A stretch of DNA of 64,000 nucleotides, taken from the NCBI RefSeq assembly GCF_014058705.1, contig NZ_CP059692.1, forward strand, positions 997,001 to 1,061,000. The letters run 5' to 3'. The position numbers were made by a program, and so were the translations under genes. The DNA is from Aureimonas mangrovi (GTDB lineage Bacteria; Pseudomonadota; Alphaproteobacteria; Rhizobiales; Rhizobiaceae). Each line of letters starts with the position of its first letter. The first letter of the stretch is position 1. The notes beneath the pieces were generated by a model. The model had not been told where the DNA came from. It saw only the letters and a program-made list of their open reading frames with translations, and made no database searches. Of this stretch, positions 1 through 64,000 are shown one piece after another.

Positions 1-739
1 GCGTCGGCAGGGCGCCCTGCCAGACCGGCTGGAACAGGAAGGGCAGGAAGCGCCGGGCACGACCCTGGATGCTGTTGGCGCCCGCGCCGTTCGGCAGGAG
101 GTCGGTGCGCGAAATGCCGGGATGGGCGGCCATGCTCGCGATACCCCAGCCGGCCGCTTCGCTGCGCCGCGCGAGTTCGAGGGCGAACATGATGCAGGCG
201 AGCTTCGACTGGCTGTAAGCCGGCCCGGCCTTGTAGTTGCGCTCGGCCTGCAGGTTGTCGAAGTCGATCGCACCCTGGCGCGCGGCGACGCTGCCGAGCG
301 TCACGACACGCGCATCGCGGCCTTTGCGCAGAAGCGGCAGGAGATGCGCGGTCAGCGCGAAATGGCCGAGATAGTTCGTGCCGAACTGCAGTTCGAAGCC
401 GTCCGATGTCTCCCGTCGGTCGGGGGGCGTCATGACGCCTGCATTGTTCACGAGGAGGTCGAGGCCGTCTGCCTCGCCCGCCAGCCGTTCCGCGAAGGCC
501 GCGATCGAGGCGAGGTTCGCCAGGTCCACCTCACCGAAACGCACGGCGGCGCCTGGAACCTGTGCCTCGATCTTCGCCACCGCATGCGTGCCTTTTTGCA
601 GATTGCGGCCCGCGAGTACAACTTCGGCGCCAGCGCGTGCGAGTGCCAGAGCATCCTCATAGCCGAGCCCGCCGGTGCCCGTGACGACCGCTTGGCGCCC
701 GCGTTGCGATGGCATGTTCTTCGACGTCCATTTCGTCAT
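1..739 (-). CDS. Short-chain dehydrogenase/reductase, 3' end beyond window
   Basis: I translated this frame directly. The first 246 residues are present and the C-terminus lies beyond base 1. An N-terminal Rossmann fold shows VVTGTGGLGYE near residue 18 (the TGxxxGxG nucleotide motif), then NNAGV, and the catalytic YSQSK (YxxxK) near residue 190. The family is the classical SDRs, NAD(P)-dependent oxidoreductases; the RETSDGFELQFGTNYLGHF stretch resembles the retinol-dehydrogenase/WW-oxidoreductase-like group. The substrate cannot be told. The start is the ATG of MTKWTSKN. The AraC gene lies upstream on the same strand and could regulate it. Confidence 0.85.
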   Translation of the reverse strand, partial: MTKWTSKNMPSQRGRQAVVTGTGGLGYEDALALARAGAEVVLAGRNLQKGTHAVAKIEAQVPGAAVRFGEVDLANLASIAAFAERLAGEADGLDLLVNNAGVMTPPDRRETSDGFELQFGTNYLGHFALTAHLLPLLRKGRDARVVTLGSVAARQGAIDFDNLQAERNYKAGPAYSQSKLACIMFALELARRSEAAGWGIASMAAHPGISRTDLLPNGAGANSIQGRARRFLPFLFQPVWQGALPT

Positions 740-897
740 GGGCTGCTCCTTGCCCGCCAGGCCGGCGCCTCCCCGATGGATGCTTCCGACCGTCTCGATG
801 GACGGGAAAGTGCACTCGAAGGCATGGAAGCTCCATGCCCGGAACGTCGAAAAACTTGCCTGATCCTGCAAATGACGATGCGCGAAGGTCACCGGTT

Positions 898-1824
898 TCA
901 GGCGCTTTGCAACTCCCGCCCGCCATACTGGTCGTAGAGGCGATGCAAGCTGGCAGCGTCACGCTTCGGCGCTATTCCGAAGGTGCGGGAATACTCGCGG
1001 CTGAACTGCGAAGCGCTTTCGTAGCCGACCTGATAGGCGGCCTCCGAAACGCTCGCCGCGTCAGCGATCATCAGCCGGCGCGCTTCCAGAAGGCGAAGCT
1101 GCTTCTGGAACTGCAGCGGCGTCATGGAGGTCATGGCCTTGAAGTGCTGGTGAAAGGACGAAGGGCTCATGCGGGCTTCGCTCGCCAATTGCTCCACACG
1201 CATCGTGCGGGCGAAGTTCCGACGCAGCAGGTAGATGGCCCGCACAATGCGTTCGGTGTTCGATTCCGGCAAGGCGAGGTTGCAGATTTCTCCCCCGTGC
1301 GGCCCACTCAGAAGCCAGTAGCAGATTTCGCGCATCACTGACGGGTAGAGGATGGGAACGGCCTTCGGCGTCTGCGACATGCGGATGAGGCGGCTGACGC
1401 AATCGGCCAGCGGCTCGTCGACCTTGCCGACGAAGGCGCAGGGGCCGGGCCCCGATGCGGGTTCGGGCGTGGCATCCATCTGGTTCAGCACATCGCGCAG
1501 CATCGCGATGTCGAGGTCGATCATCATGCCGACATAGGGAGCTGCCTCGCTCGCTTCGATGACACGTCCGCAGGCCGGCATCTCGACGCTGACGACGAGG
1601 CATTCCAGTTCGCGATATTCCAGCCTCTCGGCGCCGAAGAGGATTTCCTTCGCTCCCTGAAGCACCACGCAGAGCGAGGGGCTGTAGATCTGCCGGATGG
1701 GCATCATCGCCTGGAAGGATCGGACAATGTTTACGCCTTCCATCGCAGTCGGGAAAAGCCCTTGTCCGCCACCCTGCGCGTCGATGTGCGCGGTGGCGGT
1801 GGCAAGAAGTTGGGGGAGTGGCAA
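898..1824 (-). CDS. AraC-family transcriptional regulator
   Basis: The protein is 308 residues from a TTG start preceded by GGAG six bases upstream. The open frame continues much further upstream, but there it runs over the phosphoesterase gene and is not coding. The N-terminal half matches the AraC_N-type ligand domain (IYSPSLCVVLQGAKEI, near residue 40). The C-terminal 100 residues hold two helix-turn-helix units: MRVEQLASEARMSPSSFHQHFK and the second ending YQVGYESASQFSREYSRTFG. It probably regulates the neighbouring SDR gene. GTG 1872 or TTG 1860 are alternative starts, but they would place the palindromic region inside the gene. Confidence 0.85.
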   Translation of the reverse strand: MPLPQLLATATAHIDAQGGGQGLFPTAMEGVNIVRSFQAMMPIRQIYSPSLCVVLQGAKEILFGAERLEYRELECLVVSVEMPACGRVIEASEAAPYVGMMIDLDIAMLRDVLNQMDATPEPASGPGPCAFVGKVDEPLADCVSRLIRMSQTPKAVPILYPSVMREICYWLLSGPHGGEICNLALPESNTERIVRAIYLLRRNFARTMRVEQLASEARMSPSSFHQHFKAMTSMTPLQFQKQLRLLEARRLMIADAASVSEAAYQVGYESASQFSREYSRTFGIAPKRDAASLHRLYDQYGGRELQSA

Positions 1825-1844
1825 TGCGGTCTCCGCGTCGGTCC

Positions 1845-1876
1845 ACGATCGTGCGATCAACGATCGTCCCACGATC
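1845..1876 (-). promoter_or_regulatory. Clustered CGATCGT inverted repeats ahead of the araC-type gene
   Basis: On the minus strand GATCGT-GGG-ACGATC forms a perfect inverted repeat. It overlaps ACGATCG-N9-CGATCGT, another perfect inverted repeat. Both sit 20-50 bases upstream of the chosen TTG start, in the 146-base gap after the phosphoesterase gene. This is consistent with an autoregulatory operator. The assignment is inference from symmetry and position only. Confidence 0.35.
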
Positions 1877-1970
1877 CAGGTTGTGACACCATAAACGATG
1901 CGGGGCGTCGTTACAGGCAACTTCGCGTGTCTCGACAGGACTTCCCAGAGGTCCGGTGCGTCGCCTGCGT

Positions 1971-2771
1971 TCAGGGGCCTTCGCAATCCCCCGCTCGCAC
2001 CAGTTCGCGCTGGCCGACCTCCCGCGCATAGGCGCGCAGGCCGTTCTCGTCGAGCATCACGATCCGGTAGCACGGGTGGTCTTCGACCCAAAACGGCGTC
2101 GGATCGTCGAGTTCGGCTGCGAAGCGGTGGGCGCTGGACTGGCCCGACGAATAGGCAAAGCCTTCCGCGCTCGTTCCCGAGAGCGCCACGTGGATGTGGC
2201 CGAAGAGGATGTGGCGGACCCCGCCGCGATGGGCACGCAGAGGCGCGAGCACCGCTTCGGCATCGTGCAGGCCGATATTGCGGAAATGGGCGAGGCCGCA
2301 GGAGAGCGGCGGATGGTGCAGAAAGACTGTGACGGGGGTGTCGCCGGCCTCTGCCAAAGCGCTCTCCAGCCAGCCTCGGCGCGCCGCGCAATAACGCCCG
2401 CCGAGCGTCTTCGGATGATGGGTGTCGAGGAAGAGAAGCCGTCCATACGCGGTGTCGAGAACGGATTGGACGAAGCCGCCCGCATCCACCGGCTGTTCCG
2501 GAAACGCCTGCCGGAAGTTCAGCCGGTCGTCGTGATTGCCGAGCATCAGGCGCACCGGCATCGGCAACGGCGAGAGGATGTCGCGCAGCAGCGCGTAGGC
2601 GCCCGGTTCGCCGTCGTTGCAGAGATCGCCGGTGATCGCGAGGAGATCGGCGTCCGCGTGCCGGGCCATGACGTCCTCCACCACAAGCTCGAGTCGCGCC
2701 GCCGGGTCGAGCCCGTAAAGCGTCAGTCCGCGCGGCACGAGATGGGTGTCGGTAATCTGGATGATCTTCAT
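1971..2771 (-). CDS. Calcineurin-like phosphodiesterase (CpdA-like)
   Basis: This is a 266-residue metallophosphoesterase. It has all the metal-ligand blocks of the family: D-x-H (ITDTHLV, residues 6-12), GDLCNDG near 48, GNHDD near 77, and paired histidines in FLHHPP near 150 and LFGHIHV near 190. Members cleave cyclic nucleotides or phosphodiesters such as glycerophosphodiesters. It is the last gene of the ABC transporter operon, 72 bases after the binding protein. By analogy with ugp operons that end in a phosphodiesterase, it may process the imported or related substrate in the cytoplasm; there is no signal peptide. The exact substrate is unknown. Confidence 0.85.
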   Translation of the reverse strand: MKIIQITDTHLVPRGLTLYGLDPAARLELVVEDVMARHADADLLAITGDLCNDGEPGAYALLRDILSPLPMPVRLMLGNHDDRLNFRQAFPEQPVDAGGFVQSVLDTAYGRLLFLDTHHPKTLGGRYCAARRGWLESALAEAGDTPVTVFLHHPPLSCGLAHFRNIGLHDAEAVLAPLRAHRGGVRHILFGHIHVALSGTSAEGFAYSSGQSSAHRFAAELDDPTPFWVEDHPCYRIVMLDENGLRAYAREVGQRELVRAGDCEGP

Positions 2772-2792
2772 GGGGCTCGCTCCGCATCGGGG

Positions 2793-2820
2793 CGCGGGCG
2801 GAGCCTCGGCTCCGCCCGCG
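2793..2820. terminator. Long GC hairpin between binding protein and phosphodiesterase genes
   Basis: Two 13-base arms (2793-2805 and 2808-2820) are perfectly complementary with a two-base loop. There is no T-run on either side, so a classical intrinsic terminator is doubtful. It could be a transcript-stabilising or processing hairpin that raises binding-protein mRNA relative to the downstream gene, as is known in other ABC operons. Confidence 0.4.
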
Positions 2821-2843
2821 GGTTTGGCTTTCCGATCGCGTGC

Positions 2844-4127
2844 TCAGTCGATCAGCGCGTTTGTCTGCTCGACGATCTGCTCGAGGGCCTGTTCAGGCGT
2901 GATCTCCCCGCGCATCACCGTGCCGATGATGTCGCGCTGGGTGCGCCAGATGCGCACGGAATCGCCGCCCGGATAACCGGCCCAGGGCATCGACTTGTCG
3001 GCCTGTCCGGCCGCGGTCGCGACATTGGGGTTCTCGCGGTAGTAGGGCGCCAGGAAGTCCTCGCCGGTGGCGCGGATGTTGGTCGGAAGGTAGCCGGTGA
3101 TGCGCACGATGATGTTCTGCGCCTCCGGCCCGGTGACGAACTTCGCGTATTCCCAGGCGGCCTGCTGCTTGGCTTCGTCCTGCGTCAGCATGACGATGGC
3201 GTTGCCGCCGGTGGGCACGCCGCCGTTCTCCTTGTCGTCGAGCGGGAAGGTGGCGGTCTTGAGCTCGAAGCGATCGCCGACCAGCTCCTCCACGCTCTGC
3301 ACGTGGGCGGGCGTGGAGAAGAGGAAGCCGGTGCGCCCGGCGCCGAACTGCTGACGCGACTGGTCCCAGTCGAGGACGCCCTGGCCGCCGCGGGTGACGA
3401 ACTCGCGGGTAAGCTGGAGCGCGCGCAGGCCGGTCTCGCCGTCGAAGCCGGCCTTGCCGCTCTCGGGGTCGGTCAGCTCGCCGCCCTGCTGGTAGATCAG
3501 CGCCTGCCACAGCCAGTCGTCCGGCCAGCCGCCGATGTCGTAGGCCATGCCGGCCACGCCCTCGTTCTCCTCGCGGATGCGCTCGGCGAGGTCGACGAGC
3601 TCGTCCCATGTGTCGGGCATGGCGTCCGGGTCGGCGCCGACGGAGCGCACGAGATCCGGATTGATGTACATGATCGGCGAGGAGGCGTTGACGGGCAGGC
3701 CGTACTGCATGCCGCCGACAACGCCGAGGGCGGCCATCTGCGGGGTGAAGTTCTCGTCGAGAAACGCTTGCCCGCCATCGGCCTCGATGAAGGGGGCGAG
3801 ATCGGTGATCTGACCGCGCGCGGACAGCGTTTCGGTCAGTTCCGACAGGAGGTGGTAGCCGGAGAAGAACACATCGGGCGCCTCGCCCGTGACGACCGAG
3901 CGCAGCACCTGCTGATGGCCGGCGTTGTAGTCCGGCGCGGGCGCGAGGAAGTTGATGCGGATGTCCGGATGAAGCTTCTGGAATTCCTCGGCGATCGGCT
4001 GGTGGAAGCGCGTGAAGCCGGGAAGGTTGTAGAGGACGTTGAGCGTCACCTCTTGCGCGCCGGCCAACGTGGGCAGGCAGACGCCGAGCGCGAGCGCTCC
4101 CGCGGCGATGCGGGTCAGGAACGACAT
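2844..4127 (-). CDS. ABC transporter family-1 solute-binding protein (UgpB-like)
   Basis: The protein has 427 residues and a clear signal peptide (MSFLTRIAAGALALGVCLP, cleavage near AGAQ, residue 23), so it acts in the periplasm. The fold is the type-1 extracellular solute-binding family (MalE/UgpB): YNLPGFTRFHQPIAEEFQK at the mature N-terminus, VVTGEAPDVFF near 75, GLPVNASSPIMYIN near 135, and PTGGNAIVM near 290. The start ATG follows GGAGA. Operon position behind the two permeases and ATPase supports the call. Substrate may be glycerol-3-phosphate, a glycerophosphodiester or a sugar; the downstream phosphodiesterase favours the first two. Confidence 0.9.
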   Translation of the reverse strand: MSFLTRIAAGALALGVCLPTLAGAQEVTLNVLYNLPGFTRFHQPIAEEFQKLHPDIRINFLAPAPDYNAGHQQVLRSVVTGEAPDVFFSGYHLLSELTETLSARGQITDLAPFIEADGGQAFLDENFTPQMAALGVVGGMQYGLPVNASSPIMYINPDLVRSVGADPDAMPDTWDELVDLAERIREENEGVAGMAYDIGGWPDDWLWQALIYQQGGELTDPESGKAGFDGETGLRALQLTREFVTRGGQGVLDWDQSRQQFGAGRTGFLFSTPAHVQSVEELVGDRFELKTATFPLDDKENGGVPTGGNAIVMLTQDEAKQQAAWEYAKFVTGPEAQNIIVRITGYLPTNIRATGEDFLAPYYRENPNVATAAGQADKSMPWAGYPGGDSVRIWRTQRDIIGTVMRGEITPEQALEQIVEQTNALID

Positions 4128-4156
4128 GGAAGTCTCCGTTTTAGGGGTCGAGGGGT

Positions 4157-4981
4157 CTACTTCACGCCCGTCATGGTAATGCCGGCGATGAACTGCTTTC
4201 GGGCGAGGAGGAAGCACGCGACCATCGGCGCGGTGATGATCGTGGCGCCTGCCATCAGCGCTCCGTAGTCGGCGCCCGCTTCGGCGTCCGAGAAGAAGAG
4301 CATGCCGAGCGGCGGCGGTGCATAGGAAATGTCCGTGACGACGATGAGCGGCCAGTAGAGGTCGTTCCAGTGTGCCACGACCGAGAAGACGGAAAAGGCA
4401 GCGAGCACGGGCAGCGACCCGCGCAGGACGAGCCCCCAGCAGATCTCCATCTCGGTGAACCCGTCGAGGCGCGCGGCCTCGATGATCTCGTCGGGATAGG
4501 AGCGGAAGCTCTGGCGGAACAGGAAGATCGCGAACACCGAGAGAAAGAACGGCGCCATCAGCGCGAAATAGGTGTTGAGGAGCTTCATCTGCGCCAGCCC
4601 GACGAATAGCGGCAGGGCGAGCGCTTGGATCGGCACGCAGAGCGCGGCGATCACGAGCGTCAGGAACAGGCGCGAACCGGGGAAGCGCAGCTTGGCGAGC
4701 GCATAGGCGGCGGGGACGGCCGTCGCGACCTGAACGACGAGAATGCCGAGGCACACGATCACGCCGTTCAACATGAAGGTGCCCATCGGGGCCTGCGTCG
4801 CCGCACGCCCGTAGTTGCGCGCGGCGGCGAATTCCTCCGGGATCGGCCACAGCGAGATGTTGAAGATCTCGGCCGGCGGCCGGATCGAGGTCAGCGCCAT
4901 CCAGTAGAAGGGCAGGAGCGTGAACACCGCGCCTACGGCGAGAAGAAGGTGCGGCACGAGCCTGCGGATAGCGGCGGGCAT
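4157..4981 (-). CDS. ABC transporter permease, MalG/UgpE type
   Basis: The protein has 274 residues and about six membrane spans, the first at residues 10-30. The permease signature EAARLDGFTEMEICWGLVLRG (EAA loop that docks with the ATPase) sits near residue 190. The ATG overlaps the TGA of the preceding permease by one base, showing translational coupling. With its partner it forms the inner-membrane channel of the carbohydrate-uptake CUT1-type transporter. Confidence 0.9.
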   Translation of the reverse strand: MPAAIRRLVPHLLLAVGAVFTLLPFYWMALTSIRPPAEIFNISLWPIPEEFAAARNYGRAATQAPMGTFMLNGVIVCLGILVVQVATAVPAAYALAKLRFPGSRLFLTLVIAALCVPIQALALPLFVGLAQMKLLNTYFALMAPFFLSVFAIFLFRQSFRSYPDEIIEAARLDGFTEMEICWGLVLRGSLPVLAAFSVFSVVAHWNDLYWPLIVVTDISYAPPPLGMLFFSDAEAGADYGALMAGATIITAPMVACFLLARKQFIAGITMTGVK

Positions 4982-5910
4982 CAGTAGTGCACCTTCCGGT
5001 CGAGATGGATCGTCTGGCCTATGGAAAGCGCCAGAACGATCAGGAGGAAGAGGAGCGTCAACGCCGCCGCATAGCCGGTTTCGGCGTATTCGAACCCTTC
5101 GAGATAGATCGTGTAGAGCAGCGTCTCCGAGCCCGAACGCCCCTTCGTCAGCACCGCGACCGTCTCGAAAACCTTGAAGGCGGAGATCGAGGTCGTGACC
5201 GCGACGAACATCGTGGTCGGGCCCAGCATCGGCCAGGTCACCGTCAGGAAGCGGTCGATCGGGTTCTTGGCGCCGTCGAGCCGGGCCGCCTCGTGCAGAT
5301 CCTTGGGAACGCCCGCGAGGCCGGCGAGGAACAGCACCATGTTGAAGCCGAGCACCTGCCACACGCCGATCAGCGCCAGTGTCGGCACGATCAGCGACGG
5401 ATTGGCGAGGAAGGAAACGGGCGGGGCACCGAACCACTGGATCGCGGCGTTTACCGGCCCGAGCGTCGGGTGGAGGACGAACTGCCAGACGGTCGCCATG
5501 GCGACCAGCGTCGCGGTGACGGGCAGGAAGTAGGCGACCTCCCAGATGCCTCGCGTGCGGGTTCGTCCATGCACCAGAAGCGCGATGCCGAGCGCGAGCC
5601 CGACGCCCAGCGGAATGACGATCGCGGCGTAGACGACGGTGTTCCACAGAGCGCGCCGGAACACGGGATCGGCGAGCGCGCGGGTGAAATTGTCGAGCCC
5701 GGTGAACTCCATCGAGATCGCGCCGAGGCGGTAGTCTGTCAGGCTGAAGACGACGAGCGAGAGGAGAGGGAGGATGTAGATCGCAAGCAGAAGAAGGATC
5801 GCGGGCGCCGCGAAGAGGAGTCCGCGCCGGACCACTCTGCGCTCGATGCGACCGGGACGGCGTGTCGTGCCGTCAGCGCGGGGAGGCGCAAGTTCGGCCG
5901 TGGCGCTCAT
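4981..5910 (-). CDS. ABC transporter permease, MalF/UgpA type
   Basis: The protein has 309 residues from the ATG of MSATAEL, which overlaps the stop of the ATPase gene as ATGA; nine extra in-frame upstream codons are inside that gene and are unlikely. There are six predicted membrane spans. The EAA signature EAARLDGAKNPIDRFLTVTWP is near residue 215. It is the membrane partner of the next gene in the same operon. Confidence 0.9.
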   Translation of the reverse strand: MSATAELAPPRADGTTRRPGRIERRVVRRGLLFAAPAILLLLAIYILPLLSLVVFSLTDYRLGAISMEFTGLDNFTRALADPVFRRALWNTVVYAAIVIPLGVGLALGIALLVHGRTRTRGIWEVAYFLPVTATLVAMATVWQFVLHPTLGPVNAAIQWFGAPPVSFLANPSLIVPTLALIGVWQVLGFNMVLFLAGLAGVPKDLHEAARLDGAKNPIDRFLTVTWPMLGPTTMFVAVTTSISAFKVFETVAVLTKGRSGSETLLYTIYLEGFEYAETGYAAALTLLFLLIVLALSIGQTIHLDRKVHY

Positions 5911-7055
5911 GCCGCCATCCGCCCGGCCACATCGCACGACAGGCGCGCGCCGTCGGCGCCGAAGAGGTGCGCGCCCTCCGGCGAGAAGCCGATCGCCGCC
6001 TCCTCGCCCTCGGCCGCCATCGGCGCGGAGCCGGCCGGCCTCCTCATGGTCAGCCGGACGTCTGCCTCGCCCGCGAGCGCCAGCGTCACATATCGGTCGG
6101 CGCCGTGCATCTCGCTGCGCAGAACCCTCACACGGAAGCCGTCTGCCGCCGGATGCAGAGCGTCCGGCCGAAGCGCGAGCGTGACCGGGCCGCCGTTCGC
6201 ACCTTGGCTGACGAGGCCGACATCGCGCCCGAACGCGGAGACACGCCCGTCGCTGCCGATAACTGCGGGAAGGGTGTTGATCGTCGGCGAGCCGATGAAA
6301 CGCGCAACCGCCAGCGAGGCCGGCCGGTCGTAGAGATCGTCGGGCGTGCCGACCTGGAGGATGCGTCCACCTTCCATCAGGGCGATGCGGTCCGACATGG
6401 TCATCGCCTCCACTTGATCGTGGGTGACGTAGACGAAGGTCGCGCCGAGACGGCGGTGAAGCGCGGCGAGTTCCTCGCGCATATGCGCCCGAAGGCGGGC
6501 ATCGAGATTGGAAAGGGGCTCGTCCATCAGGAAGGCCGAGGGGTCGCGGACAAGGGCCCGTGCGAGGGCTACGCGCTGGCGCTGGCCGCCGGAAAGTTGC
6601 GCGGGCTTCCGGTCGAGAAGCGCCCCGATCTCGAGCATCTCGGCGGCGCGCGTCACCTCCGCGTCGATCTCGCGTGTCAGCCTGCCGCGGCCCGGCGAAA
6701 AAGCGCCGAGGACGGGAAGGCGCGCGGCAAGCGAGAGGCGGCGCATGCGCAGCGGCGTCGCGATGTTCTGGCGCACGCTCATATGCGGGTAAAGCGCGTA
6801 GCTCTGGAACACCATGGCGAGGTTGCGGTCGGCCGGGTCGGTATCGGTCACGTCCTGCCCGCCGATCGAGACCGTGCCCCGGTCGGGGCTTTCGAGACCG
6901 GCGATGATGCGCAGGAGCGTGGACTTGCCGCAGCCCGACATGCCGACGAGCGAAAGGAACTCGCCCGCACGGATCGAGAGGTCGATCCCGGAGAGCACGT
7001 CGCCCGCGCCGAAGCTCTTGCCGATGCCCGACAATTCCAGGGAACGCGCCGTCAT
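5907..7055 (-). CDS. ABC transporter ATPase, MalK/UgpC type
   Basis: The protein has 382 residues. Walker A GMSGCGKST is near residue 38, the Q-loop near MVFQSYALYP, the signature LSGGQRQRVALARAL near 150, Walker B AFLMDEPLSNLD, and the switch histidine in VTHDQ. After residue 250 follows a TOBE/regulatory domain (LALRPDALHP), as in MalK/UgpC. An insertion of about 15 residues (RLPVLGAFSPGRGR) between Q-loop and signature is unusual. The ATG is preceded by GGAGGG. This is the first transporter gene; the 149-base leader to the LOG gene shows no clear promoter of its own. Confidence 0.92.
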   Translation of the reverse strand: MTARSLELSGIGKSFGAGDVLSGIDLSIRAGEFLSLVGMSGCGKSTLLRIIAGLESPDRGTVSIGGQDVTDTDPADRNLAMVFQSYALYPHMSVRQNIATPLRMRRLSLAARLPVLGAFSPGRGRLTREIDAEVTRAAEMLEIGALLDRKPAQLSGGQRQRVALARALVRDPSAFLMDEPLSNLDARLRAHMREELAALHRRLGATFVYVTHDQVEAMTMSDRIALMEGGRILQVGTPDDLYDRPASLAVARFIGSPTINTLPAVIGSDGRVSAFGRDVGLVSQGANGGPVTLALRPDALHPAADGFRVRVLRSEMHGADRYVTLALAGEADVRLTMRRPAGSAPMAAEGEEAAIGFSPEGAHLFGADGARLSCDVAGRMAA

Positions 7056-7204
7056 GACACGACCCTCCGGCAGAGGCCGGGATCGGCTGGCGATGGCTTC
7101 ATTTGGCGAGCTTGGATGGCCATGCGTTCCCCGACATCTCCTCGAAAAGGATGCGGTCGCTCTAACGCTCGCCTGTAACAAAGCGATGACGTATGGAAGC
7201 TTTC

Positions 7205-7828
7205 TTACGTCGGCTGCAGGATCCTGGCCGATATGAGTTCCATCGCTTCCGCGACACTCTGGACGATCGGCACGTCGTCGACCGCCGGAGCGTCGTTCAT
7301 GGCCAGCACGAGGCGGCCGAATTGCAAACCGAGCGCCATCTCGGAGAGGGTGCCGACGCCGCCGCCGACCGCCACGAGCGCGACGCAGGCACGCGCGATG
7401 ATGGCGTTGCGTGCGGGCCCGATGCCGGTCGCGATCGGGATGGCGACGAACGGGTTGGCGGCTTGCCACTCGTCGTCGGGCAGGATGCCGATCGGGATGC
7501 CTCCCGCTTCCGCATGGCCGCGACAGGCCGCCTCCATCACACCGTTCCTGCCGCCGCACAGGAGTTGCAGGCCATGGCGGGCCAGTTCGGCGCCCAGGGC
7601 CTCAGCCGTTTCGAGCTGATGGGGCTTGGCCTCGCGCGGGCCGATGATGCCGACCGGCACGCGGCGAAGCTGTGCCGCCTGTGACAGGAGCCGAAGCGCG
7701 CGAGCCGGCGAGACGGCCTCGCCCCGGTGCCCCCCGTCCGCCTTCGTCCACGCGAACCGGACCGGATCGAATACGCACCCGTTCCAGATCGGACGCTGCA
7801 GGGCGCCACTCCATAGTATCTGCTGCAA
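7205..7828 (-). CDS. LOG-family (TIGR00725-like) nucleotide-binding protein
   Basis: The protein has 207 residues with a Rossmann-like fold: VGIIGPRE near residue 58, LCGGRNGVMEAACRGHAEAGG near 90, and GGGVGTLSEMALGLQFGR near 155. The last block corresponds to the PGGxGTxxE motif of LOG/lysine-decarboxylase-like proteins, some of which release cytokinin-type bases or ribose-5-phosphate from nucleotides. Here PGG is replaced by GGG, as in the TIGR00725 subgroup. It lies at the head of the transporter operon and is divergent from the DeoR gene. The first 50 residues resemble no domain I know. Confidence 0.75.
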   Translation of the reverse strand: MQQILWSGALQRPIWNGCVFDPVRFAWTKADGGHRGEAVSPARALRLLSQAAQLRRVPVGIIGPREAKPHQLETAEALGAELARHGLQLLCGGRNGVMEAACRGHAEAGGIPIGILPDDEWQAANPFVAIPIATGIGPARNAIIARACVALVAVGGGVGTLSEMALGLQFGRLVLAMNDAPAVDDVPIVQSVAEAMELISARILQPT

Positions 7829-7853
7829 GATGGTCTTTCCTTATGTCTTCATT

Positions 7854-7920
7854 CGCGCGGTGATGTGGGAAAAATCCTGAGCCCGGCGACAAATTGCTCG
7901 CAGATAGCGCGCGGTGATGT
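7854..7920. promoter_or_regulatory. Divergent promoter with two 13-base direct repeats
   Basis: CGCGCGGTGATGT occurs identically at 7854-7866 and 7908-7920, 54 bases apart (about five helical turns), between the LOG gene and the DeoR gene. Just after the second copy TGTAA-N6-TTACA (7917-7932) forms a short inverted repeat. These are good candidates for operators bound by the adjacent DeoR protein, with looping possible. Function is inferred from placement. Confidence 0.5.
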
Positions 7921-7955
7921 AAGTTATGTTACAGATTGGTATCGGAGGGAAATGC

Positions 7956-8720
7956 GTGTCTGCACCGGATGAACTGACCGACCGGCAGCGCGAGATCGTT
8001 CGGCTCGTTGGACAGCAGAGTTACTCGACGATCGAAGCGCTGGCGCAGCGTTTTGAGGTCTCGATGCAGTCGATCCGGCGCGATGTCATCCATCTCGATC
8101 GGCTGAAGCTCCTTCAGCGCTTTCACGGCGGTGCCGGCGCCACCGACAACACTGTGAGGCTCGGCTACGGAGAAAAGCGCCTGCAGGCGCTGGACGCCAA
8201 GCAGCGCATAGCGCGCGCCGCTGCGGCCCTTGTGCCGCCCGGCAGTTCGATCTTCCTCGATGTCGGCACCACGACCGAGGCGCTCGCCCGTTCCCTCGCC
8301 GAGCGAGAGGTCGCGCTGCGCGTCTTCACCAACAGCATGGCGATCGCAATGGCGCTGGCGGGACGACGACAGCTGGAACTGTATGTCTTCGGCGGTTCGG
8401 TTCGCGGGGCGGACGGATCGCTGACAGGGGCGGCGACCCTAGCCGGAATCGACGCGATGGGGTTCGACGTCTGTTTCATCGGTTGCTCCGGGGTCGACGA
8501 CCGCGGCCGGGCGACGGACTACGATCTGGAAAAGATCGCCGTCAAGCAGGGCGCGATGCGGCGCTCTGACAGCCGTGTGCTGTTGGCCGATGCGACCAAG
8601 TTCGAACGCCGCGCGATCGCGGCCATCGCCCCCTTGGCCGACTTCGCCAGTGTGGTCAGCGACGGCGAGCCGAACGCGGCGCTTCGCGCGGAGATCGGCC
8701 GGCTCGTCATCGCCGATTGA
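7956..8720 (+). CDS. DeoR/GlpR-family transcriptional repressor
   Basis: The protein has 254 residues from a GTG start preceded by GGAGGG six to seven bases upstream; this is better than the ATG at 7926, which has no such site. The N-terminal DeoR helix-turn-helix (LTDRQREIVRLVGQQSYSTIEALA, with FEVSMQSIRRDVIHLD) is followed by the DeoRC sugar-phosphate sensor domain with FLDVGTTTEALARSL near 95 and VFGGSVRGADGSLTG near 140. GlpR-like members sense glycerol-3-phosphate or sugar phosphates. Divergent placement suggests control of the LOG-ABC transporter operon. Confidence 0.9.
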   Translation: MSAPDELTDRQREIVRLVGQQSYSTIEALAQRFEVSMQSIRRDVIHLDRLKLLQRFHGGAGATDNTVRLGYGEKRLQALDAKQRIARAAAALVPPGSSIFLDVGTTTEALARSLAEREVALRVFTNSMAIAMALAGRRQLELYVFGGSVRGADGSLTGAATLAGIDAMGFDVCFIGCSGVDDRGRATDYDLEKIAVKQGAMRRSDSRVLLADATKFERRAIAAIAPLADFASVVSDGEPNAALRAEIGRLVIAD

Positions 8721-8786
8721 GGTGGCGTCGCCTGTGGGCGCGCCTGGCAGGCTCTTCCCGCATCCGGCAGAGCGGCGGGCCCACGC

Positions 8787-10010
8787 TCAGTCGGCCGTGC
8801 GTTCCCAAGTTGGGAACGGATCGGTCAGCTTTCTCCACCGCTCTGGCTGAAACTCCGTCTCCGGCACGAGACACGCATCGAGACGCCTGCGAAGAGCAGC
8901 CTCGTCCATCGTGCGAGCGCCGATGAAGACGAGTTCCTGACGTCGGTCTCCCCAGACCGGATCGATGTAGGGTCCGACCGCGGCGCGCCATTCGTCGCTG
9001 TCGGGCCAGCGCGCCTTCGGCACGGACGCCCACCAGAGCCCGGCCTTCTCGGTGCGCACGAGTGCCCCGGCCTGGCTGAGGCTGCCGACGAAGCGCGGGC
9101 GTGTCGCCAGCCAGAAGAAACCCTTCGCACGCACGACCCCCGGCCAGTTCTCACCGATGAAAGCCTGGAGACGTCCCGGATCGAAGGGCCGCCGCGCGCG
9201 GTAGACGAAGGAGCGGATGCCGTATTCCTCCGTCTCGGGCAGGTGATCCGCGAAGCCGTAGAGCTCCTTGTACCAGAGAGGATGTTGTTGCGCCTTCTCG
9301 AAGTCGAACCGTCCCGTGCCCAGGATGTCGTCGTTCGAGACGCTGGCGAAATCGGTTTCGATGAGCTTGGCGTCCGGGTTCAACCCCTTGATGATTGTCC
9401 GTGCGGCCTTCGCCCCGTCCGCTCCTGCCGCGGAGACCTTGTTGAGAATGATCACGTCGGCAAATTCGATCTGGTCGACGAGCAGGTCGATAATGGTGCG
9501 CTCGTCCTCCTCGCCGAGGCTCTCACCACGGTCGCGCAGGAAGTCCTGAGAGCCGAAGTCCCGCACGAGATTGGCCGCGTCCACAACCGTGACCATCGTG
9601 TCGAGACGTGCGACATCCGCAAGGCTCCGCCCGGCCTCGTTGCGGAATTCGAAGGTCGCGGCGACGGGCAGCGGTTCCGAGATGCCTGTGGATTCGATCA
9701 GGAGATGGTCGAAGCGGTCCTGTTCGGCGAGCGCGCGCACTTCCTTCAGAAGGTCGTCGCGCAGCGTGCAGCAGATGCAGCCGTTCGTCATCTCAACGAG
9801 CTTCTCGTCGGTGCGCGACAGCTCGGCACCGCCGTCGCGCACCAGGCTGGCGTCGATGTTCACCTCGCTCATGTCGTTGACGATCACCGCGACACGCTTG
9901 CCCTCGCGATTGTTGAGGACATGGTTGAGCAGGGTCGTCTTGCCGGCACCCAGAAAGCCGGAGAGAACGGTGACCGGCAGCCGGCGGGGGCGGTCGGCTT
10001 TGAAGAGCAT
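8787..10010 (-). CDS. COG0523/CobW-family GTPase (ZNG1/ZigA-like metallochaperone)
   Basis: The protein has 407 residues. The P-loop [13 protein letters not shown] is near residue 18, the metal-binding CICC in [12 protein letters not shown] near 77, Walker [11 protein letters not shown] near 105, and NKV near 185. The C-terminal CobW_C domain follows (about 260-390). COG0523 proteins of the ZNG1 kind deliver zinc to client enzymes during zinc shortage. It is third in a run with aztC and the AztD-ZinT gene, which supports a zinc rather than cobalamin or nitrile-hydratase role. Confidence 0.9.
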
Positions 10011-10085
10011 GGCAGGCTCCTGGCATGGGTTCAGTCTCAGGCCGCCCGGCCGTCGGGCCGGGCGTTCGCTTGCGAGGCGTGGCGC

Positions 10086-11960
10086 TCAGTGCGCGATCAT
10101 CTCGGCGACGATCTCGTCGGCGTCGAGCGATGACGGGTAGTAGGTCGGCCAGTTCGTCACCTCTTCGAGGAGGGCGGCGCGGTCGTCACCCCAATAAATA
10201 TGGTAGTGATCGGTGTTCTCCGGCGCGATGCGGTGGTCGCTGAACTGGATGAACTGCGGCGCTGCCTCGTCACCTTCGGTCTTTTGGAAGATGAAGCGCA
10301 CGCCGCGGTTGCCCTTGGCGTAGGTCAGGACCTCGTAACCGTCATAGGTGTAGTGACCCTCCGTCGGCTCGCCATCCTCGTAGAAGGTGACGACATCGCC
10401 CGCGATGGTGATGCGGTCGACCTCGGTGCGGTAGCCGGTTTCGTAATATTCGGCGTACTCCTCAGCGGTCATGTCGCCGCTCTCGGCCTTGTGCTCCCAC
10501 ACCGGATCGAGCGTTCCGTCTTGAAGATACGGGTAGACCGACTGCCAGTCGCCCTCGTAGTCCGACAGCGGGCGATCGGCGATCTGGCTGTCCTCGAAGT
10601 AGCCGGCGTAGATCTGCGGATCGCCATGGCTGTGCGCGTGTGCGCCGTCGCCATGACTATGCCCGGCGTGGTCGTCCCCCGTGGCTTCATGATCGTGGTC
10701 GTGACCGGCATGGTCGTGCTCTTCGCCCTCGTGGACGACACCGCTGCCGCCCACCACGGCGATGTTGTAGGGCATGCCCTCGACATCGATCGTGCCGGCT
10801 TCTTCGAGGGTCTCCTTGTCGATCCGACGCACGAGGCCCGCATTGGGATCGCTCATGACGATTTCGTCGCCGGCCATCGCGATGCGCGGCCGCGGATCGT
10901 TCCAGTGTCCGTCCATGGAGTAGGGCTCGGTCACACGCGCGCTGTCCGTCAGCGTCGCCTCGAGAACATCCAGCTTGTGGAGCGTGCCGTCCTCGGTCAG
11001 CACGTAGCCGAAGCGCGCGTTGGCCGGATCGAGTGCGAAGTCGATGCGCCGGAACGGCAGGTCGACGTGGCGCAGATGCGGCTCGTCCACCGGATCGACG
11101 ACCACAAGGCCGTCCGCGCCGTAGTTTCCGAGGAACACCTGCATGGCACGCGAACCGATCAGCGTCCCCGTCTTCTGTCCTGCGGGGAGGTCAGCGCCGT
11201 ATTCGAGCATCGCGGTCTCGATGCCGTCCGCTCCGGTGGTCACGGCCAGCACGCCCTCGTCGCAGCCGGCGATAAGGTACGCGCCGGAGAAGGCTTCACC
11301 GTGGATGCCTGTGCAGGTCGCCAGGTCGCCGAGGAGTTCACCTTCTTTCGTCGTTTCCTGAAGGCCGACTCGCGAGGGTGCGGCGTCGCCTTCCACCGGC
11401 GCGTCGGAAGCCACGCTCGTCACCCAACGGTTGCCGATCGGGGCGACGAAGCCGTGATGGGCGCGGGACTGGGAAAGCTGCGTCGAGGCGATTTCGCCTT
11501 CCGAGAGCGCGTGTCCATCGACGATCGCCGCGTAGCCCCCGCGATCGAAGTTGATGGCGACCTTGCCGTCGTGATCCACGACATGGAACGGTCGCGGGCC
11601 GGTGAGGCTACCCTCGATCGCGGTGGGATCTTCAATATCGATGTCGGAATGGTCGCCATGCGAATCGAGCGCGATGCCGCTGCGGAAGAAATGGACGGCA
11701 TCATCGTCGGACTGGACCGCGACGACGGCAGCGCCGTTGTCGACGCCGTAGAGCCTCGCCTGTCCGTTGGTTTCGAAGCTCCATCGATTGTCCGGTTCGC
11801 CGAGGTCGAAGGCGGTGACGCGCCCTTCGGCATGGTCGCCGACGAAGACGCGATAGAGCGTGACATCTCCGCCCTCATGGCTGCGCCCCTCATCCTGGGC
11901 ATGAGCGCTGACGGTGAGGACCAGTGCGACGGCTGTGGTGCAGCCAAGTGAACGCAGCAT
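10086..11960 (-). CDS. Periplasmic zinc chaperone: AztD-type propeller fused to ZinT
   Basis: The protein has 624 residues. A signal peptide (MLRSLGCTTAVALVLTVSAHAQ) precedes an AztD-like beta-propeller (about 30-400; VFVGDHAEGRVTAFDL, FHVVDHDGKVAINFDRGG, LATCTGIHGEAFSG). A histidine/aspartate-rich linker covers about residues 403-440, with repeated HDH and HSH. The last 190 residues form a ZinT domain (YAGYFEDSQIADRPLSDYEG, FSDHRIAP, HYHIYWG, NWPTYYP). AztD hands zinc to AztC, and ZinT is a separate periplasmic zinc-recruiting protein in enterics; here both are one chain. Start ATG 11960 is chosen at the signal peptide. Confidence 0.9.
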   Translation of the reverse strand: MLRSLGCTTAVALVLTVSAHAQDEGRSHEGGDVTLYRVFVGDHAEGRVTAFDLGEPDNRWSFETNGQARLYGVDNGAAVVAVQSDDDAVHFFRSGIALDSHGDHSDIDIEDPTAIEGSLTGPRPFHVVDHDGKVAINFDRGGYAAIVDGHALSEGEIASTQLSQSRAHHGFVAPIGNRWVTSVASDAPVEGDAAPSRVGLQETTKEGELLGDLATCTGIHGEAFSGAYLIAGCDEGVLAVTTGADGIETAMLEYGADLPAGQKTGTLIGSRAMQVFLGNYGADGLVVVDPVDEPHLRHVDLPFRRIDFALDPANARFGYVLTEDGTLHKLDVLEATLTDSARVTEPYSMDGHWNDPRPRIAMAGDEIVMSDPNAGLVRRIDKETLEEAGTIDVEGMPYNIAVVGGSGVVHEGEEHDHAGHDHDHEATGDDHAGHSHGDGAHAHSHGDPQIYAGYFEDSQIADRPLSDYEGDWQSVYPYLQDGTLDPVWEHKAESGDMTAEEYAEYYETGYRTEVDRITIAGDVVTFYEDGEPTEGHYTYDGYEVLTYAKGNRGVRFIFQKTEGDEAAPQFIQFSDHRIAPENTDHYHIYWGDDRAALLEEVTNWPTYYPSSLDADEIVAEMIAH

Positions 11961-12016
11961 TCCTGTATTCCTTGATCGGTGGTGGAGGGAGAGGGCGGGC
12001 GAGCCGCGCGGCCGCA

Positions 12017-12949
12017 TCAGTTCGCGGTCAGCGCGCCCGTCATGGTCTGGACGTTGTGGCGCATGAGCGAGACGTAGTCGGGCGCCGGACCGTTCGGATC
12101 GGAGAGAGCATCGGAGTAGAGGATGCCCTTGAGCTCGGTTCCAGCTTCGGCCGCGATCCGCTCCACAAGGCGCGAATCCGAAATGTTCTCGGCGAAGACG
12201 GCAGTGGTGCCAGCCTCGCGCATCTGCCGGATCAGCCCCGCGACATCGGCGGCCGAAGCTTCGGATTCGGTGGAGATGCCCTGCGGCGAGAGGAACTGCA
12301 GGCCATACTCGCCCTCGAAATATCCGAAGGCGTTGTGGCCCACGACGACCGCTCGACGGTTCTCGGGCAGCGCGTCGATGCTCTCGCGGATTTCGGTGTC
12401 GAGCGCGTCGAGTTCGGCAAGGTACGCGTCGGCGTTCGCGGTGTAGCTCTCACAGCCCTCGACATCGGCCCTGCAGAAGGCGTCGCGCGTGTTCTGAACG
12501 TAGATCTTCACGTTCGGCACGGACTGCCAAGCATGCGCGTTAAGCGCGCCCGCATGGAAGACCGCCTCGCCATCGACGAAGTGGTAATGCCCGCCGCCGG
12601 GCTCCTCCTTAGCCTCGATCCCGTCGCTCAAGGCCGCGATATCGGCTTCCGTGCCGCTGGCCGTCACCAGCCGATCGATGAAGCCTTCCAGACCGAGCCC
12701 ATTGGTGAGGACGACGTCTGCGCGCGCGATCGCGATCGCGTCGGCCGGTCGCGGCTCGTAGACATGCGCGTCGGCGTTCGGCCCGACGAGTGTCGAGACT
12801 TCGACACGCTCGCCGCCGACCTCCTTTGCGAAGTCGCCTAGGATGGAAAAGGTGGCGACCACTTGCAGCGGTTCTGCCGCCAGCGCGTGCGTGGATGCAT
12901 ACGTTATAACATATCCAGCGAGTGCAAGTTTGGCGAGTGAGCGTTTCAT
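12017..12949 (-). CDS. aztC: Zinc ABC transporter substrate-binding protein AztC
   Basis: The protein has 310 residues and a signal peptide (MKRSLAKLALAGYVITYAS, cleavage near ALAA). It is a cluster A-I metal-binding protein of the ZnuA/AztC type: VVATFSILGDFAKEVGG, DAHVYEPRP (His ligand), GALNAHAWQSV (His ligand), VVVGHNAFGYF (His ligand) and AENISDSRLVERIA (acidic ligand). The histidine-rich loop of ZnuA is reduced to GGGHYHF, as in AztC. It is the first gene of the operon and lies 56 bases from the AztD-ZinT gene. The ATG at 12949 is preferred to an in-frame TTG two codons earlier. The cognate ATPase and permease are not in the window. Confidence 0.9.
   Translation of the reverse strand: MKRSLAKLALAGYVITYASTHALAAEPLQVVATFSILGDFAKEVGGERVEVSTLVGPNADAHVYEPRPADAIAIARADVVLTNGLGLEGFIDRLVTASGTEADIAALSDGIEAKEEPGGGHYHFVDGEAVFHAGALNAHAWQSVPNVKIYVQNTRDAFCRADVEGCESYTANADAYLAELDALDTEIRESIDALPENRRAVVVGHNAFGYFEGEYGLQFLSPQGISTESEASAADVAGLIRQMREAGTTAVFAENISDSRLVERIAAEAGTELKGILYSDALSDPNGPAPDYVSLMRHNVQTMTGALTAN
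12899..12914. promoter_or_regulatory. Zur-box-like palindrome inside aztC signal-peptide codons
   Basis: ATACGTTATAACATAT is symmetrical except at one pair, with a perfect GTTATAAC core. It closely resembles alphaproteobacterial Zur operators (AT-rich palindromes around GTTATAAC). It falls within codons 12-17 of aztC, so it would act as an internal roadblock or an accessory site. A second, weaker copy lies upstream at 13318. The match is from memory of the consensus. Confidence 0.45.
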
Positions 12950-13779
12950 CGGCAAAGGTCCGTTGGTTCAGGCGGTTGAGGGCGGCGAGGGCCGGCGGAA
13001 GGTAAAAATGGCGGCACGCATGGCGACAACGACAACGCTCGAGTGCGAAGACGAACAGGCATCGTTGCTGCCGCCATGCGTCATCCACTTGCCGGTCCTC
13101 GACTTCCGCACTCTGATGACGTCCTTGAAGCGTAAACCTCTGCGGGCCGTCGGACCCGACACGCGCGTCGGGGCGCTGGGCCCGGTCACGCTGGCGCCGC
13201 GAGGTCGGGCAGGCCTCAGCAGCCTGTCGATGATGATGGTGATCAAAGCTTCAGACATCCCCCTCTCAGGCTTCGGGGTTCGTATCCCACCCGTTGCGAT
13301 ACCTAGGCGACAACATTGTTATGTTATTACATTCGTCGCGAGCTGACTGCAAGGCAAAAAGGTGTAAAATGCGGTGGCGTACGTACCCGAACCGCGCCCT
13401 CTACCAATATCCCGCGGGCTCATTCGAGCTCGCGGAAGGGCGATCGGCGATCGTTCGGCGCGCCCGAATGATGAACGGCCGCTCAGAAACGTGTGTCGAG
13501 AGCGGCCGCTTGGTCACCTATGCCGGGCGTAGACTAAGAGATGCGGCCATGAGGGGGCTCGCGAGCCTCTGCCACCCGCGCGGTCGACGCGCAGAAGCGT
13601 CGACAGCTCCGCGCGCTTCCGCTAGCGATCCCGGACAGCGTCAACCCGGCCCATCCTGAGAATGAGGCTTCAGGATACCGGGGCGGTGGGCACCTGCTGG
13701 CGGCGGTCGCAACTCCATGACGCGTTCGTCCGCCGTAAGCGCGACATCGCCTCAACGGACCTGTCGATGCGGATGAAAC
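12950..13779. other. 830-base stretch without a recognised gene; Zur-like box at 13318
   Basis: I find no recognisable protein in this gap. GTTATGTTATTACATTCG (13318-13335) fits an alphaproteobacterial Zur palindrome (left half intact, right half degenerate) and is the better candidate operator for the aztC operon, though it lies about 370 bases from the start. A 96-residue minus frame (12968-13258) ends 18 bases before aztC, but it has no recognisable domain and low-complexity Arg/Pro/Ser composition. From 13336 to 13779 I see only short GC hairpins such as GACGC-N6-GCGTC. Confidence 0.4.
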
Positions 13780-14913
13780 CTAGACTGCGCGCAGCGTCGG
13801 GCGGGAGATCGCGGCGCCCTCCCACAGCTCGTCGTTCAGTCGCTCGAGCCAGCCGGCGCCCGCCTCCGCTGCCGCCGGCGAATGGAGGGAAGCGAGAACC
13901 GATGGGTCGAGCCGTTCCGCTTCGGCCAGCAGAGATTGCCATCCTGCGAAGTCACCCGGCCAAGCGGAAGCGCTGACGGCTGCGTTCAGCGCGACGAGCG
14001 CATCCGCCTTGCGGTGCTGCTCGGCGAAGTATCGCCATTCGGGCATGACGACGAGCCGGCCGCCGAGCCGGGCAACCTCGTGAACGGTGTTGTCACCGGC
14101 CGACGCGACCACGATATCGGCCGCCGCGAGATGGTCGGTGACGTTGTCGACCCATCCGAGTTCGCGCAGGTTCGCGAAATCCGTTTCATGGCCCTCTCGC
14201 AAGGTGGGGCCGAGCACGAGCCAGAGCGCATCGGGTACAGCGCGGGCGGCAACCGTCAGCGGCGCGTAGGGGGTGCCTGCTCCTCCGCCGCCCGTCAAAG
14301 TCACGACGATCCTGCGGTCGGGGTCGAGGCCGAGCTTGCGCCGGGCGGCAAGCTTTTCGGGCACCGGGTCCCGCGTCGTGCAGAGCCCCCCGGTGTAGAA
14401 AGTCCTGGCGCGGAGATAGTCGGGATAGTCGGCCTGCTCCAACCGTTCGTCGAAGGGGGCGAGCATCCCGACACTGGCCTCGTAGGAGCCGATATGGCCG
14501 ATGTCCGAGCGATCCCCATGCATGCGGATCTGCACCGCCGGAACGCTGGCCGCGCGAGACAGAAGCGTGATCTCGGCCGAGACGTCCACAACGAACAGGC
14601 CGGCCTGCCGGTCGTCCAGATGATCGAGGATGGTGCGCATGGTGCGACGCATCTCGGCCACGCCGAGCGGAACGCAGTGCATGACCTGCGGGGTCGGCTC
14701 CGCGAAAAGTCGCTCGGTGGGCACGGCCGCGCCGATCATGTCGGGCAGCGGAACGATCTCGATGTCGCGCGCGAAACCCTCGAAGAGCTGTGGCCCCGCA
14801 GTCAAAACGGACACGGGGCGGTCTGGCGCCATGCGCTCGATCAGCGCCATGGCGCGGTTGGCGTGCCCGCGGCCCTGATGGTGGACGAAGAAGGCGATCG
14901 GCTTTTTCATCAT
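13780..14913 (-). CDS. MurG-like glycosyltransferase (GT-B fold)
   Basis: The protein has 377 residues. The N-terminus IAFFVHHQGRGHANRAMALIERM is the glycine-rich acceptor-side motif of the MurG/GT28 and UGT type. The C-terminal half has VVTLTGGGGAGTPY near residue 205, LGWVDNVTDHLAAADIVVASAGDNTVHEVARLGGRLVVMPE near 250, and the nucleotide-sugar-binding region after it. There are no membrane spans. It is the last gene of the SPS-like/GT2/GT run, 15 bases after its neighbour, so it likely adds a sugar in the same pathway. Donor and acceptor are unknown. Confidence 0.8.
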   Translation of the reverse strand: MMKKPIAFFVHHQGRGHANRAMALIERMAPDRPVSVLTAGPQLFEGFARDIEIVPLPDMIGAAVPTERLFAEPTPQVMHCVPLGVAEMRRTMRTILDHLDDRQAGLFVVDVSAEITLLSRAASVPAVQIRMHGDRSDIGHIGSYEASVGMLAPFDERLEQADYPDYLRARTFYTGGLCTTRDPVPEKLAARRKLGLDPDRRIVVTLTGGGGAGTPYAPLTVAARAVPDALWLVLGPTLREGHETDFANLRELGWVDNVTDHLAAADIVVASAGDNTVHEVARLGGRLVVMPEWRYFAEQHRKADALVALNAAVSASAWPGDFAGWQSLLAEAERLDPSVLASLHSPAAAEAGAGWLERLNDELWEGAAISRPTLRAV

Positions 14914-14928
14914 GTCGTTCCGACGCTG

Positions 14929-15792
14929 TCAGGAGAAGAGGACATCGCTCGTACGGGCTGAGGCGAGGATTTCTGCGTGTGTCGGTCGCCGTCGGACCTC
15001 GATCTCCGGTGAATCCTCGCTCCAGCCGATCAGCCCGGCATCGCGGAACTGGCCAAGCCAGTAGTCCATGCACCAGCGCCCATGACGCTCATGGAAGAGC
15101 GCGGCGTTGCGTAGGATGTGATCGAACTGGTGAAGCGGCGGAACGTGGACGACGTGGTGCTGGTGGTAGGCGCGCGCGCCGCCCGTCCAGAAGGCGCCGA
15201 CGCCCGCCGCCTTCACGCGCGCGGCGAAGTCCGTCTCCTCGCCGCCGTAACCGAAGAAGGCCTCGTCCATTCCGCCGAGCGTGCGCCATCGTTCTGCGCG
15301 AAGGGCGAAGGAAAGGCCCCAGAGCTGCCCGGTATCCGGTTCGGGAGCGATCCCCTTGGCGGGCACCGGCGGTTTTGAAGGGTGGACGCGGCCGATCTTG
15401 TCGAGATGCCTGAAGTCCAGTGCGGCGTCGACGCCGCCTGCCGGCAGATAGAGAACCTCGCCGAGGAAGAGGGCGTCGGCCCGGTCGAGTGCATCGGCAT
15501 AGGACGCCACGAGCGTCGGCGAGGGGATGCAGTCGACGTCGAGGAAGATCAGACCATCTGCCTGCGCGAGCTCCGCTGCCCGGTTGCGCGCCGCGGCCAG
15601 CGGCATGGGCTCGCCGGGAACGGTGACATGACGGACCGCGCACCCGGCGGCCGGGAGATCGGGTTCGGGCTCCTCCTGCATCCAGGCGATCACCAGTTCG
15701 GATGGTGCGATCGTCTGCTGGGCGAGGCCTTCGATGAGATTGCGCAGATGCGCGGCACGCCCGCGCACGAGGGTCAGGACGCTGGTTTGCAT
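14929..15792 (-). CDS. Family-2 glycosyltransferase
   Basis: The protein has 287 residues. SVLTLVRGRAAHLRNLIEGLAQQ opens the GT-A nucleotide-sugar fold. The metal-binding motif is FLDVDCIPS (D-x-D) near residue 104, with GMDEAFFGYGGEETDFAARVKAAG near 175, the C-terminal acidic block of GT2/GT27-like enzymes. It overlaps the end of the sucrose-phosphate-synthase-like gene by 19 bases, so the two are translated together. It is cytoplasmic with no membrane spans. Confidence 0.85.
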   Translation of the reverse strand: MQTSVLTLVRGRAAHLRNLIEGLAQQTIAPSELVIAWMQEEPEPDLPAAGCAVRHVTVPGEPMPLAAARNRAAELAQADGLIFLDVDCIPSPTLVASYADALDRADALFLGEVLYLPAGGVDAALDFRHLDKIGRVHPSKPPVPAKGIAPEPDTGQLWGLSFALRAERWRTLGGMDEAFFGYGGEETDFAARVKAAGVGAFWTGGARAYHQHHVVHVPPLHQFDHILRNAALFHERHGRWCMDYWLGQFRDAGLIGWSEDSPEIEVRRRPTHAEILASARTSDVLFS

Positions 15793-17840
15793 GCGTTTCG
15801 CGCCAGCGCCTGAAAGTGACGCACGCCTTCGATGATCCCCTCGGCATGAGTACGGCGCGATACGTAGGAGTGCTTCAGATCGGGCAGGTTCGGCAGCCCG
15901 TCGGAATGGTTAGCGACGATGATCGCCTGCGGGATCGTGCGCAACATCTCGATGTCGTTGCCGCTGTCGCCCGCCACGTAAACGGCGCTCTCGGCAAGGC
16001 CGTAATGCCGCCTGACGTGATCGACCGCAGTGCCCTTCGAGGCGCGCAGAGGCAGGATGTCGAGGTAGCGGCCATGGCTGTGGATCACCGATGCCCGCAC
16101 GCCGGCGCGCTCCAGCCGCTCGCGCACCAGGCGCACGGTGTCCGGCCTACCGTCGGAGAAGTAGGAGAGCTTGAATGCGCGTTGTTCTAGCGGAGCCTGG
16201 GGGCGGATGCAGGACAGTCCTTCGAGCGCGTCTTGCGCCCTGTCGCGCTCCCACGCGCGCGCAACGATGGCGCGCCAGCGATCGTCCGCCGTATAGGTCA
16301 CGCCGCTGCGGTCGAGATGATAGACCTCAGATCCGACAGACGTGATCATGACCTGTGGCCGAGGCGCGTTCTCCTGCTCGAGGATCGCCATCGCGCTATG
16401 AAAGGACCGGCCGGTCGCGACGCCGAAGGCAAGGTCGTCCTGCTTGCGGCGCCAATCTCCGAAGATGCGGATGCCTTCGAGGCAGCCGACGAGTGTGTTG
16501 TCGATGTCGCTGATGAGAAGTCGGCGCGGTGTGGCCACGCTTCGTGCCGGTGATAGCACGTCACGAACGAGTTCGTCGTAGCGCTCGGCGTGCCGACGCC
16601 AGTCATAGGCGGCGGCGACCCGCGCTCCGCTCTTCGACAAACGCTTGCGCAGATGCGCATCCGACAGGATGCGCAGGATCGCCTCCGTGATCGCGCTGTG
16701 ATCGTGCGGATCGACCAGGAGTCCGTTTCCGCATGTCTCGACAATGTCGTTCGGGCCACCGCTGTCCGTCGCAACGATCGGCAGGCCGGCAGCCGATGCT
16801 TCCAGCAGCGTCAGTCCGAACGGCTCGTTGAGAGCGGGGTTGACGAAGATGCCGCCGCGTTCGCGTGCGTAGGCGTAATAGGCCGGGACATCCTGTGGAT
16901 CGTGATGCTTGGGGTAGGCGACGGTCCCGTAGAGATCGTATCGATCGATCAGAAGGAGAAGCTCGCGCATGGTCTCGGCCATATCGCCGTCCAGATCGGC
17001 GATATCGGCGCGGTTGCCCGCGACGATCACGAGATTGGCGCGCTTGCGAAGCGCGGGGTTTTCACCGAACGCCTTGACCAGAGCCGCAAGGTTCTTGCGC
17101 GGAACAGGGCGCGCGATCGCGAGAACCACAGGTTTGTCCGGAACCAGAAGGAAACGGGCGAGCTCGGCGTCGACCGAGGGACTGGGTTCTGCGTTCGCAT
17201 AGGCTTCGAGATCGCTGCCCGGGGGCAAGATCCGGATGCGACCGGCATCGTAACCGAGATATGAGGCATACTGCACTTCGGCCTCGTCCCTCGAGGAGGC
17301 GATCAGAAGACTCGCTTCGCGCAACGCGGTCTCTTCGGCCTCGATCCGTTCCGCCATTCCATGGCATTCACGCCCCGAAGCGCGAAGCGCCTCCTCCTTC
17401 ACGCGGCCCAGCGAGTGGGCGGTGAAGAAGAAAGGGATGCCAAGCCGTTCCTTGACGATCGCCGCGACACGCGCTGCGTCCGCATAGTGGGCGTGGATCA
17501 GATCGGGTCGCCCCTCGGCCTCGATGAAGGCCATGAGGTTTTCGGCAAAGCTCTCCACCTCCCGGTGCATCGCTTCCTTCGGCAGGTAGTGCGGGTCGGC
17601 AGAAGCGATGCGCACGATCTCGACACCGGGCATGACGGTCTCGCGAGGTGTCTCGTAGGTTTTGCCGAATCCGTCGAAACAGCGGGTCGCGATGACGGCC
17701 CGCGACATCGCATCGCGTCCGGCAATGGCGCGTGTCAGATCGAGAAGGTATCGGATATGTCCGCCGGTGTCGGCCGTAAGCCCGTACTCGACATCAACGC
17801 CCTTCAGGCACCCTTGCAGTGCGATATGCAGAACGAACAC
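15774..17840 (-). CDS. Two-domain sucrose-phosphate synthase/phosphatase-like protein
   Basis: The protein has 688 residues from a GTG start behind GAGGGG; the open frame upstream overlaps the divergent gene. Residues 1-430 are a GT4 synthase domain (GLTADTGGHIRYLLDL, AIARPVPRKN, and EPFGLTLLEASAAG as the E-x7-E donor motif). Residues 450-688 are a HAD-IIB phosphatase with ISDIDNTL, GVATGRS, KLSYF and AGDSGNDIEM. Such fusions make sucrose via sucrose-6-phosphate; mannosylfructose-phosphate synthase is a close relative, so the product could be either. Sucrose-type sugars serve as compatible solutes. It heads the minus-strand three-gene run. Confidence 0.85.
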   Translation of the reverse strand: MFVLHIALQGCLKGVDVEYGLTADTGGHIRYLLDLTRAIAGRDAMSRAVIATRCFDGFGKTYETPRETVMPGVEIVRIASADPHYLPKEAMHREVESFAENLMAFIEAEGRPDLIHAHYADAARVAAIVKERLGIPFFFTAHSLGRVKEEALRASGRECHGMAERIEAEETALREASLLIASSRDEAEVQYASYLGYDAGRIRILPPGSDLEAYANAEPSPSVDAELARFLLVPDKPVVLAIARPVPRKNLAALVKAFGENPALRKRANLVIVAGNRADIADLDGDMAETMRELLLLIDRYDLYGTVAYPKHHDPQDVPAYYAYARERGGIFVNPALNEPFGLTLLEASAAGLPIVATDSGGPNDIVETCGNGLLVDPHDHSAITEAILRILSDAHLRKRLSKSGARVAAAYDWRRHAERYDELVRDVLSPARSVATPRRLLISDIDNTLVGCLEGIRIFGDWRRKQDDLAFGVATGRSFHSAMAILEQENAPRPQVMITSVGSEVYHLDRSGVTYTADDRWRAIVARAWERDRAQDALEGLSCIRPQAPLEQRAFKLSYFSDGRPDTVRLVRERLERAGVRASVIHSHGRYLDILPLRASKGTAVDHVRRHYGLAESAVYVAGDSGNDIEMLRTIPQAIIVANHSDGLPNLPDLKHSYVSRRTHAEGIIEGVRHFQALARNACKPAS

Positions 17841-17877
17841 GCAAGACCCCTCACGCTTTACTCGGACAGGAGTGCGG

Positions 17878-18945
17878 ATGCCGCTCTCGCACACACACAG
17901 CGCTCCGTTGCGGGTCGCCCAGATCGCGCCAAGCATCTTCCCCGTCCCGCCGACCGATCATGGCGGCACGGAGCGTGTGGTTCATGACCTGTGCACCGCC
18001 TTGCTGCGTGCAGGGGTTGATGTAACGCTGTTCGCCCCCTCGGACAGTGCGACAAATGTGTTTCGGATCGGCGCGCTGCCGAGCCTCGCGGCCCTAGAGA
18101 AGGAGCACGGCACGGTTCCACCCGGAGTCCCAGGTGTTCTCGATGCCGTTCGCATGGAGGAACTTCGGATCCGGCTGGCCGACTTCGACATCGTCCACTC
18201 GCACGGCGAGTTCTTCCATGCCGCGCTTCTCGGCGAAGGACGGCGTCGTTCGCTGACGACCATCCACTGGCGGGTCGACCAACTCGATCGCCGTCTCTTC
18301 TTCGAGGCGTTTCCCGACCTCCCCGTCGCCGCGATCTCGCAGGCGCAGGCTGCGATGCTCCCGGAGGCGAACAGGGCCGGAGTGGTGCATCACGGCATCG
18401 ACGCGCAGCGATACCGACTGTCGGAGGAGCCTGGCGCATACCTTGCCTTCATCGGACGGATGACCGACCAGAAGCGCCCGGATGCCGCCATCCGCGTCGC
18501 GCGTGCCGCGGGTCTGCCCATTCGCCTCGCGGGCACGGTCGACGTCGGCAATCCCGGTTACTTCGACGAGCGGGTGCGCCCGCTTCTCGGGCCCGATGCG
18601 AGCTATCTCGGGCCGCTCGGCGACGCCGCCAAGCAGACGCTGCTCGGCGGAGCGCGCGCGCTCCTGTTCCCGATCGACTGGCCGGAGCCCTTCGGTCTGG
18701 TGATGATTGAAGCGATGGCCTGTGGTACCCCGGTGATCGCCTGGCGGCGCGGATCGGTCCCAGAGGTCGTGGAGGAGGGCGTCACGGGATTCATCGTGGA
18801 GACCGAGGCCGAGGCGGTGGATGCGATCGCGCGCCTTCATACGCTCGATCGGCCCACGATCCGGCAGCGCTTCGAGCAGCGGTTCACCGCAGACCGGATG
18901 GCCGCCGGCTACATCGCGATATACCGAAGGCTGCTGGAGGCGTGA
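17878..18945 (+). CDS. Family-4 glycosyltransferase
   Basis: The protein has 355 residues from ATG 17878 behind AGGAG; the frame extends upstream only over the divergent gene. The GT-B fold shows PPTDHGGTERVVHDLCTALL near residue 24, DIVHSHGEFFHAAL near 105, YLAFIGRMTDQKRPDAAIR near 185, and the donor-binding EPFGLVMIEAMACGTPVIA near 265. It has no membrane spans. Only 37 bases separate its start from that of the SPS-like gene, so both promoters must overlap or lie within the genes. Similar GT4 enzymes are often annotated for mannosyl or glucosyl transfer; specificity is not readable. Confidence 0.88.
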   Translation: MPLSHTHSAPLRVAQIAPSIFPVPPTDHGGTERVVHDLCTALLRAGVDVTLFAPSDSATNVFRIGALPSLAALEKEHGTVPPGVPGVLDAVRMEELRIRLADFDIVHSHGEFFHAALLGEGRRRSLTTIHWRVDQLDRRLFFEAFPDLPVAAISQAQAAMLPEANRAGVVHHGIDAQRYRLSEEPGAYLAFIGRMTDQKRPDAAIRVARAAGLPIRLAGTVDVGNPGYFDERVRPLLGPDASYLGPLGDAAKQTLLGGARALLFPIDWPEPFGLVMIEAMACGTPVIAWRRGSVPEVVEEGVTGFIVETEAEAVDAIARLHTLDRPTIRQRFEQRFTADRMAAGYIAIYRRLLEA

Positions 18946-20123
18946 TGCGCACCGCGCTTCTGGCCTGGGACTATCCGCCCGCACCAAGCGGGCTGTCGGT
19001 CGCCGCGCGAGAGATCGCTGAAAGCCTTGCGCAGGCTGGGTGCGACGTGACCGTCTTCACGCTGGACAGGCATGGCGAGGAGCGTGTCGGCGGCGTGCGG
19101 ATCGTCGGTTGCGACATCCCTGCCGGCACCGTGCTCGCTCGCCTTCGCCTCTATGGGGCCGTCGGCCATCTCGCCGCGCCGATCGCCTTCCGCCGTGCCG
19201 TGCTACGCGAGCATTCGCGCCTGCCCTTCGCCGTCGTGGAAGCGACGAACTGGTACGCGCCGGCCTCCCTTCTCGTCGGGGCGGGGCTGACCGTCGTGAC
19301 GCGGAACTCGACACCGGCAGCCTTCACCCGTGGCCGCGCGCAGACGATGCGCGACCGGCTGGATGGCTGGGCGGCCGACACGCTGGAGCGCCGTCAGGCG
19401 CGCGGCAGCGCGGCGCTGATCTCCAACACCGCGGACCATGCCGCGAAGATGGCCGCGCTCTACGAGCTGGCGGCGGACGTGCCGCATGCGGTGGCCGGGC
19501 TCTCGTTGGCGCCTGAGTTCGTGGCGCGCGCCCGCGACGCCAGCTATCCCCTCGCGGGGCCGGCGCAACTCCTGTTCGTCGGGCGCGCGGAGGCTCGTAA
19601 AGGCTTCGACGCGCTGCTGGACGCCATCGTGCTTCTGGCCGGCGAGTGCGAAGCCGGTGCGCTGCCCTCGTTCGATCTGCGCCTTCTCGGGGTGCCGCCC
19701 GAAGATCTGCCGCGCGACCTGCCGGGCGAAGCGCGCTCGCGCATCGTCGCTCTCGGTCGCCGTCCCGACGACGCCTTGCAGGCCGAGTACGAGGCTGCCC
19801 ACATCGTGGTCGCGCCATCGCGATACGAGAGCTTCGGTCTCGTCTACCAGGAGGCGCTCGCATACGGGCGGGCCACCGTCGCCAGCGCCGAGGATGCGAG
19901 CGCGCGCGCCTTCGTGGGCGAGAGCGGCGGCGGGGTGCTGGCCGCCAAGACCAGTGCTCAAGCCATCGCAGAGGTCCTGCGTCCGCTGATCCATTCTCAT
20001 GACGCGCGTCTTTGCGCGCGTAAGGGCGCTCTGCGCGCGGCGGGTCGCTTCACGCGCGAGAGCCTCGCCGAGATGACACTGGCGCTCTACCGAACCGCCA
20101 TCGCTCGCAGTCAGTCACGATAG
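18945..20123 (+). CDS. Family-4 glycosyltransferase, second copy
   Basis: The protein has 392 residues. Its ATG overlaps the TGA of the previous gene by one base, with GGAGG just upstream. Motifs are WDYPPAPSGLSVAAREIAESL near residue 8, LLFVGRAEARKGFDALLDAI near 210, and APSRYESFGLVYQEALAYG near 300 (E-x7-E donor motif). It differs strongly in sequence from the preceding GT4, so the two probably make different linkages in one product. Its 3' end overlaps the convergent GT2 gene by 13 bases. Confidence 0.87.
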   Translation: MRTALLAWDYPPAPSGLSVAAREIAESLAQAGCDVTVFTLDRHGEERVGGVRIVGCDIPAGTVLARLRLYGAVGHLAAPIAFRRAVLREHSRLPFAVVEATNWYAPASLLVGAGLTVVTRNSTPAAFTRGRAQTMRDRLDGWAADTLERRQARGSAALISNTADHAAKMAALYELAADVPHAVAGLSLAPEFVARARDASYPLAGPAQLLFVGRAEARKGFDALLDAIVLLAGECEAGALPSFDLRLLGVPPEDLPRDLPGEARSRIVALGRRPDDALQAEYEAAHIVVAPSRYESFGLVYQEALAYGRATVASAEDASARAFVGESGGGVLAAKTSAQAIAEVLRPLIHSHDARLCARKGALRAAGRFTRESLAEMTLALYRTAIARSQSR

Positions 20124-21091
20124 GGACGCAGGAGAGCCTCCACTTCCTCAAGCCGTCCGTTGCCCGGTGACAGCGTCTCGTAGCGCTGCGACCGGGAGGC
20201 GACATGGGCGCGGGACAGGTGATGGTCGATCGCTCCGTGAAGCGAGATCGTGCTCTGCTGCCAGCTTCGCTCCGGGCGCTCGTGGACCGGGCCCGCGAAG
20301 CGGACCTCGCGGCGGTTGAGACGGTATTGCACGTCCGGGAAAACGTCGGAGCGGCTTCCATCGACGAGATTGTTGCGCGGCAGGCCGATCGAGAGGAGGC
20401 CATCCTCCTCGCCCATCCGCGCAAGCGCGGGCAGAAGGCTGGCGGCCCCATCGGGCAGGGTCTCGTCCGCATCGAGCTGCATGACCCACGCGCTCCTTGC
20501 GAGACCTTGCAGCGCGTTGCGCTGCGCGGCGAAGTCGCCGGCGAGCGGGCGGTGGGCGATCCGCACGGCGCCGGGCGCGAAGCCTGCCACCGCAGTGGCA
20601 CAGGATGAACGCGACGCTCCGTCGGCGAGCACCACGACATCGCTGGCCCAGCCAGCGTGCGGCGGGAGCGCCCTGAGGACTGCGTCGATCTCGTCTTCGC
20701 GACAGATCAGGCCGAGCGTCACCGGGCGCTGCCCCACAAACGGGCGAGACGTTCCGCGGGCGGCAGCGGCGCCGTGCGGGCGAAGCATTTCGTGGCGTTC
20801 GTCCTTGTGCGGAACGTACCGCCTGGAAACGGCCGTCGCGGCGATGCGAGCCGTATAGGCGTCCATTCCGAACGGAGACCGGTCGAAGCACGCCCAGTCG
20901 CCGCCCTCGAGCAGTTTGCGCATAAGCGCACGCGCCTCGCGATCGAAGGCATCGCCCTCGATCACCAGTCCGCACGAGGCGCAGGCGAGCTCGAAATCAC
21001 GCGTCCGTCCGCTCGGATCGGCCAGCGTGCGATCCGTCGGCTCCAGCATCCGTGCCCGGCACAAAGGGCATCGCGCGGGCGAGTTGATCAT
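20111..21091 (-). CDS. GT2-like glycosyltransferase with N-terminal zinc ribbon
   Basis: The protein has 326 residues. Residues 8-45 hold two cysteine pairs, CPLC and CASC, which look like a treble-clef/zinc-ribbon. After residue 120 a GT-A domain follows: PVTLGLICREDEIDAVLRAL, FAAQRNALQGLARSAWVMQLDADETLPD (D-x-D) and a C-terminal half with VQYRLNRREVRFAGPVHERP. That last block is typical of GT2 enzymes of the lipooligosaccharide beta-glucosyltransferase (WaaE/KdtX) kind. The ATG overlaps the stop of the neighbouring gene (ATGA). A fused zinc ribbon on a GT2 is unusual to me. Confidence 0.75.
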   Translation of the reverse strand: MINSPARCPLCRARMLEPTDRTLADPSGRTRDFELACASCGLVIEGDAFDREARALMRKLLEGGDWACFDRSPFGMDAYTARIAATAVSRRYVPHKDERHEMLRPHGAAAARGTSRPFVGQRPVTLGLICREDEIDAVLRALPPHAGWASDVVVLADGASRSSCATAVAGFAPGAVRIAHRPLAGDFAAQRNALQGLARSAWVMQLDADETLPDGAASLLPALARMGEEDGLLSIGLPRNNLVDGSRSDVFPDVQYRLNRREVRFAGPVHERPERSWQQSTISLHGAIDHHLSRAHVASRSQRYETLSPGNGRLEEVEALLRPYRD

Positions 21092-21744
21092 GCGGGCTCG
21101 AGTGCCTCGCGCCAGATGCGCCCGATTGGGCCGCTCGCGGTTTCCGGCTTGGCGTCGCCGATGAACACCACGACGGGGCCTGGAGCGGATTTGGATGGAT
21201 CGTAGAAGTCGACGAGACCGGGGTGCAGGCGCTGCAGGAAGGGCGGGACCCTGTCTTCACGACGCAGCAGATGGTCCACCACCACCTGATCGCCGTGCAC
21301 GGCATTGGGCACGCGGCCGCACGAGCCGGGCTTCATCCAGCGTTGCGGATCGGCGGCGAAGGTCTCGTATACGGAGGAAAGTTCGTCACCGTCCCAGCGT
21401 AAGAGCGCGGTCGACAGCCTGCCCTTCAGAAAATGGTCTTCCATCGCGGCCAAGCCCGGCTCAGCCAGCGCGTCCGCATTGCCGGTAAAGACGTTGTCGA
21501 GGTCGCACAGGACCGCTGTACCCGAGACGAGGCCAGGGCGGAACGCTTCCATCTTCGACCACCACCCCGGCCAGTCGTGACGGAGGGGAACGCGCTCGAT
21601 GCGCTCGCCCGTGACGGCGACGTCGCTCAGGCAAAGCACGCGCTCGAAGCGGCTCGAGTGCCGGAACAGCCCGTTGGCCAGCCGTTCCACCCAATGAGCG
21701 GCGTAGCGGCCGCCGCCTCTCAGGACCGTCACCAGCGTCGTCAT
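21088..21744 (-). CDS. Putative glycosyltransferase with GT8-like DxD motif
   Basis: The protein has 218 residues. It reads as a small GT-A-like protein: MTTLVTVLRGGGRYAAHWVERL at the N-terminus, AVLCDLDNVFTGNADAL near residue 77 (D-x-D), and AVHGDQVVVDHLL near 145, which recalls the late HGDQ-type motif of GT8/GT32-like enzymes. No membrane spans or signal peptide. It is first of a two-gene pair with the zinc-ribbon GT2. Family assignment is tentative because the protein is short. Confidence 0.6.
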   Translation of the reverse strand: MTTLVTVLRGGGRYAAHWVERLANGLFRHSSRFERVLCLSDVAVTGERIERVPLRHDWPGWWSKMEAFRPGLVSGTAVLCDLDNVFTGNADALAEPGLAAMEDHFLKGRLSTALLRWDGDELSSVYETFAADPQRWMKPGSCGRVPNAVHGDQVVVDHLLRREDRVPPFLQRLHPGLVDFYDPSKSAPGPVVVFIGDAKPETASGPIGRIWREALEPA

Positions 21745-21853
21745 GCATTCATCCTTGCCGGAGACGATCGGCCTGGCGCCGCTTGCGTCGATTTGCGCAT
21801 GGTAGTGCGGTGCAACGCGCAGGAAAGGACGGCGTTACGCCGACCCGACTTCG

Positions 21854-22480
21854 ATGAAGGACACTGCGTTGAACCATCAAAGCACGCCGGTCGAAACGGT
21901 CGCCATCGTCGGCAATGCGCCGGAGATCGGCGATCATTCCGCTGAAATCGATGCCTGCCAAAGGGTCGTGCGCTTCAACAACGCGGCCGGATTCGGCGAC
22001 AAGGCGGGCAAGCGTGTGACCGATCTCGCGCTCGTCAACCGTGGTGGACAGCCGCGGGAATGGGTGGAGCGGGATCGTCTGCGCGGACTTGTCGCGCTGT
22101 CGGACGCGCGTGAGGTGATCTTTCCGTTTCCCGCGCTCCTCGACGGACCGGCGGGCGTATGCTGGACGCGGGAGATGACATTGGCGCTCGCCCCGTTCAG
22201 CCTGCGTCCGCGCTTGCTGGACGAGGCGCTTCATCGGGACGCGAGGATGACGCTGCGCGATTTCGGCGCCATGGGGCGGCTCGACCCGAGCTCCGGCTTT
22301 CTCGTCACCTTCGATCTTCTGCGGCGGATGCCTCATGCACGCGTGCGCGCGTTCGGTTTCGGGTTCGCCGGCTGGCCTGGTCATCCGTGGGCGGCCGAAC
22401 GCCGGTGGTTCGAGCAGCAGCATCTGCGAGGTCGGCTCGATCTCGTGCCGCTCGCGACGTCGGCGGCTTCCAGCGATTGA
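21854..22480 (+). CDS. GT29 (sialyltransferase)-like protein
   Basis: The protein has 208 residues. The N-terminus ETVAIVGNAPEIGDHSAEID followed by VVRFNNAAGFGDKAGKRVTD is the large sialyl-motif pattern (VGNxP...ID..D.VVRFN) of GT29-like proteins, and DPSSGFLVTFDLL near residue 145 resembles the small motif (SSG). Bacterial homologues have often been mislabelled as urease operon accessory proteins; no urease genes are here. It starts a plus-strand trio, and its TGA overlaps the TTG start of the acyl-CoA dehydrogenase. A sialic-acid donor is not implied. No good ribosome site precedes ATG 21854, so the start is uncertain by a few codons. Confidence 0.65.
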   Translation: MKDTALNHQSTPVETVAIVGNAPEIGDHSAEIDACQRVVRFNNAAGFGDKAGKRVTDLALVNRGGQPREWVERDRLRGLVALSDAREVIFPFPALLDGPAGVCWTREMTLALAPFSLRPRLLDEALHRDARMTLRDFGAMGRLDPSSGFLVTFDLLRRMPHARVRAFGFGFAGWPGHPWAAERRWFEQQHLRGRLDLVPLATSAASSD

Positions 22481-23607
22481 AAGCGTGCGTTCGCGGTCCA
22501 GATGCTTGGTCGTATCCACTCGAGGAGGACAGACAGCTGCTTCAACGCACGATCACCGACGCACTGGCTCGTCTTGTCGCCTCGCGGGACGATACCGACC
22601 TTGCGCCCTTCGTGGACGCGCTTCGCGAGTTCGGACATCTGACGCGGTACGTGGTGGCGTCGGACGAGGGTGGCCTGCGATACGAAGCGCCTTCGGCCGA
22701 GGTGCTGCGTGATCTCTGCGAAATTGGCGGAGCGGACCTGGCCACGGCCCGCGTGTTCGAAGGTCATCTCAACGCTCTTCAACTCATCGCTCTCTACGGG
22801 ACGAACGATCAGCAGCGCCGCGTGCGCGAGGCAGTGTCGGATGGCGCGTTGCTGGGTGTCTGGGGAGCCGATGGCACGCCGCCGCTCACCTGCTCGGGAC
22901 ATGGCACGCTGGCGGGTGTCAAGCGCTACGCGTCGGGGGTCGGCGTCGTCTCGCTCGCCATCGTCGCGTTCACGGATGGCGAGGGCGCTCTCCATCTTCT
23001 GCTCATGCCGGTGGATGATCAGGAGCGCGTGAGCCTCATGGACTGGGATCATCGCGGCATGCGGCGCTCGCGTTCGGGCCAGTATGACTTCACCGGGCTG
23101 TCCGTCGGACGAGAGCACCGCCTGGGCGCCCCCGACGACTATCGCCGGGAGCCGTATTTCGTGGGCGGCATCTGGCGATGCTGCGCGGCCCAGCTCGGGG
23201 CGATCGAAGCGCTCGTCACCGCGCTCGTCGACGATCTGACCGCAAGCGGACGAGACGCGCATCCGCTCCAGATGGCGCGGATCGGCGAGGCGATCCTGAC
23301 GGCGCGCACGTGTCGATTGTGGGTGGAGGATGCGGCCTGCCGCGTCGAGGCGTCAGCGGCGGCGGGGGCGCCTCCGGCGGAGATCGAGCAGGCCGTTTCA
23401 CTTGCGGCCTATGCCCGGCTCGCGACCGAAAAAGCGGCGATGAGCGTGATCGAACTGTGTGAGCGGGCGCTCGGCCTCAGCATGTTCGCCGGTGCCCACC
23501 CGGCCGAAGCGCTGTCTCGCGATCTCGCCGTCTATATCCGGCAGGCCAATCCGGATGCGGTGCTCCTGCAGCATGGGCGGGTCCTGATGCGGGACTTCGC
23601 CCGGTGA
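22477..23607 (+). CDS. Acyl-CoA dehydrogenase-family protein
   Basis: The protein is about 376 residues from a TTG that overlaps the upstream TGA; earlier in-frame codons lie inside the previous gene. The layout is that of acyl-CoA dehydrogenases: helical N-domain (DALREFGHL, LNALQLIALYGTNDQQRRV), middle beta-domain (LLGVWGADG, LAGVKRYASGV), C-terminal helices (AALGAIEAL-type ACCAAQLGAIEALVTAL, ALGLSMFAGAHPAEALSRDLAVYIRQ). The last stretch corresponds to the usual region around GxxG and the FAD-binding helix. Its placement with a deacetylase, a methyltransferase and glycosyltransferases suggests acyl or amine oxidation in glycoconjugate biosynthesis rather than fatty-acid breakdown. Substrate unknown. 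Confidence 0.8.
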   Translation: MKACVRGPDAWSYPLEEDRQLLQRTITDALARLVASRDDTDLAPFVDALREFGHLTRYVVASDEGGLRYEAPSAEVLRDLCEIGGADLATARVFEGHLNALQLIALYGTNDQQRRVREAVSDGALLGVWGADGTPPLTCSGHGTLAGVKRYASGVGVVSLAIVAFTDGEGALHLLLMPVDDQERVSLMDWDHRGMRRSRSGQYDFTGLSVGREHRLGAPDDYRREPYFVGGIWRCCAAQLGAIEALVTALVDDLTASGRDAHPLQMARIGEAILTARTCRLWVEDAACRVEASAAAGAPPAEIEQAVSLAAYARLATEKAAMSVIELCERALGLSMFAGAHPAEALSRDLAVYIRQANPDAVLLQHGRVLMRDFAR

Positions 23608-24986
23608 CGGTGGGGCGGTGGCGAGAGCGAATGGCGTCGGCACCCGTCGCCGGCGCTGCCCGCCTTGTCGGCGAGGGCGGCCTGGTGATCCTCTCGCCGC
23701 ACCCGGACGACGAAACCATCGGATGCTCGACCTTCATTCGCGAGGCCGGGCGGTCGCGACGGCCGCTCGGCATCGTCGCCATGACGGACGGGGAGGGTTC
23801 GCATCGCTCCTCACGAACCTTCGATGCGAAGAGGCTGGGGGCCATCAGGGCACGCGAGCAGGAGGCCGCGGTGCGCGCACTGGGCTGCGACCATGCACGC
23901 TACCTGCGGCTTGCCCTGCCGGACGGCGCCTCCGGGCGTAGCGCAGGTTTTTCCACGGCCATCGACGAGGTGGCTGCATTCTGCGTCGAACTCGGTGCGA
24001 CGGCGTTGGCCGCTCCCCATCCCGATGATCCGCATCCGGACCATCATGCCGCCGCGGCCATGGCCTCGGCTCTTCGCGGCCGCATGCCTCGACTTCGCAT
24101 TATCTTCTACGAAGTCTGGATCCGCCGTCTGGACGCAGAGGATGGCTGGAGGGAGGACGCGCTGACGCCCTTCCGTCTTCGCACCGACCCGCGTGCCAAG
24201 AGGACGGCGATCGACGAGCATGCGAGCCAGCTCGGACGGGTCGTGGACGACGATCCCGACGGGTTCGCGCTACCGGCGTGGTTCATCGACGACGCCTGCG
24301 GACCATTCGAGCCCTGCTCCTGGCTGGCTCTTCCCGGCACCGGCCCAGGTGCCGAGCACTTCGCCGAGCTCTACGCGGAAGGCGGTGACCCCTGGCATGT
24401 GCGCTCGTCCGCCTACGAGCTCGAAAAGCGCGAGGCGGCTGTGAACCTGCTCGGGGAGCGGCGCTATCCTCGAATGCTGGAGGCTGGATGTGGGGAAGGG
24501 CATCTGACGGCGGCCCTCCTGCAGGCCGGTATCACAGCGCAGGCCATCGGCTTCGATCGTGAGCCGCTGATCGTCGATCGGGCGAACGCGATGGGGTGGG
24601 GTTCGAGCGCCCGTTTCGTCACCGGCACGATGCCAGATGCCATGCCGGCCGGCGGCTACGATCTCATCGTCTTCTCCGAAGTCCTCTACTTTCTCGGCGA
24701 GGCGGAACTCACGCAACTCGCCGCGCAGGTTCGGGACCTTCTCAATCCGGGCGGGTCGGTGCTCGCCGTGTGCTATCGTGGCCGGACGGATACGCCTCTC
24801 AGCGGTCGCGACGCGCTCGATTTCTTCGCGGCGGCCCTCGGCGACGAGTTCGTCACCGAAGCGGTTCACGAGACGCGCGACTATCGAATGGAGCTCCTCG
24901 AGCTTCGTCCAGCGCCAGACGCAGGGCCGGAATCAGTCGCCGAAGATCGGAAAGGCGCAACCTCGTCCGGCGGAGACGCGGGCTGA
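23604..24986 (+). CDS. Bifunctional PIG-L-type deacetylase / class I SAM methyltransferase
   Basis: The protein has 460 residues; its GTG overlaps the preceding stop (GTGA). Residues 1-245 are a PIG-L/LmbE zinc N-deacetylase domain: ILSPHPDDETIGC (zinc ligands H, D, D) and APHPDDPHPDHHAAA. Residues 255-440 are a Rossmann methyltransferase: MLEAGCGEGHLTAALL (motif I), GYDLIVFSEVLYFLGEAEL and LLNPGGSVLAV. The second domain is of the NodS-like type. The protein would remove an N-acyl group from an amino sugar and then methylate the product, often the freed amine. The last 134 bases overlap the convergent GT2 gene. Confidence 0.88.
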   Translation: MTVGRWRERMASAPVAGAARLVGEGGLVILSPHPDDETIGCSTFIREAGRSRRPLGIVAMTDGEGSHRSSRTFDAKRLGAIRAREQEAAVRALGCDHARYLRLALPDGASGRSAGFSTAIDEVAAFCVELGATALAAPHPDDPHPDHHAAAAMASALRGRMPRLRIIFYEVWIRRLDAEDGWREDALTPFRLRTDPRAKRTAIDEHASQLGRVVDDDPDGFALPAWFIDDACGPFEPCSWLALPGTGPGAEHFAELYAEGGDPWHVRSSAYELEKREAAVNLLGERRYPRMLEAGCGEGHLTAALLQAGITAQAIGFDREPLIVDRANAMGWGSSARFVTGTMPDAMPAGGYDLIVFSEVLYFLGEAELTQLAAQVRDLLNPGGSVLAVCYRGRTDTPLSGRDALDFFAAALGDEFVTEAVHETRDYRMELLELRPAPDAGPESVAEDRKGATSSGGDAG

Positions 24987-26019
24987 GATCCTCGGCCTCC
25001 TGCCATGCGAGCGGGCCGCCCTGCGCAGCAAGCCGCGCGGCATCCGCTGGGTCGAGGGTGAGCGCGCCGAGCGCCTCCGAGCGCCCCTGCCGTGACGGAG
25101 CGCCGAGATATGCGGCCCTCGCCCGTAAGCGCAGGACCAGGGCGTCGGCCGGCTCGAGAAGTTCGTCGACGACAGGATCCTCTTCCAGCCGATCGCGCGC
25201 GAGCTCGTCGGCCAGCCCACCGCGTGCGCGTCCGTCGAGGCGGCAGGATGTGTGCACTATGGGCTCGTCCGCATAGCGGATGCGCATGCCGAGAGCTTCG
25301 CAGCGCCGTCGCAGCGCCCGATCCTCGCCGGAGGGTGGCGTCGGCAACGGTCCGGCTTTCCTGTAGGCTCCCGCCGCGATCGCAAAATTTGCGCCGCCGA
25401 TATTGCCGTGGTTCGGCCAGGGATTGTCGGGGTCCGGGCAGAGGAGCGCCGCGATCTCGCGCGAGGTTTGGCGATATTCCCGGACAAGCGCCTGGCTCGC
25501 CGGATCGGCCGCAGGCAGCAGAGAGGCCTCCTCCGGAAGAAAGCCGATCCGTCCGCAGACGAGGTCGAAGCCGCGAGCAAGGTCTGCCGCGTAGGCGGCG
25601 CGCAGCCCGGGGAGCACGACCGTATCGGCGTCCGTCGAAAAGAGAGAGGCGCATGGCGCCGCGTCCGCGGCGACATCGAACGCCAGGCGACGCGCGAGAG
25701 GCGCTGTGCCGAGCCCCTCGCGGAAATGACAGTCCACGAGAAGCCAGGGCCGCTGCCACCCGCTCATGACGCGAAGGGCAATCTGCGTGGTCGCATCCCG
25801 GCAGCCATTGGCGACAAGCACCACGCCATCGCTGCGATCGAGGTCGGCATCGAGCGCGGAAAGGCTGCGGGCGATGTGAGCTTCTTCGTTCCGGGCGGGT
25901 ATGCACGCGACGAAGGAGCAGCCGATGAGTTCGCCCGCGTCTCCGAAAGCCTTCAGATCTGGATGAAGTGACGCTTGCAGAGGCTGCCCTTCGCAGGGAT
26001 CGGAAACTTTCACCGGCAA
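24853..26019 (-). CDS. Family-2 glycosyltransferase at the cluster edge
   Basis: The protein has 388 residues. The GT-A domain starts at FVACIPARNEEAHIARSLSAL near residue 35, with VVLVANGCRDATTQIA, SLFSTDADTVVLPGLRA (D-x-D near 130), NIGGANFAIAAGAYRKAG near 215 and GEDRALRRRCEALG. The C-terminal 130 residues are helical and charged, with no clear membrane span. It converges on the deacetylase/methyltransferase gene with an overlap of 134 bases, which is long. Neighbours with a GT2 of this kind beside a PIG-L/methyltransferase suggest they work on the same sugar. Confidence 0.85.
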   Translation of the reverse strand: MPVKVSDPCEGQPLQASLHPDLKAFGDAGELIGCSFVACIPARNEEAHIARSLSALDADLDRSDGVVLVANGCRDATTQIALRVMSGWQRPWLLVDCHFREGLGTAPLARRLAFDVAADAAPCASLFSTDADTVVLPGLRAAYAADLARGFDLVCGRIGFLPEEASLLPAADPASQALVREYRQTSREIAALLCPDPDNPWPNHGNIGGANFAIAAGAYRKAGPLPTPPSGEDRALRRRCEALGMRIRYADEPIVHTSCRLDGRARGGLADELARDRLEEDPVVDELLEPADALVLRLRARAAYLGAPSRQGRSEALGALTLDPADAARLAAQGGPLAWQEAEDLSPRLRRTRLRLSDLRRLIPALRLALDEARGAPFDSRASREPLR

Positions 26020-26284
26020 ACCCGCGTCGAGGTTTCGGTGAGAGTTGTCCGTCCGAAAGCCATGCTAGCCATCCCTATCAAAGGCAGTAACGTCAAGATC
26101 AGCTTGCCCGCCCCTTTCGATAAGGCCGGGGCAACTCGACGTCCACCGACGAGAGCCCGGCGCACGTCTTGAACCTGAGGAGTTCACGTACCCTGCTATG
26201 TGTCAGATTGGCGCATGTCTGAAACGGGCGGGCCTTCTTGATGGAAACATAAGGATGCTGCCGTAGTCCATTTCCCTACGGAAG

Positions 26285-28411
26285 GTGGTCGTTGCCGTCC
26301 GCGAGTTGATGCCGCCTGGGGGCAACGTGAACCAAACCGCCTTGCATCTCGCCGCGCCCGAGCCGCGCGATGTAGCGCTTCAAAACATGGCGACGGGTGT
26401 CATCGTCGTCGACGCCGGCGGTGATATCATGCTGTGCAACGCCGCCATTCCGCGCCTGTTCCGAATTTCATCGGCATCCGTTCCGATCGGCATGCCCTTC
26501 CATGGATTCCTGCGTGCGCTGGCGCCTGTGGTGGGGTGGGACGAAGCACGCACAGTGCGGATCATCGACAATCATCGCCTCTGGATGACGCGGTCCGAAC
26601 CAACGGCGGTGCGGCATCACTTCGACAACGGTTCGGTGCTGTCCATCGTCTGCCGACCATTGGCTGATGGCGGAGCGGTCCTGACCTATGACGACGTGAC
26701 CGAAGCTGTCGTGCATGCCCGTGAAAGCCGAAAACACGAAACGCGGGCGGAGGACTCCGAACGTTCGTTTCGGCTTCTGGTGAAGGGCATCACCGACTAC
26801 GCGATCTACATGCTCAACCCGGACGGTACAGTCGCCAACTGGAACGCCGGTGCTCAGCGCGCGAAAGGCTATACCGAGGACGAGATCGTCGGCAGACACT
26901 ATCGTGTCTTCTATGACGTAGCCGATCAAGCGGCCGGGGTGCCGGATCGCAATCTGGCGACGGCGCTCCGCGAAGGCCGCTTCGAGGACGAGGGTCCGCG
27001 ATACCGCAAGGACGGCACTTCGTTTCTGGCGCACGTCGTGATCGATCCGATCTTCGAGGAAGACGGATCACTTCTTGGCTTCGCGAAGATCACGCGCGAT
27101 AGAACCGAACATTTCCACAATGCCGAGCGTATCGCGCACATGGCAAGGCACGACGCTTTGACAGGCCTGCCGAACCGCGTCCAGTTCGTCGAGCGACTGG
27201 ACGACGCGATCGGCGCGCTGGCCGGCGCAGGCGGGAAGGTCGCGCTCGTGAACATTGATCTCGACGGCTTCAAGCAGATCAACGACACCCATGGCCATGC
27301 CGTCGGCGACACCGTGCTCAAGACGCTCGCACAACGTATGACCGCCGATCTTCGCGAAGGCGAGATCATTGGCCGCTTCGGTGGTGACGAGTTCGTAGCG
27401 CTCAAGTCGTACCGGCACGCCGGCGAATTGGAAGCGTTCATCGCGCGGACGCAGGGCGCGCTCTCGGAGTCCATCGACCTTCAGCACTGCAACCTCGTCC
27501 TGGGAGCGAGCTTCGGTGTTGCGAACTTCCCGGCCGACGCTGACAGCCGTGAGAAGCTGATGAGCAATGCGGATTTGGCAATGTACCGCGCCAAGGCCGC
27601 GCTGATCGAGAAGGTATGTTTCTACGAGGCGTCGATGGACGAGGCCGAGCGCGAGAAGCGCAAGCTTGCTGCCGACCTCTGGCGGGCACTCGAACATGGC
27701 GATCAGTTCTATCTCGACTACCAGGAGCAGCGCAGCGTCTCCGGGCAGGAGATCATCGGATACGAGGCGCTTCTGCGCTGGCGTCATCCAGAACGAGGGC
27801 TCATCTCGCCTGTACGCTTCATTCCGATTGCCGAAAGCTGCGGCGCGATCGTCGCCCTCGGAGACTGGGTTCTGGAAACCGCGTGCCGCGAAGCGGCCCG
27901 CCGCGGTCTTACCCGCATCGCCGTGAATTTGTCGCCGCTTCAGCTCGGCAATGTGTCACTCATCGGCAAAGTGCGCGAGACGTTGACGCGGACCGGCCTT
28001 GCTCCACACTGCCTCGAGCTCGAGATCACCGAGACGGCCGTCATTAACGACCGTGAGCGCGCGCTTCACATTCTTCGCCAGATCAAGGCCATGGGCGTCG
28101 CGATCGCCATCGACGACTTCGGCACCGGCTTTTCGTCGCTCGAGACCCTGCGTCTGTTTCCCTTCGACCGCATCAAGCTCGATCGCTCCTTCACCACGGA
28201 CCTCGAACATGACGGTAAGGCGCAGGCTTTCGTCAAAGCGATCCTGATGCTTGGCGCCAGCCTCCAGATGGCGGTCCTAGCGGAGGGCGTCGAGCGAGAA
28301 ACCCAGATGGCGTTTCTCGCCGGCGCGGGCTGCGGAGAAGTCCAGGGCTTCCTGTTCGGACGACCTCGCAGCCTCGAACATCTCACCATCCAGGCGGAAA
28401 GCTGCGGTTGA
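26285..28411 (+). CDS. PAS-GGDEF-EAL cyclic-di-GMP signalling protein
   Basis: The protein is about 708 residues. An N-terminal PAS-like region (30-140, ATGVIVVDAGGDIMLCN) and a second PAS (about 160-275, YAIYMLNPDGTVANWNAGAQRAKGY) precede a GGDEF domain with an intact GRFGGDEFV active site and DGFKQINDTHGH. The EAL domain follows (YEALLRWRHPERG, LEITETAV, DDFGTGFSS, KLDRSF). Both synthetic and degrading motifs look complete. There is no membrane segment, so it is cytosolic. The second PAS resembles heme or redox PAS domains, but no ligand can be proved. Start is uncertain: GTG 26285, ATG 26309 or GTG 26327. Confidence 0.92.
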   Translation: MVVAVRELMPPGGNVNQTALHLAAPEPRDVALQNMATGVIVVDAGGDIMLCNAAIPRLFRISSASVPIGMPFHGFLRALAPVVGWDEARTVRIIDNHRLWMTRSEPTAVRHHFDNGSVLSIVCRPLADGGAVLTYDDVTEAVVHARESRKHETRAEDSERSFRLLVKGITDYAIYMLNPDGTVANWNAGAQRAKGYTEDEIVGRHYRVFYDVADQAAGVPDRNLATALREGRFEDEGPRYRKDGTSFLAHVVIDPIFEEDGSLLGFAKITRDRTEHFHNAERIAHMARHDALTGLPNRVQFVERLDDAIGALAGAGGKVALVNIDLDGFKQINDTHGHAVGDTVLKTLAQRMTADLREGEIIGRFGGDEFVALKSYRHAGELEAFIARTQGALSESIDLQHCNLVLGASFGVANFPADADSREKLMSNADLAMYRAKAALIEKVCFYEASMDEAEREKRKLAADLWRALEHGDQFYLDYQEQRSVSGQEIIGYEALLRWRHPERGLISPVRFIPIAESCGAIVALGDWVLETACREAARRGLTRIAVNLSPLQLGNVSLIGKVRETLTRTGLAPHCLELEITETAVINDRERALHILRQIKAMGVAIAIDDFGTGFSSLETLRLFPFDRIKLDRSFTTDLEHDGKAQAFVKAILMLGASLQMAVLAEGVERETQMAFLAGAGCGEVQGFLFGRPRSLEHLTIQAESCG

Positions 28412-28426
28412 CCGCGACGTTCGCGG
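28412..28426. terminator. Possible hairpin terminator after the GGDEF-EAL gene
   Basis: CCGCGA-CGT-TCGCGG begins right after the TGA and is a perfect six-pair hairpin. It is followed by only a weak GTTC, so termination strength is doubtful. It lies between convergent genes. Confidence 0.3.
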
Positions 28427-28489
28427 GTTCTGCACGTCGCAGTCGAGAATCGGTTTGAAGAGCTTTCGGACCGCAGCCGGCGCAGGAAG

Positions 28490-28645
28490 CTATGCGTCGC
28501 TGCCCGGCACGTGTGTTTCTCCCGCGCCGGGGGGCAGCGGCAGCGCGGACAGGCGCCGATCCTCCTTCATCTCGAACCACATGGCGTTGAGGATGGCGAA
28601 GGTGCAGGCGAGGCCGACGCCGAGAACCCAGGAGAAGTACCACAT
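28490..28645 (-). CDS. cydX: Small cytochrome bd subunit CydX (YbgT family)
   Basis: The protein has 51 residues with one membrane span. MWYFSWVLGVGLACTFAILNAMW matches CydX/YbgT (MWYFxWxLG...AIxxAMWxE) closely, and the glutamate after the span (WFEMKED) is the conserved acidic residue. CydX binds cytochrome bd and stabilises the heme groups. The start follows AAGGAG, 14 bases after the cydB stop. The frame extends upstream through cydB, but that part is not coding. Confidence 0.92.
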   Translation of the reverse strand: MWYFSWVLGVGLACTFAILNAMWFEMKEDRRLSALPLPPGAGETHVPGSDA

Positions 28646-28659
28646 CGCGTTAAGCTCCT

Positions 28660-29808
28660 TCAGTAGGCGTTGGGATTGCGGCCGATGGATTCGGCCGTCA
28701 CCGGGCCGCTCATCACGCGGTAGACCCAGGCGGTGTAGAGAAGGATCAGCGGCAGGAAGATCACCGTCGAGACGAGCATGATGAACAGCGTCAGATGGCT
28801 CGACGACGCGTCCCAGACGGTGAGGCTGATCGCGGGGTTCAGCGAGGACGGCAGGAGGAACGGGAAGAGCGCGAGGCCCGAGGTGGCGATGATGCCGACG
28901 ATCGAAAGGGAAGAGCCCGCGAGCGCCGTTTTCCAGCGATTGCCCTTCAACCCGAGGAAGGCGAGCGCGGCGCCAACAAGTCCCAGCACCGGCGCTGCGA
29001 TCGTCCACGGATAGGCCGTGTAGTTGGCAAGCCAGGCCCCCGTCTCAACCGCCACGGTCTTGCCCAGCGGGTTCGACGGAAGGCCGGTGTCCTGCAGGCT
29101 GGTAACGACGTAGCCGTCCATCCCGAAGGCCACCCAAAGGCCGCCAAGGGCAAAGAGGACGAGGGTGGCCAGGGCCGCCCCCATGCCGTAGCGCCGCGAG
29201 CGCGCGGCGACCGGTCCCGTGGTGCGCGCTATGATCACCGCCGCGCCGTGCATGATCACCATCGACACCGACACGAGCCCGGCCAGAAGCGCGAAAGGCG
29301 TGAGCAGCCCGAAGAAGGAGCCGGCGTAGGACGGGCGCAGTGAGGCATCGAGCCCGAAGGGTACGCCAAGGAGGACGTTGCCGACCGCCACGCCGAAGAT
29401 CAGCGCCGGCACGAAGCCGCCGATGAAGAGGGCCCAGTCCCACGTCGCGCGCCAGCGCGGGTCCGAGACCTTGCCGCGGAACTTGAAGCCGACTGGGCGA
29501 AGGATGAGCGCGAGCAGGATCACGATCATCGCCAGGTAGAAGCCGGAGAAGCTCGCCGCATAGAGCGCCGGCCAGGCCGCGAAGATCGCGCCGCCGCCGA
29601 GGATCAGCCAGACCTGATTGCCTTCCCAGGTCGGGCCGACGAGGTTGACGAGAAGGCGGCGCTCCTCGTCGGTGCGCGCCGCGAAGGGTAGGAGCGTGCC
29701 GACACCCAGATCGTAGCCGTCGGTGAGGGCGAAGCCGATGAGGAGGATGCCGAGCAGCGCCCACCAGATCAGCCGCATGGTTTCATAGTCGAGAGGGATC
29801 GTGGTCAT
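28660..29808 (-). CDS. cydB: Cytochrome bd ubiquinol oxidase subunit II
   Basis: The protein has 382 residues and about nine membrane spans. The N-terminal MRLIWWALLGILLIGFALTDGYDLGVG and NLVGPTWEGNQVWLILGGGAIFAAWP are hallmark CydB motifs. It pairs with CydA to form the heme bd quinol oxidase, which reduces oxygen at very high affinity. It lies 24 bases after cydA and 14 bases before cydX. The C-terminus YRVMSGPVT...NPNAY is normal. Confidence 0.96.
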   Translation of the reverse strand: MTTIPLDYETMRLIWWALLGILLIGFALTDGYDLGVGTLLPFAARTDEERRLLVNLVGPTWEGNQVWLILGGGAIFAAWPALYAASFSGFYLAMIVILLALILRPVGFKFRGKVSDPRWRATWDWALFIGGFVPALIFGVAVGNVLLGVPFGLDASLRPSYAGSFFGLLTPFALLAGLVSVSMVIMHGAAVIIARTTGPVAARSRRYGMGAALATLVLFALGGLWVAFGMDGYVVTSLQDTGLPSNPLGKTVAVETGAWLANYTAYPWTIAAPVLGLVGAALAFLGLKGNRWKTALAGSSLSIVGIIATSGLALFPFLLPSSLNPAISLTVWDASSSHLTLFIMLVSTVIFLPLILLYTAWVYRVMSGPVTAESIGRNPNAY

Positions 29809-29832
29809 GATCGGGTTTCCCTGGCGGAGCGT

Positions 29833-31419
29833 TCAGTGGCGGTCGGGCGCGGCGGCCGCGCCCTGCGGCACGTGCGCGCCGCCGGTGAAGCCGTCGATGA
29901 GCTGGTTGGTCCTGGAGGGGCCGGCCTTGATGACCTTCAGCATCAGGATCACCATGATCACGGCGAGCACCGAGTAGAGCGTCGTGAAGAAGCCGAGGCT
30001 GATCGCAAGGCTCGTCACTGAGAGGTCGGACGCGGCGTAGAAGGTCGGCAGCACGCCCTCCACGGCCCAGGGCTGGCGTCCGTACTCGGCCACGAACCAG
30101 CCGGACTGGATGGCGATCCAGGGGAGCGGCAGGCTCCACAGCCCCACGTGGAGGAAACGGCGATCCTCACCCAGCCGGTGCTTGGACGCGAGGAAGAAGC
30201 TCCAGGCGAAGAACACGATCAGGTAGAAGCCGATCGCCACCATGATCCGGAAGGTCCAGAAGAGCGGCGCGATGCCTGGCACGGTGTCGAAGGCCGCCTG
30301 GGTGATCTCCTCCTGCGTCGCGTTCTCGACGTCGTCGCGGTAGCGCTTGAGAAGCAGCGCGTAGCCGAGGTCGCCCCAGTTCTGCGCGAAGGTCTCGCGC
30401 GCTGCCTCGTTGCCCGCGTCGGCGCGGATCTCCTGCAGCGCACCGTAGGCGACGAGGCCGTTCTGGATGCGCGTTCCCGCCAGTTCCACGAGGTCGAGGA
30501 TGCCGGGGATCTCACCGTCGAGCGAGCGCGTGGCGATGAGCCCGAGCGCGTAAGGAACGTGGACGACGTAGGAGTTCTCGCGGTCGCCTGGAATGGCGAA
30601 CAGGTTGAAGCCGGCGGGCGCGGCCTCCGTCTCCCACATGGCCTCGATCGCGGCGAGCTTCATCTTCTGGTGCTCGGTCGCCGCATAGCCGCTCTCATCG
30701 CCGAGGACGACGACGGACAGGGCGGAGGCCAGGCCGAAGGAGGCTGCCACCGCCATGGAGCGCTTGGCGAGATCGGTGTGGCGACCGCGCAGGAGGAACC
30801 AGGCGCTGATCGACATCACGAACATCGCGCCCGTGACGTAGCCGGCGGAAACCGTGTGCACGAACTTGGCCTGCGCCACCGGGTTGAAGATCACGGCGGC
30901 AAAATCGGTGATCTCCATGCGCATCGTGTCGGGGTTGAACACCGAGCCGACCGGGTTCTGCATCCACCCGTTGGCGATCAGGATCCACAGGGCCGAAAGG
31001 TTGGCGCCGAGCGCCACGAGCCAGGTGACGATCAGGTGCCCAACGGCCGACAGCCGGTCCCAGCCGAAGAAGAACAGGCCGATGAAGGTGGCTTCGAGGA
31101 AGAAGGCCATCAGGCCCTCGATCGCCAGCGGCGCTCCGAAGATGTCGCCGACATAGTGCGAGTAGTAGGCCCAGTTCATGCCGAACTGGAACTCCATCAC
31201 AATGCCCGTAGCCACGCCCATGGCGAAGTTGATGCCGAAGAGCGTACCCCAGAACAGCGTCATGCGGCGCCAGATCTCGCGGCCCGTCATCACGTAGACG
31301 CTCTCCATGATCGCCATCATGAAGGAGAGTCCGAGCGTCAGGGGCACGAAGAGGAAATGATACATCGCCGTCGCCGCGAATTGCAGCCGCGACAGTTCGA
31401 CGACCGTCATGTCGACCAT
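29833..31419 (-). CDS. cydA: Cytochrome bd ubiquinol oxidase subunit I
   Basis: The protein has 528 residues. The heme b595 ligand His is in MYHFLFVPLTLG near residue 20, with heme b558 ligands in KFVHTVSAGYVTGAMFV near 190 and MxxI-type residues after it. The quinol-binding Q-loop (residues about 255-390) is long, as in E. coli. The GRQPW motif is near residue 447. The gene is divergent from cydD and shares the FNR/FixK box at 31498, which lies about 80 bases upstream. Membrane complex, low-oxygen respiration. Confidence 0.97.
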   Translation of the reverse strand: MVDMTVVELSRLQFAATAMYHFLFVPLTLGLSFMMAIMESVYVMTGREIWRRMTLFWGTLFGINFAMGVATGIVMEFQFGMNWAYYSHYVGDIFGAPLAIEGLMAFFLEATFIGLFFFGWDRLSAVGHLIVTWLVALGANLSALWILIANGWMQNPVGSVFNPDTMRMEITDFAAVIFNPVAQAKFVHTVSAGYVTGAMFVMSISAWFLLRGRHTDLAKRSMAVAASFGLASALSVVVLGDESGYAATEHQKMKLAAIEAMWETEAAPAGFNLFAIPGDRENSYVVHVPYALGLIATRSLDGEIPGILDLVELAGTRIQNGLVAYGALQEIRADAGNEAARETFAQNWGDLGYALLLKRYRDDVENATQEEITQAAFDTVPGIAPLFWTFRIMVAIGFYLIVFFAWSFFLASKHRLGEDRRFLHVGLWSLPLPWIAIQSGWFVAEYGRQPWAVEGVLPTFYAASDLSVTSLAISLGFFTTLYSVLAVIMVILMLKVIKAGPSRTNQLIDGFTGGAHVPQGAAAAPDRH

Positions 31420-31497
31420 GGGTCAGTCCGCCCTTTGGTGAGAGGCCGATTCCGGCCGGGTACGGGCAAGGCTTAAGACCCGCCCGTTCCGGCGGCT

Positions 31498-31511
31498 TTG
31501 ATCTCGATCAA
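31498..31511. promoter_or_regulatory. FNR/FixK box between cydA and cydD
   Basis: TTGAT-CTCG-ATCAA is a perfect FNR/FixK palindrome. Its centre is 85 bases from the cydA start and 65 from the cydD start. A site at -41.5 on each side would give leaders of about 44 and 24 bases, so one box can activate both operons under low oxygen. Confidence 0.85.
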
Positions 31512-31569
31512 GGGCCCGGCGACTTGCGCCCGCTACCACTTCGCGGGAAACACAAGTGGGACGAGGCGC

Positions 31570-33330
31570 ATGAGCGGCAGGGTCGGACAATCGCGCGAGG
31601 AGGCTCGGCGCCAGCGCCGCTTCCTGAAGGGACTGAGGCGCGACGGCGGCGCGCCGCTCCTTGTCGCGCTCGTCCTCCCGCTCCTGTCGGGCGGGCTTCT
31701 GGTCGCGCAGGCGGGCGTGCTCGCGACGGTTCTGAACGCTGTGATCGCGGAAGGCACCGCCCTCGCGGAACTCTCGCGCCTCCTGTTCCTTCTGGCAGGG
31801 CTCGTCGCCGCTCGCGCGGTGCTGGCCTTCGCGGGAGAGCGCGCCGGCATCGGCGCTGCGGAGCGCATCAAGGAGCACCTGCGGGCACGATTGTTCGCGC
31901 GCATGCTCGCCCACAATCCGGACTGGACCGCGAGCCGCTCATCCGGCGCACTCTCCAGCGCGATGGTCGATCAGACGGAAGCGCTCGACGGCTTCTTCGC
32001 CCGCTTCCTGCCCGCCGCAGTCCAGGCTGCGTTCCTGCCGATCGCCTTCGCAGCGGCGGTGATGCCTGTCGATGTCGTGGTCGGGCTCCTGTTCCTCCTG
32101 ACCGCGCCGATGATTCCGCTCTTCATGGCGCTCGTCGGCTGGGGCGCGGAAGGCGCGGCGAACGCACAGGCGCGCGCGCTTTCGCGACTTTCAGGATACT
32201 TCGCCGACCGATTGCGCGGGCTTTCGACGCTGAAGCTCTTCGGGCGGGCCGAAGCGGAGGCCGAGGCGATGCGCACCACCGGCGAGGAGCTGCGCGCGCG
32301 CACGATGCGGGTCTTGCGGATCGCCTTCCTTTCCTCGGCGGTGCTGGAGTTCTTTGCCGCGCTCGGCGTGGCGGGCGTCGCGCTCTATGTCGGCCTGTCC
32401 TATCTGGAGATGATCGACCTCCGTTTCGGCTCAGAGCTGACGCTGACGGCCGGCCTCTTTTGCCTTCTGATGGCGCCGGAGGTGTATCACCCGCTCCGCC
32501 TCATGGCCGCGCATTACCACGACCGCGCCGGCGCGATGTCCGCGGCCGCGGAGATCGAGGCGGCGTTCGGCGAGGAGACGCCGTTCCCGCACACGCCGTC
32601 GGCGGTTCGCACGCTGCCGGCTGGCGCGCTCGCAGTGGAGGTGCACGGGCTTGCGCTCGAAACGCCGGGCGGCCGGCGATCCATCCTGCGCGACAGCGAC
32701 CTGAACTTGCGAACCGGCGAGCATGTCGCGCTGCTCGGCGCCAGCGGCTCGGGCAAGACGACGCTTCTGGAAGCCTGCGCGGCGCTTCGCAGTCTTGCGG
32801 GCGGAGAGATCCGCATCGGCGGCGCTGCACTCGGCGACATCCCGGAGGACGAGCTGCGCGAGCGGGTCGCATTGATCGGCCAGCGACCCCGGCTCTTCCA
32901 CGGCACGATCGCCGAGAACATCGCGCTTGGCCTTCCGCACGCATCCGAGCAGGCGGTCAGCGAGGCCGCTCGTGCGGCGCTCGTCACCGATTTCGCCGAC
33001 CAGCTTCCGCTCGGGCTTCATACGCCCGTGGGCGAGGGCGGCTTCGGCCTGTCGGGAGGCGAGGGGCATCGGATCGGCCTTGCGCGGCTCTATCTGCGCG
33101 ATCCGTCGGTGATCCTTCTCGACGAGCCGACGGCCCATCTCGATGGGGAGAACGAACAACTCGTTCTCGACGCGCTTCTTCGCTTCGCGCGCGGCCGCAC
33201 GCTTCTGGTCGCGACCCATTCGGCCGCGCTCGCCACCCGCATGGATCGCACGGTGCGCCTCTCGGCGGGCCGGTTGCTCGTACCCGCCAATGCGGCCTCC
33301 ACCGCTGCGGCAACGGAAGATGCCGCATGA
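31570..33330 (+). CDS. cydD: CydD, thiol reductant ABC exporter subunit
   Basis: The protein has 586 residues from ATG 31570 (MSGRVG), preceded by GAGG; an earlier in-frame start would overlap the FNR box. Six membrane spans are followed by an ATPase domain: Walker A LLGASGSGKTTLLEA near residue 395, LSGGEGHRIGLARLYL, and Walker B ILLDEPTAHLD. CydDC exports cysteine/glutathione and is needed to assemble the bd oxidase hemes. The gene is followed by cydC with an ATGA overlap. The TLKLFGR stretch is typical of CydD. Confidence 0.93.
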   Translation: MSGRVGQSREEARRQRRFLKGLRRDGGAPLLVALVLPLLSGGLLVAQAGVLATVLNAVIAEGTALAELSRLLFLLAGLVAARAVLAFAGERAGIGAAERIKEHLRARLFARMLAHNPDWTASRSSGALSSAMVDQTEALDGFFARFLPAAVQAAFLPIAFAAAVMPVDVVVGLLFLLTAPMIPLFMALVGWGAEGAANAQARALSRLSGYFADRLRGLSTLKLFGRAEAEAEAMRTTGEELRARTMRVLRIAFLSSAVLEFFAALGVAGVALYVGLSYLEMIDLRFGSELTLTAGLFCLLMAPEVYHPLRLMAAHYHDRAGAMSAAAEIEAAFGEETPFPHTPSAVRTLPAGALAVEVHGLALETPGGRRSILRDSDLNLRTGEHVALLGASGSGKTTLLEACAALRSLAGGEIRIGGAALGDIPEDELRERVALIGQRPRLFHGTIAENIALGLPHASEQAVSEAARAALVTDFADQLPLGLHTPVGEGGFGLSGGEGHRIGLARLYLRDPSVILLDEPTAHLDGENEQLVLDALLRFARGRTLLVATHSAALATRMDRTVRLSAGRLLVPANAASTAAATEDAA

Positions 33331-34988
33331 ACGCGCTGCTCGCCTTCCATCCGCTCTTTCGCCGCCACGCACGCGCTTTCGCGGCGACGCTGGCGCTCTC
33401 GCTGGTCACGCTGGCCGCGGGCGTGACGCTGCTCGGCGTCTCGGGCTGGTTCCTGACCGGCGCATTTCTCGCCACCGCCCTCCTGTCCTTCAACCTCTTC
33501 GCGCCCTCGGCGGCCGTGCGAGGGCTCTCGCTCCTCCGCGTCCTGTCGCGCTACGGCGAGAAACTCGTCGGACACGACGCCACCTTGCGCATTCTCGCGG
33601 ACATCCGGGCCTGGCTCTTCGGGGTGCTTCTTCCGCAAGGGCTGCGAAGGGGCGAGGGCCTGCGTCACGGCGATCTCGTCTCGCGGCTCACCGCCGACGT
33701 CGATGCCCTCGACATCGTCTTTATTACAGCGATCGGACCACTGGCGACTGCGGTCGCGGTGGGCTTCGGCGTATCGCTCCTGCTCTGGTTTCTGTTGCCG
33801 GCCGCTAGCTTTTTCTACGTCCTGGCCTTCCTGGGCGCCGCGATCCTCGTTCCGCTTCTCCTTGTCCTGTCGACGCGCCGCCTCGGGGCGCGGATCGTAG
33901 CGGCCGCCGCCGCCTTGCGCATTGCGACGCTCGACGGGATCGAGGGGCACGGCGACCTGCGCGGGCTCGGTGCCGCTAATGTCGCCCTGGAACGGCATGC
34001 GGAAGCCGCAGCAACACTCAGCACCCTCCGCCGCCGGATGGGCACCCGCGCGAGCCTTGCCGCCAGCGCGGTTCAGCTTCTCACGGGCGCAGCGCTTCTC
34101 GGCGTTCTCGTTCCCGGCATCCAAGCCGTACAGGCTGGCACGCTCGCCGGCCCGGTGCTGGCCGGCCTCGCGCTGGCGGTGATCGGGTCCTTCGAAACGA
34201 GTGCGCTGACGGTGAAGAGCGTCGCCAAGCTCGGGGCGGCGATCGCGGCCGCTAAGCGTCTTCGCGAGATCGCAGACACCCCCTCCCTCGTGGCCGATCC
34301 GGCCGCGCCGGTCGCCTTGGCCAGCGGTGGCGATCTTGTGCTTCACGACGTCTCCTTCCGCTACCGCGATGGCCGGCCGGTGCTCGACGGTGTCACGCTG
34401 GCGGTCGCCTCCGGCGAACGGATCGCCATCCAAGGTCCGAGCGGAGGCGGCAAGTCGACGCTGCTCGCCCTTCTCCTGCGCCTCGCCGACCCGACCGCCG
34501 GCTCGATCGCGATCGCGGGCGCCGATCTGCGAGCCGTTACGCAGAGCGAACTCCACCGTCGCATCGCGCTTCTGGAGCAGAACGCGCCGGTCTTCATGGG
34601 AACGGTGCGCGACAATCTCCTCGTCGCGCGCGCAGACGCCACCGACGCCGAGCTCTGGATGGTGCTGGAGAAGTCGCGGCTGGCGGACACCGTTCGCCGG
34701 CTTGCGGCGGGTCTCGATACGGAACTCGGCGAAGCCGGGCGCACGCTGTCGGCGGGCGAGGGCCGGCGGTTGTGTCTGGCCCGCACGCTTCTGTCGCCTG
34801 CCTCGATCCTCGTTCTCGACGAGCCGGCAAGCGGCCTCGACCGCGATACCGAGCTTGCCTTCCTTCAGGACCTGGCCGGGGCGTGCGCAGGGCGCACGGT
34901 GATCCTCGCGACCCACGCCGAGCTTCCGGCGGGCGTGGCGGATCGCCGCTTCCTGATGCGGAACGGTCGCCTTTCGCCGGCGACCTGA
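33327..34988 (+). CDS. cydC: CydC, thiol reductant ABC exporter subunit
   Basis: The protein has 553 residues; its ATG overlaps the cydD stop. A longer open frame exists upstream but only shadows cydD. Membrane domain: TLLGVSGWFLTGAF and RVLSRYGEKLVGHDATLRILADIR, the CydC hallmark. ATPase: Walker A IQGPSGGGKSTLLALLLRL, signature LSAGEGRRLCLARTLL (variant LSAGE for LSGGQ), Walker B ILVLDEPASGLD, and H-loop ATHAEL. It forms the heterodimer with CydD in the inner membrane. Confidence 0.93.
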   Translation: MNALLAFHPLFRRHARAFAATLALSLVTLAAGVTLLGVSGWFLTGAFLATALLSFNLFAPSAAVRGLSLLRVLSRYGEKLVGHDATLRILADIRAWLFGVLLPQGLRRGEGLRHGDLVSRLTADVDALDIVFITAIGPLATAVAVGFGVSLLLWFLLPAASFFYVLAFLGAAILVPLLLVLSTRRLGARIVAAAAALRIATLDGIEGHGDLRGLGAANVALERHAEAAATLSTLRRRMGTRASLAASAVQLLTGAALLGVLVPGIQAVQAGTLAGPVLAGLALAVIGSFETSALTVKSVAKLGAAIAAAKRLREIADTPSLVADPAAPVALASGGDLVLHDVSFRYRDGRPVLDGVTLAVASGERIAIQGPSGGGKSTLLALLLRLADPTAGSIAIAGADLRAVTQSELHRRIALLEQNAPVFMGTVRDNLLVARADATDAELWMVLEKSRLADTVRRLAAGLDTELGEAGRTLSAGEGRRLCLARTLLSPASILVLDEPASGLDRDTELAFLQDLAGACAGRTVILATHAELPAGVADRRFLMRNGRLSPAT

Positions 34989-34998
34989 GCCCGAAGCG

Positions 34999-35379
34999 TC
35001 AATGGTTTCCGGCGAGCCGTTTCAACTCGTTCACGAAGCGATTTCCCAGAAGCGGTTTTTCCACCAGCACCACGTCCATGGCTTGCGCGCGCCGACGCTC
35101 GGCCGGCTTGGGACAGGTCGTGATCAGGATCGCGGGGGTCGGGCTGCGCGCCTGCAGAAGCTCGATGAGGTTCAGACCGTCGCAATCGGGCAGCCTCAGA
35201 TCGACCACCAGGCAGTCACATCCCTGACGGCCCCGATGGCCGAGCGCCGCTCCCCCGCTCGGGAAGGAGACGACGAGGAAGCCCTCCAGTTCGAGCACGA
35301 ATTCCAGCGAACGGCGCACCGCCGCGTCGTCCTCGACGACGAAGATGGTCGGCCTTCGGGGTTCGGCGGATAGGATCAT
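34999..35379 (-). CDS. Single-domain response regulator behind a FNR/FixK-like box
   Basis: The protein is 126 residues from ATG 35379; an alternative ATG 35415 would lie ahead of the transcription start expected from the box at 35442. It is a stand-alone receiver domain: IFVVEDDAAVRRSLEFVL (acidic pocket), CLVVDLRLPDCDGLNLIELL (phospho-acceptor Asp), ITTCPKP and VLVEKPL (conserved Lys). There is no output domain. FixJ-like receivers of this size can act as phosphate sinks or carriers for FixL. It lies convergent to cydC with a ten-base gap, and it sits next to fixJ and fixL. Confidence 0.85.
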   Translation of the reverse strand: MILSAEPRRPTIFVVEDDAAVRRSLEFVLELEGFLVVSFPSGGAALGHRGRQGCDCLVVDLRLPDCDGLNLIELLQARSPTPAILITTCPKPAERRRAQAMDVVLVEKPLLGNRFVNELKRLAGNH

Positions 35380-35441
35380 GCGCGGTGGACCGGCGCGGGA
35401 GTGCGGAAGGAGCATCAGACACCGATCAGCACCGCTGCGCC

Positions 35442-35455
35442 TTGATCGACGTCAA
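35442..35455. promoter_or_regulatory. FNR/FixK-like box ahead of the orphan receiver gene
   Basis: TTGAT-CGAC-GTCAA matches the FNR/FixK palindrome with one mismatch in the right half. Its centre is about 70 bases upstream of ATG 35379; a site at -41.5 would start the transcript near 35407. It lies between the receiver gene and the 3' end of fixJ, so the receiver gene is the only plausible target. Confidence 0.6.
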
Positions 35456-35486
35456 ACCCGTGCCCTGTGACATCGTCAGCGGGCTG

Positions 35487-36104
35487 TCAGCCCGGCAGGA
35501 CTCCGGCCTTCAGCGCGAGACGGACGAGTTCGGGAAGGGAGCGCACCCGCATCTTCGTCATGACGTTGGCGCGATAGATTTCCACTGTCCGGGCGCTGAT
35601 CTGCAGGTCGAAGGCGATCTGCTTGTTGGCGTGCCCTTCCACGAGACCGTTCAGAACCTCACGCTCGCGCGACGTGAGCGTCTCGACGCGCGCCTGAATC
35701 TCGCTGCGCTCCTCGTCGGATCGGTGCAATCCTTCCTCGCTGTCGAGCGCGGCGGTGACGGACGCCAGAAGCGCGTCGTCGTCGAAAGGCTTCTCGATGA
35801 AGTCCGCAGCCCCTTCGCGCATCGCCTCCACCGCCAATGGTACGTCGCCATGACCGGTCATTACGATCACCGGCAGCGGCACCTCATGCGCTTTGAGGCG
35901 CTTGAGGAGATCGATGCCCGACATCTGCGGCATGCGCACGTCGGTCACGACGCAGCCGCGCAACGGCTCCGCGAGCGCGGCCAGAAAGGCCGGCGCAGAG
36001 GCGTAGGTCGCGACCGGCAGGCCCGCCGTGTCGATCAGGAACGCCAGCGAATCGCGCACGCCCGCGTCGTCGTCGATGATGTGAACCTTCGGCTCGGTGG
36101 TCAT
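35487..36104 (-). CDS. fixJ: Response regulator FixJ
   Basis: The protein has 205 residues. The receiver domain shows [33 protein letters not shown] (phospho-Asp near residue 54), [14 protein letters not shown] and FIEKPF. The C-terminal LuxR/NarL-type helix-turn-helix is [22 protein letters not shown], with [11 protein letters not shown]. These are hallmarks of FixJ, which activates fixK when phosphorylated by FixL. The ATG overlaps the fixL TGA (ATGA). The FixJ-like site at 37613 is the expected target. Confidence 0.93.
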
Positions 36105-37609
36105 CCCCTCAACTCCTGGCTGGAAACGCCCGGGACGGTGAAGCGGAAGATCGTTCCACCTCCGGGGTTCTCTTCGCACCAGATACGGCCCCCATGCGCC
36201 TCGACGATGGTGCGCGAGATCGAAAGCCCGACGCCCATTCCCTCGCTTTTGGTGGACACGAAAGGCTGGAACAGGCGTTCGGCAACGGCGGGATCGACGC
36301 CCGGCCCCGTGTCCGACACGGCGATGCGCACCATGCCATCCTCGGCGCTCTCGATGCGGATGCCGAGCGCGCGCCGCTCCGCGTCCGCCATTGCGTCCAC
36401 GGCGTTGCGTATGAGGTTGAGAAGCACCTGCTGGATCTGCACGCGGTTGACCAGGACGTGTTCGGGGGCCTCGCAGCGCATCTCGATGCGGATGCCCTTT
36501 TCGCGTGCGCCGACGAGCGCGAGCGCGCTCGCTTCCTCGACCAGCTTGGACAGACTTTCGATCTTCTTCTCCACGTCCCCTCGCGTGACGAAGTCGCGCA
36601 GGCGTCGGATGATCTCGCCCGCGCGCAGCGCCTGCTCGCCGGCCCGCTCGAGCGCCGCGCGCAGCCGGATCGCCGCCTCCTCGTCCGCCGGCCGGTCGAG
36701 AAGCCGGCGCGAGCCTTTCAGATAATTGGCGATCGCAGAGAGCGGCTGATTCAACTCGTGCGCAAGCGTGGAGGCCATCTCGCCCATGGCCGAGAGACGG
36801 GAGATGTGAACGAGTTCGCCCTGCAGGTCCTGCAGGCGGCTCTCGGCCTCCTGGCGCTCGGTCAGGTCGCGGATGAAGCCGGTGTAGAAGGGCTCGCGCG
36901 TACCTTGCATCTCGCCGACGGCCAGCTCCATCGGAAAAATGGAGCCGTCGCGCCGCTGGCCGACGACCACGCGTCCCGTGCCGATAATGCGCCGCTCCCC
37001 GGTGCGCTCGTAGCGCTCGATGTAGCCGTCGTGGTCCCGTCTGTAGGGCTGCGGCATCAGAATCGATACGTTCTGCCCGAGCGCCTCGTTCGCACTCCAC
37101 CCGAACAGCTTCTCCGCGGCCTTGGAGAAGGAGCGCATGATCCCGTCGCGGTCGATGACGATCATCGCGTCGGGCACCGTGTCGAGGATCGACTGGAGAT
37201 GGGCCTCACGGCGCGCGAGATCGGTTGCAGCCGCCGCAGCCAGACCGCGCGTGCGGTGAAGCCAGGCTCCGAAGAGGCAGATCGAGAGGCCGACGAGCGC
37301 GAAGGTGACCGTCGAGCCGAGATGCTGGGGCAGGCCGTGCGCATGGCCGAGAAGGGGCGGTGCGACGAAAAGCGAAAGGATGGTGGCTGCCGCCCCGGAC
37401 CCCGCGCCGGCGATCGCCACCGCCGCGATGACCGCCGGCACGAAGAGGAGGAAGGGCTGGTCGTCGGAAAAATAAGCTTTCGTCAGGAGCCGAAGGCCTG
37501 CCGCGGCGCCGACGGCAGCGACCGCCACGAACACGCCGAACAGGACGGTGCGCAGCGAACGCCTTGGCGACGAAGAGGCGTGAGGGGTTCGGTCGGCGGG
37601 AGGTTTCAA
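36101..37609 (-). CDS. fixL: Oxygen-sensing histidine kinase FixL
   Basis: The protein has 502 residues. Membrane spans lie in the first 120 residues ([36 protein letters not shown]), so it is membrane-anchored. The PAS domain (about 135-255) carries the heme-binding FixL pattern [22 protein letters not shown], with the proximal histidine inside RRDHDGY. The kinase has the H-box [21 protein letters not shown], the N-box [10 protein letters not shown] and G boxes DTGPGVD and GMGVGLSI. Oxygen bound to the heme would switch the kinase off. It is cotranscribed with fixJ. Confidence 0.94.
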
Positions 37610-37612
37610 GAC

Positions 37613-37630
37613 TTAGGTAGTTCTCCTTAC
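37613..37630. promoter_or_regulatory. FixJ-binding-like site between fixL and fixK
   Basis: TTAGGTAGTTCTCCTTAC closely matches the rhizobial FixJ site of fixK promoters (GTAAGTAGTTTCCCTTAC as I recall it). It lies about 85 bases upstream of the fixK-like ATG and only four bases from the fixL start. FixJ would activate fixK from here and could also influence fixL. Confidence 0.65.
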
Positions 37631-37707
37631 GGACATCCTCTGAATGTCGCCGCGCGCCAAGTCATCGTAGGCCTTCGGGAGCTTCAATCCCAGAAGGGAC
37701 CGGGCCA

Positions 37708-38376
37708 ATGCAAGCGCCCTGTACGATCGAATTTCCCGGCGTCTACACCGCAAGCGCCTGTCCGCGCTTCGCGATCCGGTCGATTGAGGACCTCTTCGCC
37801 ACCCATGGACGCTCTTTTCCGGTCGGCCGCGGTGCCAGCCTCTATGCGGAGGAGACGGCGGCCGACCAAGTCTACCTCATCGTCGCAGGCTGCGTGCGCG
37901 TCGGCCGCTACGAGGCGGACGGCAAGCGTCAGATCAACGCCTTTCATTTCGCCGGCGAGATGTTCGGCTTCGAGCCTGGGCGCCGGCATCGCTTCTTCGC
38001 CGAGGCGGTGAGCGCCTGCGAACTGACCGTCCTTCCACGCGCCACGCTCCAGAATCTTGCCGCCCTCGACGGTGCCCTTGCGCGCCGCCTTTGGGGCCAC
38101 GCCGAGGACGAGCTCCAGCGCGCGCAGGAGCACATGCTCCTCTGCCGTCAGGCCGCCGTGTCTCGCGTCCTTCATTTCATCGAAGGGGTCGCCGAACGGC
38201 TAGGCGACCCCTTCGAGGTCGAGCTGCCGATGAGCCGTCAGGACATGGCCGACCATCTCGGCCTGACCATCGAGACCGTGTCGCGCGCCATGACATGCCT
38301 TTCCGCCAACGGCGAGACGAGCACCACGGGCGCGCGTCGCGTCCGGCTGCGCCGCCCTCACCAACTCGCCGCCTGA
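37708..38376 (+). CDS. fixK: CRP/FNR-family regulator, FixK-like
   Basis: The protein has 222 residues. A cyclic-nucleotide-type beta-roll covers about 25-130 (VYLIVAGCVRVGRYEADGKRQINAFHFAGEMFG), then the dimer helix and a helix-turn-helix VELPMSRQDMADHLGLTIETVSRAM, where E-x2-S-R is the FNR/FixK reading head for TTGAT boxes. The N-terminus has only two scattered cysteines, not the FNR four-cysteine iron-sulfur cluster, so it is FixK-like rather than a direct oxygen sensor. The FixJ-like site lies upstream. It probably drives cyd and the orphan receiver, whose promoters carry FNR/FixK boxes. Confidence 0.88.
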   Translation: MQAPCTIEFPGVYTASACPRFAIRSIEDLFATHGRSFPVGRGASLYAEETAADQVYLIVAGCVRVGRYEADGKRQINAFHFAGEMFGFEPGRRHRFFAEAVSACELTVLPRATLQNLAALDGALARRLWGHAEDELQRAQEHMLLCRQAAVSRVLHFIEGVAERLGDPFEVELPMSRQDMADHLGLTIETVSRAMTCLSANGETSTTGARRVRLRRPHQLAA

Positions 38377-38406
38377 ACTTTCCGCCCAACGATCCGGAGC
38401 TCTCTG

Positions 38407-39255
38407 ATGCCGCACGCTTACCGAAATATCATGCTGACGCTTCTCCCGGAGGCCCAGGAGCGCACCGTCCCGAGCCCGGCAACGAACTTCGCGGTGGCCC
38501 TCGGGTCAGCCTTCGGCGGCGCCGTGACGATCGATTTCCTGGCGCCCAAGCCCGCCTGGATCCCCTACAGCCTTCTGACCGACATGCCGCTCGACCTTCT
38601 GGCCCGTGAGGAGAGGCGACTGGAAGAGCAGGCGCGGGCGAGCCTCGACTTCGCTGCCGAGGCTGCCGCCGCGGCCGGGCTCGAACGGGAGACGAACCTC
38701 ATAACGCTCGACTTCCTTGCACTTGTCGGCCGCGCGGCCCTGCGAGCGCGCCTGCAGGATGTGATCGTGATGGACGCTCACGGCTCGGCGCTGCGCGACG
38801 AGATCGAGATCGTCGAGGCGCTGATCTTCCGCACGGCACGCCCGCTCATCCGCGTGCCTGCAGGCCATGGCCGCGCTCTGCCGCGAAAGATCGTTGTGGC
38901 CTGGGATGGCTCCGTCCCGGCCGCGCGTGCAGCCCGCGAAGCCTTGCCTCTGCTCCAGGCGGCCGAAACGGTGGAGATCGTTACGGTTCAAGGCGAGAAG
39001 GACGTTTCCGATATCGCGCCCGGCGAGAAGCTCGCCGTCTATCTGTCGCGCCACGACGTGCGTGCGACCCAGACCTGCCTGACGGCCGCGCGCCGCGACG
39101 TCGCGCAGGCTCTGCGCGAGCACGCCGAGGGAAGTGGAGCTGGCATGATCGTCATGGGCGCCTACGCCCATTCGCGCCTTGCACAGGCGTTCCTCGGCGG
39201 CGTCACGTCCTCACTCCTGCGCGACACGCCCGTGCCGCTTCTCCTGGCGCACTGA
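38407..39255 (+). CDS. Universal stress protein, UspA-family tandem type
   Basis: The protein has 282 residues. The second half is a UspA domain with IVVAWDGSVPAARAAREAL near residue 160 and the nucleotide-site motif VMGAYAHSRLAQAFLGGVTSSLL near 245, the HSR-type seen in alphaproteobacterial members. The N-terminal half lacks these residues and is degenerate. It starts 30 bases after the fixK-like stop and is followed by nqrA, so it may be coexpressed with them under low oxygen. Confidence 0.85.
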   Translation: MPHAYRNIMLTLLPEAQERTVPSPATNFAVALGSAFGGAVTIDFLAPKPAWIPYSLLTDMPLDLLAREERRLEEQARASLDFAAEAAAAAGLERETNLITLDFLALVGRAALRARLQDVIVMDAHGSALRDEIEIVEALIFRTARPLIRVPAGHGRALPRKIVVAWDGSVPAARAAREALPLLQAAETVEIVTVQGEKDVSDIAPGEKLAVYLSRHDVRATQTCLTAARRDVAQALREHAEGSGAGMIVMGAYAHSRLAQAFLGGVTSSLLRDTPVPLLLAH

Positions 39256-39269
39256 AGGCCCTGTCCGCC

Positions 39270-40517
39270 ATGCGCCGCATCACGATCCGCAACGGTCTCG
39301 ATCTTGTCTTTCCCGGAGCGCCCGTTCAGCGCATCCGTGACGGAGCTGCGGTTTCGCGCGTGGCCATTCTGGGCTCGGATTTTCCGGGTCTTCGGCCCGC
39401 GCTGGCGGTCGAGAAGGGCGCGCGGGTGCGGGCGGGCGAGCGCCTTTTCGCCGACCGTCGCACGCCCGAGATCGCGCATGTCTCGCCGGTGGCCGGCGTC
39501 GTGCGGGAGATCACCCTCGGCCGACGCCGGACGCTCGAACGCATTGTCATCGAGCGCGAGGGCGATGAGGCCATCGGCTTCGCCTTGCGCGCCGAGATGA
39601 CCCGCGAGCGCGTCGCCGCACTGCTTCTCCAGTGCGGCCTCTGGCCTTCGTTCCGGACGCGGCCCTTCGGCCGCACGCCGGTGCCGGGTGCTGAGAGCGA
39701 CGCGATCTTCGTGACGGCGATCGACACGCGCCCGCTCAGCCCGGACCCTGCCGTACCGATCGCGGAAGCGCGGAGCGAGTTGCGCATCGGGCTTGAGGCG
39801 CTTCGTCATCTGACGGACGGGCCCGTCTACCTTTGCCAAGCGGGCGAGAACGACTTCCCCGCCCCGGCCGGTGTCACGCCGGTCGCGTTCTCGGGCCCGC
39901 ATCCGGCCGGGCTGCCCGGCACCCATATCCATCGCCTCCGCCCAGTCGGCACGGAGCGTTCCGTCTGGCACATCGGCTACGACGACGTTCTGTCGATCGG
40001 CCATCTGCTGCTCACCGGGCACGTCCGGGCCGAGCGGATCGTTTCCTTCGCTGGCCCGCTCGCGGCCGCGCCCACCCTCTTGCGCACGGTTGCGGGGGCT
40101 TCGCTCGACGAACTCGCCGTGGGCGAGCTGGCGAGCGGGCAGGCCCACCTCCTTTCCGGGTCCCCGGTCGAGGGGCGGCACCAGCCTTTCCTCGGCCGTT
40201 TCGACCTTCAGATCAGCGCGATGCTGCCGCGTGAGGGGGTGCCCCGGTCGCCCTCGCGCCTGGAGCGCATCCGATCGCTCTTCGCGGCGAGCGCCGGCGT
40301 GCTCATCCCGAACGCCGCGCACGAGCGCGCGGCGCCGGCCCGGATCCTGCCCGTGCCGTTCCTTCGCGCGCTCGGCATCGGCGACAGCGAGACGGCGTCG
40401 CGGCTCGGGGCGCTCGAACTCTGCGAGGAGGACATGGCGCTCCTTTCCCATCTCGACGGCCTAGACTACGGCGCGCTGCTGCGCCGAACGCTGGACGATC
40501 TGGAGGCGGCGCGATGA
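39270..40517 (+). CDS. nqrA: Na+-translocating NADH:quinone reductase subunit A
   Basis: The protein has 415 residues. The N-terminus ITIRNGLDLVFPGAPVQRI matches NqrA, and VEKGARVRAGERLFADRRTPEIAHVSPVAGVVREI is its barrel-sandwich motif. Later blocks include GPVYLCQAGE, HPAGLPGTHIH, and GYDDVLSIGHLLLTG. NqrA binds quinone at the cytoplasmic face. It is the first nqr gene, 15 bases after the stress protein. Length is slightly below the usual 445. Its stop overlaps the start of nqrB (ATGA). Confidence 0.93.
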   Translation: MRRITIRNGLDLVFPGAPVQRIRDGAAVSRVAILGSDFPGLRPALAVEKGARVRAGERLFADRRTPEIAHVSPVAGVVREITLGRRRTLERIVIEREGDEAIGFALRAEMTRERVAALLLQCGLWPSFRTRPFGRTPVPGAESDAIFVTAIDTRPLSPDPAVPIAEARSELRIGLEALRHLTDGPVYLCQAGENDFPAPAGVTPVAFSGPHPAGLPGTHIHRLRPVGTERSVWHIGYDDVLSIGHLLLTGHVRAERIVSFAGPLAAAPTLLRTVAGASLDELAVGELASGQAHLLSGSPVEGRHQPFLGRFDLQISAMLPREGVPRSPSRLERIRSLFAASAGVLIPNAAHERAAPARILPVPFLRALGIGDSETASRLGALELCEEDMALLSHLDGLDYGALLRRTLDDLEAAR

Positions 40518-41302
40518 ATGCGCTGGCATCGACCCTTCGGCGAGCGGGCGAGCCGCCCCTGCTCCTGGCCGGGCTCTGTCCCCCGCTGGCCGTGCTTCTC
40601 ATCATCGAGGGCCCGACGCTGCTCCTGCGCTTTGCCGTTCTGGCCTGCATCGCGCTCGGCTGGACATTCGTCTTCGCGCGGGTTCGCGGGCGTGCGATGC
40701 GCCTCGACGGTCTCGTCACCGCCGCGCTGCTGGCGCTGCTCCTCCCCGCCGAAGCGCCGCTCTGGCATCTCCTTCTCGGCGCCAGTTTTGGCGTCGTCCT
40801 TGCCGAGGAGATCTTCGGCGGACGCGGGCGGGGCTTCGTGCATCCCGCAGTGGCGACGCTCTGCTTCCTCGCCTTCTCCTTCACAAGCCCGGACTATCGT
40901 CAAGATCCCGGCGTTCCGCTGCTTGCCGTCCTGCCGGCCTTCGCGCTTCTGATCCTCGCGGGCCAGGCCTCCTGGCGCCTTCTCGGAGCCGCCTTTGCGA
41001 TGCTCTGGCTCGTGCTTGCGCTCCAGGGCGGCGCCGATCCGCTCGACGTCCTCTCCTCCGGCGGGGTCCTGATCGCGTTCGTGTTCCTCGGGGCCGATCC
41101 GGTGGCCTCCGGCGCGACGCAGGCGGGGCGCTGGCTTCACGGTGCGCTTCTCGGCCTTCTTGCCGGTCTCTTCATGCAGGCTGGGCCCGCCTTCGGCTCG
41201 GTGGTCTTCGCCGTTCTCATGGCCTCGATCTTCGCGCCGACGCTCGACGCGCTCGTGGTCGCGCTTCACGCACGCTGGCGGGAGGCCCGTCATGCGCTCT
41301 GA
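40514..41302 (+). CDS. nqrB: NQR subunit B, compact form (NqrB/RnfD family)
   Basis: The protein has 262 residues; typical NqrB has about 410. Recognisable blocks are LPAEAPLWHLLLGASFGVVLAEEIFGG near residue 75, GFVHPAVATLCFLAF near 105, and the late GADPVASGATQAGRWLHG near 196, which aligns with the DPVSAxxT motif. The segment between FTSPDYRQ and PGVPLL lacks the conserved (G)SxGExSTLA block whose threonine carries covalent FMN. The N-terminal extension of about 50 residues is also missing. Membrane protein with about eight spans. Whether electron transfer through FMN-B is replaced is unknown. It shares an 11-base overlap with nqrC. Confidence 0.85.
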   Translation: MNALASTLRRAGEPPLLLAGLCPPLAVLLIIEGPTLLLRFAVLACIALGWTFVFARVRGRAMRLDGLVTAALLALLLPAEAPLWHLLLGASFGVVLAEEIFGGRGRGFVHPAVATLCFLAFSFTSPDYRQDPGVPLLAVLPAFALLILAGQASWRLLGAAFAMLWLVLALQGGADPLDVLSSGGVLIAFVFLGADPVASGATQAGRWLHGALLGLLAGLFMQAGPAFGSVVFAVLMASIFAPTLDALVVALHARWREARHAL

Positions 41303-42092
41303 GCGTTCCCGCAACCCCTTCGCCCGCATTCTGGCCCGGCCGAACGACGATCGCGGCAAGACGCTTTTCGTCGCGCTTTTCGTCGCGCTCGGCTGCGGAC
41401 TCCTCGTCTCCACCGCCGCCGTCGCGCTGCGCCCGATCCAGGCGGCGAACGTGGAACAAGCGCGTGCCCGGCAGATGCTCGCCATGCTCGAGGGCGTGCC
41501 GGGCATCGGAGAGATCCTCGCCCAATCGGCGGTGGAGCTTCTCGTGGTGGACCTCGATCGAGGGATCGTCGATCCGGAACGCGAGCCCGCGAGTTTCGAT
41601 CAGAGCGCGGCGGCGGATGATCCCGCAACGAGCACCGAGCTTTCGAGGGCGGAGGATCTCGCAGGAATCGGGCGGCGCGAGAACCATGCGCTTGTCCATC
41701 TCCTCACCGATCCGGCGGGCGAGATCGCGCTCCTGGTGCTGCCGGTGCGCGGCACCGGCTACCAGTCCACCATCCGTGCCTACCTTGCGCTCGAAGGCGA
41801 CCTGTCCACCGTCGCCGCCTTCGCCGTCTACGAGCAGGGCGAGACGGCGGGCCTCGGCGCGCGCGTCGCCGAGCCGTCCTTCACGGGGCAATGGCCGGGC
41901 AAGGCGATCTTCGAGGACGGCGAGGTGATGATCGACGTCGTACCTTCCGGAGCGAGCGGCCCCTACGAGGTGGACGGGATCTCCGGTGCCACGGTCACCA
42001 GCTACGCGGTCGCCGACATGCTCCTCTTCTGGATGGGCGAGCGCGGCTTCGGGCCCTTCCTCGACAATCTTCGCAACGGAACCGCCCGATGA
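41292..42092 (+). CDS. nqrC: NQR subunit C, FMN-binding
   Basis: The protein has 266 residues from ATG 41292, with GGAGG six bases before it. One N-terminal membrane span ([23 protein letters not shown]) anchors a periplasmic FMN-binding domain. [13 protein letters not shown] near residue 240 holds the threonine (SGAT) that ApbE links to [17 protein letters not shown] and ETAGLGARV are further NqrC blocks. NqrC passes electrons on the periplasmic side. Its stop overlaps nqrD (ATGA). Confidence 0.94.
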
Positions 42093-42745
42093 ACGCCGCC
42101 CTTCGCACGCTCGCCGACCCTCTCGTCGACAAGAACCCCGTCACCGTCCACATCCTCGGCATCTGTTCGGCGCTGGCGGTGACGACTTCGATGTCCACCG
42201 CGTTGACGCTCTCGGTGGCACTGACGGTGGTGCTCGCGCTGTCGGCCGGGATCATCAGTCTCATCCGCCATCACATCCCGTCCTCGATCCGGTTGATCGT
42301 CCAGATCACGATCATCGCCTCGCTGGTGATCGTGGCCGACCAGATTCTCATCGCCTTCGCTTACGAGATCAGCCAGCGCCTTTCGGTGTTCGTCTCGCTC
42401 ATCGCCACCAACTGCATCGTGCTTGGCCGCACAGAGGCCTTCGCCTCGAAGAACCGGCCGGGGCCGAGCATGGTGGACGCGATCGGCAACGGGCTCGGCT
42501 ACTCGCTGGTGCTTCTCGTGGTCGCCGCCGTTCGCGAGCTTTTCGGCGCCGGCACGCTGTTCGGAATGGTCGTTCTGCCAACGGCGGCGTCCGGCGGCTG
42601 GTACCAGCCCCTCCGGCTGATGCTGCTCGCGCCGAGCGCCTTCATCATCCTCGGCCTCCTCGTCTGGGCGCTGCGCTCGTGGCGCACCGCGCAGGCGGAG
42701 GCGCCCGAATTCACCCTGCGGGCGGGCGAAAGGACGGTTTCCTGA
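42089..42745 (+). CDS. nqrD: NQR subunit D
   Basis: The protein has 218 residues and six membrane spans. [24 protein letters not shown] holds one cysteine and [16 protein letters not shown] another; both match the intramembrane iron-sulfur cluster ligands shared with Nqr[30 protein letters not shown] is a NqrD/RnfE signature. The ATG overlaps the nqrC stop. Confidence 0.95.
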
Positions 42746-43347
42746 TGCTCGACCTCTTCCAGCGCTCGATCTTCGAGGAGAATCTCGCACTCGCCTTCTT
42801 CCTCGGCATGTGCACCTTCCTCGCCGTCTCCAAGCGCGTGGAGACCGCGCTCGGCGTCGGCCTCGCGCTCATCGTGGTGCAGTCGCTCTCCATTCCGCTC
42901 AACCATCTCCTCCATGCCTATGTCCTGTCACCCGGCGCGCTCGCCTGGGCCGGGCTGCCGGAGGTCGATCTCTCGTTCCTGCGCCTCATCACCTTCATCG
43001 GCGTCGTCGCCGGCATGGTGCAGATCATCGAGATGGTGCTCGACCGTTTCGTGCCGGCGCTCTACGGCGCGCTCGGCATCTATCTGCCGCTGCTGGCCAT
43101 CAACTGCGCCATCATCGGCGGCTCGCTGTTTATGGTAGAGCGCCAGTTCGACCTCGCCGAGAGCGCAGTGTTTGGCCTGGGCACCGGCATCGGCTGGGCG
43201 CTCGCCATCCTGACGCTTGCCGCGATCCGGGAGCGCCTGCGCTACGCGGACGTGCCGGCGGGACTGCAGGGGCTTGGGATCGCCTTCATCGTCACAGGGC
43301 TGATCTCCATGGGCTTCACGGCCTTCGTGGGAGTGCGCGTCCTGTGA
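42745..43347 (+). CDS. nqrE: NQR subunit E
   Basis: The protein has 200 residues and six spans. [22 protein letters not shown] contains the first cluster cysteine and [18 protein letters not shown] the second. [23 protein letters not shown] is the NqrE/RnfA signature. The ATG overlaps the nqrD TGA by one base. Confidence 0.95.
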
Positions 43348-44564
43348 CCGAGATCCTCCTCGCTCTTCTTCTCACCGTCGCGCTTCTCCTCGCGCTCGCT
43401 TTCCTGCTCCATTCGGTGCGCGAGATCCTTCTGCCCGCGCGGCCGGTGACGGTCAGCGTGAACGGAGAGCGCTCAATCGAAGGACGCGCGAACTTCAAGC
43501 TCCTCGACATCCTGAATGGGGGCGGCGTGCCCGTCCCGTCCGGCTGCGCGGGGGCCGGCACCTGCGGTCTTTGCCGCGTCGCGCATGTGGAAGGCGCGGG
43601 CACGGCGCTGCCGACGGAGAAGGCGAGGCTCACTCCGACCGAGCTTCGCGAGGGTACGCGCCTCGCCTGCCAGGTGGTGGTGCGCGGCGATGTCGCGGTG
43701 GAGGTGCCTGAGGACATTCTCGGCGTCTCCGCGATGCAGGCCACCGTCTCGTCCACGCGTTCCCTCACGCCGCTGATCAAGGAGATCGTGCTCGATCTGC
43801 CCGAAGGCGCTGCCTTCCGCTTCACCGCCGGCAATTTCGTGCAGGTCACCGCGCCGGCCTTCGATCTCCAATACTCGGCCATCGATATCGATCCGGCCTT
43901 CGAAGGCGAATGGGACCGCCTGAAATTGCGCGAGCTGAGGGCCGGAACGTCCCGGCCGGTCTCGCGCGCCTATTCGGTGGCAAGCCGCCCGGCGGACCAG
44001 GGTCGGATCGTGCTCAACATCCGTCTCGCCGTGCCGCCTCCGGCGCTCAAATCCGCCGCTCCCGGCATCGTCTCCTCGTTTCTGTTCGGCGTGAAGCCGG
44101 GGGATCAGGTGGAGATCGCCGGTCCCTACGGCCATTTCGCCGCGCAGGAGACGGAGGCCGAGATGGTCTTCATCGGCGGCGGCGTCGGCATGGCGCCCTT
44201 GCGCGCGATCATCTTCGACCAGCTTGAGCGTGTCGGGACCGCGCGCGCGATCACCTTCTTCTACGGCGCGCGCTCGGCCGCCGAGCTCTTCTACCGCGAC
44301 GAGTTCGAGGCGCTCGCCGCCCGGCATCCGAACTTCCGCTTCGTGCCAGCGCTTTCAGAGCCTGCGCGCGGGGATGCCTGGGACGGCGAGACCGGCTTCG
44401 TCCACGACGTCGCCTTCCGCACAATGCTTCGCGACCACCCGGCGCCGGAAGCTTGCGAGTACTACCTCTGCGGCCCGCCGCTGATGATCGAGGCCGTCTA
44501 CGCCATGCTCGACGAATGCGGCGTGGAGCCTTCCGCCATCTTCAACGACGATTTCGGGATCTGA
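43344..44564 (+). CDS. nqrF: NQR subunit F, NADH dehydrogenase
   Basis: The protein has 406 residues from a GTG that overlaps the nqrE stop. One N-terminal span is followed by a 2Fe-2S ferredoxin domain with four ligand cysteines ([11 protein letters not shown], then LACQ). The FAD domain shows RAYSVASRP near residue 210. The NADH domain shows [14 protein letters not shown] near 275 and YYLCGPPLM near 380. It takes electrons from NADH at the cytoplasm. Complete relative to known NqrF. Confidence 0.96.
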
Positions 44565-44568
44565 CGGA

Positions 44569-45528
44569 ATGAACCGACGCGCCCTTCTCCTTGGTGCCGG
44601 TGCCGCCGGCCTCGTTGCCGCGCTTCCGCGCGCAGCCGCCGCCGATGGCTCGACCCTTCACGGCCGTGCCTTCGGCACACGTTGGCGGGTGGTTCTGGCG
44701 AGCGCGTCCGAGCCGGATCTTCGGCACGAGATCGAGGCGATCCTCGATGCGGTGGACGGGTCGATGAACCCCTTTCGGCCTTTATCCGAGATCAGCCGCT
44801 TCAACCGCTCGCAGGCGGCGGGATGGCACGGCGTCTCGCAGCCCTTCGCCCATGTCGCGGGCGCCGCCCTCGATTGCGCCGCCGAGACCGCTGGTGCTTT
44901 TGACCCGACCGTCGGTCCGGCAGCCAACCGCTTCGGCTTCGGCCCGATCGAGGGGACGCGGGTCGGCGCCTTTCGCGAGCTTGCGGCTGGAAGCGGAGCG
45001 ATCCACAAGAGTGACGGCTCGCTGTCGCTCGACCTTTGCGCCATCGCGAAGGGCTATGCGGTGGACCGGGTCGCAGCCCATCTTGCTGATCGTGGCCACG
45101 CCGACTTCCTCGTGGAGATCGGCGGCGATCTTCGCGCAAGCGGCCGCTCGCCTGCCGGCCGCCCCTGGCAGCTCGGCATCGAGGATCCGCTGCGAGGTGG
45201 CGTCGCCCATCTGGTCCGGCTCGATGCTGAGGCGCTGGCCACCTCCGGCGACGCGGTGAACAGCTATACGCTGGCCGGACGTCGCTACGGCCACCTGATC
45301 GACCCCGCAACGGCGCGCCCGGTCGCGAACGACGTTGCCTCCGTCTCGGTGATCGCTCCCGACGCGACGAGGGCCGACGCACTCGCCACCGCTCTTCTCG
45401 TGATGGGGCCCGAACGGGGCCTCGCCTTCGCGAACGCACGCGCCATCCCCGCTCTCTTTCTCCTGCGCGAAAAGGAGACGCTTGTCTCCCGCGCGAACGC
45501 GCCTTTTGCCGCGCGTCTCCTCACCTGA
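44569..45528 (+). CDS. apbE: FAD:protein FMN transferase ApbE
   Basis: The protein has 319 residues with a Tat-like or Sec signal (MNRRALLLGAGAAGLVAALP), so it is periplasmic. Motifs include FGTRWRVVL, FDPTVGPAANRFGF, DLCAIAKGYAVDRVAAHL, and the C-terminal FAD/Mg site HLIDPATARPVANDVASVSVIAPDATRADALATALLVMG. It covalently attaches FMN to the threonine of NqrC (and NqrB where its site exists). It sits four bases after nqrF, which fits this job. Confidence 0.95.
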   Translation: MNRRALLLGAGAAGLVAALPRAAAADGSTLHGRAFGTRWRVVLASASEPDLRHEIEAILDAVDGSMNPFRPLSEISRFNRSQAAGWHGVSQPFAHVAGAALDCAAETAGAFDPTVGPAANRFGFGPIEGTRVGAFRELAAGSGAIHKSDGSLSLDLCAIAKGYAVDRVAAHLADRGHADFLVEIGGDLRASGRSPAGRPWQLGIEDPLRGGVAHLVRLDAEALATSGDAVNSYTLAGRRYGHLIDPATARPVANDVASVSVIAPDATRADALATALLVMGPERGLAFANARAIPALFLLREKETLVSRANAPFAARLLT

Positions 45529-45543
45529 CGGGGCGTGAAATTC

Positions 45544-45699
45544 ATGCACACCATTCTTCTCGCGGTGCTTCTTGTCTTCCTGTCAGTCGGGGCCCTCGCG
45601 ATCGGCATCCTCTTCGGTCGCAAGCCGATCGAGGGGTCGTGCGGAGGCATCGCCTGCGGCCATTCCTGCGCGTCCTGCGGGCGGGGAGGGGAGCGATGA
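45544..45699 (+). CDS. nqrM: NqrM, NQR maturation protein (DUF539)
   Basis: The protein has 51 residues: one N-terminal membrane span (TILLAVLLVFLSVGALAIGI) and a cysteine-rich tail CGGIACGHSCASCG. This matches NqrM, which is needed to insert the iron-sulfur cluster between NqrD and NqrE. Its TGA overlaps the ATG of the CBS gene. Confidence 0.93.
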   Translation: MHTILLAVLLVFLSVGALAIGILFGRKPIEGSCGGIACGHSCASCGRGGER

Positions 45700-46097
45700 G
45701 ACCGGTGCTCGCCCGCGTCGCCGATCACATGCGCACCGATCTCGTGACCCTGTCGCCCACGATGGAAATCGTGGAAGCGGTGTCGATCCTGATCAGTGCG
45801 CGCGTCTCGGGTGCCTGCGTCCTCGACACGTCCGGCGAGCTCGTCGGCGTCCTTTCCAAGCGCGACTGCCTGAAGGCCGCGTTGAACGCTTCCTACTACA
45901 AGCAGTGGGGCGGTACGGTCGCCGACCACATGTCCACCGCGATCGAAACGCTGGACGCGGACGCCGACATCGTCGCCGCGGCCGAGCGCTTCGTGGCGAG
46001 TACCTTCCGCCGCTTCCCGGTCCTGCGCGACGGCCGCCTCGTTGGCCAGATCAGCCGCACCGACGTGCTCGAGGCACTCTCGGCGCAATGGCGCTGA
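45696..46097 (+). CDS. CBS-domain-pair protein
   Basis: The protein has 133 residues from ATG 45696, which overlaps the nqrM stop. Two CBS motifs are seen: VADHMRTDLVTLSPTMEIVEAVSIL with GVLSKRDCLKAAL, and VADHMSTAIETLDADADIVAAAERFVAS with RRFPVLRDGRLVGQISRTDVLEAL. CBS pairs bind adenine nucleotides. The position inside the nqr operon suggests a sensor of energy charge for the pump, but a partner is unknown. Confidence 0.88.
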   Translation: MRPVLARVADHMRTDLVTLSPTMEIVEAVSILISARVSGACVLDTSGELVGVLSKRDCLKAALNASYYKQWGGTVADHMSTAIETLDADADIVAAAERFVASTFRRFPVLRDGRLVGQISRTDVLEALSAQWR

Positions 46098-46130
46098 GTC
46101 TTCTTCCCATCGAAACCAGGAGAACAACCG

Positions 46131-46790
46131 ATGACCAAAGTTTCCCGCCGCCGCTTCATGGCCGCCACCACGGCCGCCACCATCACTTTGCCGATCGCCA
46201 CAGCCGCGCGGGCGCAGGAAGCGGAAGGCGCTGCCAGCGTCTCCGTTGAAGAAGCCTTGCGCAACCGCCGCTCCACGCGCCGGTTCGCCAATGCCGCGAT
46301 CCCGCAAGAACAGCTCCTGCGCCTCCTCTGGGCTGCGAACGGAGTGAACCGCGAGGATTCGGACGGCCGCACCGTGCCCGCCTGGCGTTCGGCCAAGAAC
46401 GTCGACCTCTACGTTGCGCAAGAGGGCGGTGTCGGTCGCTACGATCCCGCGGCCAATGTGTTGGAAACGATGAGCGAGGAGGACCTTCGCGGCGTCGTCA
46501 GCGACCAGTCCTACATCGTGCGCGCGCCCGCCGTTCTGATCTACGTCTCGGACCGCGACCGGTTGGCCGAGGCCGCCGGCGAGAGCGCGGCGGACGAGAT
46601 GGCGATGGCCATCGGCGCCCATGTGAACTCGGCTGTGATGGCGCAGAACGTCTACCTCTTCGCTGCCGCCGAGGGACTCGGAACCGTGCTCATCGGCGGC
46701 AGCGCCGACCGGGCGGCGATCGCCGAGGCGCTTTCGCTGGGCGAGGCCCAGACCGTTACCTACATCCAACCGGTCGGGGTGCCGCGCTGA
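46131..46790 (+). CDS. Tat-exported nitroreductase-family protein
   Basis: The protein has 219 residues with a twin-arginine signal (SRRRFMAATTAATITLPIA, cleavage near ARAQ), so it is exported folded with FMN bound. The mature part follows the SagB-type/ThcOx branch of nitroreductases: VEEALRNRRSTRRFANAAIPQEQLLRLLWAANGVNR, APAVLIYVSDRDR, AAEGLGTVLIGG. Substrate unknown. It comes last of the nqr-associated genes with a 33-base gap. Periplasmic placement beside NqrC and ApbE is suggestive only. Confidence 0.85.
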   Translation: MTKVSRRRFMAATTAATITLPIATAARAQEAEGAASVSVEEALRNRRSTRRFANAAIPQEQLLRLLWAANGVNREDSDGRTVPAWRSAKNVDLYVAQEGGVGRYDPAANVLETMSEEDLRGVVSDQSYIVRAPAVLIYVSDRDRLAEAAGESAADEMAMAIGAHVNSAVMAQNVYLFAAAEGLGTVLIGGSADRAAIAEALSLGEAQTVTYIQPVGVPR

Positions 46791-46804
46791 ATGAGAGAGA
46801 CGCC

Positions 46805-47686
46805 ATGATGCGACATATTCTTCTGGCCACGGACCTGACCGCTCGGAGTGACCGGGCGGTCGACCGTGCCGTCCGGCTGGCGCATTCGACCGGCGCGCAA
46901 CTGACCGTGGTCCACGCCGTAGAAGACCAGAAGGGCATCCGCGAGGAGGTCAACATCCCCTCCTGGCGCAGCCAGAAGCCCGGATGGCAACGCCTCGATC
47001 GCCTCATCGAGGCGGCCGGGTCTGAAATCCGGGCGCAGATCGGAGCGCTCGATCACGCAGCGGAGGTCATCGTACGCGAGGGCTCCGCTCCCGATCTCGT
47101 CACGCGCCAGATGCAGGAGCGTCGGTTCGATCTTCTGGTCACCGGTGTCGCACGCGACACGGGGCAAGGCCGCGTCGTGCTCGGCTCCACCGTGGAGCGT
47201 TCGATCAAGAGCGGGCTCGCGCCGGTTCTCGTGGTGAAGCGCCGTCCGCTCGCTCCTTACGAGCGCGTCGTTGTCGCGACCGATTTCTCGCAGGCCTCGT
47301 CACGGGCGCTCGATGTCACGCTCGATCTGTGCCCCGGCGTCACGATCGACCTACTCCATGCCTATGAGACCGAAGAAGAGGGTATGTCCGCCCATCTGCT
47401 CGGCGAGGACGATCCGGCCTATCGCCACGTTCGCGCCGAGGCGAACGCCTTCCTCAACCGGCAGCGAGACGGCGAGCGCTTGCGCACGATCCTCGAGCCC
47501 GGCCAGCCGCTCTCGCTTCTGAACTCCTACGCGGCGGATCACGGTGTGGATCTCGTGGCGATCGGCACCCACGGACGCACCGGCTTCCTTGCGCGACTTT
47601 TCGGGTCAGTCGCCGAGCGCGTGCTTCTTTCGGCCCCATGCGACGTCCTTGTCGCGGGTGAATTGGGAACTCGGCGGCCGATCTAG
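46805..47686 (+). CDS. Universal stress protein, tandem UspA domains
   Basis: The protein has 293 residues. Two USP domains: residues 1-145 (RHILLATDLTARSDRAVDRAV, DLLVTGVARDTGQGRVVLGSTVERSI) and 150-290 (RVVVATDFSQASSRALDVTLDL, LVAIGTHGRTGFLARLFGSVAERVL). The second has the full G-x2-G-x9-G-S nucleotide motif. It starts 15 bases after the nitroreductase, so it likely belongs to the same transcript. Confidence 0.92.
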   Translation: MMRHILLATDLTARSDRAVDRAVRLAHSTGAQLTVVHAVEDQKGIREEVNIPSWRSQKPGWQRLDRLIEAAGSEIRAQIGALDHAAEVIVREGSAPDLVTRQMQERRFDLLVTGVARDTGQGRVVLGSTVERSIKSGLAPVLVVKRRPLAPYERVVVATDFSQASSRALDVTLDLCPGVTIDLLHAYETEEEGMSAHLLGEDDPAYRHVRAEANAFLNRQRDGERLRTILEPGQPLSLLNSYAADHGVDLVAIGTHGRTGFLARLFGSVAERVLLSAPCDVLVAGELGTRRPI

Positions 47687-47687
47687 G

Positions 47688-47944
47688 CACGACGCCGACT
47701 GGTTCCGGAGTGCTGTGCAGGCGAGTCTCAAAACGCACCGTTGCGCCATGACAAGCGCCGCTACAGCCAGCGCAACCGCATCGAGATCATGTTCGGACGT
47801 TTGAAGGACTGGCACAGCGCCGCAACCCGCTATGACCAATGCCCAACCGTCTTCTTCTCCGCCATCGCTTTCGCAGCCAACATCCTGTTCTCGCTGCGAT
47901 CTGTGAGGCGTAAGCTTATGTCGATCCCCATGCCGGTTCTGTAG
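47688..47944 (+). pseudogene. IS5/IS427-type transposase remnant
   Basis: Only the C-terminal end of a DDE transposase remains. DADWFRSAVQ is read in one frame (47691-47720). After a frameshift or small deletion, YSQRNRIEIMFGRLKDW and ATRYDQCPTVFFSAIAFAANILF follow in another (47741-47944), matching the IS5-family end (YRQRxRIENMFGRLKDWRR). No terminal repeats were found. It starts at the stop of the stress-protein gene, marking a past insertion. Confidence 0.85.
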
Positions 47945-47953
47945 ACCGAGGCT

Positions 47954-48973
47954 TCAGACCGCAACGCGAATGAGGCTCTTCATGGCCGGACCGCCGGCGT
48001 CGATCGCGGCGAAGGCGTCCGCCACCGCGTCGAGGTCGCGCACGTCGGTGATCATGCGCTCGCAGTCGATCGCGCCCGACGCGATCAGCGCGATCGCGTG
48101 ATCGAAATCTTCCTTCTCGTAGACACGCACCCCGATCAGTTCGAGCTCGCGCCAGAAGAAGCGGAATAGATCGACTTCGGGTTTCCTGGTGTGGATCGCG
48201 ACCATCACGATGCGCCCGCGCGTCGCCGCGGCATCGGTCATGAGGTTCGTGCCGGCCTGGGTGCCGGAGACCTCGAACACGACGTCCGCGCCCTTGCCGC
48301 CGGTGCGTTCCATGATCGCAGCCGCGACGTCGGTCTTCGATGGGTCGAGCGCGTCGAAGTCGAGTTCGGCGACGGTCTTCAGCCGGTGCGGGTTGATCTC
48401 GCTGATCGCGACGTTGGCGCCTTGGGCGCGCGCCACCATGGCGATGAGGACGCCGATCGGCCCCGCGCCGATGACGAGAACGTCCTCTCCTGGGGATACG
48501 CGGCCCATGCGCACGTCGTGGCAGGCGACCGCCACCGGCTCGCAGAGCGCCGCGTGGTGGAGCGGCAGGTCGGTGGGCAGCGCGTGGACGGCGAAGGACG
48601 GCACGCACCACTCCTCCTGCAGGGCGCCGTCCGTGTCGAGGCCGAGGAATTTCAGGTTGTGGCAGATGTGGCTGTGGCCGGCCGCGCAGGCCGGGCAGGC
48701 GCCGCAGGGTTCCAGCGGCCGCACCACGACGGGATCGCCGATCGTGCGTCCCTCGACGCCCGAGCCAATCGCGCTGATGCGTCCCGACATCTCGTGGCCG
48801 ATGATGCGGTTGTGGCCGATGCGCTTGTCCATAGCCCCGTGATAGGCATGCATGTCGGTGCCGCAGATGCCGTTGAAGGCGACGCGCACGCGCACCTCGC
48901 CCGGACCCGGCTCGTTCGGCGCCACGTCGCGGATCTCGAAGGTCCGGTTGCCGGTGTAGAAGGCCGCTTTCAT
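47954..48973 (-). CDS. Zinc-dependent medium-chain alcohol dehydrogenase
   Basis: The protein has 339 residues. Catalytic zinc ligands lie in GICGTDMHAYHG and GHEMSG; the structural zinc site is CGACPACAAGHSHIC near residue 90. The Rossmann motif VIGAGPIGVLIAMVARAQG is near 170. It resembles threonine/sorbitol/idonate-type polyol dehydrogenases. Last gene of the kdu-ABC run; with KduI and KduD it may oxidise a uronate or aldonate precursor. Exact substrate unknown. Confidence 0.88.
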   Translation of the reverse strand: MKAAFYTGNRTFEIRDVAPNEPGPGEVRVRVAFNGICGTDMHAYHGAMDKRIGHNRIIGHEMSGRISAIGSGVEGRTIGDPVVVRPLEPCGACPACAAGHSHICHNLKFLGLDTDGALQEEWCVPSFAVHALPTDLPLHHAALCEPVAVACHDVRMGRVSPGEDVLVIGAGPIGVLIAMVARAQGANVAISEINPHRLKTVAELDFDALDPSKTDVAAAIMERTGGKGADVVFEVSGTQAGTNLMTDAAATRGRIVMVAIHTRKPEVDLFRFFWRELELIGVRVYEKEDFDHAIALIASGAIDCERMITDVRDLDAVADAFAAIDAGGPAMKSLIRVAV

Positions 48974-49040
48974 CGCGTCTCGTCCGTCCTGGATAAGGGA
49001 ATGGAAGGCAGGCGATCACCCGCCTTCCGGAGGCGTTTTC

Positions 49041-49832
49041 TCAGCCGCGCGACAGGAGGTCATCCGGCAGTTCACGGTCGTGGAACTCGCGGAAGACTTC
49101 CCGCAGGCGGTCGTTCTCGAAATTGGTGGTGACCCACTCGTTCAGCCATTCGCGCAGATTGTCCTCGCCTTTGGCTATGGCGATACCGAGATTGGTCTCG
49201 GCCTGCGTGAACTTGGTCTCCAACGGTTCGCCCGCGCGCCGCTCGTTGATGCCGCCCAGAACCGCCGACTGCGATGAGATGATGTCGATCTGCCCGGAAA
49301 CGACGGCGGTGATGAGCGTGGCGTCGTCCTCGAAGCGCAGGATTTCGGCGCCGCTCGTCTTGGCGGTGATGTCCTGGTCGTTCGTGGTGGCGCGCGTCAC
49401 GCCGATGCGCTTGCCTGTCAGATCCTCGTAGGAGGCGATCTCCTCGGCCGCGGGCGCGGCGACGATGATCGATAGCGTGGCGTAGGGGACCGTGTAGTCC
49501 ACCGCCTGCTTGCGCTCCTCGGTGATGCCGAGCGCGGATACGAGAATGTCGGCGCGTCCCGTCTGGATGGTGGGCACGCGCGCGGCGTTGGTAATCTCCA
49601 CGAGCTCGAGTTCGACGCCGAGATCCTCGGCGATGAGGCGCGCGGTCTCCACATCCGAGCCGGTCGCGTTGAGATTTCCGTCGACGTAGGAATATTGCGG
49701 AATGCCCATGGCGACCGCGATGCGGACCTTGCCCGCCGCGCGGATGTCCTCCAGCCGGTCCGCGTGCGCGAACGAGGTGAGCGCCACCAGCGTGGCGCCC
49801 GCCATCAGGGCGGTCTTCGTGAACATCTTCAT
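49041..49832 (-). CDS. ABC transporter family-3 solute-binding protein
   Basis: The protein has 263 residues. A signal peptide (MKMFTKTALMAGATLVALTSF, cleavage after AHA) is followed by a family-3 (polar amino acid type) domain: AGKVRIAVAMGIPQYSYVDGN, GSDVETARLIAEDLGV, DILVSALGITEERKQAVDYTVPY, GKRIGVTRATTND. The ATG at 49832 follows GGGAGA. Other genes of the operon handle hexuronates, so this member may bind an uronate or sugar acid rather than an amino acid. Confidence 0.9.
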   Translation of the reverse strand: MKMFTKTALMAGATLVALTSFAHADRLEDIRAAGKVRIAVAMGIPQYSYVDGNLNATGSDVETARLIAEDLGVELELVEITNAARVPTIQTGRADILVSALGITEERKQAVDYTVPYATLSIIVAAPAAEEIASYEDLTGKRIGVTRATTNDQDITAKTSGAEILRFEDDATLITAVVSGQIDIISSQSAVLGGINERRAGEPLETKFTQAETNLGIAIAKGEDNLREWLNEWVTTNFENDRLREVFREFHDRELPDDLLSRG

Positions 49833-49890
49833 CTCTACTCTCCCATATCGCCCGCATGTCGCAGGCACTCCTCCTGATCCTGCCGACGCC

Positions 49891-50619
49891 TCACAGGTCG
49901 TTGGCGAGGAACTCCTTCAGCTCCGGGGTCTGCGGCGTGGAGAGAATCTCCCGTCCGCCCGTCTCCCAGACCCGCCCCGTGTGCATGAAGATCACTCGGT
50001 CGGCGGCCTTGCGCGCGAACCCCATCTCGTGGGTCACGACGATCATCGTCATGCCGCCCTTGGCGAGGTCCTCCATCACGCGCAGCACCTCGCCCGTCAG
50101 CTTGGGGTCGAGTGCGGAGGTCACCTCGTCGAACAGCATCACTTTCGGGCTCATGGCGAGCGAGCGGGCGATCGCGACGCGCTGCTGCTGGCCACCGGAG
50201 AGCTGCTCGGGATAGGCCTCGATCTTCTCCAGAAGGCCGACCTGCGCAAGCACCCGGCGCGCGGTCTCGATCGCTTCCCCGCGCGGCGTCTTCTTCACGC
50301 GACGCAGTGCCAGCATGATGTTCTCGGCCACGTTCATGTGCGGGAAGAGGTTGTAGGACTGGAACACCATGCCGACGTCCTGGCGCAGCGCGCGAAGATC
50401 CAGCCGCTCGTCCTCGACGCGGTGGCCGCACACCTCGATCGTGCCGCCCTGAATGACCTCCAGCCGGTTGATGCAGCGCAGCGCCGTCGACTTGCCGGAG
50501 CCCGACTGCCCGATCAGCGCCACCACTTCGCCGGGCGCGATCTCGAAGGAGATGCCCTTCAGCACCTCCAGTGATCCGAAGCGCTTGACGACGTCCCGAA
50601 GGCTAACGACGGCCGACAT
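49891..50619 (-). CDS. ABC transporter ATPase, polar amino acid type
   Basis: The protein has 242 residues. Walker A IGQSGSGKSTALRC near residue 36, Q-loop MVFQSYNLFPH, signature LSGGQQQRVAIARSLA near 140, Walker B VMLFDEVTSALDP, H-loop VTHEM. This is a GlnQ/HisP-type subunit. It overlaps the upstream permease gene by 17 bases. Confidence 0.94.
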   Translation of the reverse strand: MSAVVSLRDVVKRFGSLEVLKGISFEIAPGEVVALIGQSGSGKSTALRCINRLEVIQGGTIEVCGHRVEDERLDLRALRQDVGMVFQSYNLFPHMNVAENIMLALRRVKKTPRGEAIETARRVLAQVGLLEKIEAYPEQLSGGQQQRVAIARSLAMSPKVMLFDEVTSALDPKLTGEVLRVMEDLAKGGMTMIVVTHEMGFARKAADRVIFMHTGRVWETGGREILSTPQTPELKEFLANDL

Positions 50620-51256
50620 TGAGTTTCCTCTCGAGCGAGCGGCTCCAGACCGACAGCGGGTAGCAGACGCAAAAGTAAAGGAAGGCCGCGATCCCGAAGA
50701 CCAGGAAGGGCTGGAATAGAGTGTTGTTGATGACCTGCGCCGAGCGCGTCAGCTCCAGGAAGCCGACCACGGAGGCGAGGGAGGTGTTCTTCACCAGCTG
50801 CACCATGAACCCGACCGTGGGCGGCGTGGCGATGCGCATGGCCTGGGGCAGGATGACGTCGATCAGCGCCTGCCAGCGCGACAGGGCCAGGCATTCGGCC
50901 GCCTCGACCTGCGTGCGGTTGATCGATTCCACCGAGCCGCGCCAGATCTCGCCGAGATAGGCCGAGGAATAAATCATCATGCCGAGGCCCGCGGCAAGGA
51001 TCGCCGAGACGTCGATCCCAACGACGCCGAGGCCGAAATAGATGATGAACATCTGTATCAGCAGCGGCGTGCCCTGGATGATCTGGACGTAGACGAGCGT
51101 CAGGCGGCGCAGCCAGCGCCGGCGCGAGATCCGGCCGAGCATGACGATGAATCCGGCCACGCCGCCGAGCGCGAAGGCGAGTGCTGAGAGGACGACCGTC
51201 CACCACAGGCCGTAGAGGAGGTAGATCAGATGATTGGTGGTGAAGCCGCCGGTCAT
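50603..51256 (-). CDS. ABC transporter permease, polar amino acid type (first)
   Basis: The protein has 217 residues from the ATG of MTGGFTT, preceded by GGAGGA; the longer frame upstream is not needed. About five membrane spans. Signature EAAECLALSRWQALIDVILPQAM near residue 135, and QIIQGTPLLIQMFIIYFGLG, the HisM/GlnP motif. It overlaps the ATPase gene by 17 bases and lies ten bases after the second permease. Confidence 0.92.
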   Translation of the reverse strand: MTGGFTTNHLIYLLYGLWWTVVLSALAFALGGVAGFIVMLGRISRRRWLRRLTLVYVQIIQGTPLLIQMFIIYFGLGVVGIDVSAILAAGLGMMIYSSAYLGEIWRGSVESINRTQVEAAECLALSRWQALIDVILPQAMRIATPPTVGFMVQLVKNTSLASVVGFLELTRSAQVINNTLFQPFLVFGIAAFLYFCVCYPLSVWSRSLERKLNVGRR

Positions 51257-51266
51257 CGCATCCTCC

Positions 51267-51950
51267 TCAAAGGCTCGTGCCGAGCCGACGGCGGCGCGGG
51301 AAGGCGACAAGGGCGATGGCGTGGAACGCGCCGCGCATGAGGTAGGTGATCGCGATGTAGAGGGCCGCGATCACGATGTAGGTCTCGATCGAGCGGAAGG
51401 TGTTGGACTGGATGTTGTTGGCGACCCCGGTCAACTCGTCCGCCGAGATCTGCGAGGCGATCGAGGTGGAGAGCATCATCAGGATGAACTGGCTGGTGAG
51501 GGCGGGGTAGACGCGCTCGATCGCCGGCAGGAGGATGATGTCGCGGTAGATCTGGAAACGCGAAAGGCCAAGCGCCTCGGCGGCCTCGATCTGGCTCGGA
51601 TGGATCGAATCCATGCCCGCGCGCACGATCTCGGCTGTGTACGCGCCGACATTGATGACCATGGCGAAGACAGCCGCGGTGATGATCGGCATGCGGATGC
51701 CGATCGAAGACAGGCCGAAGAAGATGAAGAAGATCTGGACGATGAAGGGCGTGTTGCGCACCGCCTCGACATAAATGCCGACGAGAGTGCGCATGACGGC
51801 GTATCGCGAACGCCGCGCCACCGCGCACAGTACGCCGATCACGAGCCCGATTGCGACGGAGAGCACGGTGATCTGCAGCGTCACGAGCGCGCCGGAGAGG
51901 AAGTCCTGCCAGTAGGGCAGGAGCGCCTCGAAGTTCATTTCGTATCGCAT
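51267..51950 (-). CDS. ABC transporter permease, polar amino acid type (second)
   Basis: The protein has 227 residues with about five spans. VEAVRNTPFIVQIFFIFFGL and EAAEALGLSRFQIYRDIILLPAIERVYPALTSQF are the HisQ/GlnP-type motifs. It forms a heterodimeric channel with the neighbouring permease. It follows kduD by 27 bases. Confidence 0.92.
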   Translation of the reverse strand: MRYEMNFEALLPYWQDFLSGALVTLQITVLSVAIGLVIGVLCAVARRSRYAVMRTLVGIYVEAVRNTPFIVQIFFIFFGLSSIGIRMPIITAAVFAMVINVGAYTAEIVRAGMDSIHPSQIEAAEALGLSRFQIYRDIILLPAIERVYPALTSQFILMMLSTSIASQISADELTGVANNIQSNTFRSIETYIVIAALYIAITYLMRGAFHAIALVAFPRRRRLGTSL

Positions 51951-51977
51951 GGGCCTCCCCTCCCGCTTCCGGCCCGC

Positions 51978-52733
51978 TCAGCGTGCGAGCCAGCCCCCGT
52001 CGACGGCGATGACCGTGCCGTGCACGTAGTCGGCGGCGGCGGAGGCGAGGAACACTGCCGCGCCACCGATGTCTGAAGGCTCGCCCCAGCGTCCCGCAGG
52101 AATGCGGGCGAGGATGGCCGACGAGCGCTCGGGGTCCTCACGCAGGGCCTGCGTATTGTTCGTCACGAAATAGCCCGGCGCGATGGCGTTGACGTTGACG
52201 CCGCGGCCCGCCCATTCGCAGGCAAGCAGCTTCGTGAGGCCCGCGAGCCCGCTCTTCGAGGCGGTGTAGGACGGGATGCGGATGCCGCCCTGGAAGGACA
52301 GGAGCGAGGCGATGTTGACGATCTTGCCGCGCCCGCGCTCCAGCATGTGGCGGCCTGCCGCCTGGCTGAGGAAGAACGCCGACTTCAGATTGGTGTCGAT
52401 CACCGCGTCCCAGTCGGCCTCGGTAAAGTCCACCGCATCGGCTCGGCGGATGATGCCGGCATTGTTGACGAGGATGTCGAGCGCACCGAAGTGCGCGACG
52501 GTGTCGTCCACAATGGCCTGCAGCGGCTCGGTCGTGGACAGATCGGCGCGGATCTCGTGGAAGCGCCCGCCGGCCGCTTCCACGCCGGCGCGCGTCTCGT
52601 CCATTGCGGAGCGGCCGACGGCGACGATCGCCGCCCCGGCCTGGGCGAGAGCGAGCGCGATGCCCTGCCCGAGGCCCGTATTGGCGCCGGTTACGACGGC
52701 TATGCGCCCGGACAGGTCGAAGGGATTGGTCAT
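51978..52733 (-). CDS. kduD: 2-deoxy-D-gluconate 3-dehydrogenase (KduD)
   Basis: The protein has 251 residues, a classical SDR. VVTGANTGLGQGIALALAQAG binds NAD, NNAGII and catalytic SYTASKSGLAGLTKLLA follow, and PGYFVTNNTQALREDPERS is typical of KduD. It reduces 2,5-diketo-3-deoxygluconate to 2-keto-3-deoxygluconate. It lies five bases after kduI, which makes its substrate. No 2-keto-3-deoxygluconate kinase or aldolase is in the window. Confidence 0.92.
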   Translation of the reverse strand: MTNPFDLSGRIAVVTGANTGLGQGIALALAQAGAAIVAVGRSAMDETRAGVEAAGGRFHEIRADLSTTEPLQAIVDDTVAHFGALDILVNNAGIIRRADAVDFTEADWDAVIDTNLKSAFFLSQAAGRHMLERGRGKIVNIASLLSFQGGIRIPSYTASKSGLAGLTKLLACEWAGRGVNVNAIAPGYFVTNNTQALREDPERSSAILARIPAGRWGEPSDIGGAAVFLASAAADYVHGTVIAVDGGWLAR

Positions 52734-52738
52734 GTCGC

Positions 52739-53575
52739 CTACCTCAAATCGCCGATCGCGATGTGGTCCATGTCGGTGAAGCTCTTGTTGTCGCCGGCCA
52801 TCGCCCAAACGAAGCCGTAGCTCGAGGTTCCCGCGCCCGAATGGATCGACCAGGGCGGCGAGAGCACGGCCTGCCCGTCGGCGACGACGAGGTGCCGCGT
52901 GTGGTCGCCTTCGCCCATGAAGTGGAACACGCGGTGCTCGGCCTGCACGTCGAAGTAGAGATAGGCCTCGCTGCGCCGGTCGTGGGTGTGGGCGGGCATC
53001 GTGTTCCAGACGCTGCCTTCCTCCAGAAAGGTCGCGCCCATCACGAGCTGGCCGGAGGCGCAGGTCTCGGGATGGATGTATTGGAAGATCGTGCGCCGGT
53101 TCGCGGTCCCTGTCGCGCCAAGCTCAAGGCGCCGCGCGTCGGCGGGCCTCAGATGGCGCACCGGATGGTCGGCGTGGGTCGGCGCTGAGACGAGATAGAA
53201 ACGGGCCGGATCGCTCGCCTGCGCGGATTCGAACAGCACCTCCCGCACACCCCGGCCGACATAGAGGCCGTCCAGGCGTGCTGCCTCGTGGACGCTACCG
53301 TCGACCGACACGCGTCCCGCACCCCCGAGATTGAGGATTCCGAGTTCGCGCTCGGCCAGGAAATGCTCCTGACCGATGGGCTTCGACGTCTCCAGGCGCA
53401 GCGCCGCCTCGGACGGCATCGCGCCGCCAACGACGAGGCGGTCGGTGTGCCAGTAGGTCAGCGCTACCTCGCCGGGCACGAAGACACGCTCGATCAGGAA
53501 ATGGCGTCTGAGTTCGTCGGTGCCGTAGGCCCGCACGGCCTCGGGATGAGTCGCTTGGCGGATTTCAATGGGCAT
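52739..53575 (-). CDS. kduI: 5-keto-4-deoxyuronate isomerase (KduI)
   Basis: The protein has 278 residues. The metal ligands are in MPAHTHDRRSEAYLYFD (two His and a Glu) near residue 195 and SIHSGAGTSSYGFVWAMAGDN (His) near 245. The N-terminal RQATHPEAVRAYGTDELRRHFL and YWHTDRLVVGGAMP are standard KduI blocks. It interconverts 5-keto-4-deoxyuronate and 2,5-diketo-3-deoxygluconate in pectin or uronate use. It overlaps the GntR gene by 11 bases. Confidence 0.95.
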   Translation of the reverse strand: MPIEIRQATHPEAVRAYGTDELRRHFLIERVFVPGEVALTYWHTDRLVVGGAMPSEAALRLETSKPIGQEHFLAERELGILNLGGAGRVSVDGSVHEAARLDGLYVGRGVREVLFESAQASDPARFYLVSAPTHADHPVRHLRPADARRLELGATGTANRRTIFQYIHPETCASGQLVMGATFLEEGSVWNTMPAHTHDRRSEAYLYFDVQAEHRVFHFMGEGDHTRHLVVADGQAVLSPPWSIHSGAGTSSYGFVWAMAGDNKSFTDMDHIAIGDLR

Positions 53576-54347
53576 GGCTGCTGGTCCTGGTGCTGGCGAC
53601 GGTCAGGCGATCGGCGGCGCCGTCCGCGTCGTCGTCGATGAAATGGTCCGGATCGAGCCGCCCCCGGTCCTTCAGTTCACCGAGCATTTGACCGAGATGG
53701 TGGCCCATGGCGCCGACCGCGGCGTCGGCGTCGCCTTGGCGCAGAGCCGCGAGCACGGCTGCGTGCTCTTCCACGACGCGCGACAGGCGCCCTTCTTCCG
53801 GGAGGGTCAGAAGCCGGTAGCGGTCGATCTGGACCTTCACCTGCTGGATCGCGTCCCAGATGCCAGGAAAGCCGGCGATATGGCTGATCTCTTCGTGGAA
53901 GGCGGTGTCGAGTTCATGGAAGAGGGGCCGATTCTGTGCGCGGGCGGCAGCTTCGAGCGCGCCGAGGTTGGCTTCCAGCACGTCGAAGCGCTCGCGCGTG
54001 CCGGCCTCCAAAGCAAGGCGCACCGTTGTCTCTTCCAGCGCCTTGCGGATCAGGATCGCCTCGAAGAGCACGCGCACCGGAATGCGCGAGACGAAGGTGC
54101 CTGACTGAGGAAAGATGTCCACGAGCTTCTCGTCTGCGAGACGCAGGATGGCTTCGCGGATCGGCGTGCGGCTGACCCCGAAACGCGTCTCGAGTTCGCG
54201 ATCGTGGAGCGGCTCTCCAGGCTTCAGGCAGAGCGAAACGATGTCGGCGTGGAGCGCGCGGTAGACGAGGGTGGCAGCTCTAGGAGCGACGGCACGTAGT
54301 GCCGCGTCCCCGGTCCCTGCAATGCGAGCCATACGCTGCCTTGCCAT
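53565..54347 (-). CDS. GntR-family regulator (FCD type)
   Basis: The protein has 260 residues. The winged helix shows LKPGEPLHDRELETRFGVSRTPIREAILRLADEKLV near residue 45, and the FCD ligand domain follows (HELDTAFHEEISHIAG with the usual metal-binding acidic/His positions). FCD regulators respond to sugar acids such as uronates. It is the first gene of the eight-gene operon and the palindrome at 54408 is its likely operator. ATG 54347 follows GAGGG. Confidence 0.92.
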   Translation of the reverse strand: MARQRMARIAGTGDAALRAVAPRAATLVYRALHADIVSLCLKPGEPLHDRELETRFGVSRTPIREAILRLADEKLVDIFPQSGTFVSRIPVRVLFEAILIRKALEETTVRLALEAGTRERFDVLEANLGALEAAARAQNRPLFHELDTAFHEEISHIAGFPGIWDAIQQVKVQIDRYRLLTLPEEGRLSRVVEEHAAVLAALRQGDADAAVGAMGHHLGQMLGELKDRGRLDPDHFIDDDADGAADRLTVASTRTSSHAH

Positions 54348-54407
54348 TCGTTACCCTCGCTCTTCGCCCAGCAATCAAACCGTACGGTCGAACTCATCAA
54401 CGCGGCG

Positions 54408-54425
54408 ATACTAGTATATTAGTAT
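54408..54425. promoter_or_regulatory. Palindromic GntR operator candidate
   Basis: ATACTA-GTATAT-TAGTAT is an inverted repeat containing the perfect palindrome ATACTAGTAT. It lies about 65 bases upstream of the GntR gene in an unusually AT-rich patch (TATT...TATATTG). FCD GntR proteins often bind such sites, so autoregulation of the kdu operon is likely. Confidence 0.6.
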
Positions 54426-54649
54426 TTATATTGCAATCGTTCGGTATGCACGAGTGCGAAAGTCGGTGCAGCAAGAGATCGGGCCGATCGGTGTCCGCGG
54501 CCGCATCGGTGGATTCAATCGACGTGTTGGGTCGGCCGCATTCCTTCCCCGGGGGCAGCGAAACCGCCTGCATCGCCCCCCGCAGTCCGTCCGAGACGGT
54601 TCACAGTTTGCTCGAACCGGTGGCGTTGCCGGCCTCACCATCGAAAGCT

Positions 54650-54793
54650 CAACGCTCGCTGCTCGACGAACTCCTCGGCGGAGGAACCTTCCCTCGCCGA
54701 AAGCCAGGATCATCGTCGAGGGCTGGCGCCGCCACTACAGCACCGTCTGCGCATTCCTCGCTCGGATACAGGCCATCGGCGCCCGAGGACTGA
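54650..54793 (+). pseudogene. IS3-family transposase (OrfB) C-terminal scrap
   Basis: LLDELLGGGTF and PSAHSSLGYRPSAPE are read in one frame and ARIIVEGWRRHYSTV in another. Together they spell the C-terminus of an IS3 OrfB (xRDELLNGExF ... IIExWRxHYNTxRPHSSLGYRPPAPE) with frameshifts. Nothing upstream of about 54650 was recognised. Bases 54426-54650 otherwise hold no gene I can see. Confidence 0.7.
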
Positions 54794-54810
54794 GGACCGG
54801 CACCTCCCGA

Positions 54811-55235
54811 AACGGCGCTGTTCACCGCTACTACGCCTGCTCAGCTTGTGCTCGCTCCGACAATGCCTCTTGCAAAGGCCGCTCGGTGCGCGCGGACTCC
54901 CTCGACGATTTCGTCGTCGAGCATCTACCGGAACAGCTGTTCACAACGGATCCTGCGGAAGTGCATCGGTGTTTTTCGCCTCGACCGTGAGCGCGCTTGG
55001 GCCGCACTCGATCGCGTCCGTACAAGGGTCATTCCCGCGATGCAGCTTCCGCCGGAAATCGTCGAGCGGTTCGGACGGCCCATGCGCGAGAACATCGCGA
55101 CAGGGGGGATCCTGTCCCGGAAGGCTTATCTGACGCTCTGTCATCGAGCGCGTGGAAGTTGACGACTATGCCGTTCGCATAACAGGCGACAAGGCGACGC
55201 TGGAGCAGGCCATAGCCGTAAAGGCTGCACCATCG
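54811..55235 (+). pseudogene. Serine recombinase C-terminal remnant
   Basis: Three frames carry consecutive parts of a resolvase-type large serine recombinase: GAVHRYYACSACARSDNASCKGR with LDDFVVEHL (zinc ribbon), PPEIVERFGRPMRENIATGG, and VEVDDYAVRITGDKATLEQA (terminal domain). Frameshifts join them and the catalytic domain is missing. It adjoins the attachment site and is either the relic of an older element or debris of the insertion. Confidence 0.75.
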
Positions 55236-55267
55236 GCGTGCACGGTGTTCGCAGTTATGTATGAAAA

Positions 55268-55317
55268 TGGCGCGCCCGAAAGGATTCGAACCTCTGACCC
55301 CCAGATTCGTAGTCTGG
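55268..55317 (-). tRNA. tRNA-Arg(ACG) 3' half (att site)
   Basis: The minus strand reads the anticodon stem-loop CCAGA-CTACGAA-TCTGG (anticodon ACG), then the T-arm AGAGG-TTCGAAT-CCTTT, acceptor CGGGCGC, G and CCA. The required 5' half (GCGCCCG acceptor, D-arm) is absent; the upstream sequence shares no such pairing. A tyrosine integrase uses such 3' halves as attB/attL core. The complete tRNA gene should lie at the other end of the element. Confidence 0.88.
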
Positions 55318-55444
55318 TATCACCGATACTGATTGACGTCCCTCTGCCGCCCTATTAACCCTGAAAGCCCTTAGTTAAAAGGGGTTTTCCTCCTAGGGGG
55401 ACGTTAGGTGCATGTCGATATGGTCGCTACGACGTCCCTGTGAG

Positions 55445-55464
55445 CTAGGTACAATCTAGGTACA
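55445..55464. repeat. Tandem CTAGGTACA repeats next to the integrase
   Basis: CTAGGTACA occurs at 55445-55453 and again at 55456-55464, spaced 11 bases, just before the integrase ATG at 55476. Such repeats may be arm-type integrase or excisionase sites. The rest of the 55318-55444 gap holds an AG-rich tract and CCTAGGGGG but no gene. Confidence 0.4.
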
Positions 55465-55475
55465 GGTGCAATCCA

Positions 55476-56981
55476 ATGGCATCGAAGTCCGTAACTCTTG
55501 CTGGCCGCCATGTGGTCGAGGCGCTAGCGCTGGCCGACGTCGGAACCACATCTCTTATGGACTGGACCGATACGCGCGAAGTCGGTCTGCGCATCCGGGT
55601 CAGGGGGCGACGGGCCGTGTGGCTGCTGAAATTTCGGACGTCATCGCTCACACTTGGTCCGGCAAGTCGGTGGAACGTGCGGGAGGCGCGCGAGCTTGCA
55701 TCCCAAGCGCGAGGAATGCTTCGCTCGGATATCGATCCTCGGCCTTGGCTCGACGCCCGCATGGCCGGAGCGGAAGCCGAGGAGGCGGAAGCTGTGGTTC
55801 TTCGTCGGCGGGGACGCGAGGCGAGCGAATGGACTGTTAAGGAGGTTGTCCGGCGATACGTTGACGAGCACCTGAAAGCCGGCCGCGTCGTCCGGGGAGA
55901 GCGTCGCCCCCCGTCCTCCCGGTCTGTGAGGGACGTCGAGACTTCGGTGCTCGGTGCCGACACGTTCGCCCCGATCGCGGAGCTTCTCGCTCGCGAATTC
56001 GATGCGCGGGACCTCGAACGCTATCGGGATGATGTTCTAGCCCGCAACGGCGGCTCGACCTCCCGCCGGACGCTTGCCAACGTCAAGGCTGCGCTGTCAT
56101 GGGCGAAGAGACACCACGGCTCCGCATCCGGCCTCGGCGACGTGACTGGATGGTGGCGTGACGTCAACGCTACCTATACGGAGCGAGTACGATCGCGAAT
56201 GCCATCCGTGCGCGACATCGGTCTCACGCTTGCGATCGCCGACGCGTTCGAGCGCATGCCCGGTCGCGCGATCGCTGCACGTGCCGGTCGCATGCACGTC
56301 CTAGCCCTGAAATTCCTCGTCCTGACTGCGCAGCGTCGGGAGACGGTCTGCACGATACGCCGCGAACAGGTTATCGCCGACGAGCGCGGCGACCGGGAGG
56401 GGTGGGGCATCCTCTACGTCCCTCCGGCGCGCATGAAGGGGCGTCGGGCGCATACGATTCCATTGTCCCCTGACGCGATGTCCGTCGTCTGGGAAGCGAT
56501 CGAACTTGGGGGAGATTCCGAACACCTGTTTCCAGCTCGGCGTTCTGCGCAAGACGGCGCGGATGTTCCTATCGCACCGGCAGCGCTCAACCGACGACTC
56601 GCGCAACTTCGGGGTGCCGATCCGTTCGGGCGGAAGCTCAAGAGCCCGAATCTGCTGCGAGAGGTCGGTGTCCGAACTGAGGACTGGTCTCCTCACGACA
56701 TTCGGCGGACGTTCGCGACGGAGATCGAGGACGCGACGACCCGCGGAGACGCCGTGTCCGCAGTTCTGGATCACTCGCAGAGCGGTGCGCGTTTCGTGGA
56801 CGGGGTCAGCGTTCCGGACGCGGCGGCGATCACGCGTATCGCGTATTCGCAGGCGCAGCGCCTGCCGCTGAAGCGGATTGCGCTTGAGCCGTGGTCTCAC
56901 CTCGTCACCCGTGCAATCGGGGATGCGGCTCCAGACGTTTTCAGGTTACAGCGTCAGATCGGCTACGGACCTCGGAGCTGA
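55476..56981 (+). CDS. Tyrosine integrase of the element
   Basis: The protein has 501 residues, longer than usual. The catalytic domain shows the first Arg in LTAQRRETVCTIRREQV near residue 290, Lys in ARMKGRRAHTIPL near 325, the H-x2-R in SPHDIRRTFATEIE near 410, and LDHS further on. The Tyr is in AITRIAYSQAQRLPLKRI near 460. N-terminal core-binding helices precede. It recombines the tRNA-Arg half with the element end. It sits beside the att site in the usual orientation, reading into the element. Confidence 0.9.
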   Translation: MASKSVTLAGRHVVEALALADVGTTSLMDWTDTREVGLRIRVRGRRAVWLLKFRTSSLTLGPASRWNVREARELASQARGMLRSDIDPRPWLDARMAGAEAEEAEAVVLRRRGREASEWTVKEVVRRYVDEHLKAGRVVRGERRPPSSRSVRDVETSVLGADTFAPIAELLAREFDARDLERYRDDVLARNGGSTSRRTLANVKAALSWAKRHHGSASGLGDVTGWWRDVNATYTERVRSRMPSVRDIGLTLAIADAFERMPGRAIAARAGRMHVLALKFLVLTAQRRETVCTIRREQVIADERGDREGWGILYVPPARMKGRRAHTIPLSPDAMSVVWEAIELGGDSEHLFPARRSAQDGADVPIAPAALNRRLAQLRGADPFGRKLKSPNLLREVGVRTEDWSPHDIRRTFATEIEDATTRGDAVSAVLDHSQSGARFVDGVSVPDAAAITRIAYSQAQRLPLKRIALEPWSHLVTRAIGDAAPDVFRLQRQIGYGPRS

Positions 56982-57063
56982 GTTGATCAGGTTTCGCCTA
57001 CGCCGGAACCCTTCGCGCGTGTTCGTGGCCTGGATGCAAGTGGATCGCGTTCGAGCACCTGAA

Positions 57064-58458
57064 TCATTCCCACCCACGCATGGCCGGGGCTGCAAGGACT
57101 AGAAGCGTGAAAACCCAAGCCGCAACGCAGAATGCCTTGCGCGTGTATCGTCGCGTCTCGTTGTATAGTCGCACTGCTTCAATCACAGGGGACATCGCGA
57201 GGGTTCGGTAATCTGCGCGTGTGAGGCTTTGGTGCAGCCGTGCGTGCCATCGCCGGAGGTGCCGCAGATCGGCGATCAACGAGCGCGTAGCGACGACTTC
57301 GTTCATCTTCAATCCGCACCACGTGACGAACAGAACTACCGTGCAGAAGGCGAGGGTGGCGATCGCCGAGCCCTCCGTACCAGCCAGAGTGGCGACGCGA
57401 ACACCCAGCCCAGCGGCGAGCACTCCAAGCCCTCCAATGAATGCCTGAGACATTCGGTTGGTGCGCGCAACGATCTTGTCCACGTCCTCCGCAACGCCCT
57501 TCCGCACCTCAGTCATCGTCTTTAGAAGCTCTGCGGATTTCGATGTGACGAAAACGCGGTACTCGGTCCTGGCGCCGATCAACGCTTCCTTCAGATGCGG
57601 TGAGATCGCTCTCCACCAGCTCGTATCGTCTTGGTCGGAGACCAGCGGTTCCAAGCGGCGCACAAGCATCTGATGACGAGCTTCGGCATCGCGCGAAGGG
57701 ATAAGAAGCCATCCTACGGTCTCCCGCAGCATTTCGAACTGAGCGGTGGTGACCCCTTCTGGCGTAGGTGCTTTGAAGACCCGCTTCCGGAGGCCATTCA
57801 GGACGACGCGGAGGGCTCCGATCGAATCGGTTTCTACCTCGCTTGCCACCGCAAGCATGAGGCGGGCTGCGGCGGCATCCATCCAAGCGATCGTGAAGTC
57901 GCTGCCTGCTGGGGCTGTGTTCGGCAGCCACCTGTAGAGGTCGCGCGGCATCTTGCCGCCCGAAAGATCGCGGACCAAACCCCGACGGATGTCGATGACG
58001 GCATCAGAGTGGGTGACCTCGTAGGATGCGTCCGTACTTGGGACGGCACCATCCCAAGAGCGAATCCAACGGTCGCCCGCCTGGAAGTCATCGAAGTCAG
58101 CCAGCACGAACACCACGTCAGCGTGGTCGACCGGCTCCTTCTCGAAGTTCTCGATCGCAGCAAGAGCACTTAGGAAGAATACTCTCCTTCCCGCGTTCGG
58201 CTTCCGAAGTTGGATATTGATATCATTCGGTAGCGGTCGCTCCGCGGAATCTTCGAACGGAACGAGTTCATACTCGCCATCCCGAATTTCGATGGACCAT
58301 CCAGCGTCTGTCGCGAACGCATGCGCCTCTCTTAGAGCCTCGAATTCACCGCGAAGAGAGGCGCCGGCGTAGCGCCAGATCGAAGCGTCCTCGAACGTAC
58401 CCTCACCGGCCGGGTGGAGATCAGCCAGTGACCTTAGGGAGGGTCTCGGTCTCATCAT
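57064..58458 (-). CDS. Membrane-anchored protein of unknown function, cargo gene 1
   Basis: The protein has 464 residues. I do not recognise its family. Residues 1-340 are soluble, with RRVFFLSALAAIENFEKEPVDHADVVFVLADFDDF near 95 and a helical charged stretch with EVRKGVAEDVDKIVARTN. Near residues 345-395 two hydrophobic segments (FIGGLGVLAAGLGVRVATL, ATLAFCTVVLFVTWCGLK) follow, and the C-terminus has another (AFCVAAWVFTLLVLAAP), so the tail is in the membrane. Its start overlaps the end of the NA37-like gene by 38 bases, so the two are one unit. Confidence 0.75.
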   Translation of the reverse strand: MMRPRPSLRSLADLHPAGEGTFEDASIWRYAGASLRGEFEALREAHAFATDAGWSIEIRDGEYELVPFEDSAERPLPNDINIQLRKPNAGRRVFFLSALAAIENFEKEPVDHADVVFVLADFDDFQAGDRWIRSWDGAVPSTDASYEVTHSDAVIDIRRGLVRDLSGGKMPRDLYRWLPNTAPAGSDFTIAWMDAAAARLMLAVASEVETDSIGALRVVLNGLRKRVFKAPTPEGVTTAQFEMLRETVGWLLIPSRDAEARHQMLVRRLEPLVSDQDDTSWWRAISPHLKEALIGARTEYRVFVTSKSAELLKTMTEVRKGVAEDVDKIVARTNRMSQAFIGGLGVLAAGLGVRVATLAGTEGSAIATLAFCTVVLFVTWCGLKMNEVVATRSLIADLRHLRRWHARLHQSLTRADYRTLAMSPVIEAVRLYNETRRYTRKAFCVAAWVFTLLVLAAPAMRGWE

Positions 58459-59527
58459 CCTGCACCAGCTTCGTCGTCTTCAGCGTGATCGTTGCCGACC
58501 CGTTATCAGCGCGTACGACATTCACGATCCCATCCTTCTCATGCTCCTCACGAAACCAAAGCGCGAAGCCTTCCTTTGCAACGAGCCGCTTATATTCTCT
58601 CTTCGGTAACGCCTTCCTGTCGAATTCAAACGACTCTGTTGCGATTGCGCGGTTGGCTAGTTCGCGGCCGAAGGTTTTCAACACGGCGTCTCTCCCAAGG
58701 CCGTCGATACCGCCTGCGATCGCCCCCCATAGCTCTTCCGGGTTGTCACTATCGAACCCATTCAGTCGTTCGAAGGTCTCACGCAGGCATCGGGTAGGAG
58801 CTCTGGCTACCTCAAGAGGCATGAGTTCCTTGTGCTTCTCGATCGTAGCCTTCGCTGCGGCAAAGAGCTTTCCGGTCAAGTCCTCTTTCGCGAACGTTCG
58901 ACGGATATCGAGGAAATTCTCGAAATGCTGGGTAGCGTCTCGATATCTCGAAGAGGATCGGTCGATCACCAGGACACGATGACGGCGCCGATCAGGGTCG
59001 GTATGCGTGGGGTCCCCTAAGCGGATCACGACGGACTTCTGCATTGCCTTCCGGTCCTGCGAGAAGTTCTGCATCACGCTTTCCATAAGCGGCTTAGGGT
59101 CCGCGCCGTCTTTGGCCTCCAGGCTGTATGTGATCACAGCGTGATGGTCGAACTTGATCAACGCTGCAAGGGTGGTTTCGCTGGTTCTCATGGCGAGCAG
59201 CATGAGCGCGCCGGCCGCCATACGGTTGTCTCCCTTCACCTTGTCCTTGAAGCGCCGTGCTAAGCTCCGAGAGGTCTCGAGGAAGCCGTCTACGCCGCCG
59301 GGCTCAGGCTTCGCTAAAGCTGATGCAACCAGCGTCGGAATCCCGGACCCATCACTGAAGTCGTAGGAAGCACCTCGAAGGGTGTCTCGCACCCGCTTCA
59401 CGAAGAACTCGGGGAACTGTGGCGGAACTGCCTCCGCCAGGAACAGCGGGTCGGGGCTATCAGGGCGGACTACATGGAAGATCATACGGTCGATCGAAAG
59501 GGTGTCGATCTCGTCAGCGCTCAGCAT
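58421..59527 (-). CDS. Nucleoid-associated-protein-like (NA37/YejK family), cargo gene 2
   Basis: The protein has 368 residues from ATG 59527, which has a perfect GGAGG site; codons further upstream are not needed. LSIDRMIFHVV, FVKRVRDTLRGASYDFSDGSGIP and AALIKFDHHAVITYSL are like the N-terminal and middle blocks of NA37 (PF04245) nucleoid-associated proteins. The match is by eye and incomplete. No membrane spans. Transcribed first in the pair, before the membrane protein. DNA-binding is inferred from family. Confidence 0.6.
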   Translation of the reverse strand: MLSADEIDTLSIDRMIFHVVRPDSPDPLFLAEAVPPQFPEFFVKRVRDTLRGASYDFSDGSGIPTLVASALAKPEPGGVDGFLETSRSLARRFKDKVKGDNRMAAGALMLLAMRTSETTLAALIKFDHHAVITYSLEAKDGADPKPLMESVMQNFSQDRKAMQKSVVIRLGDPTHTDPDRRRHRVLVIDRSSSRYRDATQHFENFLDIRRTFAKEDLTGKLFAAAKATIEKHKELMPLEVARAPTRCLRETFERLNGFDSDNPEELWGAIAGGIDGLGRDAVLKTFGRELANRAIATESFEFDRKALPKREYKRLVAKEGFALWFREEHEKDGIVNVVRADNGSATITLKTTKLVQDDETETLPKVTG

Positions 59528-59955
59528 GAATCCTCCGACCTGAGTTGCGTAGAATCGTGTAGCAAGCGGTAGTTGAAACTCCAAACGCGGAAGGTTCGGT
59601 CGTCAGTGAAGTCTCCTCACGGTGCACCTGAAAGCTGCTGACGCTGTGGCACGCCGGGCCCCCCGGACTGCCATTGGCATCGGGATGTTGCGGCAAGCGC
59701 AGTGCATGGAAGCAGCTCGCCATGACTTCACCGAGCCGCAGGCCGTCCAGGGGCGGGGCGAGCGACCCGACCCGGCGCTCCGGGCGTCGTTCCGGGATAG
59801 GCGAGGGAAACCCCGCGCGGCCTCTCCGGGTGACCGAAACCCTGCCGGGAGGTCGCGACCGCGCTGAAAACGTCTCCGTGTTTGCCCGTACAGCGCGTCC
59901 AGCGACCTTCCCCGATACAAAGGTCGCCAGGAAAAGAGGATCACGAGAGAGGACG
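59528..59955. other. 428 bases with no recognised gene
   Basis: Frames here are short or shadow the next gene and none encodes a recognised domain. It would contain the promoter for the cargo pair, which begins at 59527, and the 3' end of the relaxase-associated gene at 59956. No repeat of note was seen. Confidence 0.4.
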
Positions 59956-60429
59956 CTAGAGCCCTTGGAGAGAACGCCGGCCGTCCCCTCGACGGGCAAA
60001 CCGGGCGGCGAGAGGGATGTCGGTCGGCACCGCCCCCTTGCTGACTGCAGACCGAATGCGACGTCCCTTCCGGGTCCACGTGTCCAGCGTCCGGGAAGGG
60101 TGCCGGTGCACATCCAGCCGCAGGCGCGACCACGCCGACAGGTCGTCCCCGACCGTCACGAAGTACGCCTGCAGGTCCCGGTCGGAGGCGATGCGGAGGT
60201 CGCGGCCGAGCCATCGACACCACGGCTCGCCGTCCGTCCGGAGTTGGCGAGCCTGTTTCGTCGCAGCGGCTTCGACGGCACCGGCCTCGCGCCACCATGC
60301 AGCGGAGTTGCCAGCCTCGTCCTCCGGCTCGATGTAGGCGACGACAGCCCACTCGGCAGCCGGCCGGCCAGCGGCCCGCCGGCGAGCGTACCGCTTGAGC
60401 GCGCGGACGAAATCGGGGTCGGCGGTCAT
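59956..60429 (-). CDS. Hypothetical protein coupled to the relaxase
   Basis: The protein has 157 residues with no recognised domain. It is rich in Arg/Ala/Asp with no membrane span. Its ATG overlaps the relaxase TGA by four bases, showing translational coupling. A role in the relaxosome or element transfer is only inferred from position. Confidence 0.6.
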   Translation of the reverse strand: MTADPDFVRALKRYARRRAAGRPAAEWAVVAYIEPEDEAGNSAAWWREAGAVEAAATKQARQLRTDGEPWCRWLGRDLRIASDRDLQAYFVTVGDDLSAWSRLRLDVHRHPSRTLDTWTRKGRRIRSAVSKGAVPTDIPLAARFARRGDGRRSLQGL

Positions 60430-62258
60430 GCCGTCAGCCCCGGTGCCGGTGCGACGGGAGCCGGGGCGGCTTCTGGCGTCGGCGAGGTCGGCTTGAGTGT
60501 CGCCGCAGTCGGGTCGCGGGCGAGATCATCGGCACCCATGCGCCGGAACGCGGGCAGCGCCGACAGCACCTCGTCGCGGTCGGCACGTAGGAGGTCGGCT
60601 CGCTGCTCGTCATCTAGGTGCCCGCTGACGAAAGCGCGGAGATCGTCGGGGAGCCGGCCGAGCGCGGCTACGTCGCCGGCAGCAGCCGCCAGCACGTCGT
60701 CGGCATCCAGCGCAGCGGATCGGACAGCGCGCAGGACGTCGGCCTCGCAGGCGGCGAGCGCGTTCGCAGCCTGCCAGGCGGCGAGCGCGGCCGGTGACGG
60801 CTCGACGCCATCCAGCGTCACGCCCTGTCGCTGGCACTCGGCCCACAGGCGGTCGGTCACTTCCTGCGACCAAGGGCCGTCGAGCGCGAGGCGTCCGCCC
60901 CAGTCCTCACGCGCCTTCGACGCGAGGGCGCGCAGGGTCTCGTCGGAGACAGGTCCGTGCACGTCGAGAGAGTCGCCGCGATCGACGATCCGGGAAGCGC
61001 CCACGCCGACGACGATGCCGGCCGGGGACTCCGTGACAGCCTCGTAGCCTCGACGCCGCCAGCGGTCGGCGAGGCTGATGGCCTCGGCCTCGGGAAGCGC
61101 AGCGGATCGGCGGGGAGCGCCTGGGCGACGGGAGGCGGCGCGGCGCTCTAGGCGTTCGATCGCGTGGCCGGTGTCGTCGCCAAGCGACGTCGCCAGCGCG
61201 TCGGCGACATCGGAGCGCGGCCCCCATGTCCTCACGAGCCGAGCGCGCGGGTCGTGCTCGACCCACGAGCCGTCTCGCAGCAAGACGCGCGTCCGGAACC
61301 GGTCGCGGACATCAACCATGTAGACCGATGCGGCAAGGGACGTCGGCAGGGCCGAGTCTGGGTATCGATCGCGCAAGAGCCCGAGCCTGTAGTCCTGCTG
61401 TCGGGTGGAGGAGGTCGTGCGCGGGAATCCGCGGGCGGTCAGGGCCATGTGCATCTCCAGGTTGGTCAGTTCTGTTTCGGCTTTCCGTGCCTCACGCTGG
61501 CGGATCACGGCCTCGGTTCGACGATCGTGCCGGCGACGCCGGGAAGCTGCAGCTTTGCGATCCTCGCCGATAGGCGGTTCCGGCGTCCGGGGGTCGCCGC
61601 GCGCGAGGTACGATCGGTGGTCGGCGCGGCGGCGGCTACCAGCCGCGCGGAGGTGTGCGTTCATCACCGTTGCGACCCGCTCGCGCTCGCGCTTGAGGGC
61701 GTCGCCGCGCGCGCCGCCGCCGTGGCTTCCGCCAGACGTCAGGAGCGCAGCGACGGCGGCGTTCCGGGTCGCGGCGAAACCGTTCTCCGTTTGACGGTCA
61801 AACCTGCGTGTCGTGATCAGGAGGTGAGCGTGGGGCTGCTCGCCGCCGTCGCCGGCCTTCGGCGTATGCACAGCGACGTCTACGGCTGCACCGGCCGCGA
61901 GGTACGGTGCGGCGACGTCAGCAAGGAACGCCCCCCATCGATCGCGCGGAAGATCGCGGGGAATGGCAACCTGGAGTTCGCGGGCGGTTTGCGCGTCGCG
62001 CCGTTTCTCGGCGAGCTCGACGCGCGACCAAAGGGCCTCGCGATCCTGCGCCCAGTCGGGGGCGCCGATCGGAAGCATCACGAAGGAATCCGTTACGTGG
62101 CGCTTGCGCGAATAGTCCCATGTCTGGCCGGTGCGAGCGTCGGTCAGGCGCGCTGCGGCACGATAGGCTGCGGCGGCGACAGCGGACTTGCCGCGGCTGC
62201 GCTGGATAACCGACGCGCGGACATGGCATAGCGCCTCATGGTCCGGGAGGGACGTCAC
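60426..62258 (-). CDS. MobA/MobL relaxase (MOBQ type)
   Basis: The protein is 610 residues from a GTG that overlaps the upstream TGA. The N-terminal relaxase domain shows HVRASVIQRSRGKSAVAAAAYRAAARLTD (with the nucleophile Tyr), GQTWDYSRK, ARELQVAIPRDLPRDRWGAFLADVAAPYL and the histidine motif GGEQPHAHLLITTRRFD. This is the MobA/MobL family that nicks oriT. The last 300 residues are helical with no helicase domain seen. It lies next to the candidate oriT at 62461. Confidence 0.92.
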   Translation of the reverse strand: MTSLPDHEALCHVRASVIQRSRGKSAVAAAAYRAAARLTDARTGQTWDYSRKRHVTDSFVMLPIGAPDWAQDREALWSRVELAEKRRDAQTARELQVAIPRDLPRDRWGAFLADVAAPYLAAGAAVDVAVHTPKAGDGGEQPHAHLLITTRRFDRQTENGFAATRNAAVAALLTSGGSHGGGARGDALKRERERVATVMNAHLRAAGSRRRADHRSYLARGDPRTPEPPIGEDRKAAASRRRRHDRRTEAVIRQREARKAETELTNLEMHMALTARGFPRTTSSTRQQDYRLGLLRDRYPDSALPTSLAASVYMVDVRDRFRTRVLLRDGSWVEHDPRARLVRTWGPRSDVADALATSLGDDTGHAIERLERRAASRRPGAPRRSAALPEAEAISLADRWRRRGYEAVTESPAGIVVGVGASRIVDRGDSLDVHGPVSDETLRALASKAREDWGGRLALDGPWSQEVTDRLWAECQRQGVTLDGVEPSPAALAAWQAANALAACEADVLRAVRSAALDADDVLAAAAGDVAALGRLPDDLRAFVSGHLDDEQRADLLRADRDEVLSALPAFRRMGADDLARDPTAATLKPTSPTPEAAPAPVAPAPGLTA

Positions 62259-62452
62259 GCAGTGCGGTCGTCCGTGTCAGAGCCAGCCGCAAGCCGCGCT
62301 TCTGCCCAAGCGAGACACGCTGCGTGGAAGTAGCGATCGATCGCAGCGCGCTCGACCGGGTGAGTGCGCCGACACGAAGCGTCTTCGCGGACCACGTAGG
62401 CGTCCCTCGCCGCTCGCCACGCAGCACGCTCGGCCATGGCCAGTGTACCCAT
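62255..62452 (-). CDS. Small hypothetical protein ahead of the relaxase
   Basis: The protein has 65 residues from ATG 62452 with GGGAGAG upstream: MGTLAMAERAAWRAARDAY is a helical start, and there is no known domain. It overlaps the relaxase start by four bases, so it is likely a relaxase accessory or a short leader gene. The frame continues upstream but lacks a good start. Confidence 0.6.
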   Translation of the reverse strand: MGTLAMAERAAWRAARDAYVVREDASCRRTHPVERAAIDRYFHAACLAWAEARLAAGSDTDDRTA

Positions 62453-62460
62453 GCTGATCT

Positions 62461-62526
62461 CTCCCTGCCTCAGGCGGGAGGCCCCGCAGGGAGCGATGTC
62501 ACGCAGTGACATATAATCGCGCCCTT
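62461..62526. other. Candidate origin of transfer (oriT)
   Basis: Three parts support this call. CTCCCTGC/GCAGGGAG inverted repeats sit at 62461-62468 and 62486-62493. ATGTCAC-GCA-GTGACAT is a perfect hairpin at 62496-62512. Then TATAATCGCGCCCTT lies at 62512-62526. The last resembles the nic region of MOBQ oriT (TATAATTGCGCCCTT in Ti-type, and TAAGTGCGCCCT in RSF1010, as I recall). It sits between the divergent relaxase and mobilization genes. The nick should lie at or next to the GCGCCCT core. Confidence 0.75.
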
Positions 62527-62669
62527 CGGGGAGGCTCCGCCGATCTCGATATGTTCCGCCGGTCGTTTGCGGGCCGCAAGCCGGTGACGGACACTGTTTG
62601 TTCCGGGGCCGGCTGTCGGCTCCGCCGGGGCCGCGATCGATCGCCCCCGGAAGCGGAGGGAGGCACACC

Positions 62670-62942
62670 GTGGACCTGACCAAACTCGAACAGCGGCGCG
62701 CTTCGCTGGAGGGGAAGCTCGCGAGCGCGAACGCGGCGCTCAAGCAGGCGCAACGGCGCGACGACACGCGGCGGAAAGTGGTCGTCGGTGCCGCGCTACT
62801 CGCGGCCGTCCAGAGCGGCCGGTTGGACGCGAAGATTATCGCGTTCCTCGCCGCCCGGATGCCCGAGCGGGACCGGGCGCTCGTCGCCGATCTCCTGCCA
62901 CCGGTCGCGGCCGGTGAGACCGACCGGGAGCCACGCGCATGA
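62670..62942 (+). CDS. Small mobilization protein (MobC/TraC-like)
   Basis: The protein has 90 residues from GTG 62670 with GGAGGGAGG upstream. It is a coiled-coil-type helix: LEQRRASLEGKLASANAALKQAQRRDDTRRKVVVGAALLAAV, the RRDDTRRKxxVGAALL part being a block found in small plasmid transfer proteins that help the relaxase at oriT. Its TGA overlaps the ATG of the TraY-type gene, so they are one operon. Confidence 0.75.
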   Translation: MDLTKLEQRRASLEGKLASANAALKQAQRRDDTRRKVVVGAALLAAVQSGRLDAKIIAFLAARMPERDRALVADLLPPVAAGETDREPRA

Positions 62943-64000
62943 GGCCCGCCGACCTTCTCGCTACGCCTCCCGATACGGACGTCGCGTGGCAACTTCTGAC
63001 GACGCTCCTGCCGACCGACGACGGCGCGACCCCTTTCGCATCGGTGATCGGCACCCTCTCGACGGCGCTGGTTTTCGCTGCCGCTGTATGGCTCGGATTC
63101 CAGATCGTCCAAGCATTGGTCACCGCCGCCCGGACGGGCGAGCCGCTGACGCGCGAGCAGGCCGGCGCGAGCGCGATCGTCCGCGTCGTCGTCGGGATCG
63201 GACTACTCGTACCGGTCACGTCGGCGGGGCTCTCGACGGCCCACTATCTGCTGCGCGACTGGGTAGCGCTGCCAGGCATCAACATCGCCAACCTCGCCGC
63301 CGAGGGCGCAGCGACACTGGTCGTTCGTGACGGCCAGCCGCTTGCACCGGTGTCCGCCGGCGGACGGGACGTCGCACTCGCTATCCTTGAGTCCGAGGTC
63401 TGCGTCCGGGCGCACGATGTCGCGCGCGCGTGGCGGCACGTCGCGGCGAGCAACGTAGCGGTGCTTCCTCCGGTCGCGGGAACGCCGGTCGTGAGCCCTG
63501 CGCGATCGTCGTGGCTTCCGTGGGGCGAGGACACCCCCGAGAGCGTGACCGGATTCGCGTGGTCATGGGGTCCCGCCTGCGGCTCACTGACGGTCTCGGC
63601 CGCGACCGATTTCGGCGGCGGCGCATTCGGTGAGGCTCGCCGCGGGGCGGTCGGAGCGATCGTCGCCGGGGTCCGGGAGGCCGAATGGCTGAATGCCTTG
63701 GCGGAGGAGTTGCGGTCGGTCTCGTTAGTGCGAGGGCACGGTCCCGAGTACGCGGAGGTGCTGCGGGAAGCGGGCGCGCTGCCGACCGATCTCGCCGCCG
63801 ATCTCCGTGCGGCAGGAGAGGCATACGACCGGGCGCTGTCGGCGGATGCGGTGCGGCTGACGGCGGCGGACGCTTCGACGGCGGACATGCGAGCCCTCGT
63901 CCTCGAGGACGTGCGGGAGCGCGGATGGTACGCCCTCGGTTCGTACTACCGCGTTATGGCGCACACCTCCCTCTCGGCAACGTCGGCGGTCGCCGAACGG
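62939..64000 (+). CDS. DotA/TraY-family conjugation protein, 3' end beyond window
   Basis: The first 354 residues are visible. PPDTDVAWQLLTTLLPTDDGATPFASVIGTL with a hydrophobic segment FAAAVWLGFQIVQALV, TAARTGEPL, VGIGLLVPVTSAGLSTAHYLLRDWVALPG and IANLAAEGAATL match the N-terminal part of DotA/TraY-type membrane proteins of IncI/Dot-Icm-like (type IVB) secretion systems. It is large normally (over 700 residues). Its ATG overlaps the mobilization gene stop. It indicates a type IVB-style transfer system in the element. Confidence 0.8.
   Translation, partial: MRPADLLATPPDTDVAWQLLTTLLPTDDGATPFASVIGTLSTALVFAAAVWLGFQIVQALVTAARTGEPLTREQAGASAIVRVVVGIGLLVPVTSAGLSTAHYLLRDWVALPGINIANLAAEGAATLVVRDGQPLAPVSAGGRDVALAILESEVCVRAHDVARAWRHVAASNVAVLPPVAGTPVVSPARSSWLPWGEDTPESVTGFAWSWGPACGSLTVSAATDFGGGAFGEARRGAVGAIVAGVREAEWLNALAEELRSVSLVRGHGPEYAEVLREAGALPTDLAADLRAAGEAYDRALSADAVRLTAADASTADMRALVLEDVRERGWYALGSYYRVMAHTSLSATSAVAER

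Follow-up and report, generated by a model that had tools for sequence, protein, structure and literature searches.

Two conserved gene modules adjoin in Aureimonas mangrovi and are predicted to act on carbohydrates

Several known systems are close to parts of the gene group analyzed here. During Nod factor modification, deacetylation by NodB is followed by N-methylation by NodS. For sucrose synthesis, SPS and SPP act as synthase and phosphatase, and we take the mannosylfructose-phosphate synthase and phosphatase of Agrobacterium (MfpsA/MfppA) to be close systems beside them. The acyl-CoA-dehydrogenase (ACAD)-fold group D flavin monooxygenases, i.e., DszC and MsuC as well as the amino-sugar N-oxygenases KijD3 and DnmZ, are close to a flavoprotein of the locus, and GT29 sialyltransferases, which carry the motif HxxxxE, are similar to one of its glycosyltransferases. 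For TeSPS, the excerpted text of a published study states that Gln51 contacts fructose-6-phosphate (PMC7264703). This residue would correspond to the Gln of the GGQ motif.

The window, a stretch of 64,000 nt from A. mangrovi, contains eleven consecutive genes at 13780..26019. All eleven open reading frames were confirmed, and a codon-model gene caller returned the identical eleven, in agreement with the preliminary description. The proteins were assigned to families with Pfam and NCBIfam/TIGR profiles and model-specific cut-offs. The genes had been described as a single block, but they form two conserved modules, which are also found apart in other genomes and plasmids. Module B is composed of a GT28-like gene, a galactosyltransferase-like GT2, an SPS/SPP-like fusion, two GT4, one GT2, a GT8-like and a GT29 gene, and module A of an ACAD-fold flavoprotein, a fusion of a PIG-L deacetylase and a NodS-like methyltransferase (MT), and a GT2. 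This arrangement exceeds chance, because both gene sets reappear in other genomes. Eight flanking genes were scanned, and the flanks (DeoR, CobW, ZinT and ZnuA to the left; PAS-GGDEF-EAL, cydBA and an ABC transporter to the right) look unrelated to the block. An ABC transporter gene is located at 31570, outside the block and past cydAB. Rfam matches and tRNAs were not found within the 64-kb window. The reported lack of a polymerase, flippase and exporter was borne out: Pfam and NCBIfam profiles assigned none of the eleven proteins to the initiating transferases, flippases/polymerases or ABC exporters by which an exopolysaccharide or capsular polysaccharide locus is recognized.

The central gene of module B (15774..17936, minus strand) encodes an SPS-like GT4 domain fused to an SPP-like HAD phosphatase, as assigned with the TIGR02472 and S6PP profiles; the codon-model caller favors a start at 17840 (688 aa). 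The similarity to SPS/SPP includes the donor side of the GT4 domain, with the donor-site and catalytic residues present (TeSPS His158, Glu331 and Arg249/253), and the fused HAD domain, with intact SPP-type motifs (DxDxT, Lys, GDxxND). Among the relatives, Arg253 is often replaced by Lys. Lys also takes the place of Arg105, a substitution shared with the H. orenii enzyme. In contrast to SPS/SPP, the fusion misses both TIGR equivalog cut-offs (437.4 bits versus 576 for TIGR02472; the S6PP score was 197 bits), additional glycosyltransferase genes are neighbors in this locus, and the GGQ Gln is replaced. Of 31 distinct records, 30 have His at this position and one (locus L097) has Ala; none has Gln, which is kept in Nostoc, in the H. 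orenii structure and in an Acidithiobacillus SPS encoded beside a GH100 gene. The count combines a first set of 27 His rows, in which L013 and L081 are one record and L127 occurs twice, with an added set of L005, L012, L105, L121 (His) and L097 (Ala); the SPS of L124, cut off at its N-terminus, contributes no residue. Fructose-6-phosphate is probably either not the acceptor of the SPS-like enzyme or not its sole acceptor.

The GT28/MurG-like protein (13780..14913, minus strand, 377 aa) matched PF04101 in its C-terminal domain with 23.4 bits (cut-off 22), and a PDB sequence search gave no match. Its gene occurs in 13 of the 14 SPS-carrying genomes of the family sample. The adjacent GT2gal gene (14929..15792, minus strand, 287 aa), which shares 19 nt with the SPS-like gene, encodes a GT2 with a galactosyltransferase-type C domain (PF02709, 36.4 bits), and its closest solved relative is beta-1,4-galactosyltransferase 7 (E 0.002). 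Divergently oriented from the SPS-like gene is GT4a (17878..18945, plus strand, start uncertain; PF00534 with 69.7 bits and gene call), and GT4b follows at 18942..20123 (plus strand; PF13692, 69.4 bits). Convergent with GT4b is a GT2-like gene encoding N-terminal CxxC pairs (20111..21091, minus strand; PF00535 with 19.4 bits, under the cut-off of 23.3), and this adjacency is kept in most GT4b-containing module B loci. The GT8-like protein (21088..21744, minus strand), a variable member of the module, was labeled by eye from its sequence and had no Pfam match at E<=10; orthologues are present within module B of loci L005, L111, L115, L122 and L123.

The second variable member of module B is the GT29 gene (21854..22480, plus strand), which was assigned by profile and fold. 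Its product shares the sialylmotifs L and S (profile match), HxxxxE and the predicted fold with GT29 sialyltransferases, and it differs from them in that it has 208 aa, is bacterial and occurs mostly without NeuB; Pfam itself gave no match. NeuB was not found in seven of the eight GT29-carrier genomes examined, among them the window's genome, and these seven thus have no NeuB-type sialic acid route. Sialic acid is an unlikely donor in this genome because NeuB is missing, but one carrier, G467, has NeuB. The single clear CMP-sugar synthetase of the window's genome is KdsB.

The flavoprotein of module A (22477..23607, plus strand) is an ACAD-fold protein without the catalytic Glu, as judged from alignment A1, a predicted model (pLDDT 91), the fold and the catalytic position. 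The Pfam ACAD profile yielded only 13.0 bits versus a cut-off of 22.9. The catalytic Glu would be at residue 357, in a register anchored on RD in the alignment with ACAD8, and we assume that the ACAD8 residues beyond this anchor place it correctly. This C-terminal position is Ala or Pro in 30 of 30 sequences. A plain acyl-CoA dehydrogenase was therefore rejected. The top profile and fold matches were of the DszC type with ACADs close behind, and the fold does not separate a monooxygenase from a dehydrogenase. The ACAD fusion of Deinococcus has a 410-aa N-terminal part that matched nothing in Pfam or NCBIfam. The gene identities proposed earlier hold up overall by profiles and fold, but the labels "SPS" and "acyl-CoA dehydrogenase" need qualification, because a key position is altered in both proteins.

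The reading frame of the PIG-L/MT fusion (23604..24986, plus strand) overlaps the stop codon of the flavoprotein gene, and the gene caller favors a start at 23631. It encodes a PIG-L de-N-acetylase (PF02585, 73.1 bits) fused to a NodS-like SAM methyltransferase (Methyltransf_25, 44.9 bits; NodS, 31.1 bits); the two halves were also scanned separately. The sequence carries HPDDE and HPDH, and thus the PIG-L zinc motif, and HPDDE is present in 35 of 41 PIG-L gene calls. The predicted logic, to deacetylate and then to methylate, is similar to that of Nod factor modification. The resemblance to NodS that had been reported is real but weak, with 34.6 bits versus 300 at the equivalog cut-off. In addition, the deacetylase is of the PIG-L rather than the NodB type, and no NodB-, NodC- or NodA-type match was found among the eleven proteins with Pfam or NCBIfam, which for NodC and NodA agrees with the preliminary description. 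The GT2 gene of the module, GT2c (24853..26019, minus strand; PF00535 with 20.0 bits versus a cut-off of 23.3; EpsU with 30.6 bits, cut-off 700), is convergent with the PIG-L/MT gene and overlaps the 3' end of its methyltransferase part by 134 nt. A GT2c-like gene lies at most four genes from the ACAD gene in 38 of 43 loci. The HPDDE and GT2c counts, as well as the neighbor and promoter-leader counts, exclude L099-L103 and L081 (the record of L013), and are partly or wholly devoid of ten loci in which the greedy gene caller lost or miscalled cluster genes (L002, L005, L007, L010, L012, L027, L097, L104, L105 and L121). The same ten loci are incomplete in the gene-content survey of the loci.

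The modules recur in other genomes, and they also occur apart. Both are spread over several alphaproteobacterial orders, often on plasmids; each was found alone in other Alphaproteobacteria, and module A also in one Deinococcus. Of the 13 closest loci retrieved, 9 have the two modules side by side, in varied orders (synteny of L001-L013, L105 and L121 was taken from tblastn). Loci L001-L080 were retrieved with the PIG-L/MT protein, and PIG-L is thus beside ACAD in them by construction. In Aureimonas frigidaquae (L010), PIG-L/MT and GT2c adjoin module B and ACAD is absent. Module B has no module A gene within 20 kb in L107, L111, L113, L115, L117, L119, L122 and L123, and the L107 stretch also has no GT28 gene. 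Among the 13 of 30 SPS-matching plasmid records that were inspected, six annotated regions contain the core SPS-GT28-GT2gal-GT4; Croceicoccus has SPS, GT28 and GT2gal in order and GT4 on the opposite strand. Eight of 67 ACAD-matching plasmid records were inspected, and in seven, but not in the eighth, PIG-L and a methyltransferase adjoin ACAD. Judged from match positions alone, ACAD and SPS are about 45 kb apart on Paracoccus sediminicola p1 and on separate plasmids in Roseomonas haemaphysalidis. In the sphingomonad loci L017, L020 and L094, the ACAD operons contain GT4, GT28-like and GT2gal-like relatives of module B genes.

In the family sample, ACAD was found in 11 of 14 SPS genomes versus 23 of 151 overall (Fisher p 2e-8), and in 6 of 9 SPS genomes after exclusion of linked cases (p 1e-4). 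In the class sample without the window's genome, the numbers were 3 of 3 versus 5 of 384 (p 1e-6); the class-level searches scored 2 or 5 candidates per genome, and these counts are lower bounds. All p values overstate the effect, because the sampled genomes share ancestry. Of the genomes with both modules, 6 of 11 (family) and 3 of 3 (class) have them unlinked, and in all nine ACAD is beside PIG-L or MT homologues (L100 was used for G283). Separation in relatives, which had been named as an argument against a common pathway, was therefore observed in part, yet the co-occurrence of unlinked modules is far above chance, and a shared pathway or a shared physiology is thus still viable.

Modules A and B might belong to one carbohydrate pathway, or to two pathways that are used together, a tentative view to which we assign somewhat less than even probability. 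The best reading of the profiles and gene contexts is that module B is predicted to build a non-reducing oligosaccharide and module A to add an N-modified amino sugar. The SPS-like synthase/phosphatase would make a non-reducing disaccharide, up to seven glycosyltransferases could lengthen it, and GT29 may cap it, most likely with Kdo from CMP-Kdo. The GT2 of module A would attach an N-acetylhexosamine, PIG-L would deacetylate it, and the amine freed in this way could be methylated and oxidized by the NodS-like domain and the flavoprotein. The product would be a short oligosaccharide or glycoside for stress survival, either intracellular or moved by a general system, because a lipid-carrier initiator, a polymerase and an exporter are lacking among the eleven.

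It is also possible, although somewhat unlikely, that the two modules are unrelated neighbors, with B making a compatible-solute-like oligosaccharide and A modifying another glycoside, and that they were gathered as stress genes or plasmid cassettes in plant-surface and marine bacteria. The separations in P. sediminicola and R. haemaphysalidis and the modules that stand alone in other genomes and plasmids fit this explanation, as do the 12 of 23 ACAD genomes without an SPS match, in which module A must function without B. The adjacency in varied orders in the closest loci, the relatives of B genes in the sphingomonad ACAD operons and the strong co-occurrence even without linkage argue against it. 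An unlikely explanation is that the glycosyltransferases build a surface glycolipid or LPS outer core, i.e., a short glycan on the lipid A core or another lipid, to which GT29 adds Kdo. General flipping would then account for the missing exporter, and the many glycosyltransferase families without a dedicated flippase, KdsB as the clear CMP-sugar synthetase and a pyruvyl transferase or sulfotransferase adjoining module B in some relatives are in congruence with it. However, a free sugar phosphate is the acceptor suggested by the fused SPS/SPP-like enzyme, whose HAD motifs are intact, and module B is accessory, with SPS and GT28 in 13 of 151 family-sample genomes.

The intact donor-side SPS residues and SPP motifs could also mean that the fusion makes the osmolyte sucrose and that the glycosyltransferases are bystanders. 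This is highly improbable given the missed equivalog cut-offs, the replacement of the GGQ Gln in 31 of 31 distinct records, in contrast to the SPS beside GH100 in Acidithiobacillus, and the same glycosyltransferases following SPS in distant orders. Returning to the joint reading of both modules, its most specific version is a putative new class of zwitterionic cytoplasmic stress oligosaccharides, with a non-sucrose, non-reducing disaccharide as the core, built by the SPS-like enzyme through a changed acceptor site, a Kdo cap added by GT29 and an amino sugar that would undergo deacetylation, N-methylation and N-oxidation, the last by an ACAD-fold N-oxygenase; in this full form it is very doubtful. 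The titles and abstract beginnings of the literature matches listed, mostly from outside subscription journals and exclusive of supplements, contain no description of module A or B, in line with the earlier proposal of an undescribed pathway. If the joint reading holds, many plant-surface and marine bacteria would produce an undescribed stress-survival sugar, and the SPS, ACAD and GT29 families would each gain members with new chemistry.

A link to stress is suggested by Sphingomonas melonis Fr1, in which, according to the excerpted text of a transcriptome study, the general stress regulator EcfG controls the glycosyltransferase operon #3505-#3509 (PMC6599016). As far as the excerpt shows, the annotation order of this operon equals SPS-GT28-GT2gal-GT4-pyruvyl transferase on plasmids of S. 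parapaucimobilis and Sphingomonas sp. R1, and the S. taxi plasmid matches it from GT28 on. The operon, equated with module B through annotation words alone, thus resembles the core order of module B on three other Sphingomonas plasmids, but it includes a pyruvyl transferase, which the window's block does not. EcfG-type motifs are not in excess in the window (8 matches versus 5.8 expected; a count this high arose in 22 of 100 shuffles). Of the leaders, 2 of 37 for module A and 1 of 77 for module B have the strict motif upstream, compared with 12 of 702 others; with a looser motif, the numbers are 2 of 37, 4 of 77 and 18 of 702, respectively, without clear enrichment in either case. Because the motif shows no clear excess, regulation was not inferred from the sequence. 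Genes of the catalase, DUF892/YciF and LigD types are recurrent near module A, as a raw recurrence with no background rate.

The genome is a single contig (C1) of 3.49 Mb, and the window corresponds to C1:997001-1061000. The cluster, at 13780-26019 of the window, is filled by eleven ORFs. The flanking genes that were scanned have unrelated functions: those on the left serve zinc uptake, and those on the right encode a PAS-GGDEF-EAL protein and a cytochrome bd oxidase. In the left flank, a 643-aa protein (10086-12017, minus strand) has ZinT as its C-terminal 176 residues and is adjoined by ZnuA and CobW genes; no Pfam match at E ≤ 1e-5 was obtained for the rest of it. The eleven proteins were compared with the best 80 of 216 loci fetched by the PIG-L deacetylase/methyltransferase (PIG-L/MT) protein, with 20-kb regions of other genomes and with plasmid records. 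Among those best 80 loci, the closest named relatives by PIG-L/MT were Aureimonas, Jiella, Fulvimarina, Aurantimonas and Pararhizobium mangrovi.

Module A comprises an acyl-CoA-dehydrogenase-fold flavoprotein (ACAD), a PIG-L deacetylase, a methyltransferase and a GT2 (GT2c). In the 43 gene-called ACAD loci, window included, ACAD had a PIG-L neighbor in 41 and a methyltransferase neighbor in 42, fused in nine, counts that are high largely by construction because the PIG-L/MT protein was itself the query that brought in many of these loci (L001-L048 and L059). A GT2c-like gene lay within four genes of ACAD in 38 of the 43. Loci found via ACAD itself are the fairer test. PIG-L and methyltransferase were present in seven of eight plasmid regions opened from 67 ACAD-matching records; the eighth, from Methylobacterium sp. 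FF17, contained neither. In the window, the methyltransferase and GT2 genes converge with a 134-nt 3′ overlap (24853-24986), and the same convergent overlap occurs in annotated records of Jiella (95 nt), Deinococcus (58) and Komagataeibacter (35). In Deinococcus sp. AJ005 (L085:10678-13041), ACAD carries an extra fused N-terminal part of about 400 aa that had no match in Pfam or NCBIfam, and the region also contains a UDP-galactopyranose mutase gene.

Module B consists of GT28, GT2gal, SPS, GT4a, GT4b and GT2b, with GT29 and GT8 as variable members. The SPS-like protein matched 30 plasmid records; 13 were opened, two of which (Acidithiobacillus and Nostoc) served as outside comparisons. A shorter SPS-GT28-GT2gal-GT4 core was found on plasmids of Paracoccus sediminicola, Sulfitobacter, Roseomonas, Sphingomonas (R1, parapaucimobilis) and Paracoccus marcusii. 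In Croceicoccus the GT4 is on the opposite strand, past a sulfotransferase, and Paracoccus yeei has SPS and one GT. Related sulfotransferase genes near module B on three plasmids (L089, L090, L093) hint at sulfated variants of the product. In L096 and L105 a second GT2gal-like/GT4-like pair follows module B, as if two versions had met. On a Jiella pelagia plasmid typed as conjugative (L013/L081), GT28, SPS, GT4b and PIG-L/MT each match in two pieces, as if broken by frameshifts.

The preliminary description had assigned all eleven genes to one block, as a candidate for an undescribed pathway. The eleven ORFs are real, but they form two modules, each also found without the other, so that only half of that reading holds. 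Among the 13 closest loci, A adjoins B in nine (L003, L005, L006, L008-L013), whereas in L001, L002, L004 and L007 they were not together within the fetched flank. Five A/B arrangements differing in order were counted, including the window, and therefore the closeness is more than one inherited order. Of the 151 genomes in the family sample, 23 had ACAD (E ≤ 1e-25), 14 had SPS-like (E ≤ 1e-60) and 11 had both, linked in five and unlinked in six. The co-occurrence gave a Fisher p of 2.4e-8, or 1.0e-4 without the five linked genomes. In the class sample of 385 genomes, SPS-like was found in four and ACAD in six, both lower bounds, and ACAD was present in 4/4 SPS genomes. Without the window's genome, ACAD was present in 3/3 SPS genomes, all unlinked, versus 5/384 (p 1.1e-6). 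All these p values are too small because the sampled genomes share ancestry. Nine genomes carry the two modules unlinked, and in each of them ACAD was adjoined by a PIG-L or methyltransferase homologue (G283 via L100).

We tentatively favor the view that the two modules belong to one pathway, whose product would be a short, decorated oligosaccharide. Two neighboring pathways, a somewhat less likely alternative, would fit the eight loci with module B but without A in the fetched 20 kb (L107, in which no GT28 was seen in that region, L111, L113, L115, L117, L119, L122 and L123). It would also fit the 12 of 23 ACAD genomes of the family sample without an SPS hit, which show that A can serve without B. 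However, the frequent adjacency in varied arrangements and the co-occurrence that persists when the modules are unlinked argue against it.

In the SPS-like fusion, donor-side and catalytic residues agree with solved SPS enzymes, and the phosphatase motifs are complete. In the GGQ motif, Gln is replaced by His in 30 and by Ala in one (Paracoccus yeei) of 31 distinct module B records (27 aligned rows, 26 of them distinct and all His, four more His loci and P. yeei). In contrast, it is kept in Nostoc, in the H. orenii structure and in Acidithiobacillus, where the SPS gene adjoins GH100 and PfkB genes. Contact of Gln51 with F6P is described for Thermosynechococcus SPS (PMC7264703). We infer that Gln51 is the GGQ residue, and therefore the acceptor of the SPS-like fusion may be other than F6P.

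A link of module B to the general stress regulator EcfG was also considered. In PMC6599016, the overlapping genes #3506 to #3509 of S. melonis Fr1 are within the top 50 EcfG-dependent genes, labeled 'predicted glycosyl transferase', 'predicted glycosyltransferases', 'glycosyltransferase' and 'exopolysaccharide biosynthesis protein', and a reporter assay confirmed that the glycosyltransferase gene #3505 depends on EcfG. The match of this operon, as described there, to the module B core is by annotation words and order, not by sequence. An EcfG motif scan upstream of the module A and B leaders gave no support for a stress link. A pyruvyl transferase continues the core in S. taxi, S. parapaucimobilis and Sphingomonas sp. 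R1. Near module A, catalase-type genes were seen in six loci, DUF892/YciF-type in five and LigD-type in three (raw counts, with labels from annotated members and by eye). Elsewhere in the same genome, one 580-aa open frame near C1:933095 (L128:1333-3075, plus strand) holds both KdsB and prephenate dehydratase; each part exceeds its equivalog cut-off, and the frame is an apparent KdsB-PheA fusion.
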